A DNA stretch of 64,000 nt from contig CP128835.1 of the NCBI GenBank assembly GCA_030388825.1, forward strand, positions 3,094,001 through 3,158,000, written 5' to 3'. The first letter of the stretch is position 1. Each line of letters opens with the position of its first letter. Source of the stretch: Rossellomorea sp. AcN35-11 (GTDB taxonomy: Bacteria; Bacillota; Bacilli; Bacillales; Bacillaceae_B). This document shows, piece after piece, positions 1 through 64,000 of this stretch. The notes beneath the pieces are model-generated. The model saw only the letters and a list, made by a program, of their open reading frames with translations. It was not told the origin of the DNA and made no database searches. Both the position numbers and the translations under genes were made by a program.

Positions 1-410
1 CCGTTGCCATAGAGAGAGTGACAGGACAGTAGAAACCAGGTTCAGATTGGGATAACAGATAGCCCTGGGCATAGGAGTACACATAGTTTCCTTTGTGACC
101 CAAGTCGGGAATGTCCTTATGGATATAGCCGACTATCCCTTTGTTATATGTTTGGTGTACAGTTTTCCGATACCCTTCATTCACCCATATGGAAGAAATT
201 TCTTCACCCAATCGATCATATCTGATCAGCTTTGGCTGCCCGGCACGATCTGTGTGTCCCGCTCGTTCATCTATGTCACCAGCACATAGTTCACCGAAAG
301 AATCCAGCTCCTGATCTGCCCATGTAAAAAAAATTCTCATTCAAATATTGCTTTAGCAACTCCTTGAAATGCGGATCTTCTCGATAAAAGTTTTTAATTT
401 TCTTCATCAT
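1..410 (-). pseudogene. Acyl-CoA dehydrogenase (AidB-like), N-terminal part, frameshifted and cut by window edge
   Basis: Reading the minus strand from ATG at 410 (SD AGGAGG four bases upstream) gives MMKKIKNFYREDPHFKELL, then NENFFYM and a TGA at 291-293. Removing one base from the A8 run at 326-333 restores FFTWADQELDSFGELC, SIWVNEGYRKTVH and SQSEPGFYCPVT, open to base 1. These are typical of the N-terminal domain of AidB-like FAD acyl-CoA dehydrogenases, which oxidise acyl-CoA thioesters to enoyl-CoA. The rest of the gene lies outside the window. The MerR gene just upstream, with a LiuR-like operator, fits a fatty or branched-chain acid catabolic operon. The +1 change in a homopolymer may be a sequencing error rather than a real mutation. 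Confidence 0.8.
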
Positions 411-516
411 TTCACCTCCTGTATTTCCCCGCATAACACTTGTTTCACGTTCTTTTTATACGGTGTAATTTCCTTCAAAAGTACAGGTGTTTTATAAGTT
501 GTCAAACTTGAGATAC

Positions 517-909
517 TCAATTCATTTCCTCCTTTGACTCAATTAATCTATTGACAAATTCATCCCTCAGTTCGACCATTTCTTCTTTCATGACTTCAAG
601 TTCTTCAATAAATGATGTCACCTCCTGAATTCTTCTGTTTCCATATTCAACAGTGCGTTCTAATTGCTTCCTTCCCGTTCGATCATGGTCAAATAGCAGG
701 ACCATCTCTTTGATTTCATCCAAGGAAAATCCAAAACGCTTTCCCCTTAAAATCAACTTAAGTTTGGTAATATCACCATTGGAATAGATCCTCCTTCCGG
801 AATCGCTCCTTTCAGGACGCAATAAATGTAGTTCCTCGTAATACCTTAAGGTACGTGTACTGACGTTAAATTCCTTAGACAATTGAGTAATCGTGTACAT
901 CATCATCAT
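517..909 (-). CDS. MerR-family transcriptional regulator (LiuR-like)
   Basis: 130-residue one-component regulator. Residues 4-75 form the winged helix-turn-helix typical of MerR (YTITQLSKEFNVSTRTLRYYEE, with the RTLRYYE signature). Residues 80-125 form the dimerising coiled coil (EEMVELRDEFVNRL). There is no metal-binding cysteine cluster, so it is not a metal sensor. It sits about 100 bases upstream of the acyl-CoA dehydrogenase on the same strand, as MerR regulators of acyl-CoA catabolic operons do. The dyad at 947-962 in its own promoter region suggests autoregulation. Four consecutive ATG codons (909, 906, 903, 900) make the start ambiguous; an AAAGAG SD favours one of the later ATGs. Confidence 0.85.
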   Translation of the reverse strand: MMMMYTITQLSKEFNVSTRTLRYYEELHLLRPERSDSGRRIYSNGDITKLKLILRGKRFGFSLDEIKEMVLLFDHDRTGRKQLERTVEYGNRRIQEVTSFIEELEVMKEEMVELRDEFVNRLIESKEEMN

Positions 910-946
910 CTCTTTGTTAGAATTTTTCGATACTTCAAGTTTACCA

Positions 947-962
947 TTGACGTTAACGTAAA
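947..962. promoter_or_regulatory. Putative LiuR-type operator
   Basis: TTGACGTTAACGTAAA has a perfect ACGTT/AACGT core and only one mismatch across the 16-base dyad. It lies about 38 bases upstream of the MerR start. From memory it resembles the LiuR operator described for acyl-CoA and branched-chain amino acid catabolic genes. The match is seen in sequence; the regulator assignment is inference. Confidence 0.5.
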
Positions 963-1076
963 GTTCAAGCTTTTTTTGGGAAAGTATTTGGTTCTTTCGG
1001 AGGAGTTCATTTATACATAATCAGAATGCTTTTTTCCATATACTTGTATAAATACTCCGAAGAAGGTGATGGATTG

Positions 1077-2033
1077 GTGCAGAAAGTATTGTTATTTGCG
1101 GACATTGGGATTGATGATACCATTGCTTTGATTTATTCATATCTTAGTGAAGAAATTGAATTGGTCGGGGTTGTTGCGGATTATGGAAATGTTCCAAGAA
1201 AGCGGGCAGTGTCGAGTGTTCACTATCTTATGAAATTATTGAACTTTAAAGATCATATTCCAATTATTGGAGGTGCAGAGGTTCCGATGACTGCAGAGGA
1301 GCCTCAATTTTTCCCTGAAATACATGGGGAATATGGACTTGGGCCGATAAATCCAGGTATGTATGAAGGAGTTATTGAGAATTTCTTTGAAATCATCAGG
1401 CTGATTGAGTGCTATGGGGATAATCTAGTTATTGTAAATATTGGAAGGATGACCTCCCTTGCCAATATGTTCATTTTGTACCAGAGTCTAATGAACAAGG
1501 TGAAAAAGATTTACATCATGGGTGGAGCGTTCTGGGTGCCTGGAAATGTAACAGCTGTCTCTGAAGCTAATTTTCATTCTGATCCCATTGCAGCTAAGAT
1601 TGTATTGACTTATGCAAACAATCTTTCCATCATCCCTCTGAATGTTACAGACCATGCGATCGTAACACCTGATATGGTGGATTACATCGATTATAAAGGG
1701 AAGTCCGAGCTGGTTAAACCTTTATTAGACTACTACTATGGGTTTTATAAAAAGCGAAATCCGTTGATTAAAGGCAGCCCTGTCCACGATGCGATCACCC
1801 TGATGGCCCCAGTCTACGAAGACATGTTCATGTTTCACCAATTACCCGTTCATATCGTCACAGCAAGCACAGGCATCCACCGGGGACAAAGCATAGCAGA
1901 TATAAGACCTTATATTCAATTTGAAGAATCAGCAAAGAAGCATAGAATTGCTTTTTCTTTTGATTATGAGCTTTTTTTCCAACGATTTATGAGCGTGATG
2001 ACCGGAGAATCATTTGAAAGGATAAAGGAATGA
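1077..2033 (+). CDS. Nucleoside hydrolase (IunH family)
   Basis: About 318 residues, the usual length for inosine-uridine preferring nucleoside hydrolases, which cleave the N-glycosidic bond of ribonucleosides to give base and ribose for salvage. The N-terminal metal site appears as ADIGIDDTIAL, a variant of the usual DTDPGxDD in which the DD pair is kept. Other family marks are the MGGAFW segment, NFHSDPIAAKIVL (the N-x-x-x-DPxAA motif) and HDAITLMAPV near the C-terminus, containing the conserved HDA. The open frame extends upstream to 1026, but an AAGGTGAT SD sits just before TTG 1074 and GTG 1077, giving a start that matches the family. The substituted first metal-site residues could mean altered substrate choice. 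Confidence 0.85.
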   Translation: MQKVLLFADIGIDDTIALIYSYLSEEIELVGVVADYGNVPRKRAVSSVHYLMKLLNFKDHIPIIGGAEVPMTAEEPQFFPEIHGEYGLGPINPGMYEGVIENFFEIIRLIECYGDNLVIVNIGRMTSLANMFILYQSLMNKVKKIYIMGGAFWVPGNVTAVSEANFHSDPIAAKIVLTYANNLSIIPLNVTDHAIVTPDMVDYIDYKGKSELVKPLLDYYYGFYKKRNPLIKGSPVHDAITLMAPVYEDMFMFHQLPVHIVTASTGIHRGQSIADIRPYIQFEESAKKHRIAFSFDYELFFQRFMSVMTGESFERIKE

Positions 2034-2059
2034 TCCCTTCAGATAGAAGGCTACACTGG

Positions 2060-2617
2060 CTATTTCCAATCTAAGAGTGTTTTGGAATAAACAATAGGAG
2101 CTTCTACGCAATCCTTGCTATCATCTACCAATTCAATTAAAGCAATTCCAGTAATCTTCCCTTTAATGGTGTCACCTCTTTCTAAACAATGCTTGAAGCC
2201 TTTAGATAACTTATCTGGTGAAAGTTTATTGGCCAATGTACAGTGTGGGATCCAGTTTCCAGGAAGATATAGAGGAACAGCCGATTCGTTGAAATCGCGA
2301 AAGAAATCATGGTGAGAGGAATGGAAGTCAAGAAGTTCTTTCGTCATAGTCGGAGAGAAAAAAAGTGTTCCATAATTCAGAAATGAACCGACTGTATTAA
2401 AGGTTATATCAATCTTTTTCTTGTTTTCATAGTAAGTCTCTAATGCCTGTATGTACCTTTCTTTGTCCAGTTCCTTATAACTTCCCAGTGTGATATGGGG
2501 ACGTGCATCATTGATTTCTTCTTCATAGTAAGAAATGTCTTTGGCAGTTAGTTCCTTCCAAATTTCTTCTATTACCTTTTCCGTTTTTTCATCGAACAGA
2601 GCGATTACCCAGTACAT
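2060..2617 (-). CDS. 2'-5' RNA ligase / 2H phosphoesterase family protein
   Basis: 185 residues with the two HxT motifs of the 2H phosphoesterase superfamily: PHITLG near residue 40 and PHCTLA near residue 125. The two histidines form the active site that opens or forms 2',3'-cyclic phosphate or 2'-5' linkages in RNA; the natural substrate in Bacillaceae is unknown. The ATG at 2617 was chosen because AAAGGTGG lies seven bases upstream; an in-frame ATG six codons earlier lacks a spaced SD. It converges on the nucleoside hydrolase with only 26 bases between stop codons, so the two transcripts probably overlap. Confidence 0.8.
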   Translation of the reverse strand: MYWVIALFDEKTEKVIEEIWKELTAKDISYYEEEINDARPHITLGSYKELDKERYIQALETYYENKKKIDITFNTVGSFLNYGTLFFSPTMTKELLDFHSSHHDFFRDFNESAVPLYLPGNWIPHCTLANKLSPDKLSKGFKHCLERGDTIKGKITGIALIELVDDSKDCVEAPIVYSKTLLDWK

Positions 2618-2781
2618 AGGTAAACCACCTTTCATAGAATTCAGATTTGTGTATAAACACTCTCCTCCCTTCTACTGTAACATACTCCATCCCTGGTTGG
2701 TCCCATTAATGACTATTTACATCTTCATAAGTGAATATCTTACAAATGCGAAAACCTTTCCAATTAGGATAATAAAATCCT

Positions 2782-2810
2782 TTGACATGAATAAGAAAAT
2801 AAGGTAAATT
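2782..2810 (+). promoter_or_regulatory. Sigma A-type promoter of guaC
   Basis: TTGACA at 2782-2787, a 17-base spacer, then TAAATT at 2805-2810, about 63 bases upstream of the guaC ATG. This is close to the vegetative consensus. Confidence 0.6.
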
Positions 2811-2815
2811 ACCAT

Positions 2816-2860
2816 ATGTACGAACGTTTATAAAATCATCAAAGTTTAATATTCGTGTTT
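2816..2860 (+). promoter_or_regulatory. Candidate PurR box pair upstream of guaC
   Basis: Two inverted CGAA elements, ATGTACGAACGTT (2816-2828) and AATATTCGTGTTT (2848-2860), each match 10 of 13 positions of the Bacillus PurR box AWWWCCGAACWWT and its reverse complement. They lie just downstream of the -10. The 19-base gap is longer than the usual 16-17, so this is only a candidate. Known PurR control of B. subtilis guaC (yumD) makes it plausible. Confidence 0.35.
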
Positions 2861-2872
2861 AGGGGTGTAATA

Positions 2873-3856
2873 ATGGAAAATGTATTTGATTACGAAGATA
2901 TTCAATTAATTCCCGCCAAGTGTGTGGTGAATAGCCGTTCCGAGTGTGATACCAGTGTGACCCTTGGCGGCCATACATTTAAGTTACCTGTGGTACCTGC
3001 CAATATGCAGACCATTATTGATGAGAAAATTGCTGTGTATTTAGCTGAAAATAATTATTTTTATATTATGCACCGCTTTGAGCCTGAAAAACGCATTTCA
3101 TTTATAAAGGATATGAAATCCCGTGGCTTCATTTCTTCTATTTCTGTAGGGGTCAAAGAGGAAGAATATTCATTTATAGAGCAATTAGCTGAAGAAAAGC
3201 TGACTCCTGAGTTTATCACGATTGATATCGCACACGGTCATTCCAATGCGGTCATCAACATGATTCAGCACATCAAGAAAAACGTACCGGGAAGCTTTGT
3301 CATTGCAGGTAACGTTGGAACTCCTGAGGCGGTAAGAGAGTTAGAGCATGCGGGTGCTGACGCAACAAAAGTCGGTATAGGACCAGGAAAAGTGTGCATT
3401 ACAAAAATCAAGACGGGCTTTGGAACGGGGGGCTGGCAGCTCGCTGCTCTACGCTGGTGTGCAAAAGCGGCAACTAAACCGATCATCGCTGATGGCGGCA
3501 TCCGCACCCACGGTGATATTGCGAAGTCCATCCGTTTCGGAGCATCCATGGTGATGATCGGTTCCCTGTTTGCGGGCCACGAAGAATCTCCAGGGGACAC
3601 GATTGAAAAAGACGGTAAACTCTTTAAAGAATACTTCGGATCAGCTTCTGAATTCCAAAAAGGAGAGAAGAAGAACGTTGAGGGCAAAAAAATGTACGTT
3701 GAACATAAAGGTTCACTGGATCATACGTTGGTCGAAATGGAACAAGATCTTCAATCTTCTATCTCCTACGCTGGTGGAACAAAGCTTGAAGCCATCAGGA
3801 CAGTTGATTATGTAGTCGTTAAGAATTCCATCTTTAATGGAGACAAAGTGTATTGA
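2873..3856 (+). CDS. guaC: GMP reductase
   Basis: 327 residues, the expected length. It catalyses NADPH-dependent reductive deamination of GMP to IMP in purine interconversion (cytosol). The TIM-barrel IMPDH/GMPR hallmarks are visible: the phosphate/flavin-type loop [13 protein letters not shown] with the catalytic Cys near residue 180, [14 protein letters not shown], and [14 protein letters not shown]. No CBS domains are present, which separates it from IMP dehydrogenase. ATG 2873 follows a GGGGTG SD; an earlier in-frame start at 2855 has none. It has its own promoter, a candidate PurR box pair and a perfect downstream terminator, so it is monocistronic. Confidence 0.97.
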
Positions 3857-3868
3857 ACTCCTTTTATC

Positions 3869-3902
3869 AAAAAAACCGGATACGATCGTATCCGGTTTTT
3901 TT
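3869..3902 (+). terminator. Rho-independent terminator of guaC
   Basis: Perfect palindrome CCGGATACGA/TCGTATCCGG (3876-3895) flanked by seven A and seven T residues; it can work in both directions. Confidence 0.9.
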
Positions 3903-3905
3903 GAT

Positions 3906-3937
3906 GGACGGACCTTATACAGATGACAGGTCCGTCC
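3906..3937. other. Inverted repeat between two terminators
   Basis: GGACGGACCT (3906-3915) pairs with AGGTCCGTCC (3928-3937) around a 12-base loop, with no U-run. It is sandwiched between the guaC terminator and the terminator of the convergent gene. Function unknown. Confidence 0.4.
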
Positions 3938-3951
3938 CTCTATCATTAAAC

Positions 3952-3989
3952 AAAAAAAAAAGACGAACCTGCCCAAGAGGCAGGTTCGT
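3952..3989 (-). terminator. Terminator of the GNAT fusion gene
   Basis: On the minus strand an 11-bp stem (ACGAACCTGCC/GGCAGGTTCGT, 3963-3989) is followed by a U-rich tail encoded by the A9 tract at 3952-3960. It lies directly downstream of the stop at 3996. Confidence 0.9.
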
Positions 3990-3995
3990 GTGATA

Positions 3996-6900
3996 TTAGT
4001 TGAAGCGAATGTTTTGTAGCGGCTTGATTGCTTTAGGAGAGTGAACTTTCCCATAGAAAAGAATGCTTGGTTCTATCACTATGGTTTCTCCTGAAGCTGC
4101 AGACCACTCTTTTGTTGAAGCAATAAGGAGAACCTCTTTATTTAGATACGCTTCTGATCGCTTTCTAGTATTCGAATGGATAAAGGTGAAAGAATCGGAT
4201 TGATCCTCTGATCCAACCATAATATAAGGTGTGTCTCTTAAAACGAATTCCTCTATGCCGGCATAATATTTTTGAAATACTCCCTGTTCAGGAAGTGTAA
4301 CGAAAGTGGAAGTAAGAGTTTCACCGTTTTTGAAAAAAGCCTCCAGATCCAGTTGCTCTTTTGCGTAGGTTCTCCCAGAGGCCTGTTCGATCTCCGCGTA
4401 TACAGCTAAGACTGGTACTTCTGGAAGGGTTAAAGCATATTGGCGGAGAACTACACCCTTCATCTGTTCGTGTTCTTTAAAATCTGTTGTGAGACAGATA
4501 CCTGTCCACTGATGACCATACTGGTCCAACTTGAATACCTGCTTGATATCCGTTTGCTCCTTCAACATGGAATAGGTACTCACCGATTGGAATGCGTATC
4601 GGATTCCTCCCCCCCATGGATTCCACCATGCCCGTGGTCCAGGTTCAGGAAATTGATGATCGAAGACTTCCTTTTCATTGCATACTAATGAAAAAATGCC
4701 AGGATAGTAGTCTGAAGATGCTTTAAACACAAATACACCATTATTCACGGACCATAGATCCCCATCACGCTCAACCATCACTTCACCCGTGCCGTGTACC
4801 AATTGAATAGACTCTACTTCACCTTGTTGAGTCTCGGACTTCAAATATCCATTAAGACTTTTTATTCCTGTATCAGAATTCTCTATTTCTAAATCAATTT
4901 GAGTAAGGGATTCTTCTTTGCTGACTTCCTTGACAAATGTTTCATTTCCGTGTTCTACCGTTAATTTTCCATGAAGGTATGGAGTCATCATGGACCTGAA
5001 TGTGTACCTCATCTTTTCGCCTATGGAAGAAACCACATCTCCCCCTTCCTTTTCAAGGGAATACAGAGGTATCTCCTGCATTTCAGCTGCTCCTTCATCA
5101 CGAACCATTTCTCTCCATCTGGACCAGTTTGTAGAAGTATTAATCCCTACCTGAATCGGTCCTAGACACTTTTCTTCCTGTGCAGAAATCACGTCTATTT
5201 CATATTCAATGGCCAATCGCCAGTCTTCTTTTCTCCCTACGGACCCTTCCGGCCAAGCAAGGCCCATCGTTTCTCCTTCAGTAGAGCGTGTGAATACCCA
5301 GCGTTCACTCATATCTTTGTCTTTGATGTATTCTATAAATGGAACCTGTGACTCATTTCCTACCATGACCCCTTCTTTCTGAGGAATCGCCATTCCTTCG
5401 AAATTCGTAAAGACAGGTTGAGCAAGAAAAAGCTTCTTCTTTTCATTTTCCCCGTTATTGACAACCTCGTGACTGATTTCCACTAACCCATCCCCGTAAA
5501 TCCTAAAATAGGTGTTCAAAAGAAGGGCGGGAAAAGCAAAAGACTCCAATGTGGTTTTAATGACGAATGCTTCTGGAAGCTCGATGTACTCGACAGCACA
5601 CGCTTCTCTTTTAGAAAATTCCTCATGATATGGCTTCCCGAATTTTGGTGTGAAGAACGTGATGGGATCCTGTATGGATCTTGTCGATCCGATTTTAACG
5701 ATATGATTCCTTTTTTCAATCTCTACAAAATTCGGGCCGTTAAAGCCTAGCCAATGCTCGTCTGTTTCCCCGCCAAACTTTGCACCGAAACCTGGCAGCG
5801 CAAGGGTGATTCTCGGACTGAATGCTATCTCTTCCTTCTTTTCTCTTTCTACGACTACTTGAAGATTCAATGATAATAAGCCATTCACCAGTAACCGTAC
5901 GGGTATGGGGATAGATATTCGCTCCTTAACCCCTGTGTTGACATAAATTTCCTGTTTTTCCCATTCAACTATTTTGTTGTGGGGGAAGCTTGATCTTCCA
6001 GGAAGCTTCTTCCTCTAATTGGCTCTCCAAGTCTAGATACAGAACTCCTGCACTCTTTGGTCTCCAGTTCTTTTTTATCGTTCTTAAATGGACCTTCCCT
6101 GCTTGCTTAGGGAACAATCCTAAAGCTAATGGTATCGATTGACCGTCCACTTCAAGATTCACACTGACTGTCGGGTGTTTTTTCCATGGGCTTGGTTCAC
6201 TTGGAGGCATATCAACCGTGACAGGGAATTCTCCCGTCCATTTCTTTTTCACTAATAAAGACTCATTTAATTCATGCTTCACATGAGAGGAAGATATGCC
6301 TGTCATGGAGATTTCTAATGGATTTTCTCTCCGGTTCTCTATGTGGTAGGAGACATGATTTTCTTGCTTTTCGAGAAGCTTAAAGGCTGACAGCTTCATT
6401 TCCACAAGGAAATCCTGTGTTTCGATTAAGCGTATGCTTCGTCCGGTTCTCTCAAATTGAATACGGACGAACTCCTCACCTGCTTGCCACTTATACTCAT
6501 AATACGTATGTTCTTTATCTTTCAAGCCATCAGGCTTGATTTCAATCAAACGTTGACTTGTTTTATACCAATCATGTTTATCGAAAAATGGTTTCAGCCA
6601 CTCAATTTGAAGTACTGTCGGGATAAAGTTCATTAAATGAACCGTATCCTCGCGATCTTCCCAAAAAAAGCCGCATTTTTTGTATAGGGGTACGGCCTTT
6701 GTATTACCCGCCCACGTAAATAAATCCAATCTGGGCCATTTTAATTCAGCAGTTTTTTCGATTGCTTTCATCACAAGTTGTTTACCAATCTTCATGCCGT
6801 GATAGTGGGGATGTACATTAAGGAGTGGAATGTAAAGTGACCCTTCATCTTCTCGATACTCAGATAATCCACAGTAACCAGCCACCTCATCTCCTATCAA

Positions 6901-7077
6901 GGCAATAAACAGATGCAGGTTGGTGGAGTTTGCTTCTTTATCCTTTACGTCTTGTTCTGTTGTGACCACGGAATCTCCACCCCAATTTTCGCGGCTTTCA
7001 TTCCACATTTTTGCTATCCCTTTTGCTAAACCTTCATGATATTCGACGATCTTCACTTGATTCAACGTAGTCTTCAT
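3996..7077 (-). pseudogene. Large GNAT acetyltransferase fusion protein, frameshifted
   Basis: Two adjacent minus-strand frames join into one protein of about 1026 residues if one G is removed from the G5 run at 5981-5985: WKIKLPPQQNS-stop becomes WKIKLPHNKIVEWEKQE and continues unbroken. Residues 1-160 are a GNAT fold (acetyl-CoA site around NVHPHYHGMKIGKQLV; GNTKAVPLYKKCGFFWE). The remaining ~860 residues are a beta-rich extension I cannot assign; part of it (YFRIYGDGLVEISHEV, PRAWWNPWGGGIRYAF) looks like a carbohydrate-related beta-sandwich, but this is a guess. ATG 7077 has AGGAGG five bases upstream. The acetyl acceptor is unknown. The lesion is probably a sequencing overcall. Confidence 0.75.
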
Positions 7078-7091
7078 ATGATCCTCCTGCG

Positions 7092-7157
7092 CTAAGTTTT
7101 TAAGTATAGAACCTCATCCTCATTCATTCTCTTTACGTCACTGACGATTCCGGTCAT
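7092..7157 (-). CDS. Possible 21-residue leader ORF
   Basis: ATG at 7157 is preceded by AAAGGAGG at ideal spacing and encodes MTGIVSDVKRMNEDEVLYLKT, stopping 14 bases before the start of the GNAT fusion gene. The strong SD is the only evidence. It could be a leader peptide or a gene remnant. Confidence 0.3.
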   Translation of the reverse strand: MTGIVSDVKRMNEDEVLYLKT

Positions 7158-7353
7158 CGTCTTCGCCTCCTTTCAAATGATTGGAAAGATTTTCTTCCTC
7201 CATCACAGTTTAAGATGTTATGATGCCCAAGTAAAGAATATTCTGATTAAAAAATATATAATCCACTCCGTAATAGTAATGACTTCGGAATAGAGAATAT
7301 TTTATAGGCGACAGGTTCATCCTACAACTAAAAAGAAGGTTAAGGTGTTGATT

Positions 7354-7686
7354 ATGAAATTTAAACTCTTCATTGTTCTTGGTTTGCTATATAGTGCGAG
7401 TGCTCCCTTTTCTGACTTGAACCCAGGCGTATATGCTCAACAAGAAATTCCCTCATATGCAAAATGGGGAAGTCTGGCAGTGAAAAAGACACAAGAGAAA
7501 TATCCAGATGCTGAAATCGTCGACTATCTTCATATTGGAAAAGAAAATGGATCAAAAGTATCTACGGAGAAATTCAAGCTTTGGCTAAGACGTGGTGAGA
7601 AAGAATTTGGAGTGTTGGTAGATATAGAGTTTGAAACGGATACGGAGAAAATTATCGATATCATGTTCAGGGAAACAGATCGTTAA
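7354..7686 (+). CDS. Secreted DUF3889 (YqzG/YhdC-like) protein
   Basis: 110 residues. An N-terminal signal peptide (KFKLFIVLGLLYSASA, with an Ala-rich cleavage region near residue 28) is followed by a small domain starting IPSYAKWGSLAVKKTQEKYP. That start matches the DUF3889 family (B. subtilis YqzG, YhdC), extracytoplasmic proteins of unknown function. ATG 7354 is preceded by AAGGTG at good spacing; an upstream TTG in frame is less likely. It is a single gene facing away from the GNAT fusion gene. Confidence 0.8.
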   Translation: MKFKLFIVLGLLYSASAPFSDLNPGVYAQQEIPSYAKWGSLAVKKTQEKYPDAEIVDYLHIGKENGSKVSTEKFKLWLRRGEKEFGVLVDIEFETDTEKIIDIMFRETDR

Positions 7687-7821
7687 TCTGCATTAAAAGA
7701 GAAAAAATAAAGTTTTTCATTATAAATGGAAAGGGATGCTGTCAGACTGATTGGTATTGACAGTGAACCTTCCCCTGTTTCATCCATTTCATGAGAATGG
7801 AAAAAACAGCTAAAATTAGGA

Positions 7822-7852
7822 AAGACCTGAAGGGGTTACCCCTCCAGGTCTT
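7822..7852 (-). terminator. Bidirectional hairpin between convergent genes
   Basis: AAGACCTG..AGGGG pairs with CCCCT..CAGGTCTT (one mismatch), between the DUF3889 gene and the small gene at 7871. The U-tail is short in both directions. Confidence 0.5.
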
Positions 7853-7870
7853 CAAATCTGTTCATGTATA

Positions 7871-8050
7871 TTAGCTGATTTTATTCAAAAGTTTTTCTGA
7901 GTGCTGAGACCCCATCTCTGCCACCAAATCGAGTAATTCTGCTTTCGTAGTCTCATCTAGGCCTTTATAAATAAGGAAAGCTTGTGTTGCATCAGAAGTA
8001 ATCAACTTTCGGTATAACTTTGATATCCTTTTACTCCTGTGGGTGTCCAT
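7871..8050 (-). CDS. Small conserved-looking protein (59 residues)
   Basis: The minus strand shows GAGGAGG seven bases before ATG 8050, then MDTHRSKRISKLYRKLI and a mostly helical, charged protein ending QHSEKLLNKIS. There is no signal peptide or membrane segment. I do not recognise the family. The ideal SD, the coding-like composition and the hairpin just downstream support a real gene. Regulation and partners are not visible. Confidence 0.6.
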   Translation of the reverse strand: MDTHRSKRISKLYRKLITSDATQAFLIYKGLDETTKAELLDLVAEMGSQHSEKLLNKIS

Positions 8051-8222
8051 TAGATCCTCCTCTATAAATCCTTTCTATTATTATAATAAATATAGGCTTG
8101 TTTTTTCAATATATTCTTCAAAAATTAATTATGTAACGAAATTGCATCAGCAATATTACACGTTTTCATGTGGGGAACCCTGGAGGAGAGGATAATTTTC
8201 TTAGACCTTTACACGTATATGA

Positions 8223-8427
8223 TCATAAACAACATGAATCAGGTGAAATGGTTCCAAACTCAAGTGCTTCGAGAATGATTTCTTCAGAGAAACCTGTATA
8301 TTGGGAAAGCATTTGAATCGTAATTTTTTGGGATTTACGAGTAGCCTGTTTTTTTGCCATATGTGTTTGATACAAAACAATCGAGTATCTGTCATGTATA
8401 TCAAGCAACGATAGTCACAGCTCCCAT
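8223..8427 (-). pseudogene. Small ORF, probably frameshifted
   Basis: GAGGAGAGAATA lies before ATG 8427 (MGAVTIVA, then TGA). The neighbouring frame continues as LDIHDRYSIVLYQTH, KSQKITIQMLSQYTGFSEE and ILEALEFGTISPDSC, which looks coding. A one-base removal near 8400-8405 gives a 67-residue protein. Family unknown. The shape of the SQYTGFSEEIILEALEFG helix could suit a small HTH-like or Spo0E-like protein, but this is not established. Confidence 0.4.
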
Positions 8428-8654
8428 TATTCTCTCCTCACAAGGTTTCGGGTAAAGGTTAATCTTTATTTACCCAAAGATTCTATTTGAAAACGCATAC
8501 TGAACCGAAAAATTTCAGGTATTCTAAGTTTGTTAAATTTGAATTGGATTACTTTTTTTACCGGACTGGAAACCTCCCCTTATCTGAATTCGCCTTTCCA
8601 TGCTGGATCATGTAAATACTAGGACTTATCCTTTTACCTACTGCAGGAAAAAAG

Positions 8655-8858
8655 CTATTTCTTTGAATTTGCTCTTCTCCTCTTTTGTATCTCCATATGT
8701 ATCACCAGATAAGCCACTCCCATTAACCCAAAAAACCCGAAAATTCCAGCGATAAGACCTTGAAGTGATTTAGTAAACATTGATAAACCCATCATAAAGC
8801 TTAGTCCTACCAAAATGAGAAGGAGCCAATGGGAATATTTAGAGAAGAATTGATTCAT
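8655..8858 (-). CDS. Small two-TM membrane protein
   Basis: 67 residues with two hydrophobic segments (WLLLILVGLSFMMGLSMF and LIAGIFGFFGLMGVAYLVI) and a basic C-terminus (QKRRRANSKK), so both ends are probably cytoplasmic. AGGGGGT lies upstream of the ATG. It follows the TraB-family gene on the same strand, but a hairpin lies between them. No function recognised. Confidence 0.65.
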   Translation of the reverse strand: MNQFFSKYSHWLLLILVGLSFMMGLSMFTKSLQGLIAGIFGFFGLMGVAYLVIHMEIQKRRRANSKK

Positions 8859-8927
8859 AGCCTGGACCCCCTATTCTTTTTATGAAGACATTTTAGCATA
8901 ATATTCCAAGTTTATTAAAGAAATAAA

Positions 8928-8946
8928 GCCATCCAAAATGGATAGC
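8928..8946 (-). terminator. Terminator of the TraB-family gene
   Basis: GCCATCCA/TGGATAGC stem with a 3-base loop immediately downstream of the stop at 8956, followed on the minus strand by a U-rich stretch. Confidence 0.6.
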
Positions 8947-8955
8947 TTTTTCAAT

Positions 8956-10134
8956 TCACTTTACATTTTCAATGAATAAACGTACTACATCGGCGCCGCC
9001 AATGACTGTTCCCAAAGAACTTCCCAAGTTGGCAAGGACGACAATAAGGAGGATACGGGTTACTTTATTCCTCCAGAATCCTTTTATGCTAAGTACGTCC
9101 TCTGAAAGTGAGTCAAAGTCACCGACGTTTGGTCTGCGAAAATATGCTTGAACAAATCCCGCGAACCATCCGGCTGCCAGAAGTGGATTCAACGATGTGA
9201 AAGGTGCCGCTACGAATGCCGTTAATATCGCGAGTGGATGCCCCATGGCGATCGCTACGCCAAGAGCAGAGAATCCACCGTTCCACAATATCCAACTAAT
9301 ACCCTGCTGGATTCCCGCATCGGGATTAGATACAAATGTATAAGCAATGACAGCAAGAATCATGACCGGAATAGCCCAACCGATTATTTTAGGCCATTTT
9401 GATTTAGCTGGCCTTTCGTTCAGCTTGTCCAGATCATGCTCTTTATAGATTTCCTTTGAGATTCCAGGAACATGGGCAGCACCAAGGACGGCCACAACTT
9501 TCTCTCCGGGGGCATCCTTTATTTTCTGAGCAAGATATTGATCGCGTTCATCGATTAATGGTGTTTTCAATTTAGGGAACACCTGTGTGAACTCATTCAG
9601 CATCGAATCCAACATATCTTGAGATTTGATTTTCTCAAGTTCTTCCTCTGTAATGGTATCGTTACTGAAGATGCTGTACACGATTTGAGTCAAAAGCTTG
9701 GCCTTGCCACTAAAACCGACGCTATTCCATATTCGTGAAAATGTAATCTGAATGTTTCGGTCGGCTAAGACAAGTTCAGCACCTGTTTCTTTCGCTGACT
9801 CAATTCCTTGTATCATTTCCTGGCCCGGCTTGATTCCAAATTGTTTGGCCATCCTTCTCTGGAAAGATCCGATTGCAAGATTCATAAGTAATAACGTTGC
9901 TTTCTTATCTTTAATGACCCGAAAAATGTCTGTGTCTCTCCATTTATCTCCCTCAATAATCGATTGATACCTGGGTTCATCCAGCTCAACACAAACCGTG
10001 TCTGGCTGTTCGTCTTCAATGACTTCTTTTACCTGCTCTGCGCTCAATCGCGATACGTGTGCCGTTCCGATGAGAATGTATTCCTTCCCATCTATATGTA
10101 TTCTTGTAATGTTTTTTTCCTGTTCTGTTGTCAT
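8956..10134 (-). CDS. TraB/PrgY-family membrane protein
   Basis: 392 residues. Residues 1-230 form the soluble TraB/TIKI-type domain with the paired Gly-x-x-His motifs GTAHVS (about residue 23) and GAAHVPG (about residue 218), plus CVELDEPRY; the fold is related to erythromycin-esterase/metalloprotease-like proteins. Residues 245-390 hold several membrane spans (IIGWAIPVMILAVIAYTF, AILTAFVAAPFTSLNPLLAAG, ILLIVVLANLGSSLGTVIG). Enterococcal relatives (TraB/PrgY) reduce pheromone activity, and eukaryotic TIKI cleaves Wnt; the chromosomal Bacillus role is unknown. AAAGGAAGG precedes the ATG. Monocistronic. Confidence 0.85.
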   Translation of the reverse strand: MTTEQEKNITRIHIDGKEYILIGTAHVSRLSAEQVKEVIEDEQPDTVCVELDEPRYQSIIEGDKWRDTDIFRVIKDKKATLLLMNLAIGSFQRRMAKQFGIKPGQEMIQGIESAKETGAELVLADRNIQITFSRIWNSVGFSGKAKLLTQIVYSIFSNDTITEEELEKIKSQDMLDSMLNEFTQVFPKLKTPLIDERDQYLAQKIKDAPGEKVVAVLGAAHVPGISKEIYKEHDLDKLNERPAKSKWPKIIGWAIPVMILAVIAYTFVSNPDAGIQQGISWILWNGGFSALGVAIAMGHPLAILTAFVAAPFTSLNPLLAAGWFAGFVQAYFRRPNVGDFDSLSEDVLSIKGFWRNKVTRILLIVVLANLGSSLGTVIGGADVVRLFIENVK

Positions 10135-10364
10135 AATGTACCTTCCTTTGATTCCGTTGACTTCTTTTAAGAATAAATTGCTTCTGTCTCATAATGATAA
10201 ACTAGTTTTGGAAAAATTTAAATAAATTCTGTTCATAATCCTCAAAGTTCTTGACTTAAAAGGGGGATCTAACAAAGAATGGAGAATGTAATGGACCTTA
10301 ATCAGCTTTTCTTTACCAGAGGTTTTTTACCATAGACGACTGTAAACACCTGGAGTGAACCGCT

Positions 10365-10401
10365 CAAAAAAAGTAGAGTGCGAGACTAAGGCACTCTACT
10401 T
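10365..10401 (-). terminator. Terminator of the DUF4145 gene
   Basis: Perfect 11-bp stem AAGTAGAGTGC (10371-10381)/GCACTCTACTT (10391-10401), followed on the minus strand by a run of Us. Confidence 0.9.
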
Positions 10402-10403
10402 GA

Positions 10404-11093
10404 TTAATATTTTTTTTCAATTCTTTCTTGCAGTGATTCTATTTTTTCCGGGAGGACGTATAAGTACTCAATGAGACCTTCTAATAATTCAATTAGTAAA
10501 CCAGCCGTTTCATCGTCAATGTCTCTTTCCAATTCCAGCATTTCATTAAAGGGGGTGTTTGGAGAGACAAGGTGACTCAGTGCCTGTATCGGCTTGGACA
10601 GATCAACATTGTCCGGTAACTGGTCAAACTGTTCCGCTAAAGATTGGCCTACTGTTTTGTCACCGTTAAAATTCTTCAATACACTTTCCAATACACGCTT
10701 TGACATCACCGCGGTGGCAGAATTATCCTTGGATTGACTTACATTCAATGCCGATCGGAATGATCGGACCAAATCTTGTGGGATGCGTTTATTTCCCTGT
10801 ATCTGATCCAATGGCCCATTTGTAGCGAGGGGATCATAAATATACAAGCCAGCTTCTTCCCCACGGCTACCTGAATGATCATTTAGCATAATAACGAAAA
10901 TAGCGGGTTTCTTACATTCTGAACAATTGGACTCTGCAAACAGACCTGTTTTATTCACTTGATAGAAATTGGCTTTCAAAATAAATTCACTGACCTTTGA
11001 GCAGTTTGGACATCGACTTTTAACTTTCTTAGGAACTTTTTGATATCCATACTGAATATATGACAATACGGATCCAGGCAATATTTCTCTCAT
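10404..11093 (-). CDS. DUF4145-type protein with a zinc-ribbon pair
   Basis: 229 residues. The N-terminal part has two Cys pairs (CPNC near residue 28 and CSEC near residue 57) expected to bind zinc. A central region (LYIYDPLATNGPL, VRSFRSALNVSQS) is typical of DUF4145, also found attached to restriction subunits and as stand-alone accessory proteins. The C-terminal helix (LIEYLYVLPEKIESLQERI) is a coiled coil. Function unknown; nucleic-acid or defence association is only suggested by family context. It has its own terminator and no restriction or defence genes nearby. Confidence 0.6.
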   Translation of the reverse strand: MREILPGSVLSYIQYGYQKVPKKVKSRCPNCSKVSEFILKANFYQVNKTGLFAESNCSECKKPAIFVIMLNDHSGSRGEEAGLYIYDPLATNGPLDQIQGNKRIPQDLVRSFRSALNVSQSKDNSATAVMSKRVLESVLKNFNGDKTVGQSLAEQFDQLPDNVDLSKPIQALSHLVSPNTPFNEMLELERDIDDETAGLLIELLEGLIEYLYVLPEKIESLQERIEKKY

Positions 11094-11283
11094 TTGAACC
11101 TCCTACAAACTCGCTGTATTTTAACTATTGGGATAATTCAAGCTAGAAAAGAGAACGCTTTCTTACCAAAAATTATACCTTCGTCAGATATGATTACAAG
11201 CGTTAATGTTTGTAAAAGCTGGAATTGTGAAATTGGGACTACGGTTTTCTTGACAACCTCAAGAGCTGATAGAGATCAAAAAA

Positions 11284-11306
11284 CCCAGAGCTTTTAAGAC
11301 TCTGGG
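11284..11306 (-). terminator. Terminator of the YrzF-like kinase gene
   Basis: CCCAGAG/CTCTGGG stem with a 9-base loop, followed on the minus strand by six Us. Confidence 0.85.
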
Positions 11307-11313
11307 CGATAAT

Positions 11314-11994
11314 TCAGTCTTTAGCAGACGGCAGAAACTTTAATGCTATTTTCATAAAATCATCAAAGGTAGTGAAGTGTCTGCTCCAAGAGTGATACCA
11401 TTTCCTGATCGTTTCAAGTAACCAAAACGGTACGGCTCTACCTTCAAGGAGATGATAATGTTCTTCGTACGCTTTTTTTAAATGCTCCCATCTGAAATCA
11501 TTTCCTGGAAGGACGTATTCGGAAACATCTATGATTTTGGACCTTCCATTTTGAAGGAGAATATTCTTCAGATGGATATCACGGGGATTCATTCCCATAT
11601 CTCTGACATGCTGCCTCGCTTCCTCAACATCTTGAATCGCTTGTTTTGGTATGTGAATCCCTTGAAGCAGACAGTCGAATAGGGTGGGGCCCTCTTCGAA
11701 ACTTAAAACGAGAACACGATCTTCAGCTCCATAGCAGGTAGGGAAGAAAGGGGAATCTCCAATGGCACTGTATACAGCTTCTTCAATTTTTATTTTGGAT
11801 GCTTTCTCCTCTGCGTAAACTTTGAAAGCATACTCTGGAACATAAATGGATTGAAAGACAGCTGCATCCGTCCCGACTCCGATACATCTTAGACTGTCAT
11901 CCACACCATGCATCCTCACGGGTTCATTATCGGGAGTGGAATACACGATGACTTTAGAGAGAGAAGGTAATGCTGATTCCCATTTATTTCTCAT
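11314..11994 (-). CDS. Hanks-like protein kinase, YrzF/YbdM type
   Basis: 226 residues, a reduced eukaryotic-type kinase fold. A Gly-rich loop (IGVGTDAAVF), the ATP lysine (YAFKVY), a hinge-like VLVLSFEEGPTLF, the catalytic loop DIHLKNILL and the metal motif IIDVSEYV (DVS in place of DFG) are all present, so it may be active with a divergent metal site. ATG 11994 is chosen because AGGGAG lies five bases upstream; an open frame extends to 12090 without a good SD. Similar soluble kinases of Bacillus (YrzF, YbdM) have poorly known substrates. Its own terminator follows. Confidence 0.7.
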   Translation of the reverse strand: MRNKWESALPSLSKVIVYSTPDNEPVRMHGVDDSLRCIGVGTDAAVFQSIYVPEYAFKVYAEEKASKIKIEEAVYSAIGDSPFFPTCYGAEDRVLVLSFEEGPTLFDCLLQGIHIPKQAIQDVEEARQHVRDMGMNPRDIHLKNILLQNGRSKIIDVSEYVLPGNDFRWEHLKKAYEEHYHLLEGRAVPFWLLETIRKWYHSWSRHFTTFDDFMKIALKFLPSAKD

Positions 11995-12187
11995 ATATTC
12001 TCCCTTCGTATGATCGGATTCTATTAAAGGTTTGTTTGTACATATATCCTTGTTCAGATAAATATAGCACCTATCCCCCGCACTATTCAATTCTTTCCTT
12101 CCCCATCTGTTTAGTAATGTAAGACAGTTTTAGCTTTCGTTACCATCACCAACTATATATTCCTTGAAACGTCCAACATAAGAGATA

Positions 12188-12487
12188 TCATTTCCCGCGA
12201 AACCACTGCCTGTTATTTAGAACCTTCTGATAGAAAATAAAACCAATAAGATATAATCCCGAGGTTAAACAAATATAACTGATGGGATTATCCCTAAGAG
12301 AAATGAGTAACACATCGATTGCATATATATCACTGCAGTACTTGACACTTTGAGGAGTGAAAATAAATTCAGGTTTGCAATCCTGTTGAGACCAATAGAC
12401 AATCTTACTATCGGTAAAAAATGAGAAAACAAACGAAATGAGAAGTATTGGAATAGATAAAAACCAAAGAGTCCACCATTTTTTCAT
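12188..12487 (-). CDS. Small membrane protein, two TM segments
   Basis: 99 residues: a TM helix (LWFLSIPILLISFVFSFF), an extracytoplasmic segment with two cysteines (QQDCKPEF and VKYCSDIY, possibly a disulfide), and a second TM helix (SYICLTSGLYLIGFIFY) with a basic tail. The ATG at 12487 is preferred because AAGGA lies eight bases upstream. No family recognised. It sits between the kinase and the XRE regulator on the same strand, with gaps too large to call an operon. Confidence 0.6.
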   Translation of the reverse strand: MKKWWTLWFLSIPILLISFVFSFFTDSKIVYWSQQDCKPEFIFTPQSVKYCSDIYAIDVLLISLRDNPISYICLTSGLYLIGFIFYQKVLNNRQWFRGK

Positions 12488-12607
12488 GAACTTCATCCTT
12501 TTTTGATATTCAATAATCCTGTTCTTTCCTTCTCCCCTGACGTTCAGCCTTAGATGAGCATCAAGGTTGAAAACGTCTTTTAAGGGTATAACACAATCAT
12601 TAATCCA

Positions 12608-12907
12608 TTATTCTCTCATTCTACGCTCCGGTTCTTCATCTAATAACTCGGTTAATAATGAAATATTCACTCCAAGTGCCTCAAATATTCCGCGGCAAGT
12701 GATATCACTAACCCTTACGTTTCCTCCTTCGATCCTTTTGATCGTTTGTGAGCTCACGTTTGCTCTCCGGGCCAATTCCCCTTGAGTCAAATGGGATTTC
12801 ACACGAAACATTTGAATAATTTCCCCCATTTGCCATTCGTCTATGGGAGAATCAGAGCTTATTAGGCAACTATTGATCGAGTTACAAAGTTTTTTCATGT
12901 CATTCAT
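12608..12907 (-). CDS. XRE-family HTH transcriptional regulator
   Basis: 99 residues. Residues 28-85 are a Cro/CI-type helix-turn-helix (IIQMFRVKSHLTQGELARRA, then NVSSQTIKRIEGGNVRVSD), followed by a short acidic tail. No sensor domain or signal peptide is present, so control by a partner or by abundance is likely. GGAGG six bases before the ATG fixes the start. The target is unknown; neighbours are an APH kinase upstream and a membrane protein downstream. Confidence 0.8.
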   Translation of the reverse strand: MNDMKKLCNSINSCLISSDSPIDEWQMGEIIQMFRVKSHLTQGELARRANVSSQTIKRIEGGNVRVSDITCRGIFEALGVNISLLTELLDEEPERRMRE

Positions 12908-12999
12908 AAGATGCCTCCAACATTTGATGAAATGATCCCATATAACACAGATTGCCGGGAGTCTTGTCCATCTTCTAATTTCAATAGCATGATCAATCC

Positions 13000-13773
13000 T
13001 CAGAAAAATTCATATAGACCTTCCTCAAAATAAGCATACTCACTTCTGGATACTTTATAGCGGGTATATCCTCTATAAAAGGCGTCCATGTCTTCAGGAC
13101 TGTTAATGAATTTTCGGATGGCCAGCGCCTCGTCGTACCTTGGATCTCCAACTGACATCCCTCCGATATCAATAAAGAGCTGGACTTCTCCGTCTTGAAC
13201 GAGTACGTTATCGGTTGTGCAATCTCCATGAATCATCGTTTGATTAATGCTTTTAGGTTTATTCGATGTCAACTCATCCAATAATTCCAATGTCCCGTCC
13301 GTTTGGTTATTCAAGACATAGTCTTTTGCTTTTAAAAGTTGTTCCTGCAGCCAATCCCTCTTGTGGTCTATAGAAGAGACAGGCAATCTTTCATGAAACT
13401 GTTGAAGGAATTTTCCGAAACTTTGAATAAGGTCACTCCTTTCTGCTTGGGACGATGCATATTTTAATGCAGAGGTTAGCGTGATCCCCCTTTCAAATGA
13501 CATCACCAAATGTGTAGAATCTTCTTCATCAATCAAGCCACAATATGTAGGAACGGGTACTTCAGGATGACGGTTCAGACACTCCAGCTTATTAGCCTCT
13601 TCCCTTACCCATTCCCTGTATTTTTCTTTATAAGAGCTTTTAAGGAGATAAGTTGTATCCTCTGTGAAGAGTCTCCGTACTTCTGAAGTACAGCCTTGGT
13701 CTTCCAAAACATCTACTGATAATATTTTCCCAATAATCCCTTCTACCTTAGCCATTAATTCAGCTTGCATCAT
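13000..13773 (-). CDS. Aminoglycoside phosphotransferase-family kinase
   Basis: 257 residues of the APH/choline kinase fold. The catalytic loop HGDCTTDNVLV (about residue 185) and the metal-binding IDIGGMSVGDPRYDEALAI (about residue 203) are intact. The N-terminal lobe has LLKSSYKEK for the ATP lysine. These enzymes transfer phosphate to small hydroxyl or amine compounds; the substrate cannot be told, and antibiotic resistance should not be assumed. It starts 11 bases after the stop of the upstream GNAT gene on the same strand, so the two are probably co-transcribed as a small-molecule modification pair. Confidence 0.8.
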   Translation of the reverse strand: MMQAELMAKVEGIIGKILSVDVLEDQGCTSEVRRLFTEDTTYLLKSSYKEKYREWVREEANKLECLNRHPEVPVPTYCGLIDEEDSTHLVMSFERGITLTSALKYASSQAERSDLIQSFGKFLQQFHERLPVSSIDHKRDWLQEQLLKAKDYVLNNQTDGTLELLDELTSNKPKSINQTMIHGDCTTDNVLVQDGEVQLFIDIGGMSVGDPRYDEALAIRKFINSPEDMDAFYRGYTRYKVSRSEYAYFEEGLYEFF

Positions 13774-13784
13774 TTCACCCTTCT

Positions 13785-14267
13785 TTACATATGTAGTTTT
13801 CTAATCAAGACAATCTCATCCCTGATCGGTATTCCGTCATTTCCTATCAAAGGGATTTCAGGTTTGACCAATCTTGCTTTCTCCACGGCGTTCAACAGCA
13901 GTTTTTTCAATACAAATCCGCGCTTTTGATAAAACCTCAAGGCGTCAAGATTGTCATTGGTTGTGATCAGCTTAACTTGGTTGCATTTTTTATGTTTCGA
14001 AACGGATATCACCTTCTCCATTAACACCGTTCCGATTCCCTGTCCTTCTTCCAGGCTGTCTAATGAAATGATTTCACATTCGTCGTTTTTTATTTCATAA
14101 GTAATCAATCCATTTATTGTGTGATCACCGCGTACAACAGCAAACCCTTCTAATTTGGTGCAGTCATATACACCACTGGATATCACCATGACAGAACTCC
14201 CCCATTGAGACTGGAAAAAATCCTTCAATCGGTCTTTATGAATCTTGTATAAAGGTTGGATATTCAT
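13785..14267 (-). CDS. GNAT N-acetyltransferase
   Basis: 160 residues with the GNAT acetyl-CoA loop LDSLEEGQGIGTVLMEKVI (Q/R-x-x-G-x-G/A form, about residue 70-88) and the C-terminal NDNLDALRFYQKRGF signature. It transfers acetyl from acetyl-CoA to an unknown amine. It directly precedes the APH kinase gene with 11 bases between, which suggests co-transcription. Confidence 0.85.
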   Translation of the reverse strand: MNIQPLYKIHKDRLKDFFQSQWGSSVMVISSGVYDCTKLEGFAVVRGDHTINGLITYEIKNDECEIISLDSLEEGQGIGTVLMEKVISVSKHKKCNQVKLITTNDNLDALRFYQKRGFVLKKLLLNAVEKARLVKPEIPLIGNDGIPIRDEIVLIRKLHM

Positions 14268-14447
14268 TTGCTAACACTACTTTCATAAATAGTCCATTAC
14301 TTACAGAAAGCAAGACCGTTCCCACTGTTAAGAAATCCCCTCTGATGAACGGTGCTTTCCCTTCAGTGAATCTGGGCGGAACAAGTGGATAGCTTCTACT
14401 ATCCCATTGTGAAAGAGTCTTTTACCTCTTAGGGTCAGGTATAAGAG

Positions 14448-15113
14448 TTAATCTAGACTTCTTATATACCTGGTTAACTCCATGAGATCATCAATGACAA
14501 AGTCTGCCCGATTGGCATTGCCCCACTCGTGATCTTTCTTCCATACACCTTTCATCCCGGCCCTTTGGGCCCCATAAACATCATTCTCAGGGTTGTCACC
14601 AATAAATATGCACTCCATTGGTTTTACAGACAACCTCTCACATGCCCTTCGAAAGATTTCCCGAGCCGGCTTCTTTACGCCCTCCCATTCGGAGATAAGA
14701 ATTTCGTCAAAGTATTCCTCGATGTCTAGGCTCAGAATGTTGTCCATTTGAAAACGGCCATAACCGTTTGTGATCATCCCAAGCTTGATATCATTCTCTT
14801 TCAATTCGGCCAACATGTCATGTAGATGTGGAAATGGTTTACAGCTGTTCTTGAATTCTAGTAAATAATCATCAAGCAGTTCTTCCCAGGTTATATCAGG
14901 GATTGAAAATTCCTCTATGAGATGCTTGAATACCTTATCTTTCCAAACATAACCTCTTTGGTCTAGTTCGATGAATCGTTTCATGTACGATTCTTTTGGA
15001 ATATGCCCTAGCCAATCATGCATTCTATCATATTGCCTGTTTACATATGCATACAAGGATGCGTCCCTGTTCAACAAGGTTCCATCCAGGTCAAATAAAG
15101 CAGCTTTGATCAT
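14448..15113 (-). CDS. HAD-superfamily hydrolase (phosphatase-like)
   Basis: 221 residues. HAD motif I is FDLDGTLL (residues 7-14, nucleophile Asp), motif II ITNGYG, motif III GVKKPAREIF with the Lys, and motif IV FIGDNPENDVYGAQRAG. A helical cap domain between motifs I and II places it in subfamily I, typical of small-metabolite phosphatases such as phosphoglycolate phosphatase or YjjG-type nucleotidases. The substrate is unknown. It is a single gene with about 180 bases upstream of the GNAT pair; I see nothing notable in that gap. Confidence 0.85.
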   Translation of the reverse strand: MIKAALFDLDGTLLNRDASLYAYVNRQYDRMHDWLGHIPKESYMKRFIELDQRGYVWKDKVFKHLIEEFSIPDITWEELLDDYLLEFKNSCKPFPHLHDMLAELKENDIKLGMITNGYGRFQMDNILSLDIEEYFDEILISEWEGVKKPAREIFRRACERLSVKPMECIFIGDNPENDVYGAQRAGMKGVWKKDHEWGNANRADFVIDDLMELTRYIRSLD

Positions 15114-15187
15114 TCGTATATCAGCTCCATATCTCGTAGGATCATGATGGACACATATTGTTCCTTCCCCTTTTTTGCTTTTTACGT

Positions 15188-15763
15188 TTATTCAGCATCC
15201 CAGGCACTTTGCCCAAGGAATTTATGGAGAATCAACATCTCGCCGATCCTGCCTGTCACACGAACTCCCGTATCAAGAAAACCTCCTTTCTTGTAAACGT
15301 GCTGAGCGACTGTATTCTGATGATTGACAGCTAATATCATTTCATTCTTATCCTTAAAGTGATCGCTTAGAAAAGTATCGAGCCTTTTGATAGATTTTGA
15401 AGCCACTCCTTTGCCTTGGAATTCAGGGTGAATGGAGTAAGCCCTTACCAAAATGGCTCTTCGATTATTCCAGTATGCCTTCACTCCATCCCATCCATGA
15501 AGCACAAAAAATCCGGCAGCTTCTCCCTCGTGCAGGATGACAATCGGGAATCGTTCTTTTTCTGGTGAACATTTGTTTATGGCTCGCATTGGAAGGGAAG
15601 TGTATCTCATTTGTTCATCTGATAAATGGTAGTTTGATAACTGAGGTTTATATTTATCATGGTAAAATTCCAGTGAAATATGATCCAATGTACTCACTGT
15701 GTCCCTCTTTTCAATCCAAGTCTTTGGAAGCCCCCATGTCACATATAAGAGATTCATGTTCAT
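15188..15763 (-). CDS. GNAT N-acetyltransferase
   Basis: 191 residues. The acetyl-CoA motif is VRAYSIHPEFQGKGVASKSI (about residue 107-126) and the C-terminal part has NHQNTVAQHVYKKGGF. The N-terminal WGLPKTWIEKRDTVSTLD and FYHDKYKPQLSNYHL are typical of a Bacillus group of uncharacterised GNATs. The acceptor is unknown. It lies 74 bases upstream of the HAD gene on the same strand and may share its transcript. Confidence 0.8.
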   Translation of the reverse strand: MNMNLLYVTWGLPKTWIEKRDTVSTLDHISLEFYHDKYKPQLSNYHLSDEQMRYTSLPMRAINKCSPEKERFPIVILHEGEAAGFFVLHGWDGVKAYWNNRRAILVRAYSIHPEFQGKGVASKSIKRLDTFLSDHFKDKNEMILAVNHQNTVAQHVYKKGGFLDTGVRVTGRIGEMLILHKFLGQSAWDAE

Positions 15764-16022
15764 CCCCTAACTTGAAAAAGGCTATCCCAGTCTTTCATTA
15801 TCATAACCTATTTTAGAATATAATGGTAATATCCACTGGCAGAATGAAAAGATTTTATGAGCTTGGAATGAAAATCTGAATGAGAAGCCTGTGGAAGGAA
15901 ATGAAGGGAAGACATATACAATTTGAGGACATGAAGGGACCGGATGCTTCGGCAACATTCTATTTGACCGGTCTGGGATGGATATTCTGCTATGAATAAA
16001 TTAGTCATGTCCCAATTTCTAC
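15764..16022. other. Intergenic region, no supported gene
   Basis: About 260 bases between the GNAT and Nudix genes. Open frames exist on both strands (66 codons minus, 39 codons plus), but neither has a Shine-Dalgarno sequence or a recognisable product. I see no clear terminator or RNA structure here. Confidence 0.4.
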
Positions 16023-16478
16023 TTAGTTGATGTCTCCAAGATATACTCTCCCAGGCAGTTCTTCAGTAAGATACTGCCTGATCTTCCTTGGATATAATCT
16101 GTATTGGACTAACATATTCAGATCCACCCATTCAATCCCTACTTGATGGGAATCAGGATTGGAAGGCTCAGGATCATGGCCCCCTTCACTGTATAAAAAA
16201 CATTCGAAATAGAATTCCATCTGATGTACGTGTTGATGAAAAGATGCATGTTCATGGTTCTTTCCGATATACTCCCTTATATGTAAAAGTTCCCCGATTT
16301 TCACTTCTCTACCGGCTTCCTCTATGCATTCTCTTCTTAAAGCTTCATGAAGTGTCTCCCCATGCTCCTGTCCTCCTCCTGGGAGTAAATAAAAGATACC
16401 GTTTTCATCTTCATTCTTAGTGAGTAAAATTTTATTTTCTTTCCTGATGATGGCTTTTGCTGAATTTCGAATGTACAT
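16023..16478 (-). CDS. Nudix hydrolase
   Basis: 151 residues with a full Nudix box, GGGQEHGETLHEALRREC followed by IEEAGREV (G-x5-E-x7-REC-x-EE-x-G-x-E), about residues 35-57. It hydrolyses a nucleoside diphosphate linked to another moiety, using divalent metal. The N-terminal SAKAIIRKENKILLTKNED is the usual first strand pair of MutT-like proteins. Substrate unknown. It is oriented with the VOC gene, with a hairpin between the two. Confidence 0.88.
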   Translation of the reverse strand: MYIRNSAKAIIRKENKILLTKNEDENGIFYLLPGGGQEHGETLHEALRRECIEEAGREVKIGELLHIREYIGKNHEHASFHQHVHQMEFYFECFLYSEGGHDPEPSNPDSHQVGIEWVDLNMLVQYRLYPRKIRQYLTEELPGRVYLGDIN

Positions 16479-16548
16479 GGGTTATTTCTCCTTCTTATAT
16501 GTTTTCATTACCTCATATGTATAAACGATCTTTCATTAACATTTGAAA

Positions 16549-16578
16549 CGACGGGAGACACAAAAGTGTTTCCCGTCG
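16549..16578 (-). terminator. Terminator-like hairpin after the VOC gene
   Basis: CGACGGGAGACAC pairs with GTGTTTCCCGTCG around a 4-base loop, just downstream of the stop at 16586. The U-tail on the minus strand is weak. Confidence 0.65.
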
Positions 16579-16585
16579 CTGTTGA

Positions 16586-16951
16586 TTAGTTGCACACCAT
16601 TAATACATTTCCGTCAGGATCTTTAAAGATGAAGAACTGATCATTTTGGATATCCGTTACCAATTCCACACCATTGTTTTTCATAAATTGATAAGATTCA
16701 TAGATATTATCTGTGGCAAATTGGATAGCCGGGAAATTCAGTCTGGGTAAACTCCCATTCTCATCCTTCCACATGGGCATTGTGTCCAGGACCATACCTG
16801 CTCCATCCATGTCTGCGACGAATAGATGATCGAAATATTCTTCCCCCTCCTCTAACCCCAGAATGTTTGAATACCATTTTTTCGACCTTTCTATGTTACT
16901 TACAGGAATAAAAACGAGGTTGACCTTATTTTTGACCGGGCTTTTTAACAT
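16586..16951 (-). CDS. VOC (glyoxalase/bleomycin-resistance) family protein
   Basis: 121 residues, the normal length for a single-chain VOC fold built from two beta-alpha-beta-beta-beta units. NLVFIPVSNIERSKKWYSNI starts the first unit and FFIFKDPDGNVLMVCN ends the second; the latter carries the D-P-D-G-N motif typical of metal-binding VOC members. Enzyme type (lyase, dioxygenase or binding protein) cannot be told. ATG 16951 was chosen for GGAGGG six bases upstream; the open frame extends to 17008 without support. Confidence 0.85.
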   Translation of the reverse strand: MLKSPVKNKVNLVFIPVSNIERSKKWYSNILGLEEGEEYFDHLFVADMDGAGMVLDTMPMWKDENGSLPRLNFPAIQFATDNIYESYQFMKNNGVELVTDIQNDQFFIFKDPDGNVLMVCN

Positions 16952-17011
16952 AAAATTCCCTCCATTTGATCCAGCGTCTAGAATAGAATTCAATACCGAA
17001 CATCTCATCTC

Positions 17012-17062
17012 CTGCCAGGACTCACCTTTTCATTAGATTGGATGAAAGGTGAGTCCTGGCAG
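17012..17062. repeat. Long inverted repeat in the VOC/lipoprotein gap
   Basis: CTGCCAGGACTCACCTTT-TCAT (17012-17033) pairs with ATGAAAGGTGAGTCCTGGCAG (17042-17062) with one bulged T and an 8-base loop, a roughly 21-bp stem. It follows the lipoprotein stop and precedes the VOC gene, with no U-run. Confidence 0.7.
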
Positions 17063-17079
17063 TTAGTATTAAGACCGTA

Positions 17080-17649
17080 TCAATTTCTGCTTGTAAAATA
17101 TTCTGAATTTCCACCTGCTCCACCTTCAGATGCCTTTACGATGGGAGCACTAAGTGTAATACCCGTTACAATTTCTCCATCTACTGTCATTTCTTTCATC
17201 CTAAGCTGGATTCCATTTTTTCTCCATACATCCCATATTTGTGTTGAACCTCCTTTGATTGATTTAAAGGATCTAAAGTCAGGTCCACTCGATACCTTTT
17301 TTCGTCACTGCTTCTTGGAACAGAAAGCAAAAATTCACCACCTTCCTCAACGGTTGTATATCTGGCGTTGATCTCCTTAGGTTCATTGTCACTTCTGCTG
17401 TTCAACACGTCTAGCATGGTGGCAGAATCGGGAAACAATTTCAAGGTTGCTGTTAATCTAACCCCCCTGTTTCAAATTCGACTTGCCCCGGATGGTCACT
17501 CTTTTTCTGTGAACTAATAGTTTTGCATCGATTTCAATCACTTCACTGGCTTTTATCTTTTGTTCTTTAGCGGCCTGTTCTTGTGTAAGTATAACCCTGC
17601 AGCCAGAAATGCTTATCATGATCGTAACCAGGATGAAGATCCTAATCAT
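17080..17649 (-). pseudogene. Lipoprotein of unknown function, two compensating frameshifts
   Basis: ATG 17649 begins MIRIFILVTIMISISGC, a lipoprotein signal with lipobox ISGC, so the mature protein is anchored outside the membrane. The frame breaks at a C6 run (17462-17467, one base too many) and again at a T6 run (17216-17221, one base too few). With both corrected, 189 residues run continuously through QGVRLTATLKLFPD and GEKNGIQLRMKEMTVDGEI to TSRN at 17080. The middle part (GGEFLLSVPRSSDEKRYRVD) is beta-rich. No family recognised. Two opposite lesions that cancel within one gene point to sequencing errors. Confidence 0.6.
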
Positions 17650-17842
17650 CTTATGGATTGTAGATTTAATGCCAGCGACCTCCTTTAAAGTCCGTTTTCA
17701 TAATACTTCTCTTTAAAGTGATGAATTCCTTCGTAGACATCATGGGTATGATTTACATAATATTTTTATTGAACACCCCGTTCGACTTGCATTCCCCAAC
17801 ATCGAAATAAATAAAAAATGACTGCACCCATATAAGAGTTAG

Positions 17843-18121
17843 TCATCCTTTTTTCTTAATCTGTTCCCTAATACTTTTTAATTCTTCGAGTGTCAACTTG
17901 CTTAAAGATTCTCTTATTTCATCCTCTACCACCTTTTTATTTCTCTCACGATACTCATCCCACCATTCACGAAGATGCTTAGTATTTGTGAGGAGATATT
18001 CAATATCAATTTCTTCTACATCATCATCTGATAAATAGTCCAATACAGCTGCTAACATTCGTTCGAGCTTTAGGATTTTGCTCTCCGGGTCTAATGTTGC
18101 TGAACTGTTCTTCTTTGGCAA
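17843..18121 (-). CDS. Small helical protein of unknown function
   Basis: 92 residues, highly charged and predicted all-helical (LERMLAAVLDYLSDDDVEE; EDEIRESLSKLTLEELKSI). There is no membrane segment. It starts with TTG at 18121, preceded by GAAGGTGAG at normal spacing. I do not recognise the family. It faces away from the sigma-like gene at 18358 across 236 bases that hold no obvious structure. Confidence 0.6.
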   Translation of the reverse strand: MPKKNSSATLDPESKILKLERMLAAVLDYLSDDDVEEIDIEYLLTNTKHLREWWDEYRERNKKVVEDEIRESLSKLTLEELKSIREQIKKKG

Positions 18122-18357
18122 ATTCTCACCTTCTTACATTCAGGCTTTTCCTTTTAGTATTGCTTATTGTATGAAGTCGTAAACACATCACCAATAAGGA
18201 CAGCATGATAAGAATGATATAAAGTAATCCCTATAACCCTTGAAGAATTGCGTTTTTCATCCATATTTAAGCTGAGTTTCTTCTATTAAAATCCAAACTT
18301 GCCCCTTTTGTCCTTCGCTCACTTTCCTTTTAAGGTAAGGATACCTGGGAATTTAAA

Positions 18358-18880
18358 GTGAAGCGCGCTGATCAGAAGGAAAAAAAGTTGGGAACATTCG
18401 AAGACCTTCATTTGCAATATGACATGATGATCCATAAGATCATTCACTCTCTACACATATACAAAAACAAACCTGAATACTACCAGACCGGTCTCATCGC
18501 TCTCTGGGAATCGTATCAGAAATTTGATCCTGAAAAAGGGACTTTTTCTGCATATGCTTACTCATATATCCGCGGAAGGATTCTTTCACAATTAACCATT
18601 GAAAATAAAAATGAAGAAAAAAGTATCTTCAAGGAAGCAGATTTTTTCGAGTTAATAAACGATGACCAAGCAAAGGTTGCACTTGAACAAGAATTTCTCT
18701 TATCTTCACTGTGAAGGATTAACGGAAAATCAGAGGAAGTGGGTTATTTACACATGTTTCCATATGTTATCGGTAAGTGAAATTGCTGAGATCGAGGATG
18801 TATCCCTTTCTGCGGTAAAAAAGTGGCGTAAAGGGGCGAAGGAAAGGATTCAAGGAACATTGGAGATTGTGAATGAATGA
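18358..18880 (+). pseudogene. Small sigma-70-like factor, frameshifted
   Basis: The first frame carries a sigma region 2 (LHLQYDMMIHKI, YYQTGLIALWESYQKFDPEK, YAYSYIRGRIL). It ends at TGA 18713. The overlapping frame carries a region 4 HTH (LTENQRKWVIYTC, VSEIAEIEDVSLSAVKKW). Removing one base between about 18693 and 18710 gives one 173-residue protein with only regions 2 and 4, the size of ECF-like or SigI/YlaC-scale factors. GTG 18358 has a weak GGGA SD. No anti-sigma gene is next to it. It would direct RNA polymerase to an unknown promoter set. The single extra base fits the window-wide pattern of overcalls. Confidence 0.65.
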
Positions 18881-18944
18881 TATATATTTTCATTATTTTA
18901 TAAGCTAGAATAAAGAATGAACGATTATAAATGGGGTGATTCAT

Positions 18945-19454
18945 ATGAACGTGACTGAAACAGACCGACTCATATTAAGATGGGTCGAATTATCTGATGC
19001 AGGATTCATTCAAAAATTGTTAAATGAACCCGGATGGCTGAAATATATTGGTGATAAAGGCATCCGGACATTGGATGATGCAAGGAGTTACATTGTGAAC
19101 GGTCCAAGGGCCATGTATGAAAGGGAAGGGTTTGGATTATTCTTGACTGAACGTAAGGAGGATCATATTCCAATAGGTTTGTGTGGATTGATTAAACGCG
19201 AAGGACTGGAAGATGTAGATATAGGCTTCGCCTTTCTCTCTGAGCATCAATCTAAGGGATATGCCCTAGAAGCAGCATGTGCTACGGTGAAACTTGCAAA
19301 AAAATTGGGGTTTAACCGTCTAGTAGCGATTACTACCCATGATAATGATTCATCCTCCAAGCTGCTTGAAAAGCTTGATATGCAGTTAGAGGGGTATGTG
19401 ACGTTGCCGAATGATACAGAAGAGCTTAAAAAGTATGGGTTGACCTTTCAATGA
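18945..19454 (+). CDS. RimJ/RimL-type GNAT N-acetyltransferase
   Basis: 169 residues. It opens TETDRLILRWVELSDAGFIQ, as in RimJ/RimL-type acetyltransferases. The acetyl-CoA loop is DVDIGFAFLSEHQSKGYALE and the end has NDSSSKLLEKLDMQLEG. Family members acetylate protein N-termini or small amines; the substrate here is unknown. ATG 18945 is preferred: GGGGTGA lies five bases upstream. A terminator follows. Confidence 0.85.
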   Translation: MNVTETDRLILRWVELSDAGFIQKLLNEPGWLKYIGDKGIRTLDDARSYIVNGPRAMYEREGFGLFLTERKEDHIPIGLCGLIKREGLEDVDIGFAFLSEHQSKGYALEAACATVKLAKKLGFNRLVAITTHDNDSSSKLLEKLDMQLEGYVTLPNDTEELKKYGLTFQ

Positions 19455-19465
19455 CTATGCATAAT

Positions 19466-19495
19466 AAGGGCTGGGATCATTGATTCTCAGCCCTT
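19466..19495 (+). terminator. Terminator of the RimJ-like GNAT gene
   Basis: AAGGGCTG/CAGCCCTT stem followed by five Us and CU, 12 bases after the stop. Confidence 0.85.
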
Positions 19496-19549
19496 TTTCT
19501 CATCAATTTCAAAAGCTCAAAAATATCCCTGAACTGAATAGGATAATCA

Positions 19550-20096
19550 TTAACCCAGATACGTTAAGCTCTTCAACTCTCTTAATACAAAATTCTCCCT
19601 TTGGATCCAGCGAGGGTGATCGAGCCTTCACGCCAACTTTTCGTTCTCTTCAATGGCATCATTAAGTGGAACCCATTTAGGAATCATTTCAAGCTCACAT
19701 TCGTACTCTTCTAACTGTTGAGGAATTCTATCCCGGTGTGTTAGTTCACAATGAAAATAGTGGGAGGTCATTTCGAATAAGGCATCTTCTTCATGGACGT
19801 CCATATGCCTTTGTGTAACAATCCCTAGGGGCTCTTTAACTACACAGTGCAGGTAGCCTGTTTCTTCAGTCACTTCCCTGATGAGTGCAGCAGACAATGT
19901 CTCACCTTCTTCCACACCGCCTCCCGGAAATTTGTAATCGCCTCTGTTTGAGTGCATAAGAAGTATGCGGTTACCCTGGAATACTGTATTTTATCTTTCC
20001 CTCCGATTCATTATTTTTTGGTGATGGTTCTCCTAATACTGTTTCAAACAAAATAGTGGCCCCCTTATAGGTAGATACATAGTCTATAGAATTCAT
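19550..20096 (-). pseudogene. Nudix hydrolase, broken by a frameshift and an in-frame stop
   Basis: ATG 20096, with GAGAGAGGTGA upstream, begins MNSIDYVSTYKGATI. The frame breaks at CCC 19974-19976; removing one base joins KYSIPG to NRILLMHSNRGDYKFPGGG, and the full Nudix box GVEEGETLSAALIREV plus TEETGY follows. A TGA at 19628-19630 interrupts the same frame, after which RLDHPRWIQRENFVLREL continues, as in normal Nudix C-termini, to a stop at 19550. Two separate lesions, one a substitution-type stop, make this the best candidate in the window for a real pseudogene. The original enzyme would hydrolyse an unknown nucleoside-diphosphate derivative. Confidence 0.7.
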
Positions 20097-20219
20097 CTGA
20101 AAAATCACCTCTCTCCTATCCCTAGAGCAGGTTTGAAGCTTATCTTCGATGCATCTTTTCTTGTTGAAAATGGAGCCTTTCAACGTTACGAAATAGAAAC
20201 CAAGCACCGTGAACACTGT

Positions 20220-20930
20220 TCATAATGAACTTTTTCTGAATAATCCTGTCAATAACTCAGAGGATCCAAATAACTTTTCATTAGGAAATGTATCCTTCAT
20301 ATTTCTGATTTCTATCGGTTCTAATATATGGAATACATCCTTTAATCTTTCTTTTGTATAACCTAACCCCCCCATAAGGGATCGTCTTCTATACACTTCC
20401 CAATCAGATATTTCGGATCCGCCTAATTTACCGCCCTTAAGAAAACATGTTATACCAAAGTAGCCTTCTTTCTTTAATGATTGATCAATAACATTTATGT
20501 AACTCATCCTTCTATGGGGAGCTATATGGTGAAAACATCCTGAATCGTAAATAAAATCATACTTTCTTTGTTTGTTGTCAAAATCGAAAATATTTTGGTG
20601 AAGAAAGTTTATGCTCAGTTTTCTTTTATCTGCTCGTTCCTTTGCCCATTCAAGGGAAGTTTTCGATACATCGACTGCATCTACCTCAAACCCATTTTCC
20701 GCTAAGTAAATCGCATTTCTGCCTGGCCCACATCCTAGTTCCAGTACTTTCCCCCCGGTGATTGCCCCGCTTTTCACATACGAGACTAGATTCTCATCAG
20801 GTGCATTTACAAAAATGGGTACTGATTTATTACGATCAGCAAAAAAATCATCCCAAAATTCTGCAGGTTCCTTTAATAATGAATCCAGCATCTCAAATAA
20901 GTCTTCATGATTATAAATCGTTTCATCCAT
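20220..20930 (-). CDS. Class I SAM-dependent methyltransferase
   Basis: 236 residues. SAM motif I is VLELGCGPGRNAIYLA (about residues 63-78), motif II is VDAVDVSKTSLEWAKERA with the acidic residue that binds ribose, and YDFIYDSGCFHHI carries motif IV. It resembles the UbiE/TehB-like methyltransferases that act on small molecules; the acceptor is unknown. It stands alone on the minus strand, with about 120 bases to the Nudix remnant and 290 bases to the GNAT pair upstream. That upstream gap shows no clear feature. Confidence 0.88.
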   Translation of the reverse strand: MDETIYNHEDLFEMLDSLLKEPAEFWDDFFADRNKSVPIFVNAPDENLVSYVKSGAITGGKVLELGCGPGRNAIYLAENGFEVDAVDVSKTSLEWAKERADKRKLSINFLHQNIFDFDNKQRKYDFIYDSGCFHHIAPHRRMSYINVIDQSLKKEGYFGITCFLKGGKLGGSEISDWEVYRRRSLMGGLGYTKERLKDVFHILEPIEIRNMKDTFPNEKLFGSSELLTGLFRKSSL

Positions 20931-21231
20931 GTGCTCGCCCCCTCATTAATCTATTTTCATTTTACTTTAAGACAATAGATTAATGGTTACCACGATTTTA
21001 CATTCACTTTAATTTTGCAATCCGAGGTAAGGTTAAAGGAAAGAGTATCCTGTACACAGAAGCGCACTGGATATCCTAAATCAATTTGAAAACTATTATT
21101 AGGGTTATGGGTATACCAACCCATTCATGTTACATCATACGGACATGAAGCAAGCTGAATAGGACCGTCATGTAGCTGAGGGAGAATTTTTGTTACAATT
21201 ATTTCAAAAACATGACAATGGAGGGTGCTGG

Positions 21232-21708
21232 TTACTTTCTCAAAACCATCTCAAACATGACCATATCCAATGCTCTAATCCCATCTTCAAAAATGGGATC
21301 GGGATACCTTTTGAAGAAATCCTTCCTAATTCCAGTCATTCGAAATCCGGCCTTCTGATAGAAAGCAAGATTGCCGATACTTGAATTGGCTGTCCCCACA
21401 ATTACCTTTAACATGCCTTTCATCCTATACATCTCAGTGATCTGGTTCAGAACCGTTTTCCCTATTCCAATTCCACGATAAGCATCATCCAAAGCCATAT
21501 TTTTTATTTCCACTACGTTTTCTGAAGATAAGAGCATTAAAATGACTCCGGCAATATGATTTCCATATTTAATAGAATACATATCACCTTCAAATAAATA
21601 ATCCCTGACGAGTTCATCGCTATCATCTGCTAAAAGTAGATAAGGATAAAATTTGAATTTGTCTTCTACGGGAACTTCCTCCACTTTCACCTCTGTATGT
21701 CTTTTCAT
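21232..21708 (-). CDS. GNAT N-acetyltransferase
   Basis: 158 residues, with KNMALDDAYRGIGIGKTVL as the acetyl-CoA loop and NSSIGNLAFYQKAGFRMTGI near the end. ATG 21708 is chosen because it overlaps the upstream GNAT stop as ATGA and has GGAG seven bases before it, which implies translational coupling. The product is typical of uncharacterised Bacillus GNATs with an ending like RALDMVMFEM. Acceptor unknown. Confidence 0.85.
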   Translation of the reverse strand: MKRHTEVKVEEVPVEDKFKFYPYLLLADDSDELVRDYLFEGDMYSIKYGNHIAGVILMLLSSENVVEIKNMALDDAYRGIGIGKTVLNQITEMYRMKGMLKVIVGTANSSIGNLAFYQKAGFRMTGIRKDFFKRYPDPIFEDGIRALDMVMFEMVLRK

Positions 21709-22238
21709 ATTCGTTCTCCAACATACTTTTCCATCCGGATATCCTCCCACATTCTATTATCCCAGAATGTGAATGATGAAATTCTGGCTATCTCCTGGTA
21801 ACCCAGTTTTTGATAGAGCTTATATGCTTGAGTATTAAACTCAAATACTCCCAGTTCAATCCTATTCAGTCCCTGCCTCTTAATTTCTTTTTCCAGGTAT
21901 TGAATGGCCTTGAATCCTATTCCTTTTCCCCGTCCTTCCCTTTCCCCGATGGTGATTCCTACCCAAGCGGTACCTCTTTCTTTTTTGTACAGATGACCGG
22001 GATCGACCATATAATTCATTTCCCCTATCAGATGTTGATCCAGATAGATAAGGTAAATGTGGTGAGTATCCAATCGCTTACTCAATTCATTCAATGTTAT
22101 ATTAGAGCGATGTTCAAGGTCTTTTCTGTCCCTATTTGGTCTGATGAATGGGATTAACTCAGGATCATTATCCCAACGGTTCATGGCGTTAACCGCGATT
22201 GTGTCTGGTTCAATTATTTTAGTAAAAGCAAGATTCAT
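21705..22238 (-). CDS. GNAT N-acetyltransferase
   Basis: 177 residues. GITIGEREGRGKGIGFKAIQ is the acetyl-CoA loop and ELGVFEFNTQAYKLYQKLGY the C-terminal motif, as in RimJ/SpeG-like GNATs. ATG 22238 follows AAGGAAGG; an in-frame GTG three codons earlier is less likely. It is the first gene of a two-gene GNAT operon with a 4-base overlap. Substrate unknown. Confidence 0.85.
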   Translation of the reverse strand: MNLAFTKIIEPDTIAVNAMNRWDNDPELIPFIRPNRDRKDLEHRSNITLNELSKRLDTHHIYLIYLDQHLIGEMNYMVDPGHLYKKERGTAWVGITIGEREGRGKGIGFKAIQYLEKEIKRQGLNRIELGVFEFNTQAYKLYQKLGYQEIARISSFTFWDNRMWEDIRMEKYVGERI

Positions 22239-22494
22239 CACATTCACCCTTCCTTATGATCATATTTAGTGGAAATACGGAGTGGAAGTATCCATATCAA
22301 TTAATAGGATGAGTCTATTTACATCTGTATTTTATCATTATTTGTATCTTTCGTTAGGCAGGTTTTGAATCTACTATGAATACAGGAAGAAACGGTGTGA
22401 AATGTTGAGGAAAAAAGACCTGGACAAGTATCCAATCAAAACTCTCTCTTTTTCATAGAATAATATAAGATCATACAGAAAAGGAGAAGATCAA

Positions 22495-23082
22495 ATGACC
22501 AATCCAACATCGGGATACATCACCGATAATAGAAATTTGACAGGTAAAGGCTCACCAAACCTTTTTTTTGACATAGAAAATAGTGTCCTGTTTGAAAGAA
22601 ATCCTGAAAATATAGCGTATTTACTATCATCTACCCAAATGCCTGCCATGATCGGAGGTTCCATTGCGAATTTAAGGATGTCCAAAGGCTTTATACGAGA
22701 ACCCCATTGGCATCCTAATGCATGGGAACTTACTTATCTCGTATCAGGTTCAGTCACTGTTGGAATCCTGGATCCGACTACTAATAATGTACTGACATTT
22801 AATCTTGTGAAATCAGGTGAAACAGTCTTTATCCCAATGGGGTATTGGCACTGGATTGCAGCAAATTCAGATGACACTCAGTTACTTCTATTCTTTAATA
22901 ACGATCAATTCCAAACACAGGAAGGCTCGACCATGTTGACTAAAACGCCACTTGATGTTTATCAGCAGGCCTATAACATTAACCCAAGAGTTATGAAAAA
23001 AGCACTCGAACCCATCGAGGGAACAAGCGGGGTAGTCATTGGCCCCCCTTCAGAAAATATTGTTACGAATAAACAGCCATAA
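22495..23082 (+). CDS. Mono-cupin protein, oxalate decarboxylase-like
   Basis: 195 residues holding one cupin barrel. Cupin motif 1 is REPHWHPNAWELTYLVSG with two metal His and a Glu; motif 2 is GETVFIPMGYWHWIAA with the third His. This is the arrangement of a single OxdC-type domain (Mn binding), but oxalate decarboxylases have two domains, so this is a one-domain relative of unknown activity. The ATG at 22495 has AGGAGAAG upstream. A 106-base gap separates it from the unknown gene at 23188 on the same strand. Confidence 0.82.
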   Translation: MTNPTSGYITDNRNLTGKGSPNLFFDIENSVLFERNPENIAYLLSSTQMPAMIGGSIANLRMSKGFIREPHWHPNAWELTYLVSGSVTVGILDPTTNNVLTFNLVKSGETVFIPMGYWHWIAANSDDTQLLLFFNNDQFQTQEGSTMLTKTPLDVYQQAYNINPRVMKKALEPIEGTSGVVIGPPSENIVTNKQP

Positions 23083-23187
23083 AATCTATGTGCCTCTATT
23101 CATTCTCAACTGTTGTTCTATGTATGGCCTTCCTCCAATAAGTATTACTATAAAAGCTTTACAGACATATACTTAGGAGGTAATCCA

Positions 23188-23622
23188 GTGAATGGAACGA
23201 TAAATCCCATTATGCTTAACGAGGTTATCGAGTATGAAGATCTTTTTCATGAAGCTTTTGAAGGTTCGACCTTAAAGAGTGGAAGGATCGTACAAATCAT
23301 ATACTGTATGAAACCAGGGAAATCTTTTATTGCCTATGACATAGTTGACAGAAATAGAAAGTATGTCAACATTGACGATGCCCCTTCCCCTCCTTCGACT
23401 AAAAGGACGGAACTAGGTTTTCAAACATCATTTAATCTGAATCAGACGGTCGACATAGAGATTGCCGGTGTAAGGAGGACATCGGTTATTGTGTCCATTA
23501 CGATTAGATGGACACATGATGAATGTGAGGTGACTTATGGCGCAATTGATCGTACGGATACGACGTATTTCGGAATTCGGGAAGAGCTGATGATTAAATG
23601 GAATCCACCATATTCTGAATAG
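23188..23622 (+). CDS. Protein of unknown function, beta-rich
   Basis: 144 residues starting at GTG 23188, with GGAGG seven bases upstream; the open frame reaches back to 23113 without an SD. Predicted mainly beta (IVQIIYCMKPGKSFIAYDIV; VIVSITIRWTHDECEVTYG), with no signal peptide and no membrane segment. I do not recognise the family. It lies downstream of the cupin gene in the same direction and ends near a bidirectional terminator. Confidence 0.65.
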   Translation: MNGTINPIMLNEVIEYEDLFHEAFEGSTLKSGRIVQIIYCMKPGKSFIAYDIVDRNRKYVNIDDAPSPPSTKRTELGFQTSFNLNQTVDIEIAGVRRTSVIVSITIRWTHDECEVTYGAIDRTDTTYFGIREELMIKWNPPYSE

Positions 23623-23677
23623 AACTGCTCATAAAGAGGTAAATGGAATGAATGGAACATATCGAATCTTTCTATTG

Positions 23678-23717
23678 AAAAGGTACCAGTGTCTCATAGT
23701 TGACAATGGTACCTTTT
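23678..23717. terminator. Bidirectional terminator
   Basis: AAAAGGTACCA/TGGTACCTTTT, 11-bp perfect stem with an 18-base loop, between convergent genes ending at 23622 and 23727. Confidence 0.75.
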
Positions 23718-23726
23718 CGGTGTTTC

Positions 23727-24101
23727 TTATTGGTAGAAAACTTTATCTACGTTGTATTTCGCCTGTAACTTATTGATGATGTATGTTTCGTAAATATCTC
23801 TGTCCATTGCGTCTTCTACAATGGCTACGTCGATTCTATAGACTTCATCCCTGTGGTTACGTAACGGTGAGACGTTGTCTTCAAGGTGCTTTTTGACTCT
23901 TTGTCTCAATTTTCTTGCTTTCCCAACGAATAGAAGCTCATCATTGATATTATAAAATAAAATAATACCGCCCTTATCCCTCGGGATTTCATGAAGATCG
24001 ATGAAGCCTTGGATACTTTTAATCCTGGGTTCATCTGAATTATTTGGCTGGCTTCGTTCCGTTATGGAAATATCCGCTTGTGGGATTTGAATGTTAATCA
24101 T
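23727..24101 (-). CDS. GIY-YIG nuclease-domain protein
   Basis: 124 residues. The C-terminal ~85 residues form a GIY-YIG-like fold: GIILFYNINDELLFVGKARK (G-I-x-x-F-Y for GIY), LRQRVKKHL with the Arg, and a later ETYIINKLQAKYN with the Glu. The short N-terminus is unordered. Similar UvrC-like single-domain proteins are common in Bacillus and are annotated as nucleases without a known target. It is a single gene, with the terminator shared with the convergent unit. Confidence 0.8.
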   Translation of the reverse strand: MINIQIPQADISITERSQPNNSDEPRIKSIQGFIDLHEIPRDKGGIILFYNINDELLFVGKARKLRQRVKKHLEDNVSPLRNHRDEVYRIDVAIVEDAMDRDIYETYIINKLQAKYNVDKVFYQ

Positions 24102-24216
24102 GAATGATCACGTCCTTTATTTACTCTAAGATGTAATGGTAACACATATGGAATAGAAATACTATACAACTCTGATCTTGCTGCCGAAAAGCATCCGCTC
24201 AATGGAAAAAAGAACA

Positions 24217-25347
24217 TTATTTTTTAAACAAACCTGCTGCTTCTATATCTATCGTCCGAACATGTAGATCTTGTTGTGGAAATGGAATTTCGATCTTGTT
24301 GTCTGTTAGGGCTTTATAAATGCGGAAATGCAGACTGCTCTTGATGGGAATGACTTTATCTGGATTAGTAATCCATACAAATAATTCGAAATCTAACGAA
24401 GAACTGCCAAAGCCTACGAAATTGACAAAGGGCTTTGGTTCTATTAGGACTGTTTCTGATTCAATTTCTTCTGCTTCTGCGACTTCCAAAAGCAGTTTTC
24501 TTACATGCTCCACATCACTTCCATATGCCACGCCCACAGGGATGACTAAACGGAGTCTTGGATCAGAGTAGGAACGGTTCACTACCTGTTCCTCCAGAAA
24601 ATAAGAATTGGGTACAATGATATGCTCATTATCCAGCGTCTTGATGATCGTCGCCCTCATATTGATTTTTTCCACATCACCAATCACCTCATTCACGATT
24701 ACACGGTCTCCAACTTTAATTGGCCGTTCAAATAATAAAATGATTCCAGAAATGAAATTAGATGCGATATTCTGTAAACCGAATCCAATTCCTACTCCTA
24801 TTATCCCTGCAAAGACAGTCAATGCACTTAAGTCAATGCCTACCGTTGTCAAACTTATGAAAATGGCTAAAACCATTATACTGTAGTGGAACATTTTATC
24901 AAAAGTGAATTGGACGCCTCGATCTAAGTCGTAGCGCTGATATATAGCAGGAAGTAAGTATTTGGTAATCATTTTGGAAGATCGGTTTGCAATCGAAATA
25001 ATGAGGATTGCGATGATAAGTAGAAAAAACGTCACTTTTACCTTGCCAACAGATACAATCTCCCGAAACATCCAAGAGGAATCCGAGAAGTAAAACAAGA
25101 TAAATAATAATATTCCATAGGTCGTTAACCAATTTAAGAGATACCTGACGAGGGAATCCATTTGAAACAGCCACTTCTTATCACTGTTCTTCATTCTCTT
25201 TGTAAATGAAAGGATGATCATTCGCACTAGAAAGATGAGTGAAACGTAAATCAGGAAGATTAAGAGATTCATCCAATCGAACTGTTCAAAAGCTAAGTAC
25301 CAATCATTTGTTACTTTGCCGAGTTCAGTATTCATCTTTGTATCCAT
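24217..25347 (-). CDS. MscS-family small-conductance mechanosensitive channel
   Basis: About 376 residues. Four N-terminal hydrophobic helices are visible (LLIFLIYVSLIFLVRMIIL; LTTYGILLFILFYF; VTFFLLIIAILIISI; SIMVLAIFISLTTVG). The Gly/Ala-rich pore helix is VFAGIIGVGIGFGLQNIASN and the MscS beta domain begins GIILLFERPIKVGDRV. Homo-oligomers open under membrane tension to release solutes on osmotic downshock. The start is uncertain: in-frame TTG 25380, ATG 25365, 25347 and 25335 are possible, and no SD is well spaced. Confidence 0.9.
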   Translation of the reverse strand: MDTKMNTELGKVTNDWYLAFEQFDWMNLLIFLIYVSLIFLVRMIILSFTKRMKNSDKKWLFQMDSLVRYLLNWLTTYGILLFILFYFSDSSWMFREIVSVGKVKVTFFLLIIAILIISIANRSSKMITKYLLPAIYQRYDLDRGVQFTFDKMFHYSIMVLAIFISLTTVGIDLSALTVFAGIIGVGIGFGLQNIASNFISGIILLFERPIKVGDRVIVNEVIGDVEKINMRATIIKTLDNEHIIVPNSYFLEEQVVNRSYSDPRLRLVIPVGVAYGSDVEHVRKLLLEVAEAEEIESETVLIEPKPFVNFVGFGSSSLDFELFVWITNPDKVIPIKSSLHFRIYKALTDNKIEIPFPQQDLHVRTIDIEAAGLFKK

Positions 25348-25446
25348 CACCTTTATTATTATCATTTTCACTTGCTTCAAAAGACTAGGTTAGAAAAGAG
25401 CTCATTTGATCGTTTCCTCCCTATCGAACTCATGCTCGTTTGACAT

Positions 25447-25860
25447 TCAGTTTTTTTCTAGATCAATGGTAGTTGGTAGTACCCGTATATTATGTTCGCT
25501 TTTTTTCACGCCTATAAGCTCTTTATATGCGTCGATCTTGTAAGTCAACATGTCATTTGTAGAAACCAATGATTGAATCTGTTTCTGTATCTTTAACTGA
25601 TGCTCTTCTAACAAGGTTAATCTTTCTTTGGTTGTATGAGGTCCTTCCAAGTAAAATTGTGTATATTTCTTAATATCGGAAATCGGCATCTCTGTTTCCC
25701 TCAGTTTCAGGACGAAATTCAACCACTTGATGTGAGAATCTGTGTAGCTTCTAACACCTGCTGTAGAGCGGTCAGGTGTGATAATACCTTCTTTTTCGTA
25801 GTAACGGAGGGTATGAGGATTTATCCCCAGGATTTCCGACACTTGGCTGATACTATACAT
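25447..25860 (-). CDS. MerR-family regulator of the divergent SDR gene
   Basis: 137 residues. The winged HTH is ISQVSEILGINPHTLRYYEK (residues 4-23), followed by GIITPDRSTAGVRSYTD and a coiled-coil dimer helix. No cysteines suited to metal sensing are present, which resembles the AdhR-like aldehyde-responsive group. ATG 25860 has GGAGG eight bases upstream; the open frame to 25935 overlaps the promoter and is unlikely. It is divergent from an SDR gene and flanks a 19-base-spacer promoter with a dyad. Confidence 0.85.
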   Translation of the reverse strand: MYSISQVSEILGINPHTLRYYEKEGIITPDRSTAGVRSYTDSHIKWLNFVLKLRETEMPISDIKKYTQFYLEGPHTTKERLTLLEEHQLKIQKQIQSLVSTNDMLTYKIDAYKELIGVKKSEHNIRVLPTTIDLEKN

Positions 25861-25886
25861 GTATGATTCCTCCATAGAATAAATAC

Positions 25887-25917
25887 TTGACTTAGAGTGA
25901 ACTCTAACCCTTACGAT
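25887..25917 (+). promoter_or_regulatory. MerR-type promoter with 19-base spacer and dyad
   Basis: TTGACT (25887-25892), spacer of exactly 19 bases, TACGAT (25912-25917). The spacer contains the dyad TAGAGTGAACTCTA (25893-25906). Over-long spacers carrying an operator are the hallmark of MerR-activated promoters; it reads into the SDR gene. Confidence 0.75.
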
Positions 25918-25952
25918 AAAATTGTACCATAACAAGACAGGAGGAATAAAAC

Positions 25953-26714
25953 ATGAACTATACAGTCATAACAGGAGCAAGCTCTGGAATCGGATATGAA
26001 GCAGCCCTTGCATTTGCATCCAGGGGGAAGAATATTATTGCCGTCGCCAGGAGAGAAGACAAATTAAATAAGCTCAAAGAAGAGATAATGACCATTAATC
26101 CTGAAGTGGATGTTGTCACCATGACGAGCGATTTATCGAAAAGTGAGAACGTCTACTCTTTTTATGAGAGTTTAAAGCCCTATGATATTGAAACGTTTAT
26201 TAATAATGCCGGATTTGGTAATTTCGATTCCGTTGCGGATCAAAACCTTTCTAAAATTAAAAGCATGTTAAGGCTTAATATCGAAGCCTTGACCGTGTTA
26301 TCTTCCCTGTTTGTCCGTGAATACAAAAGTGTGGCTGGCACTCAGCTCATCAATGTATCCTCAGGAGGTGGATATACCATCGTGGCAGATGCTGTAACTT
26401 ACTGTGGAACAAAATTCTATGTAAGTGCGTTCACAGAAGGTCTAGCTCAGGAACTCCAATCACAAGGAGCCAGTATGAAAGCGAAGGTATTGGCTCCGGC
26501 AGCGACTGAAACCGAGTTTGCTCAGCGTTCGTTAGGCGTGACTGATTTCGAATATAGCGGCACTGTCCCCCAATATCATACTGCCAAGGAAATGGCCGAA
26601 TTCTTGCTTGAACTGTATGACAGTGACAAAGTCGTAGGAATTGTAAATGGAGAAACATATGAATTCAATCTGGTCGATCCCATTTATCCATATGTGAAGC
26701 GATCAACTAAATAG
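25953..26714 (+). CDS. Short-chain dehydrogenase/reductase
   Basis: 253 residues, classical SDR: TGASSGIGYEA (residues 7-17) binds the dinucleotide, NNAGFG (about residue 87) stabilises the sheet, and the catalytic Ser is in LINVSSGGG with Y-x-x-x-K as YCGTK (about residue 153). ARREDK after strand 2 favours NADP(H). The substrate is probably a carbonyl or alcohol. AGGAGG lies upstream of the ATG. Control by the divergent MerR protein through the 19-base-spacer promoter is inferred, possibly in response to reactive aldehydes. Confidence 0.88.
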   Translation: MNYTVITGASSGIGYEAALAFASRGKNIIAVARREDKLNKLKEEIMTINPEVDVVTMTSDLSKSENVYSFYESLKPYDIETFINNAGFGNFDSVADQNLSKIKSMLRLNIEALTVLSSLFVREYKSVAGTQLINVSSGGGYTIVADAVTYCGTKFYVSAFTEGLAQELQSQGASMKAKVLAPAATETEFAQRSLGVTDFEYSGTVPQYHTAKEMAEFLLELYDSDKVVGIVNGETYEFNLVDPIYPYVKRSTK

Positions 26715-26776
26715 TACCGGCATTCTTACCAATTGGTAGAATACCATAGGAGGCCGGAACAAACGTTTATTAGTCG

Positions 26777-26831
26777 AAAAACCCGAACTCATTTATCTTC
26801 TTTGTAAGGAGGTAACATTGTTCGGGTTTTT
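26777..26831 (+). terminator. Terminator downstream of the SDR gene
   Basis: AAAACCCGAAC (26777-26787) pairs with GTTCGGGTTTT (26820-26830) around a 32-base loop that itself contains AAGGAGGT; a U-run follows. A second small dyad, ATTCT-ACCAATTGGT-AGAAT, lies nearer the stop (about 26722-26743). Confidence 0.65.
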
Positions 26832-27029
26832 ACATTATTCAGCTGTACATCAAGATGTCCACTCTTTCAAGAGCTTCATTGGAGTGCTAGAAATAGAATC
26901 CTGGGGAAATAAAAACCTTTTAAAATAATTCGTTTATTTCTTATTGAATAAGGGTAATAGAATATCATTTGAATTATTATTTCAAGGATAAAGAGATAGA
27001 CATACGAAAATGGTGTTGGGGGTAATGTG

Positions 27030-28053
27030 ATGACAAAATATGATATTGATGTAAATGGCTCTATATTCGATTGGGACCTGGACAAAGGTTCCATTATGTT
27101 TGAGAATGATGAAGTCGTTCTCTTTTGGGTAAATACTGCATTCAAGACGTTGATTGACTCCATTGAGGAAATCGCAGGTGAAAAAGAGGCTCGATTGGTA
27201 CTTGAAACGGCTGGTTATCGAACTGGTCGTATAGTGAGTGAGTTTTATTTAGATTCCAGCGGAAGCACACATGAAATATTGGAAAAGCTTCCAAATACAT
27301 ATGTAACCGCAGGTTGGGGAATCACCGAAATACTTTCCTACTCAATCAATGAGAAGAAAGCTGTCGTTCAATTCTGTAATGGCTGGGAGTACAAAGTAAA
27401 TCGTGCCCAAGGGAAAGAAATCGAAGGGACATTTCTTCCAGGTCATTGGGCTGGCGTGTTTACCGGGTTGTTTGGCTCAAACGTCTGGTACCGGGTTCTG
27501 AAGAGTCAAATACAAGGGGATGACTGCAGTGTATATGAGTTTTTCTCTTCAGATATATCTCCTTCCTTAAATGTAAATGCCCTCCTGGAAGAACAAACTA
27601 TAGCGGCACAAAAAGAATTGGAGCGCGTGACGAACCTTCGAACAGAAGTCTTGTCTAATATGATCAAAGAGATCTCTTCACCTATTATTCCTGTACTCGA
27701 ATCCATTCTGGTCGTTCCACTTGTGGGACGTTATAATGAAGTGCGTGCAGAGGAACTGCTTAATAAAACACTCCTTAATCTCCCCCCGTTACAAAGCAGA
27801 GTATTTAATTATCGATTTGACGAGCCTTAGCGGTGTCGACGACTATACACTTACATTTATCGAGAAATTTGTAGGTGCAGCGACACTTTTAGGAACCAAC
27901 TGTTTATTGGTGGGTATCTCATCTGAATTGAGCATTCAAATAACGAAGAGTGGTTATCGCATGAATCAGATCCCTTCCTTCTCCATTCTTCAACAGGGTG
28001 TGAAATATGCATTAGATCAACAGGGGTTAGAAATCATGAAAAAGAAAAGGTAA
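27030..28053 (+). pseudogene. V4R-STAS sensor protein, frameshifted
   Basis: The frame is broken at the C6 run 27782-27787; removing one C joins LLNLP to RYKAEYLIIDLTSLSGVDD and gives 340 residues. Residues 1-185 resemble a V4R/XylR-N domain (LPGHWAGVFTGLFGSNVWYR and SQIQGDDCSVYEFF match the conserved C-terminal part). Residues 210-340 are a STAS domain of the RsbR/RsbS type (LTSLSGVDDYTLTFIEKF). Such combinations are regulatory proteins in which a small-molecule domain controls an anti-anti-sigma-like module. ATG 27030 is preceded by GGGGGT. No partner kinase gene is adjacent. Confidence 0.7.
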
Positions 28054-28125
28054 TGGCAAACCATTTAAATAGTTTCCATCTTTCTATTGGACGGTCTTTC
28101 CCCGTAAATATAATAAAGTGACGTA

Positions 28126-28146
28126 TGTATATAATCGTACGTCACT
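28126..28146. terminator. Bidirectional hairpin between convergent genes
   Basis: AAGTGACGTA/TACGTCACTT, perfect inverted repeat about 70 bases after the STAS gene and about 90 bases beyond the end of the collagen-like gene. Weak U-tail. Confidence 0.5.
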
Positions 28147-28233
28147 TCTACTAAAAAATGATAGTAACCAGTTTCAAAACGATGTTTCATCCTAACACTC
28201 TGAAGGTATCCGATAAAGGGATGCACACGATTT

Positions 28234-29394
28234 CTAGTTTAGTTTTACTATGGTTAATCCTGCACTGTTTATGGAGGTGTTATCTACATTACTAATTAGA
28301 TTATCCGATGTCTGACCAATATTCCTAAGTTCTAATTTCCCACCTGCCGGTACCGTAATGATTGTTTCCCCATTGACTTGAAAAATAGAGTCGAGTGTCA
28401 CTGGAGCTGTGGTGAAAACCCCCATTTGGTTTCCATACCTGCTGGAATTTACGATGGAACCATTCAAGAATATTGCATAAGCCCCTCCTCTACTGAACCC
28501 TGTTTTCCCACTTGTGAATATGACGTTATAACTTATCTTATAGACTCCCTCGTAAACTACTATTATAGATGTTCCTGTGTGAATAAAGTCCCCTTTTGAA
28601 CTGATACCCGTATGATTAAAAAGGATAGGCTGATCTGGAATAATGAGGTCTCCACCAGTTCTGTAAATAGTACAATAACTACTACCACAATTGCATGATC
28701 CAAGAGGTCCGGGCTCTCCTTGAGGTCCCGGTTCACCTTGAAGCCCCCGCTCTCCCTGAGGTCCCGGTTCACCTTGAAGTCCCCGCTCTCCCTGAGGTCC
28801 AGGTTCACCTTGAAGTCCCCGCTCTCCCTGAGGTCCCGGTTCGCCTTGAAGCCCCCGCTCTCCCTGAGGTCCCGGTTCACCTTGAAGCCCCCGCTCTCCC
28901 TGAGGTCCCGGTTCACCTTGAAGTCCCCGCTCTCCTTGAGGTCCCGGTTCACCTTGAAGTCCCCGCTCTCCCTGAGATCCCGGTTCACCTTGAAGTCCCC
29001 GCTCTCCCTGAGGTCCCGGTTCACCTTGAAGTCCCCGCTCTCCTTGAGGTCCCGGTTCACCTTGAAGCCCCCGCTCTCCCTGAGGTCCCGGTTCGCCTTG
29101 AAGCCCCCGCTCTCCCTGAGGTCCTGGTTCACCTTGAAGTCCCCGCTCTCCCTGAGGTCCCGGTTCACCTTGAAGCCCCCGCTCTCCCTGAGGTCCCGGT
29201 TCACCTTGAAGCCCCCGCTCTCCCTGAGGTCCCGGTTCGCCTTGAGGACCCTGGATACGACAAGAGCCTATTTCTTCATGAATGGCTTGGACTTCATGTT
29301 GAAGACCGTTAGGTTCTTTGTTTCTTTTTTTATCTTTTTCCCCCGTATATTTCTTTCGCTTGTCAGCCTTATTGCGATCTCTTTTAGTTGACAT
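28234..29394 (-). CDS. Collagen-like exosporium-type protein (BclA-like)
   Basis: About 386 residues. A basic N-terminus (residues 1-40, Lys/Arg-rich) precedes an uninterrupted run of about 61 Gly-x-y triplets (residues 49-232), mostly 14 copies of GEPGPQGERGLQ. A Cys-containing hinge (SCNCGSSYC) follows, then a C-terminal domain of about 145 residues with a C1q/TNF-like beta pattern (VVYEGVYKISYNVIF, GGKLELRN). This is the layout of Bacillus exosporium filament proteins: collagen stalk plus trimerising head. No cleavable signal peptide is visible, as for mother-cell-made spore proteins. ATG 29394 with AAGAAGGTGA upstream is preferred over the GTG three codons earlier. A sigma K-like promoter lies 71 bases upstream. 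Confidence 0.85.
   Translation of the reverse strand: MSTKRDRNKADKRKKYTGEKDKKRNKEPNGLQHEVQAIHEEIGSCRIQGPQGEPGPQGERGLQGEPGPQGERGLQGEPGPQGERGLQGEPGPQGERGLQGEPGPQGERGLQGEPGPQGERGLQGEPGPQGERGLQGEPGSQGERGLQGEPGPQGERGLQGEPGPQGERGLQGEPGPQGERGLQGEPGPQGERGLQGEPGPQGERGLQGEPGPQGERGLQGEPGPQGEPGPLGSCNCGSSYCTIYRTGGDLIIPDQPILFNHTGISSKGDFIHTGTSIIVVYEGVYKISYNVIFTSGKTGFSRGGAYAIFLNGSIVNSSRYGNQMGVFTTAPVTLDSIFQVNGETIITVPAGGKLELRNIGQTSDNLISNVDNTSINSAGLTIVKLN
28699..29250 (-). repeat. 36-bp tandem repeat coding for collagen triplets
   Basis: Fourteen complete 36-bp units (28738-29241) encode GEPGPQGERGLQ, one with Pro to Ser (GEPGSQ), and flanking partial units extend the collagen stretch to 28699-29250. Units differ only at a few silent third positions, so copy number is likely to vary between strains and may be mis-assembled. 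Confidence 0.95.
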
Positions 29395-29464
29395 ATTTCT
29401 CACCTTCTTCTTATATCAAGTTTATTCCTATTAAACAGTGAAGAATAGCTAAACAGAGTTACTA

Positions 29465-29491
29465 TAGTCTATGAAGACAAGAGGAATATGT
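29465..29491 (-). promoter_or_regulatory. Sigma K-like promoter of the collagen-like gene
   Basis: On the minus strand: AC (29491-29490), 16 bases, then CATAGACTA (29473-29465). This is an exact fit to AC-N16-CATAnnnTA, the late mother-cell consensus. Confidence 0.6.
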
Positions 29492-29735
29492 ATAGACAAA
29501 CATCCTGTGGTGTCATAAAAAAACAATTGTCCAGTGAATTTGAGAGAACATCCTGATGAAATCTGGAAAAAATGATCATCGATTCAACCATTAAGCCGTT
29601 TCTGAATTAGTAGAATATCGTTAATCGGTCGGTTATGTTCTTTCGTAATTTCAGCATTTGGCTCGGTTACAAAAGTATATCTATTTCCATACACTATAGA
29701 AAAAGTAACAACTACTTTTTAAGGAGTGAACACCG

Positions 29736-30290
29736 GTGGAAAATCTTTTCGCAGGAAAGAAGAAAATTTCAAAGAAAGAATTAGCAGCTTATGCGATGAT
29801 CGGGGATGGGAAAGACGGCGAGATTTACAAGGTTGCTGAAGATAAAGTTTTAAAATACTTTTTTAGAGAAGAAACACACGAACGGGAATTGGAAGCGATG
29901 AAAATTGGGCAGGCCTCACCCATTATGCCCCGCCTTTACGAATTCGGTGACAATTACATTGTAATGGAATTTGTTAAAGGAATATCTCTTGCCCGCCATA
30001 TGAAACGACAAGGCCATATCGATGAGGACATGACGAAAAAGATTTTATTTGTTTTGGGAGAATTTAAGAGATTAGGTTTCACAAGGTGGGATACGGAGGT
30101 TCGTCATATGTTAATGAATGAAGAAGGCGAATTCAAAGTGATTGATCATAAGAGGGCGTTCACATCGGATTCTCCCGTACCAACGAAGCTTTTAAAAGGG
30201 ATGAAGAAGTTTGGTTTAACCGGCGAGTTCCTGGGTCATGTTAAAACACTGGACCCCGATCTCCATAATGCCTGGAAAAAACTTAAGTAG
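29736..30290 (+). CDS. Small protein kinase-like protein
   Basis: 184 residues, a compact kinase fold. A nucleotide loop (IGDGKDGEIYKV), the lysine in KVLKYFF, a hinge (IVMEFVKGISLARHM), a catalytic-loop equivalent (WDTEVRHMLMN) and a metal-loop equivalent (VIDHKRAF) are present, but HRD and DFG are not standard, so activity is uncertain. It starts with GTG 29736 after AAGGAGTGAA. It is divergent from the collagen-like gene across 341 bases, which hold the sigma K-like promoter and no other gene. It might phosphorylate spore-surface proteins nearby; this is only an inference from location. Confidence 0.65.
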   Translation: MENLFAGKKKISKKELAAYAMIGDGKDGEIYKVAEDKVLKYFFREETHERELEAMKIGQASPIMPRLYEFGDNYIVMEFVKGISLARHMKRQGHIDEDMTKKILFVLGEFKRLGFTRWDTEVRHMLMNEEGEFKVIDHKRAFTSDSPVPTKLLKGMKKFGLTGEFLGHVKTLDPDLHNAWKKLK

Positions 30291-30418
30291 TTTCCTTTTC
30301 TGTACCATTTCGTTCCACCAAAAAAATATCTTAAATATGAAAACGTCCTTTCCTTTCATACATACCGGGAAGAACGTTTTCAATAAATTGGTTGGACATG
30401 CCTAGGACCATATAAAAA

Positions 30419-30446
30419 GGTAGTACTTTTCATAAAAAGTACTACC
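30419..30446 (-). terminator. Terminator of the first LGD-domain gene
   Basis: GGTAGTACTTTT/AAAAGTACTACC, perfect 12-bp stem with a CATA loop; five Us follow on the minus strand. It lies 11 bases beyond the stop. Confidence 0.9.
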
Positions 30447-30456
30447 TCAATCATAA

Positions 30457-30645
30457 TTAAACTTTTTTCACCGTTACCTGATCCAAGTGCGTAAATAAAA
30501 CGTCCCCATCACCATTAGACCAAACTAAGAAGTGATCTTCCGCTTTAATGAATGTTCCGTCGCAGTCTATTTTATCTGCTCCGGATAGAACTTCGATTTT
30601 ATCACCAAGCTTTAGTACTTTATTAAGTTTATCTGAAAAACCCAT
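30457..30645 (-). CDS. Spore-surface candidate, stand-alone LGD domain (62 aa)
   Basis: 62 residues, almost entirely one compact domain: LNKVLKLGDKIEVLSG, then GTFIKAEDHFLVW and VTVKKV. The pattern (short helix, Leu-Gly-Asp turn, alternating beta strands, F-x-V/L-W core) suggests a small Sm-like or SH3-like barrel, somewhat like the repeat units of B. subtilis CotB; that link is inference. The same domain occurs in the next three genes. AAAGGAGG precedes the ATG; a strong terminator follows. The upstream TATAGACTA at about 30680 resembles a sigma K -10, but its -35 is poor. Confidence 0.75.
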   Translation of the reverse strand: MGFSDKLNKVLKLGDKIEVLSGADKIDCDGTFIKAEDHFLVWSNGDGDVLFTHLDQVTVKKV

Positions 30646-30750
30646 AATGCCTCCTCCTTTCTTTACCGTGATACATTAGTCTATATATTTATATTAAATA
30701 AATCAGAATTTGATAGGGCTTTTACCTATCATTTCGTTTTTTTAGAAAAG

Positions 30751-30781
30751 AAAAATGACTGGAGAGCTTCCAGTCATTTTT
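30751..30781 (-). terminator. Terminator of the second LGD-domain gene
   Basis: AAAAATGACTGGA/TCCAGTCATTTTT with a 5-base loop, between the two small LGD-domain genes; bidirectional. Confidence 0.88.
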
Positions 30782-30802
30782 GCTTTTATTAAATAATGTT
30801 GA

Positions 30803-31009
30803 CTATACTTTACGTACAGTTACATTATTTAAATTGGAAGTGTTCATATGGCCGTCGTCGTCAGCCCAAACAACGAAGTTATCACTTGCATAGACAAATG
30901 AACCCTCTTCGATTTGTTCGTCACCTGATAGGACTTCGATTTTATCACCTAGAGATAAAATTTTATTAAGAAAATCTGCCATACTTCCATCGTTGAATAA
31001 ATGAGACAT
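30803..31009 (-). CDS. Spore-surface candidate, stand-alone LGD domain (68 aa)
   Basis: 68 residues. A 10-residue N-terminal segment (MSHLFNDGSM) is followed by the shared domain: LNKILSLGDKIEVLSGDEQI, GSFVYASDNFVVW, VTVRKV. It is clearly a paralogue of the 62-residue neighbour, with LGDKIEVLSG identical. No cysteine and no signal peptide. GGAGG precedes the ATG. A sigma K-like promoter lies at 31037-31064, and its own terminator separates it from the next gene, so the two small genes are independent units. Confidence 0.75.
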   Translation of the reverse strand: MSHLFNDGSMADFLNKILSLGDKIEVLSGDEQIEEGSFVYASDNFVVWADDDGHMNTSNLNNVTVRKV

Positions 31010-31036
31010 AATGTTTCCTCCTTTCGGTATTTACTC

Positions 31037-31064
31037 TATTTTTATGCTGAACCGAAAAATACGT
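31037..31064 (-). promoter_or_regulatory. Sigma K-like promoter of the 68-residue LGD gene
   Basis: AC (31064-31063), 16 bases, CATAAAAATA on the minus strand. The -35 and spacer match; the second half of the -10 is one base off the consensus. Confidence 0.4.
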
Positions 31065-31121
31065 TAAGGCAGATAACTAGATTTCAAAAAAATTTTTGTA
31101 TTTGGTCATTTACTAGAGTAA

Positions 31122-32243
31122 TTAATCTTTATTCTCATCAGGCATAGAGTTCGTTGACGAAAGATCAGAGTCCATTTTCAAAGAATCCTCTTCTAGAATG
31201 AACAAGGTTTCATCTTTGTTAACAGATAAGGTATCGTCTTCAGAAAGCTCTGTCCGTTCATCTTCATTTGAAGTCTCTGTCAGTTCATTTTCACCAGAAG
31301 CCTCTTCAGTCCGTTCGTCCTCATCTTCCCATGTATCCTGCTCCATTGTTGGATCCAGGCTATCATCGTTTATAACTTCCTCTGTGTCAGAAGCATATTC
31401 TGTTGATAATTCATCACTTTCTGTCTCTGAGTCCATTTCCCCTAAAGGTTCCTCCACAACTGATTCGGATATCACAGCTCCTGAAACACTTTCAAGGAGG
31501 TTCTCTTCAGTAGCCGCTTCACTTTCCAGCAATTCAGTGTCCTCTGAATCTAGATGAACATCCAGTGTTACTACGGATGCACTTTCATCAGAATGTTCTT
31601 CTTTCTCAAGTTTTACGAAGTTCAGGACTTCTTCATTTACACTACGTTCATCTTTTCTTTCCTTCTTGCTTCCTTCTTTTTTTCTTGAACCCTTTTCTTT
31701 CTTATCTTTTGAACCTGACTTTTTCTCTTTCTTCTTATCCCGATGGTGATCGCCTTTATGTTTCTTACTTTTATCATTTTCTTTCTTTTTTCTCTTATGT
31801 TTGGAACCGATTTTCCTGACACTAATCGGGCCGCATAAATCTGTGAAATTGACATTTGCTTCATGATCCATCCAGACCAGAATATTGTCATAAGCTGCTA
31901 CAAAAGTTCCTCCACAGCCAATCAACTCATCCTCGTTTAATACTTCAAGATGATCACCCAACTGGAATATTGTATTCAATACCTCGTCAATGGATTGACA
32001 TGGAATCCGGTCAAAGTCCGGTTTTTTGCAATGATCAGGTTTGCATTCATGATGATCATGGGGGTCTCCTTCACAATACTCATCCGTTTCGTGAGGATCT
32101 CCAACGCATAACTCTTCTTGTTCATCAGGGTCCCCTATACATAGCTCATCTTGCTCATCAGGATCTCCTTCGCAATGCTCATCATCGTCGTAATGATCGC
32201 TGTCACTTTTCGAGAAATCATCATACTCAAACTCATCAACCAT
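31122..32243 (-). CDS. Acidic/Lys-rich spore-coat candidate with LGD domain
   Basis: About 373 residues of very biased composition. Residues 1-75: acidic, with four Cys-bearing repeats of the form C-x-GDP-(D/H)-E-x-x-E and then a His/Cys-rich stretch (DHHECKPDHCKK). Residues 86-145: the LGD domain (IFQLGDHLEVLNEDELIGCG, GTFVAAYDNILVW). Residues 146-205: Lys/Arg-rich (KHKRKKK, KKEKKSGSKDKK). Residues 206-373: acidic Ser/Glu/Asp tail. No signal peptide. Cysteines and charge blocks suit cross-linked assembly in a spore layer. ATG 32243 is preferred to the GTG four codons upstream. A sigma K-like promoter is at 32285-32311. No family name recognised. Confidence 0.72.
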   Translation of the reverse strand: MVDEFEYDDFSKSDSDHYDDDEHCEGDPDEQDELCIGDPDEQEELCVGDPHETDEYCEGDPHDHHECKPDHCKKPDFDRIPCQSIDEVLNTIFQLGDHLEVLNEDELIGCGGTFVAAYDNILVWMDHEANVNFTDLCGPISVRKIGSKHKRKKKENDKSKKHKGDHHRDKKKEKKSGSKDKKEKGSRKKEGSKKERKDERSVNEEVLNFVKLEKEEHSDESASVVTLDVHLDSEDTELLESEAATEENLLESVSGAVISESVVEEPLGEMDSETESDELSTEYASDTEEVINDDSLDPTMEQDTWEDEDERTEEASGENELTETSNEDERTELSEDDTLSVNKDETLFILEEDSLKMDSDLSSTNSMPDENKD

Positions 32244-32284
32244 ATGTGTTCCCACTCCTTTACAATTTGTCTACAATTCATTAT

Positions 32285-32311
32285 CAATATATGTAGGTGA
32301 AAAAGGAATGT
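32285..32311 (-). promoter_or_regulatory. Sigma K-like promoter of the acidic LGD protein gene
   Basis: AC (32311-32310), 16 bases, CATATATTG (32293-32285) on the minus strand; only one -10 base differs from CATAnnnTA. Confidence 0.5.
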
Positions 32312-32348
32312 ATAGCCTATTTTGTGGTATAACCCCAAAATTTGAATC

Positions 32349-32375
32349 ACTCTGTCAGGGCTTTTGAATAGATTA
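32349..32375 (+). promoter_or_regulatory. Sigma K-like promoter of the 498-residue LGD protein gene
   Basis: AC (32349-32350), 16 bases, AATAGATTA (32367-32375); one base differs from CATAnnnTA. It is back-to-back with the divergent promoter at 32285-32311. Confidence 0.45.
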
Positions 32376-32406
32376 TCAATAGATACAGAGACATGGAGTG
32401 AAGCTC

Positions 32407-33903
32407 ATGCCCAATTGTTGTCTTTTTATAAATGAATACATTTTGCCAAGGATTTTTTCCTCCTTTTATTACGATGATCTTCTGGTCCCTTGTCACAATC
32501 AATCCATCTTCGTGAGCTATCATGCTGTCAAAAAAACAAACGTGAATGCTAATGAAGAATTACAGCAACATCCGGCATATGTTAATTCAACACAAGTATC
32601 TCACATCATTAGTCATATGATGAGCAGTCTTGACCAATCAACTGATTTTCATGAAGCATGCGATCGACCTACATTCGATCTCACTCTTGAATCAGAAGAA
32701 CAACAGCCGAGCATGATACTTTCTCGAATTAAGCCACGAAGGCATAAACGATCACGAAAATCTCCTTTCCATCTATCAAGAGGGATATCCTCTTCAGAAA
32801 GAATCAACTATATAGATCACAGCAAAACTCTTTCCAAATCAAGTTCTCAAGCGAACGCGCCTCCTGACATACAACCTGTACAAAAGGCAGAAGATCTGGA
32901 GAATCCGCTCAAAGCAGAACGTTCAAAAGATATTCAGCAGAATACCTATTCAGACAAACATCATACACTGGACAGCAGTGAACCCACGATTGGAAAACAT
33001 AAGAATCAAAAAAAACATAATCTATCACCTAAAGAATCACACTTTCCTTCAAGCTCACCTTTTAAAAGCACGCCAATAACTGATGATGACTCTAAAAAAA
33101 CGGGTGAAATAGATAATGAACTCAGACCGTCCAATCTGCGCGATGACATTAAACAGGCAGATACTCTTAAGAAAAAGACAGACCCACCTTTTAGAAAGAA
33201 AGACATCCAGTCAAAAGAATGCGTGAAGAACATAACAGAAACTGAGCCATCTACTGATGTTGACATCCGAGAATCAAACCTGGCAGCAGACAAAGTGAGA
33301 TATCAACTCCTTCGCACTGATTGGAGACCTGCAAAAATCGTAAATCGCGATAGAAAGGGTACTTCAGGCTTCGAATTCCACATCCTTCGATCAAATGCAG
33401 AATCAAAAAAGGTAAAACAGGATGTCAACCAGACAGAGGAGTCATCAAAAAAAATGGATTTAAGCAAAACAGACTTCACTACACTTCCTAAAAATGAGAG
33501 GTTTACTAGTTTACATTCAATCACATCTGCTGAAAAAAAATTAAAATTGAAACGACCTGATAGCGCAGCTGGAAAATCCATTAGTGATAACCGCCCTGAT
33601 AGCCTAAAGTTGAACCCGCCAAAAACATTGGAAAGCGGAAAGCTCCAACAAAGAAAACAGCAAAGAAATGAGCATCCGGTCTCGCTTCCTTCCCAATCAG
33701 TGAATACGATGGCGATTTTGAATAAATATTTCACACTCGGTGACAAAATCAACGTATTTTCAGGAAATAATCTACTTGATGAAAAAGGAACTTTTTTGAC
33801 TGCAGGACCTGATTTCTTTATTTGGATCGATGGGGATGGATATGTAAGATTACAAATCATCAGCGGTGGGATCAGCATTACTCAAAAAAAGAAGAAGAAA
33901 TAA
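32407..33903 (+). CDS. Large basic disordered spore-coat candidate with C-terminal LGD domain
   Basis: 498 residues. Residues 1-50 are hydrophobic with three cysteines (PNCCLFINEYILPRIF). Residues 50-430 are low-complexity, rich in Lys/Ser/Arg/Asp and predicted disordered, with a repeated short motif LLRTDWRPAKI / ILRSNAESKK. Residues 435-498 are the LGD domain (LNKYFTLGDKINVFSG, GTFLTAGPDFFIWIDGDG) with a Lys-rich tail. ATG 32407 follows GGAG at good spacing; a GTG three codons earlier is possible. It is divergent from the acidic LGD gene, and opposite charge suggests the two proteins could interact; that is inference. It precedes the sugar operon. Confidence 0.7.
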   Translation: MPNCCLFINEYILPRIFSSFYYDDLLVPCHNQSIFVSYHAVKKTNVNANEELQQHPAYVNSTQVSHIISHMMSSLDQSTDFHEACDRPTFDLTLESEEQQPSMILSRIKPRRHKRSRKSPFHLSRGISSSERINYIDHSKTLSKSSSQANAPPDIQPVQKAEDLENPLKAERSKDIQQNTYSDKHHTLDSSEPTIGKHKNQKKHNLSPKESHFPSSSPFKSTPITDDDSKKTGEIDNELRPSNLRDDIKQADTLKKKTDPPFRKKDIQSKECVKNITETEPSTDVDIRESNLAADKVRYQLLRTDWRPAKIVNRDRKGTSGFEFHILRSNAESKKVKQDVNQTEESSKKMDLSKTDFTTLPKNERFTSLHSITSAEKKLKLKRPDSAAGKSISDNRPDSLKLNPPKTLESGKLQQRKQQRNEHPVSLPSQSVNTMAILNKYFTLGDKINVFSGNNLLDEKGTFLTAGPDFFIWIDGDGYVRLQIISGGISITQKKKKK

Positions 33904-33904
33904 G

Positions 33905-33937
33905 AAACAGACTTTAGCCCTGTGCTAGTGTCTGTTT
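33905..33937 (+). terminator. Hairpin after the 498-residue LGD protein gene
   Basis: AAACAGAC (33905-33912)/GTCTGTTT (33930-33937) with a 17-base loop and only a short U stretch. Confidence 0.45.
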
Positions 33938-33955
33938 CGACTCTATATAAGGATA

Positions 33956-33964
33956 CATATAGTA
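33956..33964 (+). promoter_or_regulatory. Sigma K-like -10 of the sugar operon
   Basis: CATATAGTA is a perfect CATAnnnTA 32 bases before the PIG-L start. The -35 is less clear: an AC is present at 33940-33941, giving a 14-base spacer instead of 16. Confidence 0.4.
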
Positions 33965-33995
33965 ATGTAATAGATATATAAATGGGGTGAAGGGA

Positions 33996-34652
33996 ATGAA
34001 AGAAACTGTATTGGTCATAGCAGCACATCCGGATGATGAACTACTCGGTACGGCAGGAACACTAAAAAGACTAGTAGATCAAGGAAATAGAGTGGTCTCG
34101 ATCATTACAGCAAATGGAAGGAAAGAAGAAGCCCATCATATTCAACAGCTTGCCAGGAAAGCTAATAAAGAAATAGGGATTAAAGAAGTCATTTTCCTGG
34201 AGCATCCTAATCTTGAACTGGAAATGATGCCTCTTCATCTTTTCACAAAAGAAATAGAAAAATTAATTGATATTTACCGACCAACCCAAATTTTTACCCA
34301 TCATTACGGAGATGTGAATCGTGATCATCAAATCACCTTTCAAGCCGTCTTAACAGCAGTCCGGCCTGTACCGACCAATCAGCCGATTGAATTGATCACC
34401 TTTGAAACGGTCTCGTCCAGCGAATGGAATACACAGACAAATGACAAACAATTCAAACCCAATTATTATGTAGACATTTCAGAAGTGATTGATGATAAAC
34501 TGGCTTCTTTAAAACATTATGATGTAGAAATGAGGGACTTCCCTCACCCAAGGTCTTATGAGGGAATCAAACATTTGGCAAGTGTAAGGGGCATGACGGT
34601 TGGGGTCCGTTATGCAGAGGCATTTGAAGTTATTAGGAGGGTCTGGAAATGA
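33996..34652 (+). CDS. PIG-L/LmbE-family N-deacetylase
   Basis: 218 residues. The zinc site AHPDDELLG (residues 9-17) and the later HHYGDVNRDHQ (about residue 105) carry the His and Asp ligands of PIG-L deacetylases such as BshB and MshB, which remove N-acetyl from GlcNAc-containing substrates. Here it heads an operon of glycosyltransferases and probably deacetylates a spore-glycan precursor. ATG 33996 with GGGGTGAAGGGA upstream is preferred to GTG 33987. The stop overlaps the next start (ATGA). Confidence 0.88.
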   Translation: MKETVLVIAAHPDDELLGTAGTLKRLVDQGNRVVSIITANGRKEEAHHIQQLARKANKEIGIKEVIFLEHPNLELEMMPLHLFTKEIEKLIDIYRPTQIFTHHYGDVNRDHQITFQAVLTAVRPVPTNQPIELITFETVSSSEWNTQTNDKQFKPNYYVDISEVIDDKLASLKHYDVEMRDFPHPRSYEGIKHLASVRGMTVGVRYAEAFEVIRRVWK

Positions 34653-35989
34653 AGGAACTATATTTCCCCTATCCTTACGTAGTATCTGCCCTAGACAACT
34701 ATTACGGGATAAAAGCAAAGACAATTACGACAAAATTAAAGGACTCCGACAAGGGGTCTAAACGCAGGAAGAAAGACCGTAAGAAGAAAAGCAAATCTGA
34801 AAAAACGAAGCGAAAAACAGACAATAAGAAACTTTCCATTCTGATTGCAACTTTTTGGGACTATCCCCATACGGGCGGTTTATCCAACTACATTACAAGC
34901 ATGCGTGATGGTCTGCGTGCTTTAGGTCATAAAGTTGATATCATTTCTCCAAATCAGTTTTCTCAAAGCAAAGTGGAAAAATTGCGGGAAGTTGTTGTTC
35001 CCGAACTAAAGAACTTTTTTCAAAATAGGTATGGAACGTATACGAGTAAGATCATTCAGAGCTGCCGACTCCTCTATATTTATGAGCAGATGATGAAAAC
35101 AATTAAATTGGAAAAATACGACATTCTTCATGCTCAGGATTTATTTACAGCCAACATTTTAGGAAGATTTAACGAAAATCTAAATAAGCCGCTTCTATTT
35201 ACCCCCCACGGCATGTTTACTCTAAGCCGTGTAAAGTTCAACCGGATTGAAAAAGGATCTGAAGAAGAGGTGTACTACAAAGAAATAGAAAAGAAGGCGA
35301 TTGACTATGCAACCCATCTGGTGATTTTGAGTGACTCTTTCCGTGATCCATTGAGATCACTTGGTGCGAATCCTGCCAAGATGACGACCATTAATACAGG
35401 AATTGATTTTAAATCAATGGCGCGAGTCGAGAAAAAAGGAAAGGTTGTCATTTCGTGTATTGCCAGACTTGGTCCAAGAAAAGGACATTCCGATTTATTT
35501 AATGCCCTTTCCCGGATAAAGACTGTAAGTACAGATATAGAAGTCCAAATTGTCGGAGACGGGGAAATGCGGGAAACACTCGAAGCTCAAGTTCAATCTT
35601 TAAGACTGTCAAACGTCCGATTCTTAGGTAAACGAGATGATATCCCTGCTATTTTAAGCAAAACGGATATTTTTGTTCTGCCAACTATCAATGACAATTT
35701 ACCGATATCAATCATAGAAGCCATGCATAGCGGTTCTGCCATACTTACAACCGATTGTGGCGGCATCACGGAAATCATCCATCATAATGATACAGGCATC
35801 ATTGTACAACCTGGAAATGTCAGTCAGTTGGCCAACCACCTCAAACACTTGATTACAAATGAGCCGCTACGGAGGAAACTGGGCAGCAACGCTTCTCTAT
35901 ATGCCAGAAAACATCTCACTCGTGAAGCTATGATTGGGAAGATTGTTGAGACTTACCAAAGTCTATTCGTTTCAGGAGGGGAAATATGA
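34649..35989 (+). CDS. GT4 glycosyltransferase, YtcC-like
   Basis: 446 residues. The first ~30 residues (LYFPYPYVVSALDNYYGI) are followed by a Lys-rich linker (residues 37-67, KRRKKDRKKKSK) and then a GT-B fold: ILIATFWDYPHTGGLSNYI (acceptor domain start), HAQDLF, VISCIARLGPRKGHSDLF and the donor-binding LPTINDNLPISIIEAMHSG with the E-x7-E pattern. This matches retaining GT4 enzymes such as B. subtilis YtcC. It overlaps both neighbours by four bases (ATGA), so translation is coupled. It is a tandem paralogue of the gene at 38251. Donor and acceptor are unknown. Confidence 0.88.
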   Translation: MKELYFPYPYVVSALDNYYGIKAKTITTKLKDSDKGSKRRKKDRKKKSKSEKTKRKTDNKKLSILIATFWDYPHTGGLSNYITSMRDGLRALGHKVDIISPNQFSQSKVEKLREVVVPELKNFFQNRYGTYTSKIIQSCRLLYIYEQMMKTIKLEKYDILHAQDLFTANILGRFNENLNKPLLFTPHGMFTLSRVKFNRIEKGSEEEVYYKEIEKKAIDYATHLVILSDSFRDPLRSLGANPAKMTTINTGIDFKSMARVEKKGKVVISCIARLGPRKGHSDLFNALSRIKTVSTDIEVQIVGDGEMRETLEAQVQSLRLSNVRFLGKRDDIPAILSKTDIFVLPTINDNLPISIIEAMHSGSAILTTDCGGITEIIHHNDTGIIVQPGNVSQLANHLKHLITNEPLRRKLGSNASLYARKHLTREAMIGKIVETYQSLFVSGGEI

Positions 35990-37161
35990 AGTCATCTAAT
36001 CCAGCAGTTGTCCTTGATTTAAGCGCAAATGGGGTTGGGATCATCCATGCTCTTTCCACGAAAGGAATTGATGTTTACGCATTTGATACTGCCGGCCCCC
36101 ATTCAAGGGGAAAATCAAGACTTGCCACCTGTGGGGTATGTCCAAGCCCCTTAACCCAAGAAACTGAGCTGCTCTCCTTTCTAAAAGATGTAGCGATGCA
36201 ACTTGAAGATAAGCCCGTTCTATACGCAGGTGCAGATGATTATGTGGTCTTTATCTCTAAATTCAGAGATCAATTGTCACAGTATTACTTATTTCTATAT
36301 CCAGACCACTCTTTGATTATGGATCTATTAGATAAGAAAAAAACCTATGAACTAGCCTTGAAACATCATGTACCGACAGCGAAAACCTTTTTTGTGGAAA
36401 ACGAAGAGCAACTTGAAGAAGCAATCGGTCAATTAGAATTTCCTTGTATTCTAAAGCCTGTATTCGGGCACGAATTCAGAAAACATGTAAATAAAAAGGC
36501 CATTCATATACAAGACGCCATTCAATTAAAGAAAATCTTTCCTATATACAGGAAATTTGGAGAGCTTATCATTCAGGAAATCATCCCTGGAGATAACAAA
36601 TGCTTCTATAAAGTAGCCACATTCTATAATGAAGAGATGGAATTGCTCGCCCTCTTCACACTTCAAAAAAACCACCAATTCCCGGCTCAGTTTGGAACGG
36701 GGGCGCATATCGTAAGCAAGCGAATACCAGAACTTGTAGAAGCAGGTGTTCCATTATTAAAAACCCTTGGGCTAAAAGGAGTCAGTATGATTGAATATAA
36801 AAAGGACCCGCGGGACGGACAATATAAGCTCATCGAAATCAATCCACGTTTCTGGCTTACCCATAGTTTGACAGGGCATTCCGGAGTGGACTTTGCCTAT
36901 CAGTATTATCTGTACCTTACTGGTAAAAACCCCTCCCCTCAATTGCAGCAGGTAGAAGGAGTTCAATGGATTTACCTTGTTCGTTACTTCCTTACCTTTC
37001 TTGAAAAAAGGAAGAACGGTGAAATGAACCTTATAGATTTTTTCAATGGGTTAAGAGGGAGAAAGGTCTTCGCTCTTTTTGCTTTGAAGGATCCAATGCC
37101 CTTTATAAGGAGTACCACATCTCACTTATGGAATGCATTTAAAAGAAAACGAAAGGAGTGA
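35986..37161 (+). CDS. ATP-grasp ligase
   Basis: 391 residues. After an N-terminal pre-ATP-grasp domain (VVLDLSANGVGIIHALS), the ATP-grasp region shows FPCILKPVFGHEFRK (lysine of the large loop), LIIQEIIPGD (hinge) and KLIEINPRFW (metal-binding Glu and Asn). Enzymes of this fold join a carboxylate to an amine or similar nucleophile through an acyl phosphate. Placed among glycosyltransferases, it may attach an amino acid or acid sugar to the glycan; that is inference. It overlaps the upstream GT by four bases and runs to within eight bases of the next start. Confidence 0.88.
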   Translation: MKSSNPAVVLDLSANGVGIIHALSTKGIDVYAFDTAGPHSRGKSRLATCGVCPSPLTQETELLSFLKDVAMQLEDKPVLYAGADDYVVFISKFRDQLSQYYLFLYPDHSLIMDLLDKKKTYELALKHHVPTAKTFFVENEEQLEEAIGQLEFPCILKPVFGHEFRKHVNKKAIHIQDAIQLKKIFPIYRKFGELIIQEIIPGDNKCFYKVATFYNEEMELLALFTLQKNHQFPAQFGTGAHIVSKRIPELVEAGVPLLKTLGLKGVSMIEYKKDPRDGQYKLIEINPRFWLTHSLTGHSGVDFAYQYYLYLTGKNPSPQLQQVEGVQWIYLVRYFLTFLEKRKNGEMNLIDFFNGLRGRKVFALFALKDPMPFIRSTTSHLWNAFKRKRKE

Positions 37162-37168
37162 TTGCGTT

Positions 37169-38230
37169 TTGTACACACCAAAAGAAGTGTATGCCCACTT
37201 CCAAAAACATGCAATTGAAGAAAAGCTCTCTGCCTCACTCGGGAATAAAGTGACCATCCTTCCCGGATCAATCCAAAACCTTAAATCCACCAAAAGAAGC
37301 AGCATTTATCAGATCCAGTTACAGAAGAATACAGACATCTACCCCATCATCTTCAAAATCTACCATTCTACCAAATACAAGAATGAAATCGAAATCAATG
37401 TTTATAGTCAAGCTTACCCAGTATTAAAGGATTTTCTTCCTGAAATATATTTAATGGAGAAAATAGGGAGTGATACTTGGGTATTCATGGAGTTCGTCCG
37501 TCAAATTCGGGGGCAGCTGACATTCACACCCAAGCACTTTGATTACATTATCCCTACCCTTGCAAAACTTCATGCCCACACTTTTGAGGGGAATTTCAAG
37601 AAAGAAAAAAACATCTTCCAGTCATGGTTTCCCCTCTACAGTTCACCAAAAATGAAAAAAGACCGGGAGAAATTCATCACCAATACTGTGACGTTTCTAG
37701 ATAGGGCCAAAAAAGATAAGCAATTAAAAGACATAATCAAGCCACATTACAAATCATTAACAACTCTGTACAGAACCGGTCCAGACTTTTTCCCGGAATT
37801 ATTGGACAGCGGTTCTTCCATTACTCATGGGGATCTTCATATGCAGAACATCTGCTCAAAAGATGTCAGTAAAAATGAGCCTTGGGAGATACAATTCATC
37901 GATTGGGAGTCAGCCAAATATTCACCGACCTGGTTTGATATGATTGTTCTGGTAGAAATTTTACTTGGATTCAGGAAAGATTGGCAAAAGAATGCAGAAG
38001 AGATTCGCACCCATACAGTGGATGTTTATACGAAGGAAATGAAAAAATACGGCATCGAATTCAGCACCAAGCCCATTCATTTATATAAAATGGCCTATCT
38101 GCAACGCACTCTTGAAAAGGGATTACACACTCAGCTTAGACGTATTTTCGATAATCGTGGAGGTGAACTCCTTCCCTATCACTTAGAAAAAATTTCAACA
38201 TGGGGAAGTGAGCTGGGAATTTATAAATAA
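37169..38230 (+). CDS. CotS-like spore-coat kinase (APH fold)
   Basis: 353 residues. The open frame begins inside the upstream gene, but GGAG nine to ten bases before TTG 37169 (LYTPKEVYAHF) points to that start. The kinase fold is complete: IFKIYHSTKYKNEI (ATP Lys), VFMEFVRQI (hinge), HGDLHMQNIC (catalytic loop, about residue 220) and FIDWESAKYSPTWFD (metal Asp). It resembles the CotS/CotI/YutH group of coat-associated APH-like proteins of Bacillus. In this operon it may phosphorylate a sugar or a coat protein; the substrate is not known. Confidence 0.82.
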   Translation: MYTPKEVYAHFQKHAIEEKLSASLGNKVTILPGSIQNLKSTKRSSIYQIQLQKNTDIYPIIFKIYHSTKYKNEIEINVYSQAYPVLKDFLPEIYLMEKIGSDTWVFMEFVRQIRGQLTFTPKHFDYIIPTLAKLHAHTFEGNFKKEKNIFQSWFPLYSSPKMKKDREKFITNTVTFLDRAKKDKQLKDIIKPHYKSLTTLYRTGPDFFPELLDSGSSITHGDLHMQNICSKDVSKNEPWEIQFIDWESAKYSPTWFDMIVLVEILLGFRKDWQKNAEEIRTHTVDVYTKEMKKYGIEFSTKPIHLYKMAYLQRTLEKGLHTQLRRIFDNRGGELLPYHLEKISTWGSELGIYK

Positions 38231-38250
38231 AAATGAAAGGATGAGAATAC

Positions 38251-39528
38251 TTGAGTAGCATGCCCCCTCTCAACATTCATCCCTCCCTTTTGTCCATCAT
38301 GGATCAGTATTATAAAGTGGAACGAGACAATGAGGAGTCCTTCACAATTCAACCATTTGGTCAGAAAACAGAAGGCGATGATTCCAAGCCATTGAAAATC
38401 TTATACGTTACGTTTTTTCAATATCCTCATACAGGCGGTTTATCTCATTACATCACTTCCATTAAAAACGGCTTTGAAAAGGCCGGTCATAGTGTAGATG
38501 TCCTGGCACCCAACCACATGTCTTCAGAACAACTGGAAGAATGGGTCCCCCAGGCGGCTTCTGAAGCCCGAAACTTTATGACTGAACGTTATGGAAAGAC
38601 CAATGAAAAAATCGTTAAAAATTTAAGTTTTTTACATGTATTCGAACTCTTTTTGAAAGAAAAAAATCTCCAGCAATATGACATCATACACGCTCAAGAC
38701 TTATTTGCCATTTTCATCCTGGGTCACTTAAACCAAACGTATCAAAAACCTTTATTCTTTACGCCTCACGGATTCTTTACGAAAAGCAGATTAAAATTCG
38801 ATAAAATGCAGAAAGGCTCCCTCGAGGAAGCATATTTCACTCAACTTGAGAAAATAGGGATTGAAGCAAGTACGGAAATCATTTTGATTGCCGATTCCTT
38901 CCGATCTAACCTTAAGGAATTCGGTGCAACAGATGAAAAGATGATTACCGTTCATACAGGTATCGACTATGATCCCCTCCCAAAGAAAAATCACGAAAAC
39001 ATCATCCTGACATGTGTTTCCCGACTTTCCCCGCGTAAAGGGCATGGGTTACTCTTAGAAGCATTATCCTTGTTACGTGAACATCTGACAAACGTTGAGG
39101 TGTGGATTGTCGGGGATGGTGTCATGAAGGATCATCTGGTGAAACAAGCACAAGAATTACAATTGGACAACGTGATCTTTTGGGGAAATCGCAACGATAT
39201 ACCAAACATTCTATCCATGTCGGACATCTATGTATTAGCGACGGTTAATGACAATTTTCCCCTATCCGTCATGGAGGCAATGTTTTCTCAACAAGCCGTG
39301 ATTTCCACCACGTGTGGTGGGATCCCTGAAATGGTTCAGCATGAAATTACAGGCATCCTTTGTGATCCCGGGAATGTCGAACAGCTTGCACATGCGATCA
39401 AACGTTTTATAACAAAGAAAGAAGAACGTGAACGCTTTGCCAACACCGCTCAATCCTATGCCCGTCAACACTTGTCCAGTCACATCATGACGAGGAAAAT
39501 GGAACGAATCTATCAAACCTATATATGA
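38251..39528 (+). CDS. GT4 glycosyltransferase, second YtcC-like copy
   Basis: 425 residues, clearly a paralogue of the gene at 34649: ILYVTFFQYPHTGGLSHYI, YDIIHAQDLF, FTPHGFF, CVSRLSPRKGHGLLLEAL and LATVNDNFPLSVMEAM align along the whole length. It lacks the Lys-rich linker. It starts at TTG 38251, with AAGGATG at good spacing; the ATG three codons later is too far from the SD. A GT-B retaining enzyme; substrates unknown. Two related enzymes in one operon suggest sequential sugars of similar type or alternative donors. Confidence 0.88.
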   Translation: MSSMPPLNIHPSLLSIMDQYYKVERDNEESFTIQPFGQKTEGDDSKPLKILYVTFFQYPHTGGLSHYITSIKNGFEKAGHSVDVLAPNHMSSEQLEEWVPQAASEARNFMTERYGKTNEKIVKNLSFLHVFELFLKEKNLQQYDIIHAQDLFAIFILGHLNQTYQKPLFFTPHGFFTKSRLKFDKMQKGSLEEAYFTQLEKIGIEASTEIILIADSFRSNLKEFGATDEKMITVHTGIDYDPLPKKNHENIILTCVSRLSPRKGHGLLLEALSLLREHLTNVEVWIVGDGVMKDHLVKQAQELQLDNVIFWGNRNDIPNILSMSDIYVLATVNDNFPLSVMEAMFSQQAVISTTCGGIPEMVQHEITGILCDPGNVEQLAHAIKRFITKKEERERFANTAQSYARQHLSSHIMTRKMERIYQTYI

Positions 39529-39544
39529 AGAAAGGAGACTCTAC

Positions 39545-39580
39545 ATGAGGGAAAACATACTGGTCCATGAGCAAATATGA
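39545..39580 (+). CDS. Possible 11-codon coupling ORF before the epimerase
   Basis: AAAGGAGACTCTAC precedes ATG 39545 (MRENILVHEQI), which stops in TGA at 39578-39580, overlapping the epimerase ATG at 39577. The epimerase start itself has no good SD, so re-initiation is plausible. Confidence 0.3.
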   Translation: MRENILVHEQI

Positions 39581-40497
39581 AGATTTTAGTCACTGGCGGA
39601 GCAGGATTTATAGGTTCACACCTGGTAGATTTGCTGCTATCTGAGGGTCATACACCTATTATTCTAGATGATTTATCCAATGGCAGTGAGGCGAACGTGC
39701 CAAGCGGAGTGAAACTATATCGAAAAGATATATTATCGGATAAAGTGGAACATATTTTCAAAAAAGAAAAACCAGACATCGTTATGCACCTGGCTGCTCA
39801 GGTTAATGTAGATAGATCAATGGAAAACCCCGCAGAAGATGCTGCAATCAATGTATTGGGAACTGTGAGATTGTTAGAGTACAGTATAAAATATGGTGTA
39901 AAAAAATTCATCTTCTCCTCTTCATGTGCTGTATACGGATATACAAATGAAGTGATCCACGAAGAAAGTCCTACTAGCCCCATTTCCTTTTACGGAACGT
40001 CTAAATTGGTGTCAGAAACCTATATCAAGTTGTTTCACAGGTTATATCATATTCCCTATACGATCCTTCGATACGCAAATGTATATGGGCCGAGACAGCG
40101 AACTGATGGTGAAGGCGGAGTGATCAGCATTTTCATTGATCAGCTGTTAAGTGATGAAACACCTGTCATTTACGGAGATGGCAACCAGACAAGGGACTTT
40201 GTCTACGTAGAAGACGTAGCCCGTGCAAACCTTCTTTCGGTTTCAAACGCTGATAACCTAGTCGTTAATATCGGTTCTGGCAGCCAAACATCCGTAAACC
40301 TGCTCTTTACCCTGCTTTCAAACCTGCTCAACTTATCTAAAACACCTACCTATGTATCAAAACGTAACGGGGATATTATGCACAGCCAGCTAACAAACGC
40401 AAAAGCATCTGAAAATCTCTCTTGGGAACCTAAGTATGACCTGATTTCTGGATTAGAGCACACATTGGCCTATTTCAAAGAAAGAAAAAGAGAGTGA
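39577..40497 (+). CDS. NAD-dependent nucleotide-sugar epimerase, YtcB-like
   Basis: 306 residues, extended SDR. TGGAGFIGSHL (residues 6-16) binds NAD, the catalytic S-x-Y-x-x-x-K appears as SFYGTSK with upstream SSSCAVYG, and YANVYGPRQ plus GDGNQTRDFVYVEDVA are the substrate-binding signatures of UDP-glucose 4-epimerase and related enzymes. B. subtilis YtcB is the likely counterpart. It supplies an activated sugar for the two glycosyltransferases and closes the operon. Exact sugar unknown. Confidence 0.9.
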   Translation: MKILVTGGAGFIGSHLVDLLLSEGHTPIILDDLSNGSEANVPSGVKLYRKDILSDKVEHIFKKEKPDIVMHLAAQVNVDRSMENPAEDAAINVLGTVRLLEYSIKYGVKKFIFSSSCAVYGYTNEVIHEESPTSPISFYGTSKLVSETYIKLFHRLYHIPYTILRYANVYGPRQRTDGEGGVISIFIDQLLSDETPVIYGDGNQTRDFVYVEDVARANLLSVSNADNLVVNIGSGSQTSVNLLFTLLSNLLNLSKTPTYVSKRNGDIMHSQLTNAKASENLSWEPKYDLISGLEHTLAYFKERKRE

Positions 40498-40518
40498 ACT
40501 TTTTCAGGCGCAATCATG

Positions 40519-40560
40519 AAAAGGGAAGAGAGCCTGGATCTATCCTGACTCTTTTCCCTT
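40519..40560 (+). terminator. Terminator of the sugar operon
   Basis: AAAAGGGAAGAG pairs with CTCTTTTCCCTT (with a bulge) between the convergent epimerase and HemY-like genes. Confidence 0.6.
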
Positions 40561-40565
40561 TCTGA

Positions 40566-41963
40566 TTAAGCCTTGTCTTTTAATTTGTCCATAATCCAAT
40601 CAGCCGTTTTCAGACCATTTTGAATACACGCTCCGATGCCGACTCCATAGTAGGAAGCTCCCGCTATCTTCACACCAGGCCACCCTGTTGAGAGCTTGTT
40701 TTCCAACGAATTCACCGACTGACTGTGTTCAAGATGATAATTCGGCATCAAGTCCGTCCATTTCGTCACTTCTACAGAAATGGGTTCCCCTGTTATACCG
40801 ATACTCTTTCTGATATCCAGCAGTGCCGTACTTATAAGTTCTGCCTCGTTACATAGCTGTATCTTGTCATAATCAGGATTGGTGCTTTTATAAAAAAGTC
40901 TCACTAAAAGTTTTTGATTTTGAGACGTATGCTTCCATTTCCGGCTTGTCCATGTACATGCGTCACATTTCACTTCTCCACCATTTGATACGATAAATCC
41001 TGTCCCATCAGCAGGAAGCTCTTCGTCTGGAATATTAAACCCGAGGTAGATTGAAATTAAGGAAGAGTTTTTCAACTCATTGAACTCAGGTTCCAACTCC
41101 TCGTGATCGAGGATCTTTTGGGTTACATCATGAGGTGTGGCAAATATTACATAATCCGCTTGAATATTCGATTGGTCATTCAGTGTCAGCTCGTATTGAG
41201 CATTCTTCTTTTTTAACTTATTTACTTTGACACCCTTTAAAATAGCCGCACCAGAACAAGCTTCTTCTAAACGATCAATGATCGTTGATAACCCATGTTC
41301 AAACGAAAGAAACTTTTTATTTGAGGTACCTTGGAATTTTGTTTTGTTTTCAGTTAAACCTTTCATAATACTGCCGTATTCATTTTTATAATCCAGCAAA
41401 TACGGTAGTGTAGTAGCCATGTTCAATCCATATAAATCGCCGGAATATACTCCGGATAACACTGGAGCAATTTGCTTCTCTACCATCTCCTTACCAAGAA
41501 AGGCTTCTAGGAAATCACCGATGGAATCTTCTTTCGTGAAGTGTTCGTTCTTCGAATCAAGGTCTTTTAGTGCTGCTCTCTTCCCTTCTTCTGAGACCAG
41601 GGTGCTTTCATTAAGGGAGTCCACAGTCATAGGGATTCCAAAAATTGTATCCTGAGGAATCTTATGCAGCTTCTCATTGGTATATATGTAGGATGTTCCA
41701 GTTTCATTGTAGACGAGTTCATCTTGAAGGTTCAGTTCCTCAATGAGAGGCATGACACCTTCATGGCGTGCAACGATGGAGTCTGCACCAGCTTCCATAA
41801 TGAATTCTTCATCTCTTACAGTGACGATTTTGCCTCCTAATTGCTGTTTACCCTCAATAAGGATTAGGTCGATGTCTGATTCATGCTCTTTGGACATTTT
41901 CTTTAGATGGTATAGTGCTGTTAAACCTGTTATTCCTCCACCTACGACAACTACTGTCTTCAT
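40566..41963 (-). CDS. hemY: HemY/CgoX-type coproporphyrinogen (protoporphyrinogen) oxidase
   Basis: 465 residues. The FAD-binding VVVGGGITGLTALYHL (residues 4-19) and GGKIVTVRDEEFIMEAGADS match HemY; the C-terminal GWPGVKIAGASYYGVGIG and CIQNGLKTAD complete the family pattern. In Gram-positive bacteria this enzyme oxidises coproporphyrinogen III to coproporphyrin III for haem synthesis. The gene is not next to hemE or hemH, so it is either a second copy or a split operon. It is a single gene between SpoIIP and the spore-sugar operon. B. subtilis HemY has nearly the same length (about 470). Confidence 0.88.
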   Translation of the reverse strand: MKTVVVVGGGITGLTALYHLKKMSKEHESDIDLILIEGKQQLGGKIVTVRDEEFIMEAGADSIVARHEGVMPLIEELNLQDELVYNETGTSYIYTNEKLHKIPQDTIFGIPMTVDSLNESTLVSEEGKRAALKDLDSKNEHFTKEDSIGDFLEAFLGKEMVEKQIAPVLSGVYSGDLYGLNMATTLPYLLDYKNEYGSIMKGLTENKTKFQGTSNKKFLSFEHGLSTIIDRLEEACSGAAILKGVKVNKLKKKNAQYELTLNDQSNIQADYVIFATPHDVTQKILDHEELEPEFNELKNSSLISIYLGFNIPDEELPADGTGFIVSNGGEVKCDACTWTSRKWKHTSQNQKLLVRLFYKSTNPDYDKIQLCNEAELISTALLDIRKSIGITGEPISVEVTKWTDLMPNYHLEHSQSVNSLENKLSTGWPGVKIAGASYYGVGIGACIQNGLKTADWIMDKLKDKA

Positions 41964-42176
41964 ATGATATCCACTCCATTAATTGCGTTTATGTATACAG
42001 GTTATCACGTTTTTCAATGATTCAAAAACGATTCTGTGTCTGAATTGGTAAAAATGAGCCCGGGAAAACAAATGGGGATATACTCTTGAAATTTTCATTC
42101 CAATCGTTGTCATAAACGAGTCCTTTACTTCAGCATTCACTTCTTCCATAAAGAGGAGCCAGTTTCTTAAAGATGA

Positions 42177-42200
42177 GACGTGCACCAAATAGTGCACGTC
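42177..42200 (-). terminator. Hairpin after the SpoIIP gene
   Basis: GACGTGCAC/GTGCACGTC perfect 9-bp stem with a 6-base loop, 14 bases beyond the stop; no strong U-run. Confidence 0.5.
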
Positions 42201-42213
42201 AAGCGTCTACTCG

Positions 42214-43377
42214 TTATTGAGCATTTACTTCAACAGCATCTTTCCTATAATATTCTGCAAAAACCTCAGCGAATGCTTCAGTAGAATTGTATAATTCCAC
42301 CAGGTTGTTTTCTACTCCCCCGAACTCTAAGAGCATGGCACGTTCCGTGAGATCCTGGTTATAGATTCCATTTCCTTCTGTTCTGGTTTTTACGAAAACT
42401 CCCCGGCTGATTCCTGGATATTTCTCTTCCAATTTAGCATTCAATTCTTTGGCAATTTTCAGGTTCTTTTCGAAGTTCTTATTTTCTTTCCCCACGATAA
42501 AAAATAAACGGGCATAATTCTTACCATTTATGGTTTTGGTTGTGATACTGCGAGGCATGGAATCCCGGTGGATATCGATAAGATAAGTCAGGTCGTCATT
42601 TTGAGCGATTGCTTCTTGGACCAACCCCCTTGATAATTGATAAGATTCATTGTATGTCCAAGATTTATCTTTTAGTGCCTGATTTATATCCGTTTTATCC
42701 TGAACTGCCCCTATCCCCCGAGCTTCGAGCTCCTGCTTTAATTTAGACCCTACGGCAATAACATTAACCTTCTCATTTGTACTGGCCGGGTTTTTGGAAT
42801 CATTATTTTTAATCAATGGACTGAAAGCTTCCCAGCTGTGTGAATGGTAGATATAGACGGACTTTTCAGCGATTTCCTCAACTCCTTCTCCCGAGTTGTG
42901 GTTCGCCTCATCAATTTGACTCTGGTCAATTTCCTGATCCTTCAGCTGATCTTCGGTAGGTGCGGGTGATTCATTGGGAAGGTTGGTAATATCTGTCCCT
43001 TTACCCGCAACGGCTATGTGAGTATGATAATTCTCTATTCCTGGAATTTCTCTGCCAAATAGACTGCGAGCATCAAGAAGTGACACATTCGTAACACTTT
43101 CCAACCAGTCAAAATCATTATTTAATGCTTCTTCATTCTCGACACGTAACCCCGTCAATTCTTGTGATAAGAGCATAAGGAAAGTTTCCTTCGGTACAAG
43201 CTCAGACAAGGAGGAATACAATAAACTATCCACCCTCAGTTTTATGGCCGTTGACGATATCAACCAAACTGTCAAGTACATGAGGATGATCCCAATCAAC
43301 AGGACCCGGATGATGGCTTTCATAGAGACGAACACTAGCGGAACCAGGCTATTATTGTTTCGAGACTTATACGGCAT
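42214..43377 (-). CDS. spoIIP: Stage II sporulation protein P
   Basis: 387 residues. One N-terminal TM segment (AIIRVLLIGIILMYLTVWLI) anchors it; the C-terminal amidase/endopeptidase domain has YIYHSHSWEAF (about residue 176), LIDIHRDSMPR and MLLEFGGVENNLVEL, the zinc and catalytic residues of SpoIIP. With SpoIID and SpoIIM it degrades septal peptidoglycan during engulfment. Its genomic place, away from gpr and next to a HemY-like gene, suggests a second SpoIIP-type gene. ATG 43377 with GGGG upstream is preferred to TTG 43380. Confidence 0.92.
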   Translation of the reverse strand: MPYKSRNNNSLVPLVFVSMKAIIRVLLIGIILMYLTVWLISSTAIKLRVDSLLYSSLSELVPKETFLMLLSQELTGLRVENEEALNNDFDWLESVTNVSLLDARSLFGREIPGIENYHTHIAVAGKGTDITNLPNESPAPTEDQLKDQEIDQSQIDEANHNSGEGVEEIAEKSVYIYHSHSWEAFSPLIKNNDSKNPASTNEKVNVIAVGSKLKQELEARGIGAVQDKTDINQALKDKSWTYNESYQLSRGLVQEAIAQNDDLTYLIDIHRDSMPRSITTKTINGKNYARLFFIVGKENKNFEKNLKIAKELNAKLEEKYPGISRGVFVKTRTEGNGIYNQDLTERAMLLEFGGVENNLVELYNSTEAFAEVFAEYYRKDAVEVNAQ

Positions 43378-43670
43378 CAACAGTACCCCTATATAAAGTA
43401 TTTAATAGTTCACTTTATGCAGAAGACTGATAGAGTAGAAGACTTTTTCTGGAACTGGTTCTATTATTAAATTTATCCCCCCTTTTCACCCCAGCCTCTC
43501 GTGAAAAATAAGGTAGGGGAGTTTCTAATCGACTGTGACAATCAGCCCGTTTTCGCTTTATTAGAACAAACGTTTCTATTCATATATATTTATGTTATAA
43601 TAAAAGTTCATAGGGTCTAAGAGACTGTATTTAGTCAATCCCTCGAGCAATTAGAAGGGAGACATATTGA

Positions 43671-43904
43671 ATGTCGCTAGAAAATATCGTAACCATGCTC
43701 AAGACTCTAAAGGAATTCAAGGAGAGTGAGATCGTTCATACGATATCTACTCAAGATCACTTACCGGTCATGACCGTTACCTACCAGTCTGACACTGAAC
43801 GCTTTCAAATCACTTATGTTGATTCAATGAAAGTTGAAGAATATACAAATCTCAGCCTATTGGCGACAACCATAGAAAGCATACTTCTTGAACCTAAAAG
43901 GTAA
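43671..43904 (+). CDS. DUF1797 (YkuJ-like) protein
   Basis: 77 residues resembling B. subtilis YkuJ in size, in the N-terminal helix (IVTMLKTLKEF) and in the alternating strands ending in YTNLSLLATTIESIL. Function unknown. GAAGGGAG lies upstream of the ATG, and TATAAT at about 43595 is a probable -10. The ~290 bases upstream hold no other gene. A strong terminator follows. Confidence 0.65.
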   Translation: MSLENIVTMLKTLKEFKESEIVHTISTQDHLPVMTVTYQSDTERFQITYVDSMKVEEYTNLSLLATTIESILLEPKR

Positions 43905-43910
43905 GACTTC

Positions 43911-43950
43911 AAAGCAGCCATTACCATTTCAGTAATGGCTGCTTTTATTT
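43911..43950 (+). terminator. Terminator of the DUF1797 gene
   Basis: AAAGCAGCCATTAC/GTAATGGCTGCTTT with a 7-base loop, followed by a U-rich tail. Confidence 0.92.
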
Positions 43951-44000
43951 TAATTCTGCCTGCTTAATCCATGTCTTAACGATAATGTTGAAATCTCACA

Positions 44001-44315
44001 TTAAAAAGATGGCAATTCACTTAGATTGTTTTCTTTCAAACCGTCTGGTTCACTGCGAAGGACATCTCTTCCGTATCGATGAATGACATCTACATGAGCC
44101 AATTTACCTTCTTTTGCGTCCTTAAGTGCGGTGATATAATCCAATTCCCTTCCACTCTCTGTCTTGAAAGCGATGAGATCATCGTCTGCATTTCTCCGAA
44201 CGGCTATAATTTTTTCCGCTCCTGCCTCAGACTCATGTGCCATTTCCACTTTCACCTGAACGTTTCCTTGTTGCTTATATTCCTCGTAAATTTGTTCAAA
44301 ACTTTTTCCATCCAT
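44001..44315 (-). CDS. DUF3892-type protein
   Basis: 104 residues. The second half (IIAVRRNADDDLIAFKTESG, YITALKDAKEGKLAHVDVI, YGRDVLRSEPDGLKENNL) matches the DUF3892 pattern well. It is a small soluble protein of unknown function, widespread in Bacillus. ATG 44315 with GGAGG eight bases upstream is preferred over GTG 44324. Confidence 0.78.
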   Translation of the reverse strand: MDGKSFEQIYEEYKQQGNVQVKVEMAHESEAGAEKIIAVRRNADDDLIAFKTESGRELDYITALKDAKEGKLAHVDVIHRYGRDVLRSEPDGLKENNLSELPSF

Positions 44316-44466
44316 AGGATTCACCTCCCGAACATACGTTTAGTATTTGCCGGGTGCCTAGGTTTTATAGGTTCATTTTTATTTTTTAAAATATGTCTCT
44401 TACTAATCATTCTTTAAACAGTTAATAAAGTGCCACTGACATATTAAATGAACCAGTTGCCCGAAT

Positions 44467-44510
44467 GAGAAAAAGAGGTACCTTTCATTAAAAAGGACCT
44501 CTTTTTTCTC
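44467..44510 (+). terminator. Terminator-like hairpin
   Basis: GAGAAAAAGAGGT (44467-44479) pairs with ACCTCTTTTTTCTC (44497-44510), followed by UAUAU. Its transcript is not identified. Confidence 0.5.
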
Positions 44511-44534
44511 TATATAAATGAAGGTGATTTTCTT

Positions 44535-44648
44535 ATGGGGCGTAATTTGTCTTTTTCTTTATATTTTTCATTTACCGACGGAGTTCCATACTGTACCCGC
44601 TTCAATATTTCAGTATGGACTGTTGATCTTATAACCATTGTTCACTGA
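44535..44648 (+). CDS. Possible 37-residue ORF
   Basis: GAAGGTGAT precedes ATG 44535; the product starts MGRNLSFSLYFSFTDG. Only the SD supports it. Confidence 0.2.
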   Translation: MGRNLSFSLYFSFTDGVPYCTRFNISVWTVDLITIVH

Positions 44649-44705
44649 CTCAACAAGGATAGAAAGAGTAAATCCAGATGCTGCAACTTACATAGCGCTC
44701 TCAAG

Positions 44706-44762
44706 TTAAGCTTGGCAGAGTTTTAATCGACAGATACAAAGATGTTCTTTTCCTTCTTGCAA
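44706..44762 (-). CDS. Possible 18-residue ORF with perfect SD
   Basis: GGAGGTGATTCA precedes TTG 44762, giving MQEGKEHLCICRLKLCQA. The SD matches the 16S tail over nine bases, which is unusual for chance, but the product is unlike any family I know. Confidence 0.25.
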   Translation of the reverse strand: MQEGKEHLCICRLKLCQA

Positions 44763-44998
44763 TGAATCACCTCCATAGAACACTGTATGTCGAATATGAC
44801 CGGATGGTGTGGACAAGCAACGATTTTTCCCTAAAATTGGACAGCCTTTTTTTTACATATTGATGATCAGTGATTAGAATGTTGAGTTCCGCCCCTTCTT
44901 TAGGAATTAACACTTTATACCAACTGCCTTCACTGTGGGTGAAAGGGAAAAAGAAGGTCATAATACAAGGAGAAAACTATATGAGTGGAGGAGACTTA

Positions 44999-45634
44999 AT
45001 GAAAAAACTTGGTGTACTTCTTGTCATCCTTATGATATCACTGACTTCCTTTTCTATGCTAAGTACTATTGCTGAAGCAAAACAATCTGAGTGCATAACG
45101 GGTTCCCGTATGAAAGCAAAGGAAGAAATGAGGATATTATGGAATGATCATGTGATCTATACACGTCAGTACATGATCAGCGCTGTAGATGGATTAGAGG
45201 ATCAGGACGTGGTTCTTTCAAGATTACTTCAAAATCAGAAGGACATCGGAAACGCAATCAAACCTTATTATGGCGAGGAAGCAGGTAATAAACTAGCCGA
45301 TTTATTGACAGAGCATATTGTGTTAGCAGGCAAAATCGTTGATGCTGCTAAAAATGGAAAGCAAGCAAATGTGAAGAAGTTAAATAAAGAATGGTATCGA
45401 AATGCAGATGATATTGCAGGATTCTTATCAAAAGCAAATCCTTACTGGTCAGAAAAGGCGTTAAAAGATCTTTTATATATGCATTTACAATTCGTGACGG
45501 ATGAAGCGGTCGCTCGAATTAACAAAGACTGGAAAGCACATATTAACAGCTTTGATAACGGGAAGAGTCATATTATTCAGTTGTCTGATACCCTATCTGC
45601 TGGTATTGCGAAGCAGTTTCCAGAAAAGTTTTAA
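44999..45634 (+). CDS. Secreted helical protein of unknown function
   Basis: 211 residues. A signal peptide (KKLGVLLVILMISLTSFSML, cleavage near AEAKQS, residue 25) is followed by an all-helical mature domain with repeated patterns: MRILWNDHVIYTRQYMISAV, LLTEHIVLAGKIVDAAKNG, YMHLQFVTDEAVARI. Such proteins are seen in several Bacillus species without an assigned role. ATG 44999 follows GTGGAGGAG; the open frame extends upstream without an SD. A long palindrome lies just after the stop. Confidence 0.75.
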   Translation: MKKLGVLLVILMISLTSFSMLSTIAEAKQSECITGSRMKAKEEMRILWNDHVIYTRQYMISAVDGLEDQDVVLSRLLQNQKDIGNAIKPYYGEEAGNKLADLLTEHIVLAGKIVDAAKNGKQANVKKLNKEWYRNADDIAGFLSKANPYWSEKALKDLLYMHLQFVTDEAVARINKDWKAHINSFDNGKSHIIQLSDTLSAGIAKQFPEKF

Positions 45635-45644
45635 CAAACGCCCT

Positions 45645-45675
45645 GGTCAGAATCAATTTAAAATTGATTCTGACC
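45645..45675. repeat. 31-base near-perfect palindrome
   Basis: GGTCAGAATCAATTT and AAATTGATTCTGACC flank a single A (45660), 10 bases after the secreted protein gene. No U-run follows on either strand, so it is not a standard terminator. Confidence 0.7.
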
Positions 45676-45848
45676 AAGCTAAATCATCTACCTAAACACT
45701 GCGATTGTTTAGCCCTTTTATACTCAAGTATATAACTGCACACGGGCATTCCAAAAATGCACGTGGTTAAGGCTGACTGCATTGTCACCTTCTATTCTTT
45801 GATCCTGGAATGTCTGACTGATACTGAAGAGAAGAACCGTTTCATTCC

Positions 45849-46733
45849 TTATGCATTCTCAGGCAGTAGATGTGACTGTAAAGTGTTTGCTTCGTTTTTA
45901 AGACGATCTTCTTCCACCATCAATCGGAATAATCCTTTGATGATTAATTCGTCAGGGGCTGATTGACGATATTCCTCAGATATACGATTTGCAATCTTCA
46001 AATAGTATTGGGCACGATCTTCTTCCAATCCTTTAATTGAATTGTATAATTCTTTCCATGCTTCTTCCCGCTTTTCGAATGAGATGAAAGCCCCTTCCCT
46101 ATCCATGCTGACTGAAAATGATTTCATCATCACATCATCCAGTAAAGGTGTGCTTTTCCCGTCAAGAAAGTCTTCGGCCAGGAGAGTAATCTGCCTGACT
46201 ACATGCTTCCCAAGTATGGCTGGATCCAAAAGCTCATCATGTGAAATCAAAAGCATCATATAAGAGGAGTAAATGGACTGTGTCATCCACATGAGATCCC
46301 ATTTATATGGACTGATATCTGATCCGAAAAGATCCAACAGATTATGCTCGAGCCAACTGAATAACCGTCCTCTCATACGGTGCTCCATGGAAGCCAATTT
46401 CTCACTGTTCTTCACCGTTTCTCCCCGCATGTGCATTTTCATATAAGACTTATATTCGAGTATCCCCTCAAACTGGACTTGAAACTGCTTTGCAAAACGT
46501 TCCAAAGGGGGAAGTCCCGCATCAAGACCGACGACGAAAGCCCGTTCAAAGACAAGCTGCTGATAATGTTCATAAATTGATATGATTAAATCTTCTTTCG
46601 ATTGAAAAAATGAGTACAGGGACCCCTTTGAGATACCCACACTTTCTGCAATTTGCTGCATGGATGTCTGATTGTATCCATATTCTGCAAATAAATCCAC
46701 GGCAGATTCAAGAATTGAATTACGTTTATCCAT
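45849..46733 (-). CDS. TetR-family regulator of the divergent RND gene
   Basis: 294 residues. The N-terminal HTH is NSILESAVDLFAEYGYNQTS, then AESVGISKGSLYSFFQSKED. The long C-terminal helical domain (about 240 residues, longer than in most TetR proteins) binds an unknown ligand. It is transcribed away from the RND efflux gene across about 210 bases holding two dyads, the usual repressor arrangement; the repressed target is inferred. Confidence 0.88.
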   Translation of the reverse strand: MDKRNSILESAVDLFAEYGYNQTSMQQIAESVGISKGSLYSFFQSKEDLIISIYEHYQQLVFERAFVVGLDAGLPPLERFAKQFQVQFEGILEYKSYMKMHMRGETVKNSEKLASMEHRMRGRLFSWLEHNLLDLFGSDISPYKWDLMWMTQSIYSSYMMLLISHDELLDPAILGKHVVRQITLLAEDFLDGKSTPLLDDVMMKSFSVSMDREGAFISFEKREEAWKELYNSIKGLEEDRAQYYLKIANRISEEYRQSAPDELIIKGLFRLMVEEDRLKNEANTLQSHLLPENA

Positions 46734-46812
46734 TATTCACACCTCTACATCCAGAGAAAAATTCATATTGTCATTCTAACCTAATGAGAAAAACTTAGAA
46801 GAGCATTATTTC

Positions 46813-46873
46813 TTGACTAAAGAAAATATACAGGTAAAATGACTAGTGAGTCAATTGAATAAATGACTGTCAT
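46813..46873 (+). promoter_or_regulatory. RND promoter with TetR-type dyads
   Basis: TTGACT (46813-46818), 16-base spacer, TAAAAT (46835-46840). The dyad TGACTAGTGAGTCA (46840-46853) sits on the -10 edge, and a second short dyad ATGACTGTCAT (46863-46873) follows. Binding here would block the promoter. Confidence 0.6.
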
Positions 46874-46946
46874 ATCAGCATTCATTCATATTTAACGATG
46901 TCTTCATGACCCATCAGTCAAATTCTTATCAAGGAGGAATGAATCC

Positions 46947-49900
46947 ATGTTAAAGGCGATATTAAATCGTTCAAAGATTACCCTGATTTTTGTCTTGCTA
47001 TTTGTAATTATCGGGATTTTCACCTTTTTTCAGTTACCTCAGAGAGAAATCCCAGAAACGACTGTAAACATTGGAACGGTCAGCACCGTATATCCTGGTG
47101 CAACCGTTGATTCTGTTGAGAGGACGGTAACCAACCCCATTGAATCCTCCTTACAGTCCATTGATGGGATAAAAGAAATCAGTTCCTCATCTGCAGCCGG
47201 TTTCTCTACTATTATTGTAGAGGTTAAAGATGGAGAAAACAAAAAAGAAGTGTTTGGAGATGTGCGACAAGCGGTTTCCGATGCCTCCACTTCTTTTCCA
47301 GACGAAGTATTTGATCCCGAGATTAACGAATCCACGGTGAAAATGCCCATCGTCTCTTATCATCTGACAAGCGACAACCGGGAATCCCTTCTCACTCTAC
47401 GGGAAGAAATGAGCCGTTGGGAGAAAGAAGTGGAGGACATTGCTGGTGTTTCCAGTGTAACGGTGAAGGGATTACCCGAGGAAGAAATTGTCATTGAATT
47501 AAAACAGGATGAATTAAAAGCTTCAGCGCTTAATCCTTCATCTGTCATGAATGCCATAAACGATGAATTTTACCCAACCCCTTTAGGTAAACAAGAGGTT
47601 GATAATGAAGTCGTTCAATTAACGGTCGATCACTTTTCAAGTCTCGAAGAAATGAACGAAATTTTTGTAGGGAAGAACCTTCAAGGAGAATCAGTCTTTT
47701 TGAAGGATATTGCAAACGTTAAGACGGCTCCTAAGGAAATGAAAGATGTCGTTACATTCGAAGGGAAACCATCCATTTCGTTCACAGCGTATGTTCAATC
47801 AGGAGAAGACATTCCTACTGTTGATGAGAGAGTAAATGAGAAAGTGAAAGATTTGGCAGGCTCCCTGCCTCAAGATGTGACATTAGAACCATATTACTCT
47901 CAGGCATCGATCGTGACAGACATATTTGATGGGTTGTTTATGTCCCTTGCCATTTCTGTTGTCGCAGTCATTCTAACGACAGCTCTCGGGCTGACGGTAT
48001 CTGGTGCTTTTGTTGTGGCATTGGCTGTTCCCATCTCCGTTCTATTGGGACTCATCCCTCTACCATTTTCTGGAGTGGACCTGAATCAGATTTCAGTCAT
48101 CGGTGCCATCATTGCCCTCGGTATCCTGGTGGATGATTCAATTGTTGTGAATGACAATATCCAACGCCGTTATAAGCTTGGTGACGGGGCGCTGTTGGGG
48201 GCCGTCAATGGAATAAAAGAGATTTGGATATCCATTGTGACATCTTCTCTTGCCATTGTATTCACCTTTCTTCCCCTCGTTTTCTTATCGGGAGGGAACG
48301 GAGCATTTATCAGGGCATTGCCTGCTGTATTGATCACAACAATCATCGCATCTACTTTGGTTGCACTGATTTTTGTTCCAATCATGAGATACCTTCTTTA
48401 CAGTAAAACAACGAAAAAGATTTCCGATGCTCCTGGTTTACTGGGAAAGCCATTGAACAAACTGTCAGATTTCTATGCTGACAGCGTACTGAAAAAGTTT
48501 TCAAAAAGACCATTTGTTGTATCCGCTATAGGTCTTGTATTCACCACTGCCATCTTTGGTCTTGTGGCACTTACACCTTTCGAATTCTTCCCTTCCGCTG
48601 ACAGAGAAGAAGTGACGGTGGATGTGACATTGCCAATCGGTACCACCATCGAGGAGACAGCGGAAACCCTGGCAGATATGGAAGAACTCCTGAAAAAAGA
48701 TGAAGGAGTTTATGAAACAACAGCGTTTGCAGGTACTGGACTACCTGGCTTATTTAACAGCTCCCTATCCAATTCAGGCGAACATACCGGACAACTGGTC
48801 GCCAGGGTAGATCGTGAAAACCAGACGGCCCAAGGATTGATTGATGAGTGGACGGATAAATTAAGAACAGAATATCCTGATGCCAAGATCTTCATGGAAA
48901 CGATCCAGCAAGGTCCTCCTGCCGGGGCTCCGGTCACGGTTACAGTTTCCGGTCCTGAAATGGAGACGTTAATCGAACTCCGCGATACGATTACATCCGA
49001 AGTTGAAAAGTTAGATACGGATCTTGTCGTTGATAATGTTGGAGAAATGGAACCGACAGTCGAGTTTGTACCTAACCGCGAGCTGCTGCAGGATAATGGA
49101 ATCACGATCAACCAGATTAGCCAACAACTGCGATTGGCTACAGAAGGAATACCGATGAAAGCCTTTGATAATGGGGTCACGAAACGTGAAATGACGTTAC
49201 GATTGGAAGGGTATGAAAAAGAGGTTGACCTCTCCTCTCTTGAAATTCCTTCTGTTTCAGGTAATTCTGATGGTCCACCTAAGCTTGTATCCCTGGATGA
49301 GCTCGTTACAAAAGAGGAGAAAGAAGAACTGCAACTTATCCCACACATAGATGGTGAGCGTGCCATTACAATTCGAGCATTCCCTGGCGATGAGGAGGAC
49401 TACAAAGCCAGCGTTGAGGGGATTGTGAAAGATGTTAGAAAAAATCTTGACAACAATAATTACTCCATCACTCTTGGTGGTGAAAATGAAGCTCAAAATG
49501 ACTTTTTCTCGGAAATTACAATCTTATTTACGATCGTTATCTTCCTTGTGTATTTAGTCATTGCCCTTCAATTTAATTCTTTATCACTTCCTTTCTTAGT
49601 TCTTGTCGCGGTATATCTCGCGATCGCAGGTGCGATTCTTGGGCTGTTTGTAACACAAACCCCAATCAGCTTCCTGGCTGTAATGGGCATGGTATCTCTA
49701 ACCGGTATCGTCGTAAGAAATTCTGTGGTTTTAATCGAGTTTATTGAACAAGGCTTGAAAAATGGAATGAACGTGAAAGAAGCAGTAGTGGAATCAGGGC
49801 GCACCCGTATTCGCCCCATCCTACTGACTGCCTTGACGTCAATTGTGGCTTTAATACCAGTTGCAGTCAGCGGTGATGCTCTATTCACACCCCTTGCGGT

Positions 49901-50006
49901 CACCATTATTTCAGGCATTTTATTCTCAGCCATATTAACACTGATCATAGTACCTATGCTGTATCTTGTCTTCCATCGTTTCAGAAGAAGAAAGCTTGAA
50001 GTATAA
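46947..50006 (+). CDS. RND-family efflux transporter, SwrC/AcrB-like
   Basis: 1019 residues, 12 TM helices in two halves with two large extracytoplasmic domains, as in HAE1/AcrB. The N-terminal TM1 (LIFVLLFVIIGIFTFFQLPQ) is followed by EIPETTVNIGTVSTVYPGAT; the proton-relay region appears as ALGILVDDSIVVNDNI in TM4 with the paired Asp; and VRNSVVLIEFIEQGL, GRTRIRPILLTALTSIVALI occur in the second half. B. subtilis SwrC (about 1065 residues) is a relative. It exports amphiphilic or toxic compounds with the proton gradient. No periplasmic adaptor gene is next to it, as is common in Gram-positives. AAGGAGG precedes the ATG. Confidence 0.93.
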   Translation: MLKAILNRSKITLIFVLLFVIIGIFTFFQLPQREIPETTVNIGTVSTVYPGATVDSVERTVTNPIESSLQSIDGIKEISSSSAAGFSTIIVEVKDGENKKEVFGDVRQAVSDASTSFPDEVFDPEINESTVKMPIVSYHLTSDNRESLLTLREEMSRWEKEVEDIAGVSSVTVKGLPEEEIVIELKQDELKASALNPSSVMNAINDEFYPTPLGKQEVDNEVVQLTVDHFSSLEEMNEIFVGKNLQGESVFLKDIANVKTAPKEMKDVVTFEGKPSISFTAYVQSGEDIPTVDERVNEKVKDLAGSLPQDVTLEPYYSQASIVTDIFDGLFMSLAISVVAVILTTALGLTVSGAFVVALAVPISVLLGLIPLPFSGVDLNQISVIGAIIALGILVDDSIVVNDNIQRRYKLGDGALLGAVNGIKEIWISIVTSSLAIVFTFLPLVFLSGGNGAFIRALPAVLITTIIASTLVALIFVPIMRYLLYSKTTKKISDAPGLLGKPLNKLSDFYADSVLKKFSKRPFVVSAIGLVFTTAIFGLVALTPFEFFPSADREEVTVDVTLPIGTTIEETAETLADMEELLKKDEGVYETTAFAGTGLPGLFNSSLSNSGEHTGQLVARVDRENQTAQGLIDEWTDKLRTEYPDAKIFMETIQQGPPAGAPVTVTVSGPEMETLIELRDTITSEVEKLDTDLVVDNVGEMEPTVEFVPNRELLQDNGITINQISQQLRLATEGIPMKAFDNGVTKREMTLRLEGYEKEVDLSSLEIPSVSGNSDGPPKLVSLDELVTKEEKEELQLIPHIDGERAITIRAFPGDEEDYKASVEGIVKDVRKNLDNNNYSITLGGENEAQNDFFSEITILFTIVIFLVYLVIALQFNSLSLPFLVLVAVYLAIAGAILGLFVTQTPISFLAVMGMVSLTGIVVRNSVVLIEFIEQGLKNGMNVKEAVVESGRTRIRPILLTALTSIVALIPVAVSGDALFTPLAVTIISGILFSAILTLIIVPMLYLVFHRFRRRKLEV

Positions 50007-50104
50007 AAATATACTTGAGGGGTGTCCTTGTGACCCCCTCTTTTCCTTTTTCACTGTTATAATGGAAACGATATGATCAGGACACTTTGACGGAGGTAAG
50101 TGAA

Positions 50105-50572
50105 TTGAAGTTGAGAAAAGCAGAAAAAAGAGATGAACGGCTTCTACAAGATTGGCTGAATGATCCTACAGTCAGTTTGCTGACTACTGGTAAGGAACTT
50201 TTCTCCACTGAAATCTACGAGAAATGGTTGGATGCTGAAGATCAACATGGGTATATTTTACAGATGGATGATCAACCGCTTGCTTATGGTGAAATCTGGG
50301 TGGATGAGGAGGAAAGGGACCTGGAACTCGCCCACCTCATTGTCCACCCACATTACCGTAATAAAGGGATCGGAAAACAGTTAATTGAGAAACTGGAAGA
50401 AGAAAGCAGATGCTTCCCTTTTCCCTGGATTTATATGCGGGTTGTTCCTGAAAACTTGATTGCCATACACTGTTATATAGGTGCAGGCTTTAAAGAAGAT
50501 GAGAGTCTCCGTGACAGTTTTGATTCAAAATGGATTTGGTTTAAAAAAAGAAATGTTTGGTCATTCCTATAA
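50105..50572 (+). CDS. GNAT N-acetyltransferase
   Basis: 155 residues. AHLIVHPHYRNKGIGKQLIE is the acetyl-CoA loop and VPENLIAIHCYIGAGFKED the C-terminal motif. GGAGG eight bases before TTG 50105 sets the start; the open frame continues to 50087. It is a single gene between RND and MFS exporters; acceptor unknown. Confidence 0.82.
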   Translation: MKLRKAEKRDERLLQDWLNDPTVSLLTTGKELFSTEIYEKWLDAEDQHGYILQMDDQPLAYGEIWVDEEERDLELAHLIVHPHYRNKGIGKQLIEKLEEESRCFPFPWIYMRVVPENLIAIHCYIGAGFKEDESLRDSFDSKWIWFKKRNVWSFL

Positions 50573-50677
50573 TGAAGTTAGTTTGCAACTTTAAAAACGG
50601 AATATTTCCCTTGTGAAATGATTTCAAATCGAGCAAGATGGTAATTGTACGATTTTAATCTTTATTGGAGGATCGAT

Positions 50678-52138
50678 ATGTCACCTGAAATAAACTCAAA
50701 AGCAATCCTCATTACGTTTATGATCGGAGCTTTTTTTGCCATATTAAATGAAACATTATTAAATATTGCCCTTACTGAACTCATGACTGTTTTTAATGTC
50801 GATGCACCTACTGTACAGTGGTTGGCTACAGGCTTCATGCTTGTTATGGGTGTTCTTATGCCGATATCGGCCCTGCTTATTCAATGGTTCACGACCCGTC
50901 AAATGTTTATCGGTGTGATGAGTATATTCCTTCTCGGGACGGTGATTGCCGCAGGTGCCTTTAGCTTCCCGATGTTACTTGCCGGTCGTATGATACAAGC
51001 GGTTGGGACAGGACTTTTGATTCCAGTCATCATGAACGCTCTCTTACTCATTTACCGGCCAGAGGTGAGAGGGAAAATTATGGGTACTTTCGGATTGGTC
51101 ATTATGTTCGCACCCGCCATTGGACCTACTTTGTCCGGTGTGATTGTCGACTTTTTAGGATGGAGATGGCTATTCATAACTGTCATTCCGTTTACCGTAT
51201 TTTCGATCCTATTTGCACTTAAACACTTACAAAATGTTGGCGAAATCACTCGTCCCGGCGTAGATATCATATCCATTGTTCTTTCTTCATGTGGGATAGG
51301 AGGCATCGTATACGGTTTTAGTTCTGCAGGAGAAGAATCTGCAGGGTTTACATCCTTAAAGATCATCGTGATCATTTCACTGGCCGTTACGAGTTTGATC
51401 CTATTTGTCGTACGCCAGTTAAAGCTTAAAGAACCACTACTCGATGTACGCGTTTTTCGATATAAAAGCTACACCAGGGGTGTATCAATCTTCGTCATTG
51501 TCATCATGGCCATGTTTGCATCTGAAATCGTCATGCCCATGTATTTACAAGGACCAATGGGATACTCAGCTAAAGCAGCCGGGTTATTGCTACTTCCTGG
51601 GGCACTCCTAAATGGTCTGATGTCTCCAACCATGGGGTCACTATTTGATAAGTATGGCCCAAGGAAGTTGATCATCCCTGGTACACTGACCCTGGTAGGT
51701 GTCATGATTTTCTTCAGTACGATCGATCCTACAACACCGATATGGTTATTCGTCTTTTTCTATATGATTCTCATGCTGTCCATTTCAGCGATTATGATGC
51801 CAGCGCAGACGAACGGGTTAAATGAACTTCCTAAACATTTATACCCTCACGGAACAGCCATTGCCAACACCCTTCAGCCTGTGGCAGGCGCACTGGGAGT
51901 TTCCATTTTTGTCAGCATCATGACGCAAGGGCAGGCGGCCTATATAGAGAGCCATTCGAATGAAGTAAAAGATGTAGTGATGAACGAAGCCATGACCTAT
52001 GGGGTACACCATGCCTATTGGTTCGCTCTTGCCTTGGCAGCAGTCGCTTTCGTTATTTCTTTATTCATACGGAAAGCTGTTGCCCCGGATTATGATGAGA
52101 GTCAAGATCAGGAAAAGGTTGTACATGAAAATGAATAA
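50678..52138 (+). CDS. MFS drug exporter, DHA2 (EmrB/LmrB-like)
   Basis: 486 residues, about 14 TM helices. TM1 FFAILNETLLNIALTELMTV has the ALxxxLxxI-like opening of DHA2 exporters; AGRMIQAVGTGLLIPVIMNALLLI is the motif region of helix 4-5; a Pro-rich PAIGPTLSGVIVDFLGWRW is motif C. It exports drugs or other hydrophobic compounds by proton antiport. ATG 50678 has GGAGG six bases upstream; the open frame to 50645 lacks an SD. A strong terminator follows. No regulator is next to it. Confidence 0.92.
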   Translation: MSPEINSKAILITFMIGAFFAILNETLLNIALTELMTVFNVDAPTVQWLATGFMLVMGVLMPISALLIQWFTTRQMFIGVMSIFLLGTVIAAGAFSFPMLLAGRMIQAVGTGLLIPVIMNALLLIYRPEVRGKIMGTFGLVIMFAPAIGPTLSGVIVDFLGWRWLFITVIPFTVFSILFALKHLQNVGEITRPGVDIISIVLSSCGIGGIVYGFSSAGEESAGFTSLKIIVIISLAVTSLILFVVRQLKLKEPLLDVRVFRYKSYTRGVSIFVIVIMAMFASEIVMPMYLQGPMGYSAKAAGLLLLPGALLNGLMSPTMGSLFDKYGPRKLIIPGTLTLVGVMIFFSTIDPTTPIWLFVFFYMILMLSISAIMMPAQTNGLNELPKHLYPHGTAIANTLQPVAGALGVSIFVSIMTQGQAAYIESHSNEVKDVVMNEAMTYGVHHAYWFALALAAVAFVISLFIRKAVAPDYDESQDQEKVVHENE

Positions 52139-52152
52139 AGGTCACATCAAAT

Positions 52153-52179
52153 AAAGCTCAGATCTCCTGAGCTTTTTTT
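52153..52179 (+). terminator. Terminator of the MFS gene
   Basis: AAAGCTCAG/CTGAGCTTT with a 5-base loop, followed by a run of Us. Confidence 0.92.
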
Positions 52180-52265
52180 ATTTCAACCAACTAAGGTTAT
52201 GACTGTACGCCCCTCTTCAAATTGAAGTAATATGAAGATTGAGGCTACTGTGAGGAGGAACTTGT

Positions 52266-52760
52266 ATGGAGAAAGAGATTGAATTGATTGAAGCCATTCG
52301 TTCTGACGTATTGAATAGTGTGCATGGATTAACAGATGAAGAATGCAACACGAGATTCAAAAACAGCAGGTGGACAATCATCCAGGTGTTAGAACATTTA
52401 TATCTGATGGAAACATCGTTGACAAAAGCGATGAAAACAACCTTGAGTAATGGAGAAGAGCAGGATGTACCTTCAAAGCCGATTCACTACACGCTTGATC
52501 GATCTACAAAAGTAGATGCTCCACCTTTTGTCACCCCTACTAAAGAATTCCAGACTCTTCATGAAGTGACGGCAAAATTGGAATCATCTCGAAAAAATCT
52601 ATTGAAATTTCTTAACCATACGAATAAAGAATTATTACAGAAAAAAGCGTATCCACACCCTGTTTTCGGTCTGATACGACTTGATGAATGGGTACCTTTC
52701 ATCGGGTATCACGAAAAAAGACATTTGGGGCAGATTGAGGAGATGAAGAAGACCCTTTAG
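52266..52760 (+). CDS. DinB-superfamily protein
   Basis: 164 residues, a four-helix bundle. Metal-type histidines occur in WTIIQVLEHLYLME (His near residue 45) and in FIGYHEKRHLGQIEEM (two His, about residues 148 and 152), the DinB/DfsB layout that binds a divalent metal and in some members acts as a thiol-dependent transferase. The role here is unknown. GTGAGGAGG precedes the ATG. It is convergent with the ABC operon and separated from it by a terminator. Confidence 0.85.
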   Translation: MEKEIELIEAIRSDVLNSVHGLTDEECNTRFKNSRWTIIQVLEHLYLMETSLTKAMKTTLSNGEEQDVPSKPIHYTLDRSTKVDAPPFVTPTKEFQTLHEVTAKLESSRKNLLKFLNHTNKELLQKKAYPHPVFGLIRLDEWVPFIGYHEKRHLGQIEEMKKTL

Positions 52761-52766
52761 GTTATG

Positions 52767-52801
52767 AAAAGGATCTGCTTCACGTTGAAGCAGATCCTTT
52801 T
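52767..52801. terminator. Bidirectional terminator
   Basis: AAAAGGATCTGCTTC/GAAGCAGATCCTTTT, perfect 15-bp stem with a 5-base loop, between convergent units. Confidence 0.92.
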
Positions 52802-52811
52802 ACAACTTATC

Positions 52812-53611
52812 CTACACATTCAAATCCCGCTTATTATAGAACAGAAACGTCATGAAACCCAATATTGTTATCAATACAATGGAAATCGTAACATACAACA
52901 TATCCAAGCCTTCACCTGCCAGCAAACTCTTTGCTTCAAAATACTTGAATGGTGTGAGAAATTTCAAACCGTTCCATTTTTCACTTAGTTCAATGGCAAA
53001 GGAAACGATGAATGTCACCAATAAGACGCCTGTTGCTGCGGATGATGCTTTCCCCTGGTTTTTTTGTCGATGCTGCAATCGATGTACCAATCAGTACAAA
53101 GAGGATTTGCAAGATAAACATGGCTAACATGGTGAACCCTATATCCCCCCCCAATTGAAGGATCTTCACTATAATGCCCCACCATGAGCAGAGTAGAAAT
53201 CCATGTAATACCTGTTAAAATCACGATTTGGGTGAAGGCCGCCATAAGTTTTACCCCAATGATATGATTTCTATTCACGGGTTTAACAAATAGAAATTCG
53301 ACGGTTTTGTCACGCTCTTCCTTTGATATAATGGTAGCTCCCAAGATGACAGCATGAATAGTTGCCAGTAACAGGATATAAATATAGAGCACTCCATAAA
53401 ATCCAGTCGCTGTCGACAAGTCAAGACTTCCGACACCTAGAAATGCCTGCAGTGATTTTGGCATTTGTTCCATTAGCTCATTCATGGTTTGACCAGACGA
53501 ATTAAATCCTGCAAATTTCCCCATGCCTGAGCCGATCAGCGCTATCATCCCTATGCACCAAATGATGAACGATTTGCGATGCGCCTTCATTTCCCTCCAA
53601 TATATATTCAT
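52812..53611 (-). pseudogene. ABC-2 type permease, two frameshifts
   Basis: ATG 53611 begins NIYWREMKAHRKSFIIWCIG. The frame breaks at a C8 run (53145-53152) and again at a C4 run (53052-53055); with one base removed from each, SIGGDIGFTMLAMFILQIL and STKKPGKASSAATGVLLV join and give 265 residues, almost the length of the intact neighbour permease (263). Six TM segments are expected. It shares KSFIIW, ISKEERDKTVEFLFVKPVNR and LTPFKYFEAKSLL with the neighbour, so both form one exporter dimer with the ATPase. Two +1 changes in C runs look like sequencing overcalls. Confidence 0.75.
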
Positions 53612-53626
53612 CCTTTTCCCCTCCTT

Positions 53627-54418
53627 CTAAGCAGAATGAATATCTTTTTTGTTATAAATGATAAAGCTTGCAATGAGAGATATCACTATTAAGAAAATGC
53701 CGAGAATCATATATGTCCATTCATATTTTTCATGATGCATAATGTAGGTATAATCAAAATACTTAAAGGGAGTAAAATAGCGACCGGCCTCCTCAGTGGC
53801 AGCGACCATCCCGATGAGAAAGAAGGTGAACACAACACCAAGAGATAATGAAATGACTGACTTCACTTTTGAGAACACCACAGCTAGAATGGTTCCAATC
53901 GCAAACATGATCAGTTGGGTAAACAAAAGTGTAAGGGAAATCAACAGGAAGACTTTCAGACTGAATTCTTTTAGATTGACGATATTTGCCACCATTAATG
54001 AAGCAATCAGATAAACGATATTTGTACAAAGTAATGTTGTGATGGCTGCAACTAACTTAAAAAAGAGAACCTTTGCTCTGGTTATAGGTTTGGTTAAAAG
54101 GAAATCAGCCGTCTTTTCCCGAATCTCCTTTGAAGTGATGGAGATTCCAAGATTCATTGCCTGAACCGAACCGCATAGTGTAATGTACAAAAAAATGTAA
54201 GAATAATAGCCATTTAGGGATCCTATACTGTCTACCTGGATTCCTAATGCTTTTCTTACTCCTTCAGGAAATCCTTCAAGTAGTTTTTTAAATTCATCGA
54301 TTTCTTGTGAGATGGAAGGAAACATCGACATAAAAAGGATCACAAGACCGACTAATGCTCCTGTCCAAATAAGCGAAGATTTACGGTAAGCCTTCAGCTC
54401 ATATAGAAATATATTCAT
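53627..54418 (-). CDS. ABC-2 type transporter permease
   Basis: 263 residues, six hydrophobic segments: SSLIWTGALVGLVILFMSMF, YYSYIFLYITLCGSVQAMNL, LVAAITTLLCTNIVYLIASL, VFLLISLTLLFTQLIMFAIG, VISLSLGVVFTFFLIGMVAA and YMILGIFLIVISLIASFII. The conserved cytoplasmic loop is SKEIREKTADFLLTKPITR. With the neighbouring permease and ATPase it forms an ABC-2 exporter of the drug or lipid type. It lies six bases from the ATPase stop, in the same operon under the TetR gene at 55343. Confidence 0.9.
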   Translation of the reverse strand: MNIFLYELKAYRKSSLIWTGALVGLVILFMSMFPSISQEIDEFKKLLEGFPEGVRKALGIQVDSIGSLNGYYSYIFLYITLCGSVQAMNLGISITSKEIREKTADFLLTKPITRAKVLFFKLVAAITTLLCTNIVYLIASLMVANIVNLKEFSLKVFLLISLTLLFTQLIMFAIGTILAVVFSKVKSVISLSLGVVFTFFLIGMVAATEEAGRYFTPFKYFDYTYIMHHEKYEWTYMILGIFLIVISLIASFIIYNKKDIHSA

Positions 54419-54424
54419 AGAGGA

Positions 54425-55310
54425 TCAAGCCTCCTTTTCGTAATAGTGCATGAATATTTCCTCTAAATCAGGCTCCTCGATCCAAAGATTCGATAGTTCT
54501 ATTTCAGCGATTCTTTTCATGACCGTATTAATATCCCCTCTGAACAAGAAACTGACGTGACGATCTTCTACATCAAGTTTACTGACACCTTCAAGTTCAA
54601 AATAAGAGCGCTCAACGTCACTTCTCACTTCCAGCTTGAATTTTTTATGATTGTTTTCTTTCAGAGTGCTGATCTTTTCAACCTGAACAATTTTTCCTTC
54701 TTTAATGATGGCCACCCGGTCACATAAACGCTGCACCTCTCCTAAAATGTGTGATGAAAATAGGATTGTCGCACCTTTTTTATTTTCAGCTCGAAGCAAT
54801 TCAAAGAATTTCTGCTGCATTAGAGGATCCAGTCCAGAGGTCGGCTCATCAAGGATAATCAGCTTCGGTTCATGAAGCAATCCTTGAATGATTCCGACCT
54901 TTTTTTTGTTACCAAGGGAAAGGTCATCAATTTTCTTCGTTAAATCCAGGTTCAACATTTCAGCTAACTCTTTTATTCTCTTCATACAATCTTTTTTTAT
55001 AAAAACTGGCGGAATATTTTAGAAGATCCATTACCTTCATATTGTCATAATAGAATACTTCAGACGGGAGATATCCGACCTCCTTTGCGATTTCGGGAGC
55101 AAACTCTATGCAGTCCTTCCCAAAAATCTTAGCACTGCCGCTTGTAGGATGAATGAGAGATAACAACGTTCTGATCGTCGTCGATTTCCCGGCACCGTTT
55201 GGCCCGATAAAACCAAAAATTTCACCCTCTTTCACATGGAAATGAATGTCCGTAATCCCTCTCGACTTTCCGTACATTTTTGTTAAGCCATTTATTTCAA
55301 TTACATTCAT
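54425..55310 (-). pseudogene. ABC transporter ATP-binding protein, frameshifted
   Basis: ATG 55310 (GGGAGG nine bases upstream) begins MNVIEINGLTKMYGKSRG. Walker A is GPNGAGKST. The frame breaks in the T7 run 54992-54998; removing one base joins SASFYKK to DCMKRIKELAEMLNL and gives 294 residues with the signature LSLGNKKKVGIIQ, Walker B LIILDEPTSGLDP and switch His in FSSHILGE. This is the ATPase of the ABC-2 exporter encoded downstream. The lesion is again one extra base in a homopolymer and probably not real. Confidence 0.82.
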
Positions 55311-55342
55311 GGACCTCTTCCTCCCTTTTCCTATTCCCATTT

Positions 55343-55963
55343 TTATTTATAGAAAGCAGCCTTTAATAATTCAATGTAGGAATCTATTTCAGCAAACACT
55401 TCTTCCTGATCTATTTCCTCAACCGAGATCGTTTTGACTTTTTGCTGTTGCTGATTGGCAATCCCCTCAAATGTCCAGTAAATAACTTGAATCGCCCTTT
55501 TCACGTCGATTCCATCTTTGAATTTCGTCGTATCGACATTAGAGAATAATTTTGCAAAACTGTCATCCACTATTTTGGATTTCACCTTCTCTATGTCATC
55601 TTTCACTTCTGGTGCTTCTTCAAGTGATGCACTGGAAAGAAAATGAATGAGATGAGGATAAACGGAGAAGAGGTCAAATTTTATCATCGTCACCGCCCGA
55701 ATCAAAATGAATAGATCCCGTTCATTCCAATCCATTCGCTCATAAATTTTCTCGGTGAATAAATCCGTCAGATGTACATATAGAGAAACATACAGATCTT
55801 TTTTACTTTTAAAATAATGGAATAGAATACCTTTCGATATTTTTGCCTCCTTCACAATTGCGTTAGTGGATGCATTTTGATAGCCATTTTTCGCAAAAAC
55901 CTGCGTAGCTGCATTAATGATTCTTTCTTCCTTCTCAGGATCGATGTTTAACGTTTTAAACAC
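55343..55963 (-). CDS. TetR-family regulator of the ABC exporter
   Basis: 206 residues. The HTH is RIINAATQVFAKNGYQNAST, then AKISKGILFHYFKSKKD; the C-terminal helices (VKRAIQVIYWTFEGIANQQQ) make the ligand and dimer domain. GTG 55963 is preceded by AAGGAGG; a TTG seven codons upstream falls inside the SD and is unlikely. It is the first gene of the ABC operon, so it probably represses its own transcript through the two operators upstream. Confidence 0.88.
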   Translation of the reverse strand: MFKTLNIDPEKEERIINAATQVFAKNGYQNASTNAIVKEAKISKGILFHYFKSKKDLYVSLYVHLTDLFTEKIYERMDWNERDLFILIRAVTMIKFDLFSVYPHLIHFLSSASLEEAPEVKDDIEKVKSKIVDDSFAKLFSNVDTTKFKDGIDVKRAIQVIYWTFEGIANQQQQKVKTISVEEIDQEEVFAEIDSYIELLKAAFYK

Positions 55964-55996
55964 TTTGCTTTTTTCCTCCTTCAAAAGGACTACCCT

Positions 55997-56046
55997 TTGA
56001 CCGTTCTGGTCAATACCATTGTAACTATATTGACCACACTGGTCAA
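55997..56046 (-). promoter_or_regulatory. Promoter with twin TTGACC-N5-GGTCAA operators
   Basis: Two perfect dyads, 55997-56013 and 56030-56046, lie 33 bases centre to centre. On the minus strand the upstream one provides a -35 (TTGACC), 17 bases before TACAAT (56023-56018); the other lies just downstream of the -10. This is a textbook repressor layout. Confidence 0.85.
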
Positions 56047-56064
56047 TATTATTGTTATATAATG

Positions 56065-56101
56065 AAAAGGCATACTTTTTGTCATAAAAAGCACGCCTTT
56101 T
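56065..56101 (-). terminator. Terminator of the SNF2 helicase gene
   Basis: AAAAGGC..GCCTTTT stem (with inner pairing of ACTTTTT and AAAAAGC) 11 bases beyond the stop at 56112; U-rich on the minus strand. Confidence 0.75.
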
Positions 56102-56111
56102 CGTTGGTGAA

Positions 56112-59100
56112 TTATAATGATAAGATTTCTTTAAGATCCTCTTCTGTCATGTGAGATGTCCCTTGTTCATCGTGATCAATCACCTCTTGAATAAGATTTC
56201 TTTTTTTATCCTGAAGTTCGTTCATTTTTTCTTCAATGGTTCCGGAGGCGATGAGCTTAATGACTTGTACGTTGTTTTTCTGTCCCATGCGATGGGCACG
56301 GTCGGAGGCTTGTTCTTCCACTGCAGGATTCCACCATGTATCATACAGGATGACCGTATCGGCACTGGTCAGGTTGAGCCCCGTCCCACCTGCCTTTAAT
56401 GAAATGAGAAACAAATCTCCATCGCCTTGATTAAATCGATTACACATGTTGAGCCGGTCCTCAGAGGGAGTAGACCCATTTAAATAGAAAAAGGTACGTC
56501 CCCTTAAAGAAAGCTCTCTGCCGATCAATTCAAGCATTGTCGTAAATTGTGAAAAGATCAGAACCTTTCTCCCTGACAGTCTGGATTCCTCCAGTATCTC
56601 CATCAGCTGTATGAATTTAGCAGATGTTCCTTTATACCCTTCTACAAATAATGCAGGGTGACAGCAAATCTGTCTCAATCTAGTCAAACCTGCGAGAATT
56701 TTGATTTTGTTTTTCCTTAACGTATGTTTGTCCAAATGTTTTAATGTATCATGACGCAACTTTGCTAAATAGGCCGCATACACTTCTTTCTGCTCGGGCA
56801 GCATTTCTTTTGATTCGGTTATTGTCCTTTTCTGAGGAAGCTCTGATAATACATCCTCTTTTAGCCTCCGTAAGACGAATGGCCGAATCCGTTTAGCCAC
56901 ATCTTTATTCGTAAGCCGGCTATAATCTTTTAAACCCTGGAATAAAGTCGGGAAAACGACATGAAAAATCGCCCATAGCTCTTCCAAGGAGTTCTCAACA
57001 GGCGTTCCGGTCAGAGCGAAACGATGATTTGCATCAATTTTCTTTACACTCCTGGCTGTTTGCGTTAGAGGGTTTTTGAATGCTTGTGCTTCATCGAAGA
57101 TAACGGTATGAAATTCTTGCTCCTCATACCATCGACTATCACTGCGAAGTAAAGGATAAGACACAATGATAATATCTTTATTGTCTAGTCCTTCCTGTTT
57201 TTTCATTCTTTCTTGCCGGTTCCCATCCATTATGATGGTATTCAACTCAGGATAAAACTTCTCGATTTCATTGTCCCAATTGTACGTGAGGGAAGAAGGG
57301 CAAACGATGAGAACCGGACGTTTCTTACATCTGATCTCCTCAACTACAGAAGCAATGAATGTTATGGCCTGAATCGTCTTCCCAAGTCCCATGTCGTCAG
57401 CTAAAACCCCTCCGAATCCATAAAAAGCCAATGTCTTCATCCATTGAAATCCTTTTTTTTGATATTCTCTAAGAAGAGGTTCAAGAGTACTCGGTGTAGT
57501 AAACGTCATTTTTTCAGGATACCGTAAATGTTCCAGAAGCTCATGAAAAGATGCATCCAATTTGAATGTATGATTTTCATCCACTGTATCAAGGAGATGA
57601 AGATTCTGATTCAATGGCAGTTCAAGTCCCTTGAGTAGATCATGCTTTTCCGCTTTGGAAGAAATCAGAAAACGCTGAAGGTCCTGGAATTCATTGGACT
57701 CGAGGGACAGGAGTGATCCGTTTTTCATCCGATAATATTTACGCTTTTCTTCCAACGCCTCAAGGATTTCCATGACTTGCCTGTCGGGGATTCCATTCAT
57801 TTCGAACTTGAATTCCAGCCAATTCATCCTTTCCTTCTTTACCTTGACCCGGATAACAGGCAGATTATAACCCTTGAATACACGACTTCTTACTGCCGTA
57901 GTAGCATAGATTTGAGTCAGCCCTCCTATTTTGGGTACTCCGTAGGTTAAAAATTCATACTCTAAATCCTCGTTATGTAAGAAATAGCCCCCTTCCGTTC
58001 TACCGAATGAGAATTCCTCCATTAATTCAAGGATTGTATCTTCCTTCTCGGTTTCTCTAATGATCAAGGAACCTGAAGGTGGCTCCCGATTCTCCAATGG
58101 ATGGATAACCACCTGGCCATAATGAAACTCGACACCAGCCAGCAAACGGTTCTTTACCCGGTCAAGATACAATTTTGCAATGAGGGGTGAACCTCCCATT
58201 TTGTGAGAAAGCTGTTTTGATAGCTGGACATTCCCGAGCTTTTTCAATCCAGTAGCAACCTTCTCAAGAAAAAATCCTATCCGCTCCTGTGGAATGGGTA
58301 TGAAGTCTTCTCCTGAAATGAACAGAAGCCTTTTTAATTCAACCAGCCGTTTGCAATCATCTGAATCTAATAAGGTGAAAGTTCCTTTATGAATAACCGT
58401 TTGATAGTCACTTAATATGACCAGGGTTCTTAATCCAGAAATGTATAATCGGTACCCATCATCTTGAGCTTGTCCAAAAGAAAATTCCAATGGAAGTGGT
58501 AGCTCTTTTTGTTGAAATTCTCCAAAAATAGTATTTGCCTGTTGCACCTTGACGTTGGGTGCTTTAAGTAATAACGGTAGCAGCCGGTCCCAGGATGACG
58601 GAGGAATCAACATCCGACCGGGGTTACTTTCATTTGTGGTGAAGAACAAGCTCTCATCAACTGACACTTTTACCAGGTGATGAAGAACAACATCTGTCAC
58701 ATTGTCAAAGCAATGACGTTTCTGGTGAAAGGTAAATGAGTCAGAAACGGGGAAAGCAGTGCCCCCTTGCAAGCTATTCAGGAAAGCCCTGATATTTTTT
58801 ATCTTTATTGAATCTAATGACAATTCTATCCCTATCATCTCTGAACCGCTTGGAACATGTATAGTGTGAATCCAAATGTCGACCCTAATGGTCTCTCGGT
58901 CTTCAAAGTGTCTTTGCCGACCAGTCGTCCGCTTTCTTTCATCTTCGAAGAGAGTGAAGAAATCTTCGGTGTCCTCTTCCCCTTGTTTATCCCCTTCACG
59001 CTGTTTATGCTCAAGGGCAATCAGGACTGCAGCGATATGTTGACATTCTTTATTGTAGGAAGCAAGTTTCGGACAGCTGCATTCTGATCTGATGTCACCG

Positions 59101-59276
59101 TTGTTCACTTCTGATATGGTCACATTAAATTCATCTTCCCCCATAACAGTCGCTTCACAGTAATTGACACTATATTCAGTAATCGTTACTTTATTTGATT
59201 GATAATAGGCTAGACCACTTTTGTATGAAACGGTACCGCATCGATTTTTGATAAATTTCTGATTTATGGCTTTCAA
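56112..59276 (-). CDS. SNF2-family helicase with SWIM zinc finger (YwqA-like)
   Basis: 1054 residues. A SWIM finger (C66, C68, C78, H80, in ECSCPK and KECQH) is followed by a long N-terminal region (SNF2 N domain) and two RecA-like lobes: DDMGLGKTIQAI (Walker A, about residue 625), DEAQAFKN (about residue 728), LTGTPVENSLEELW, SLKAGGTGLNLTSADTVI and DRAHRMGQ. It is a DNA translocase of the Snf2/Rad54 type and would remodel protein-DNA complexes; B. subtilis YwqA is a relative. No accessory defence genes lie beside it. The start at ATG 59276 keeps the SWIM finger intact. A single gene with a terminator. Confidence 0.92.
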   Translation of the reverse strand: MKAINQKFIKNRCGTVSYKSGLAYYQSNKVTITEYSVNYCEATVMGEDEFNVTISEVNNGDIRSECSCPKLASYNKECQHIAAVLIALEHKQREGDKQGEEDTEDFFTLFEDERKRTTGRQRHFEDRETIRVDIWIHTIHVPSGSEMIGIELSLDSIKIKNIRAFLNSLQGGTAFPVSDSFTFHQKRHCFDNVTDVVLHHLVKVSVDESLFFTTNESNPGRMLIPPSSWDRLLPLLLKAPNVKVQQANTIFGEFQQKELPLPLEFSFGQAQDDGYRLYISGLRTLVILSDYQTVIHKGTFTLLDSDDCKRLVELKRLLFISGEDFIPIPQERIGFFLEKVATGLKKLGNVQLSKQLSHKMGGSPLIAKLYLDRVKNRLLAGVEFHYGQVVIHPLENREPPSGSLIIRETEKEDTILELMEEFSFGRTEGGYFLHNEDLEYEFLTYGVPKIGGLTQIYATTAVRSRVFKGYNLPVIRVKVKKERMNWLEFKFEMNGIPDRQVMEILEALEEKRKYYRMKNGSLLSLESNEFQDLQRFLISSKAEKHDLLKGLELPLNQNLHLLDTVDENHTFKLDASFHELLEHLRYPEKMTFTTPSTLEPLLREYQKKGFQWMKTLAFYGFGGVLADDMGLGKTIQAITFIASVVEEIRCKKRPVLIVCPSSLTYNWDNEIEKFYPELNTIIMDGNRQERMKKQEGLDNKDIIIVSYPLLRSDSRWYEEQEFHTVIFDEAQAFKNPLTQTARSVKKIDANHRFALTGTPVENSLEELWAIFHVVFPTLFQGLKDYSRLTNKDVAKRIRPFVLRRLKEDVLSELPQKRTITESKEMLPEQKEVYAAYLAKLRHDTLKHLDKHTLRKNKIKILAGLTRLRQICCHPALFVEGYKGTSAKFIQLMEILEESRLSGRKVLIFSQFTTMLELIGRELSLRGRTFFYLNGSTPSEDRLNMCNRFNQGDGDLFLISLKAGGTGLNLTSADTVILYDTWWNPAVEEQASDRAHRMGQKNNVQVIKLIASGTIEEKMNELQDKKRNLIQEVIDHDEQGTSHMTEEDLKEILSL

Positions 59277-59453
59277 GTGTATGGTTCCCTTCCTTGAAAC
59301 TGTATAGAGCTCCGATCGAACTTTTTCATCTTTATGATAACAACAAAGTGATGATTAAGAAACATGTATGATCAAATACTATATTAATAGAAACGTATAT
59401 TTACGATTTGAGCCGCATAGAATAAATGGAAAGAGAATCATAAAGAAAAAAAT

Positions 59454-59481
59454 CCGCACTACGAGGCCAGTCATAGTACGG
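59454..59481 (-). terminator. Terminator of the toxin-like minus-strand transcript
   Basis: CCGCACTA/TAGTACGG stem (one G-U pair on the RNA) with a 12-base loop, followed on the minus strand by seven Us. It lies 18 bases beyond the small peptide stop. Confidence 0.7.
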
Positions 59482-59499
59482 AAAAGGTGCTTTTACAGT

Positions 59500-59580
59500 T
59501 TACTTTTCGATATGATTCAATAGTGAAATAATGAAACTCCCCGCTTGAAATATGAGCATGAATATAAAGTAATTCTCCAC
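59500..59580 (-). CDS. Candidate type I toxin (holin-like peptide)
   Basis: GTG 59580 follows AAGGGG at good spacing and gives a 26-residue peptide: an acidic start (VENYFIFM), one hydrophobic helix (IFMLIFQAGSFIISLLN) and a charged end (HIEK). This is the form of the short Bacillus holin-like type I toxins: a membrane helix ending in a phrase like ISLLN-x-I-x-K. A terminator follows it. An antisense antitoxin RNA would be expected on the plus strand; the plus-strand terminator at 59686-59721 could belong to one. The peptide is too short for a firm call. Confidence 0.4.
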   Translation of the reverse strand: MENYFIFMLIFQAGSFIISLLNHIEK

Positions 59581-59685
59581 CTCTTACACCCCTTTCAGAT
59601 GACTATTTATTTGGAGAAAAATTTTCCCCCTCTGATATCTATGTTGGAATAACTCATTTCATGCGTTTTTTTGTTGGGAGAATCC

Positions 59686-59721
59686 AAAACCCGTAGCACC
59701 TCTAGAGATGCTACGGGTTTT
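59686..59721. terminator. Terminator in the 740-base gap
   Basis: AAAACCCGTAGCA/TGCTACGGGTTTT, perfect 13-bp stem with a 10-base loop. No annotated plus-strand gene precedes it, so it may end a small RNA. The remaining gap up to 60018 shows only a probable promoter before the transporter. Confidence 0.8.
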
Positions 59722-60017
59722 CAGATTGACTACAGAGAAGAGTGTGAGAGGGTTCATGCTTTTTTTTAAAAGCTCACGGGGATATTCACATATCGGCAAG
59801 ATTTTCGATAATTTCGTACTTCCATTATATCGAGGAATATTTTTTCATTTTTAAGACAAAATCGCGCATTTCTCCCAATAAATATATACCATCATTACAC
59901 ACTACATTAACGTTCCATATTACAATTTATGAAAATTTCGCTTACATGATATTTTCTATTGCATACCGCGACTTTTTTATGTAAATTAGTCAAGTATGTT
60001 TATTAGGAGGTATCATC

Positions 60018-60636
60018 ATGAATCAAACACAAACCACTCAACGGGTTCAAATAGCGACAGCAGACCCTTCCGCCCTTGGTCTATTCGGACTAGCTATGGT
60101 CACCCTTGTTGCGTCATCAGCCAAACTTGGATGGACAGACGGTGTATCATTCGTATTACCATGGGCAATATTCTTGGGAGGTATCGCTCAATTGATTGCA
60201 AGCTTTGGGGATGCCAAGCACAACAACACGTTTGGAATGACGGCTTTCGGTGCATTCGGTTTATTTTGGCTGGGGGTGGGAACATCCTGGTTGATTTCAT
60301 TCGGAGCATTTGGGAGAAGCAGCAGCTTCAGCAGTCGATCCGCAGCAGCTTGGGATTGCGTATATCGGGTATCTGATTTTCAGTATTTTCATGACAGTAG
60401 GGGCCATGGAAACGCATAAGGTCTTATTCATCATTTTTGTCCTGATCGATTTCTTATTTATCGGTCTTTCCCTTTCAACATTAGGGATTGCACCTGAGCC
60501 TATGCACAAATTAGCAGCACTCTCTGAATTGTTCATTGCACTGTTTAGTTTTTACGGTTCCGCTGCGAGTGTTCTGAATACTCACTTTGGGAAAGAAGCA
60601 CTTCCCGTTGGAAAGCCTTTTGGGATTTTTAAATAA
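60018..60636 (+). pseudogene. GPR1/FUN34/YaaH-family acetate transporter (SatP-like), frameshifted
   Basis: ATG 60018 has AGGAGG upstream. The frame breaks at GGG 60312-60314; removing one G restores SFGAFGEAAASAVDPQQLGI and a 205-residue protein, the usual size. Six TM helices: LGLFGLAMVTLVASSAKLGW, FVLPWAIFLGGIAQLIASF, FGAFGLFWLGVGTSWLI, IGYLIFSIFMTVGAM, VLFIIFVLIDFLFIGLSL and LSELFIALFSFYGSA. ADPSALGLF is the N-terminal NPAPLGL-type motif. It takes up acetate or succinate with protons. A TTGCAT/TAAATT promoter pair lies about 35 bases upstream. The lesion is one extra base. Confidence 0.8.
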
Positions 60637-60644
60637 AACATGTG

Positions 60645-60677
60645 AAAGAGATCGATGAAAAACTCAACGATCTCTTT
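60645..60677. terminator. Bidirectional terminator
   Basis: AAAGAGATCG/CGATCTCTTT stem with a 13-base loop between the transporter and the convergent GyrI-like gene. Confidence 0.85.
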
Positions 60678-60686
60678 CTATCTTTA

Positions 60687-61175
60687 TCATTTTTTTACAA
60701 CAGGAATCAGAATATCAAAATGTGGATCTTCTAAATCCCTATCGAAGGGATATCTTTCATGCTTGATGGGAAGATCATCAAAATATTTGACATCGGGATC
60801 ACGATATGGTTTATAGTCACTGTCTTTAAACCATTGATATATGTGGTGATAGGTATGTCCAATATTTTCTCCTTTTCTGTGATGAGTCTTAAAATAGGTC
60901 ATAGCAGGTATATTGATTTCAATCATGTCTTTCGGAACTATCTGATCGCTCTTCACCTCATAAACAGAATAATGTAAGAAACCGTCTGGCCTAACATGAT
61001 AAGATAAGCCAAGTTGCAATTCTGGTTTGAGGGCACCTTTAAGCTCCCCTATCCTCTGACTCATCTTTTCAATCAGGCGTTTAAGCTCCGGGACTTCCGT
61101 ATAAGGACCTTCCCACGTTAGCCCTATTGCCCTGTAGGCCGGTAAATCCACCAGTTCAAATTGCAGTATCTCCAT
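60687..61175 (-). CDS. GyrI-like / effector-binding domain protein
   Basis: 162 residues of the SHS2 fold used by AraC-type effector-binding domains and GyrI (SbmC): FELVDLPAYRAIGLTWEGPY, then ELQLGLSYHVRPDGFLHYSV and a C-terminal HFDILIPV. Stand-alone members bind or hydrolyse small molecules or protect gyrase; the exact role cannot be told. No DNA-binding part. Its ATG has GAGGAG upstream. The gene at 61277 on the same strand is separated by about 100 bases. Confidence 0.8.
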   Translation of the reverse strand: MEILQFELVDLPAYRAIGLTWEGPYTEVPELKRLIEKMSQRIGELKGALKPELQLGLSYHVRPDGFLHYSVYEVKSDQIVPKDMIEINIPAMTYFKTHHRKGENIGHTYHHIYQWFKDSDYKPYRDPDVKYFDDLPIKHERYPFDRDLEDPHFDILIPVVKK

Positions 61176-61276
61176 GCTTTTTCTCCTCTCTACTCAACAC
61201 GAATCTTTCATTCTATTTCCTTACCCATGAATGTATGGAAGATGATTGACGAACCGGATGTGTCTCAACACCGTGT

Positions 61277-62234
61277 CTATCTCTTCACCTGAGTGTATGC
61301 TTCAAGGAGATCCTTCACCAATATCCCATTGATCTTCATTCCTCTAAGGTCACAATCCGATAATTCAACATTTGTCATATTGCAGTTTTGAAACCTGCTC
61401 CCCTTTAGCTCGCAGCGCTCAAATTTCATCGGTTCATCCCCAACACCGAGGGTTGTATCATGAATATGTACCCCTCCCAGCGTCACGTGGACAAATTCAC
61501 TGTGACTCAAATTGAGGTCAGCAATCAACGTATGTTGAAGATTGATATTTTGAAATCTTGCATGACTGAGATTACAATTGCTGAAATGTGTCCGGCTTAA
61601 ATTACTGTTGCTGAATGAGGAGTGACTTCCATCAATAGCGTAAAAATCCGTTTTCACCATTTTACTGTGTTCTACCTGTATTTCAGAGAGGTCGACATCT
61701 TTCAAAGTATCACCGAGAATAGTGAGTTTACTGATCTCATCCCCGGCCCCTTCCTCTTCTGGCTTTTTCTTCTCATAGCAGAACTCATCTTCAGATTGGA
61801 AAACCTTCCTGTACCCTGCCTTTTCATAAAATTGATGATTATTTACCTGGCGACTGGAAGTTTCAAGTTCCCAAGTCTTCACCTTCGGAAACTCACCTTC
61901 CATTAATTTCATCACTTCAGTACCGATTCCTTTTCCTTGATGGCGTGGTTCAATAAAAATCCGGTCCACCCTTCCATGGCGCTTTCCGGCGACTGTCACA
62001 ATCAATCCTCCGACCATTTCTCCATCATAAAGTACCTTATAGTAATTCAATTCCCTTATCATGTATTTTCCCGTTTCAATACAGTCGTAACCCGGAGGCT
62101 GAATGTTATAATCTACCACATCCTCTTGGTCTGAAAGCCATTTAACCTTTTCTGCATCAAAAACGTTCTTTTTTTATATCGGTCAGGATGGCTGCATCGT
62201 CTATATCAGCCATTTGTATCTTAACCAGACTCAT
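61277..62234 (-). pseudogene. GNAT acetyltransferase with pentapeptide-repeat tail, frameshifted
   Basis: ATG 62234 begins MSLVKIQMADIDDAAILTD and hits TGA after KKERF. Removing one base from the A5 run 62159-62163 restores RFDAEKVKWLSDQEDVVDYN and a 318-residue protein. Residues 1-150: GNAT, with DRIFIEPRHQGKGIGTEVMK and VNNHQFYEKAGYRKV. Residues 160-305: pentapeptide repeats of the A(D/N)LxX type (SNSNLSRTHFSNCNLSHARF) forming a right-handed beta-helix. The start overlaps the upstream hydrolase stop by ATGA, so translation is coupled. Substrate unknown. Confidence 0.78.
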
Positions 62235-63250
62235 TGCTGTTCTCCTCCTGATCCAGTGAAATAGTTTTCAATCAATTTAATGAGATCGAATGCACCTGAG
62301 CTCTTATTCGATAGAACAGCCACTTTAATATCTCTTTCAGGGTAATGTGCTGCATGAAAACTCACACCAGGATCATATCCCATCACATGATGTTTATTCG
62401 GAGGGTTGAGCCACATGCCGTAGCCATAATATACTCCTTCTCTCACTTTGACATGGGGACTAGTCATCCGTCTTGTATTCTCTTCGCTTAGAAGTTTATT
62501 TGACTTGAAAGCTTCCCAGAATTGGACCATATCCGGCCCTGTAACATATGCCCCGCCGTCAGCTCCTCCCTGTATTGGAATGGAGTAGAAGTTGGTTCTC
62601 CATGCATGGTCTGGTTCATCAATATATCCGTATGCTGTATTCTCAGGTAGACGATCTAAACGAAAATACCCGGAAGCATTCATCATCCCAGTTCTAAATA
62701 TATGCCTTTCAATATACTCTTGTACCGTCAATCCCGACAGCTTCTCGATGATCAATCCCAATAAGATGTATCCGGCATTATTATAATGAAATCTCTCACC
62801 TGGAAGAAACTTCATATGTTCATTTTGAAAGAATGGTAGGAAATCTTCTCCCCTGGTCATTAAATACATAGGAGTCTGTTTCCATAATTCTTCGAAATCA
62901 TCCATCACTTCTTCATCAAAGTAGTCCGGAATGCCGGATGTATGGGTAAGTAAGTGATGAATGGTAATAGAATCATCGAAATGGGGGAAAGAGTAAGGCA
63001 GACACTCTTTCATAGAAGTATGGAAAGATATCCATTGCTTCTCTACAAGCTGGCAGATGGCTACAGCAGTAAATAACTTGCAGCCTGATGCAATGCCAAA
63101 TCGGGTATCAATCAAATTTGGCCTGCGATTACTACGGTCAGCGAGACCATATGAAGAGTTCACGAGAACAGATTCCTTCTCTTTTATCACAACCGACCCT
63201 GAAAAACGATTATGTTCAGCATGATTGTGAATCATTGTATTGAGGTTCAT
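62231..63250 (-). CDS. Serine hydrolase, beta-lactamase/DD-peptidase fold
   Basis: 339 residues. The class C beta-lactamase-like catalytic S-x-x-K is SGCK within FGIASGCKLFTAVAI (about residue 55), the Tyr motif is YNNAG (about residue 155), and a late HAAHYPERDI stands where the KTG/HxG motif lies. HLLTHTSGIPDY is a further family mark. There is no signal peptide, so it acts in the cytosol. The natural substrate is unknown; relatives are esterases or peptidases. It is co-translated with the downstream GNAT-pentapeptide gene (ATGA overlap). Confidence 0.88.
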   Translation of the reverse strand: MNLNTMIHNHAEHNRFSGSVVIKEKESVLVNSSYGLADRSNRRPNLIDTRFGIASGCKLFTAVAICQLVEKQWISFHTSMKECLPYSFPHFDDSITIHHLLTHTSGIPDYFDEEVMDDFEELWKQTPMYLMTRGEDFLPFFQNEHMKFLPGERFHYNNAGYILLGLIIEKLSGLTVQEYIERHIFRTGMMNASGYFRLDRLPENTAYGYIDEPDHAWRTNFYSIPIQGGADGGAYVTGPDMVQFWEAFKSNKLLSEENTRRMTSPHVKVREGVYYGYGMWLNPPNKHHVMGYDPGVSFHAAHYPERDIKVAVLSNKSSGAFDLIKLIENYFTGSGGEQQ

Positions 63251-63355
63251 TTAAACCATCATCCTAACCTTAGTGGATTACATCATTCAAACGCAGTTTC
63301 AGGTAAATTATACCTTAAATGTGTAAGATTGTCATAAAAAAACGGAGTAAAAGAA

Positions 63356-64000
63356 CTACCTTTTCCATCTAAGCTTCTTGTACTTTCTCTTCCCAACCTG
63401 TACAACCATTCCATCTTCAATCGTCACTACAGAACGTACATCCAACACTTTCTTCGAATCAATTCTGATTCCTCCGTTTAGGATCATCCGGCGTGCTTCA
63501 CTCTTAGAGCTTTGCATGTTTAAAGAGACAAGGAGATCCACAACCGAGACCTTCTCCCCCCCTCTCCATTCTTCTTCAGGAATGTCTTCTGGAAGAGCCC
63601 CTTTTTGAAAAACCTCCCTGAACCGTTTTTCTGCATGATCAGCTGCCTTTTGACCATGGTACATTCTGACGATGGTTTTACCTAACAGTACTTTGGCATC
63701 TCTCGGGTGAAGGGTGCCCTCCTCTATATCCTTAACGGTCTTCCACTTATCTTCTAATGACAGATCGGTGATAAGATCAAAGTATTTCGTAATTAACTCA
63801 TCAGGAATCGACATGGTCTTCCCAAACATTTGATTAGGTTCTTCATTAATGCCAATATAGTTATATTTAGATTTCGACATTTTTTCCACACCGTCAAGAC
63901 CTTCCAGTAATGGAAGCAATATAACTACTTGCTTTTCCTGGTTGTAATGTTCTTGAAGATGCCTTCCCATCAATACATTGAATTGCTGATCTGTACCACC
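63356..64000 (-). CDS. tyrZ: Tyrosyl-tRNA synthetase, C-terminal part (TyrZ type), cut by window edge
   Basis: The frame is open to base 64000 and reads [14 protein letters not shown] at the edge, so the 5' half lies outside. KMSKS appears as [12 protein letters not shown] (class I signature), and a C-terminal S4 RNA-binding domain is present ([37 protein letters not shown]). KMSKS rather than KFGKT points to the TyrZ-like form of Bacillus. It charges tRNA-Tyr with tyrosine. The symbol tyrZ is likely but tyrS is possible. Any leader or T-box is outside the window. Confidence 0.92.

Follow-up and report, generated by a model that had tools for sequence, protein, structure and literature searches.

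The locus described here, on the chromosome of Rossellomorea sp. AcN35-11, consists of two separable parts, a glycan operon and a group of proteins with the LGD domain. We think it rather probable that these parts make up a sporulation module, in which a barrel scaffold, made by the mother cell for an outer layer of the spore, is accompanied by the enzymes that glycosylate it. The evidence comprises the gene content, the co-occurrence of LGD and operon in Rossellomorea, the recurrence of their linkage in other lineages, promoter-like motifs, the predicted fold, and the presence of both parts on an exosporium-linked plasmid.

The window, i.e., the whole stretch of 64,000 nucleotides that was analysed, contains twelve genes of interest (Table 1). 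The inventory of an earlier sequence-only reading of this DNA is borne out for the four LGD proteins, the PIG-L deacetylase, the two GT4s, the ATP-grasp ligase and the epimerase, as are the ATGA overlaps it claimed, two of which are present with 4 bp each (PIGL/GTa, 34649–34652; GTa/ATPG, 35986–35989); ATPG and the following kinase gene overlap by 29 bp (37133–37161). The glycan operon comprises the small kinase KIN, the PIG-L deacetylase, two paralogous GT4s, the ATP-grasp ligase, an APH/EcKL-type kinase and a GalE-like epimerase, and the ORFs and domain matches of the window's operon include no flippase, polymerase or export gene.

Table 1. Genes and promoter-like elements of the locus (window positions).
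Feature	Position	Strand	Description
COL	28234..29394	-	collagen-like protein; ATG start 29394, longest ORF reaching 29403
Sigma-K-like promoter of COL	29465..29491	-	AC-N16-CATAGACTA; likewise in loci L059 and L060
Sigma-K-like promoter of KIN	29669..29696	+	AC-N17-CATACACTA
KIN	29736..30290	+	small protein-kinase-like protein
LGD1	30457..30645	-	62 aa, LGD domain alone
LGD2	30803..31009	-	68 aa, LGD domain alone
LGD3	31122..32255	-	Cys-containing N-terminus, LGD domain (31809-31994), acidic tail
Sigma-K-like promoter of LGD3	32285..32311	-	AC-N16-CATATATTG
LGD4	32398..33903	+	N-terminal motif also present in relatives, then an extended polar basic stretch, LGD domain (33712-33885) at the C-terminus
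Inverted repeat (hairpin) upstream of PIGL	33904..33938	+	similar sequence in relatives
Sigma-E/K-like -10 box of glycan operon	33956..33964	+	CATATAGTA
PIGL	33987..34652	+	PIG-L/LmbE-type de-N-acetylase
GTa	34649..35989	+	GT4 glycosyltransferase, Lys-rich N-terminal extension
ATPG	35986..37161	+	ATP-grasp ligase
APH/EcKL-type kinase ('CotSk')	37133..38230	+	
GTb	38251..39528	+	GT4 glycosyltransferase, GTa paralogue
EPI	39577..40497	+	GalE-like NAD-dependent sugar epimerase

PIGL matches PF02585 with 78.6 bits, and its HPDDE and DH residues are invariant among six orthologues. The best NCBIfam models are BshB1 and BshB2 for PIGL, and BshA is among those for GTa and GTb; identity with these bacillithiol enzymes was rejected because the scores lie far under the curated cut-offs (59.3 bits for PIGL against 182.5 for BshB1). 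GTa and GTb are 42% identical over 431 columns, as befits the two paralogous GT4 enzymes that had been proposed for this one cluster. ATPG is present in 8 of the 36 genomes of the genus. EPI matches PF01370 with 222 bits and scores 205.9 bits against TIGR01179, under the cut-off of 262.3. KIN, which the sequence-only reading had called kinase-like, has RIO1/Pkinase matches below the Pfam cut-off; its grouping had to be corrected, since KIN is part of the glycan operon in genera that lack LGD. Judged by enzyme family, the glycan would be deacetylated, and one might guess that it is also aminoacylated.

The second kinase matches EcKL with 46.3 bits, and its HGDLH..N and DWE residues are invariant in eight members. 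In its predicted model it is similar to kinases of choline, N-acetylhexosamine and aminoglycosides. The proposed relationship of this kinase and the GT4s to CotS and YtcB/YtcC is not supported. The eight family members matched 11 NCBIfam families at E<=10, the CotS, YutH and YsxE models not among them, and kinship with CotS was rejected on the grounds that no curated model matched and that there is no PDB sequence match to YtaA, the tie being one of fold only. When four genomes were searched with GTb, nothing but GTa and GTb reached E<=1e-30, so that a link of the GT4s to CotSA/YtcC is likewise not supported.

With LGD1 as query, the other three LGD proteins of the same genome are found at E 1.9e-14, 1.5e-9 and 5.3e-8, and the next match at E 0.73, which agrees with the claim that four proteins have one domain in common. 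The LGD proteins have no Pfam match, and tblastn with LGD1 against phages gave none. DUF2642 (PF10842), a short domain of a length near that of LGD, was rejected as the LGD family: its Pfam model, applied to 29 LGD members, matched none at E<=10. A remote link may exist, comparison of the two profiles (hhalign) having given a p of 0.0052 and a probability of 7% over 40 columns. Nor does a DUF2642 protein generally take the place of LGD beside the operon: of 83 loci scanned with a DUF2642 profile of four rows, only two had a member, pBM600 in the vicinity of the operon and B. infantis in that of a PIGL locus, the latter just under the Pfam cut-off.

The model of LGD1 (mean pLDDT 91.2) has an N-terminal helix (3–10) followed by five strands (16–21, 30–36, 39–43, 49–53, and 57–61), and LGD is thus predicted, at fold level only, to be a small Sm/Hfq-like barrel. 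The solved structures of the spore proteins GerQ and CgeA have a fold similar to this model, at structural scores below 8 that do not separate them from the barrels of Hfq, GatD or BirA, and the top ties are to Hfq. In a search of the PDB with the LGD profile, neither CgeA nor GerQ was among the 29 sequences reached at E<=10. The same profile matched the Spt5 KOW domains (PDB 4ytl) with a whole-sequence E of 8.4e-7 and a best single-domain i-E of 0.0055, and no Pfam model was matched. The net charge of LGD3 is -75, and -234 is reached in genome G461.

That LGD and the glycan operon are linked in relatives is confirmed by their neighbourhoods: rather than scattered and unlinked, the two parts adjoin each other in Rossellomorea, in Halobacillus, and in G461 and G177, which represent two further families, and in Priestia they lie on the same plasmids. 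The pair probably reached Halobacillus by transfer, which indicates a spore-surface module common to these two genera, and the Rossellomorea carriers may go back to one common ancestor, so that co-occurrence in that genus would be a single event. The operon also occurs without adjacent LGD in B. ectoiniformans, Priestia chromosomes, the B. velezensis group, Sporosarcina, Neobacillus and Peribacillus, and LGD occurs without such an operon adjacent in G036, G168, G184, G236, G498 and G662; neither half, therefore, depends on the other. Only two genomes of the class draw contain both. SpoIVA was found in every one of 10 genomes tested that carry one half or the other, and in 267 of 398 class-draw genomes, which is consistent with a role in sporulation but weak, and CotZ-type proteins, present in 36 of 36 genomes of the genus, were discarded as an uninformative marker of carriers.

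The collagen gene, also taken as a member of the locus by the sequence-only reading, is a constant neighbour of the module only in Rossellomorea, where it adjoins KIN in all eight carriers examined (L059, L060, five genomes and the window). Its description as BclA-like holds for the collagen repeats (PF01391, 119.4 bits) but not for the BclA_C domain, which scores 27.8 bits where the cut-off is 38.

The sigma-K consensus is AC-N15..18-CATANNNTR, and this motif was searched upstream of genes. Of 32 module genes, 14 have a sigma-K-like promoter before them, versus 6 of 122 neighbour genes, a control from which operon-internal ORFs were left out. The full motif stands before KIN in 10/10 LGD-carrying loci with KIN and in 0/17 LGD-less loci. 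For LGD3 it is present in all ten Rossellomorea and Halobacillus loci and, in G177, upstream of a later ORF start; in the loci of these two genera, LGD1, LGD2, LGD4 and PIGL lack the complete motif. Of 30 PIGL loci, 17 have a CATANNNTR box at -31 to -33, and the stretch 33904–33990 of the window, with the hairpin upstream of PIGL, has an RNA fold z of -3.27.

Plasmid pBM600 of Priestia megaterium QM B1551 carries PIGL, GTa, ATPG, the APH/EcKL-type kinase, KIN and one LGD protein, the distance between LGD and operon being ~24 kb; the kinase there has no GTb beside it. According to the portion consulted of a 2015 study of this species (PMC4674009), strains without pBM600 are without an exosporium, and the plasmid-encoded proteins for nap localisation and basal-layer assembly should be identified. 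That portion discusses BclA1, BclA2, BxpB and Alr, and the main text has no occurrence of 'glycosyl' or 'deacetylase'. Candidates on pBM600 can now be named: BMQ_RS29880, which encodes the LGD protein, and BMQ_RS26615-26640, which make up the operon. The plasmid holds many other genes, pBM500 may be required as well, and the loss of pBM600 points to none of the module's genes. Coat_X genes are found near the operon in Priestia; together with the sigma-K-like promoters and the exosporium-linked plasmid, they support the spore-surface role proposed earlier.

What we infer of the module's expression, location, self-assembly, acceptor and chemistry would run as follows. Late sigma factors (sigma-K, perhaps sigma-E) would turn on the LGD genes, KIN and the glycan operon in the mother cell. 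The LGD barrels would probably self-assemble, by analogy with GerQ, to give rings, filaments or sheets. In LGD3, which is acidic, and LGD4, which is usually basic, the barrel would serve as a tether; their charges may hold these two proteins together, and a scaffold within an outer layer, of coat or exosporium, would result. The epimerase would provide a sugar nucleotide, and the two GT4s would build a short glycan on a protein of the scaffold, or on the collagen protein in genomes that have it. PIG-L would take off an N-acetyl group, and the ATP-grasp enzyme and kinase would then modify the glycan, perhaps by adding an amino acid and a phosphate.

The operon might instead make a diffusible small molecule during sporulation (glycosylated, deacetylated and coupled to an amino acid in the manner of bacillithiol, mycothiol or aminoglycosides) and no surface glycan, the LGD proteins being unrelated coat proteins adjacent by chance. 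The combination of GT4, PIG-L and ligase is the logic of bacillithiol and mycothiol synthesis, to which the Bsh models as best matches, the resemblance of the kinase to small-molecule kinases and the frequent absence of LGD from the operon would all be suited. We nevertheless regard this reading as unlikely, given the 59 bits of PIGL against the BshB1 cut-off of 182.5, the sporulation-type -10 box before the operon, the Coat_X genes and exosporium-linked plasmid around it in Priestia, and the joint presence of LGD and operon in several families. A vegetative capsule or exopolysaccharide, with collagen and LGD proteins as passengers, is highly improbable: although capsule clusters commonly hold GT4, epimerase and ATP-grasp genes, the window's operon is without a flippase, polymerase or export gene, its -10 box is again of the sporulation type, and the SpoIVA counts, weak as they are, point the same way.

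The LGD proteins, for their part, could be nucleic-acid-binding regulators of Sm/KOW type in the mother cell, so that the neighbourhood would be regulatory and not structural. The Spt5 KOW match and the position of Hfq among the top structural ties are in line with this, but two of the four LGD proteins in the window are long, the charge of LGD3 and its G461 counterpart is unlike that of an RNA binder, and small-barrel folds are common to spore coat and crust proteins too; we consider such a role very unlikely. The sporulation module thus remains the reading we prefer. A bolder form of it, possible yet doubtful, is that with LGD there begins a new family of Sm-like blocks that assemble into rings or sheets of the exosporium or outer spore layer. 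LGD would travel between genera with its own glycosylation operon and belong to the pBM600 factor(s) without which P. megaterium makes no exosporium.

Among the matches listed for the open-access literature (titles and starts of abstracts), nothing concerned this gene combination or the LGD family. Among the closest known counterparts of the operon is the ytaA/cotS–cotSA/ytcC–ytcAB–ytdA cluster of B. subtilis, with which it has in common a related GT4 pair (47% identical there, according to the part consulted of PMC2860764; 42% for GTa and GTb), a choline/APH-fold kinase and a GalE-type epimerase. That cluster is under spore-stage control, a likeness that rests here on promoter-like motifs. 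Unlike its B. subtilis counterpart, the operon kinase has retained its catalytic motifs and fits none of the CotS-family models; PIG-L, ATP-grasp, KIN and LGD are extra components, and the ytcA and ytdA types are missing from the operon. With bacillithiol BshA and BshB, the operon has the GT4 and PIG-L families in common, at scores far under the curated cut-offs. A PIG-L protein 26% identical to BshB1 is given for the cell-free fraction in the part consulted of a B. amyloliquefaciens proteomics study (PMC12020853), by which no identity with the operon enzyme is implied. Like the BclA proteins of the exosporium, which combine Gly-X-Y repeats with a C-terminal domain, COL has a C-terminus weakly like BclA_C; unlike them, it falls under the BclA_C cut-off and accompanies the module only in Rossellomorea.

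For the LGD domain, the closest comparison is with CgeA of the crust (PDB 9l9d) and the ring-forming spore protein GerQ (PDB 8zra, PMC11405398), small helix-plus-barrel spore proteins that have a fold like the LGD model, at 8 and 14% identity, respectively, over the structural alignment. LGD adds a protein family whose predicted fold is like that of recently solved spore coat and crust proteins. If the bolder form of the preferred reading is true, GerQ, CgeA and LGD would show small Sm-type barrels to be a general construction element of spore surfaces.

All twelve genes named in the sequence-only reading are found in the window, which is part of a 4.19-Mb contig in a genome of 4,815,552 bases. 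A 62-residue LGD1 query matched LGD2, LGD3 and LGD4 in the same genome at E values of 1.9e-14 to 5.3e-8, with the next match at E 0.73, and, judged by sequence, the four LGD-domain proteins are true paralogues. LGD3 and LGD4 are divergently transcribed in the window, R. aquimaris, H. dabanensis and three further sampled genomes (G461, G177 and G488); LGD3 is acidic in all six loci (net charge -22 to -234), and LGD4 is basic in five (+4 to +36), the exception being G461 (net -2). The N-terminal motif of LGD4 within the genus, CYLFINE..LPRIFSS.YYDD..PCHNQS, is close in G461, recognisable only in part in G177 and G488, and absent from the short H. dabanensis ORF. The collagen-like gene (COL) adjoins the small protein-kinase-like gene KIN in 8/8 Rossellomorea carriers examined; a collagen-type run of 30 residues was not seen in loci L062, L063, L055 and L040.

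The glycan operon is a module separate from the LGD genes and more widespread. Among the best 80 PIG-L loci, on which its distribution rests, the order PIG-L deacetylase (PIGL), GT4 enzyme (GTa), ATP-grasp ligase (ATPG) and APH/EcKL-type kinase recurs in Rossellomorea (L059, L060), Halobacillus (L061-L063), Priestia, Sporosarcina, Neobacillus, Peribacillus, the B. velezensis/siamensis/nakamurai group and others, accompanied in most loci outside the first two genera by the second GT4 enzyme (GTb) and/or the epimerase. In B. ectoiniformans no GTa ORF is separately labelled, and the ATPG match lies inside an 826-residue ORF. KIN accompanies the operon in LGD-less genera, either 5' of PIGL (B. velezensis group, B. 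ectoiniformans, Priestia chromosomes) or at the operon 3' end (Sporosarcina, Neobacillus, several Bacillus sp.), and is therefore a member of it. In a six-frame profile scan (E<=1) of these 80 loci, LGD matches were confined to five (L059-L063), the other 75 giving none. The LGD genes of Rossellomorea and Halobacillus separate KIN from PIGL, which looks like an insertion into the operon order of Bacillus/Priestia. The window PIG-L is 100% identical to that of Bacillus sp. RO3, the nearest named genome among the 80. We note that genes read by eye as rplI and dnaC flank the operon in B. siamensis (L068 8765-17900), and that the epimerase is missing from the operon end in G017 (L037 8418-8554).

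In the genus sample, LGD occurs in 7/35 genomes (the window's own included), with four copies in each, and the ATP-grasp gene in 8/36, namely the same seven and G451 (L059), where all four LGDs are present; the remaining 28 have neither by these searches. The Rossellomorea carriers may be one lineage. Among the 398 genomes of the class draw, 11 have LGD (six of them at E<=1e-8) and 7 have the ATP-grasp gene (at E<=1e-50), the two co-occurring only in the window's genome and G177; the order draw of 397 gave LGD in 13. ATP-grasp matches in G111 (L151) and G154 (L152), of one other genus, were flagged for one internal TAG. Among the loci inspected, the complete arrangement (KIN, LGDs, PIGL to GTb) is seen in G461; in G177, PIGL and GTa accompany three LGDs, with the ATP-grasp gene on a different contig, and in G488 three LGDs adjoin an ATP-grasp gene that is 40% identical. 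No operon gene was labelled in the stretches examined around the LGDs of G036, G168, G184, G236, G498 and G662, the one exception being a distant PIG-L relative with 24% identity, some 5 kb away from the LGDs of G184. Of these stretches, those of G168 and G236 are short or lie at the end of a contig, and no ORF was called for the LGDs of G236 and G662 themselves.

The operon proteins of H. alkaliphilus are 92 (PIGL), 84 (ATPG), 87 (kinase) and 80% (GTb) identical to those of the window, and those of R. aquimaris are comparably close at 94, 86, 87 and 83%; SpoIIP of the window, in contrast, shares 94% identity with its R. aquimaris counterpart and 41-47% with those of the three Halobacillus species. 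In the ATP-grasp tree, Halobacillus rows stand among Rossellomorea rows in a joint clade with support 98/94; the inner nesting has just 82-93/84-91, its starred branches being compatible with one origin per group. By these sequence comparisons, the module was probably shared between the two genera by transfer. In H. alkaliphilus, a transposon-type ORF (L061 1-832; TnpB-like by reading) adjoins a shortened form of LGD4 where the contig ends, and the L061 stretch bears no KIN or LGD1-3.

A tblastn survey of 72,556 plasmid records with a Priestia LGD (G735; 100% match to NZ_CP085448.1) found LGD in 24, of which 23 are from Priestia. PIGL was found in 38 (37 from Priestia), and both on 20, which are near relatives and not 20 independent cases; pBM600 of P. 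megaterium QM B1551 is among these 20. According to Manetsberger et al. (PMC4674009), exosporium is lost in P. megaterium strains without pBM600, a contribution of pBM500 could not be excluded, and deletion of bxpB, carried on pBM600, has a minor effect only, which leaves an essential pBM600 factor still to be identified there. The module proteins of pBM600 are 57 to 73% identical to those of the window, and two proteins with the Coat_X (spore coat X/V) domain and one DUF2642 protein are encoded at most 8 kb from its PIGL. DUF2642-type proteins with Thr-rich stretches are encoded near the operon on pBM600 (L160 2372-2932) and near PIGL in B. infantis (L081 3108-3632).

Module features on Priestia megaterium plasmid pBM600
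Feature	Coordinates	Locus tag	Evidence
LGD	4810-5094	BMQ_RS29880	LGD profile E 1.9e-20
PIGL-GTa-ATPG-kinase	29342-33536		
KIN	35373-35942		

For sigma-K we applied what we take to be the consensus, AC, 15-18 bases, CATANNNTR. Such a motif stands 5' of COL, KIN and LGD3 in the window (background 0.037 per 250 nt), and precedes KIN in 10/10 LGD-carrying loci with KIN (L036 and L060 being the same genome) and LGD3 in 10/10 Rossellomorea and Halobacillus loci. For KIN in LGD-less loci the full motif was found in 0/17 and the -10 box alone in 6/17; in the Rossellomorea and Halobacillus loci it was not found for LGD1, LGD2 or LGD4. At -31 to -33, a CATANNNTR box precedes PIGL in 17/30 loci, drawn from Rossellomorea, Halobacillus, B. 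ectoiniformans, P. megaterium and the B. velezensis group, and several others have CATATA-type sequences deviating from the consensus. A slightly widened motif occurs 5' of the LGDs on pBM600, in G735 and in G677, and 5' of LGD3 and/or LGD4 in G461, G488 and G177, and was not found 5' of the G591 LGD. The strict motif lies within 120 nt upstream of 14/32 promoter-proximal module genes, chosen by us, versus 4/127 other ORFs; against a more even-handed control, made up of ORFs whose upstream sequence is free (6/122), p is 3e-7, a significance inflated by orthologues. Gene content, linkage and these motifs are direct observations. A strong inverted repeat (window 33904-33938), a candidate operator, attenuator or terminator, immediately precedes the PIGL -10 box. 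Similar repeats occur in further Rossellomorea, in Halobacillus and in B. ectoiniformans; as B. ectoiniformans is without LGD4, the repeat seems to belong to the operon.

Two overlapping ORFs at window 27027-28053, read as V4R-like and STAS-like, are represented in Cytobacillus spongiae CY-G by the single 341-residue ORF LS684_RS21880, so a frameshift or sequencing error is possible there. The 690-kb 'plasmid' of that strain (NZ_CP089998.1, L159) is a 99% match to window 1-25000 and bears spoIIP, guaC and protoporphyrinogen oxidase genes, a region that in the window's genome is part of the 4.19-Mb contig; either the plasmid label or the genus assignment may be in error. In addition, spoIVA of the window's genome (G000:C1:2588112-2589588) is split in two pieces, the second containing TGA, which is probably assembly noise; the genome is rated 9% contaminated.

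We favour a spore outer-layer scaffold of LGD proteins with its own glycosylation enzymes; the main alternative is that the operon, found also with no LGD gene beside it, yields a small glycoside at the sporulation stage. For the favoured scaffold, we infer expression, assembly, location, acceptor and chemistry, and the sole basis for a putative aminoacyl modification is the ATP-grasp family. The LGD family is new, and no description of it or of the gene combination was found among the listed matches from the open-access literature searched; the pairing of a spore-surface protein with a glycan cluster is already known in type. Unlike CotS, which may be inactive according to PMC2860764, the operon kinase is predicted to be probably active, because it keeps the HGDLH..N and DWE residues in 8/8 members.
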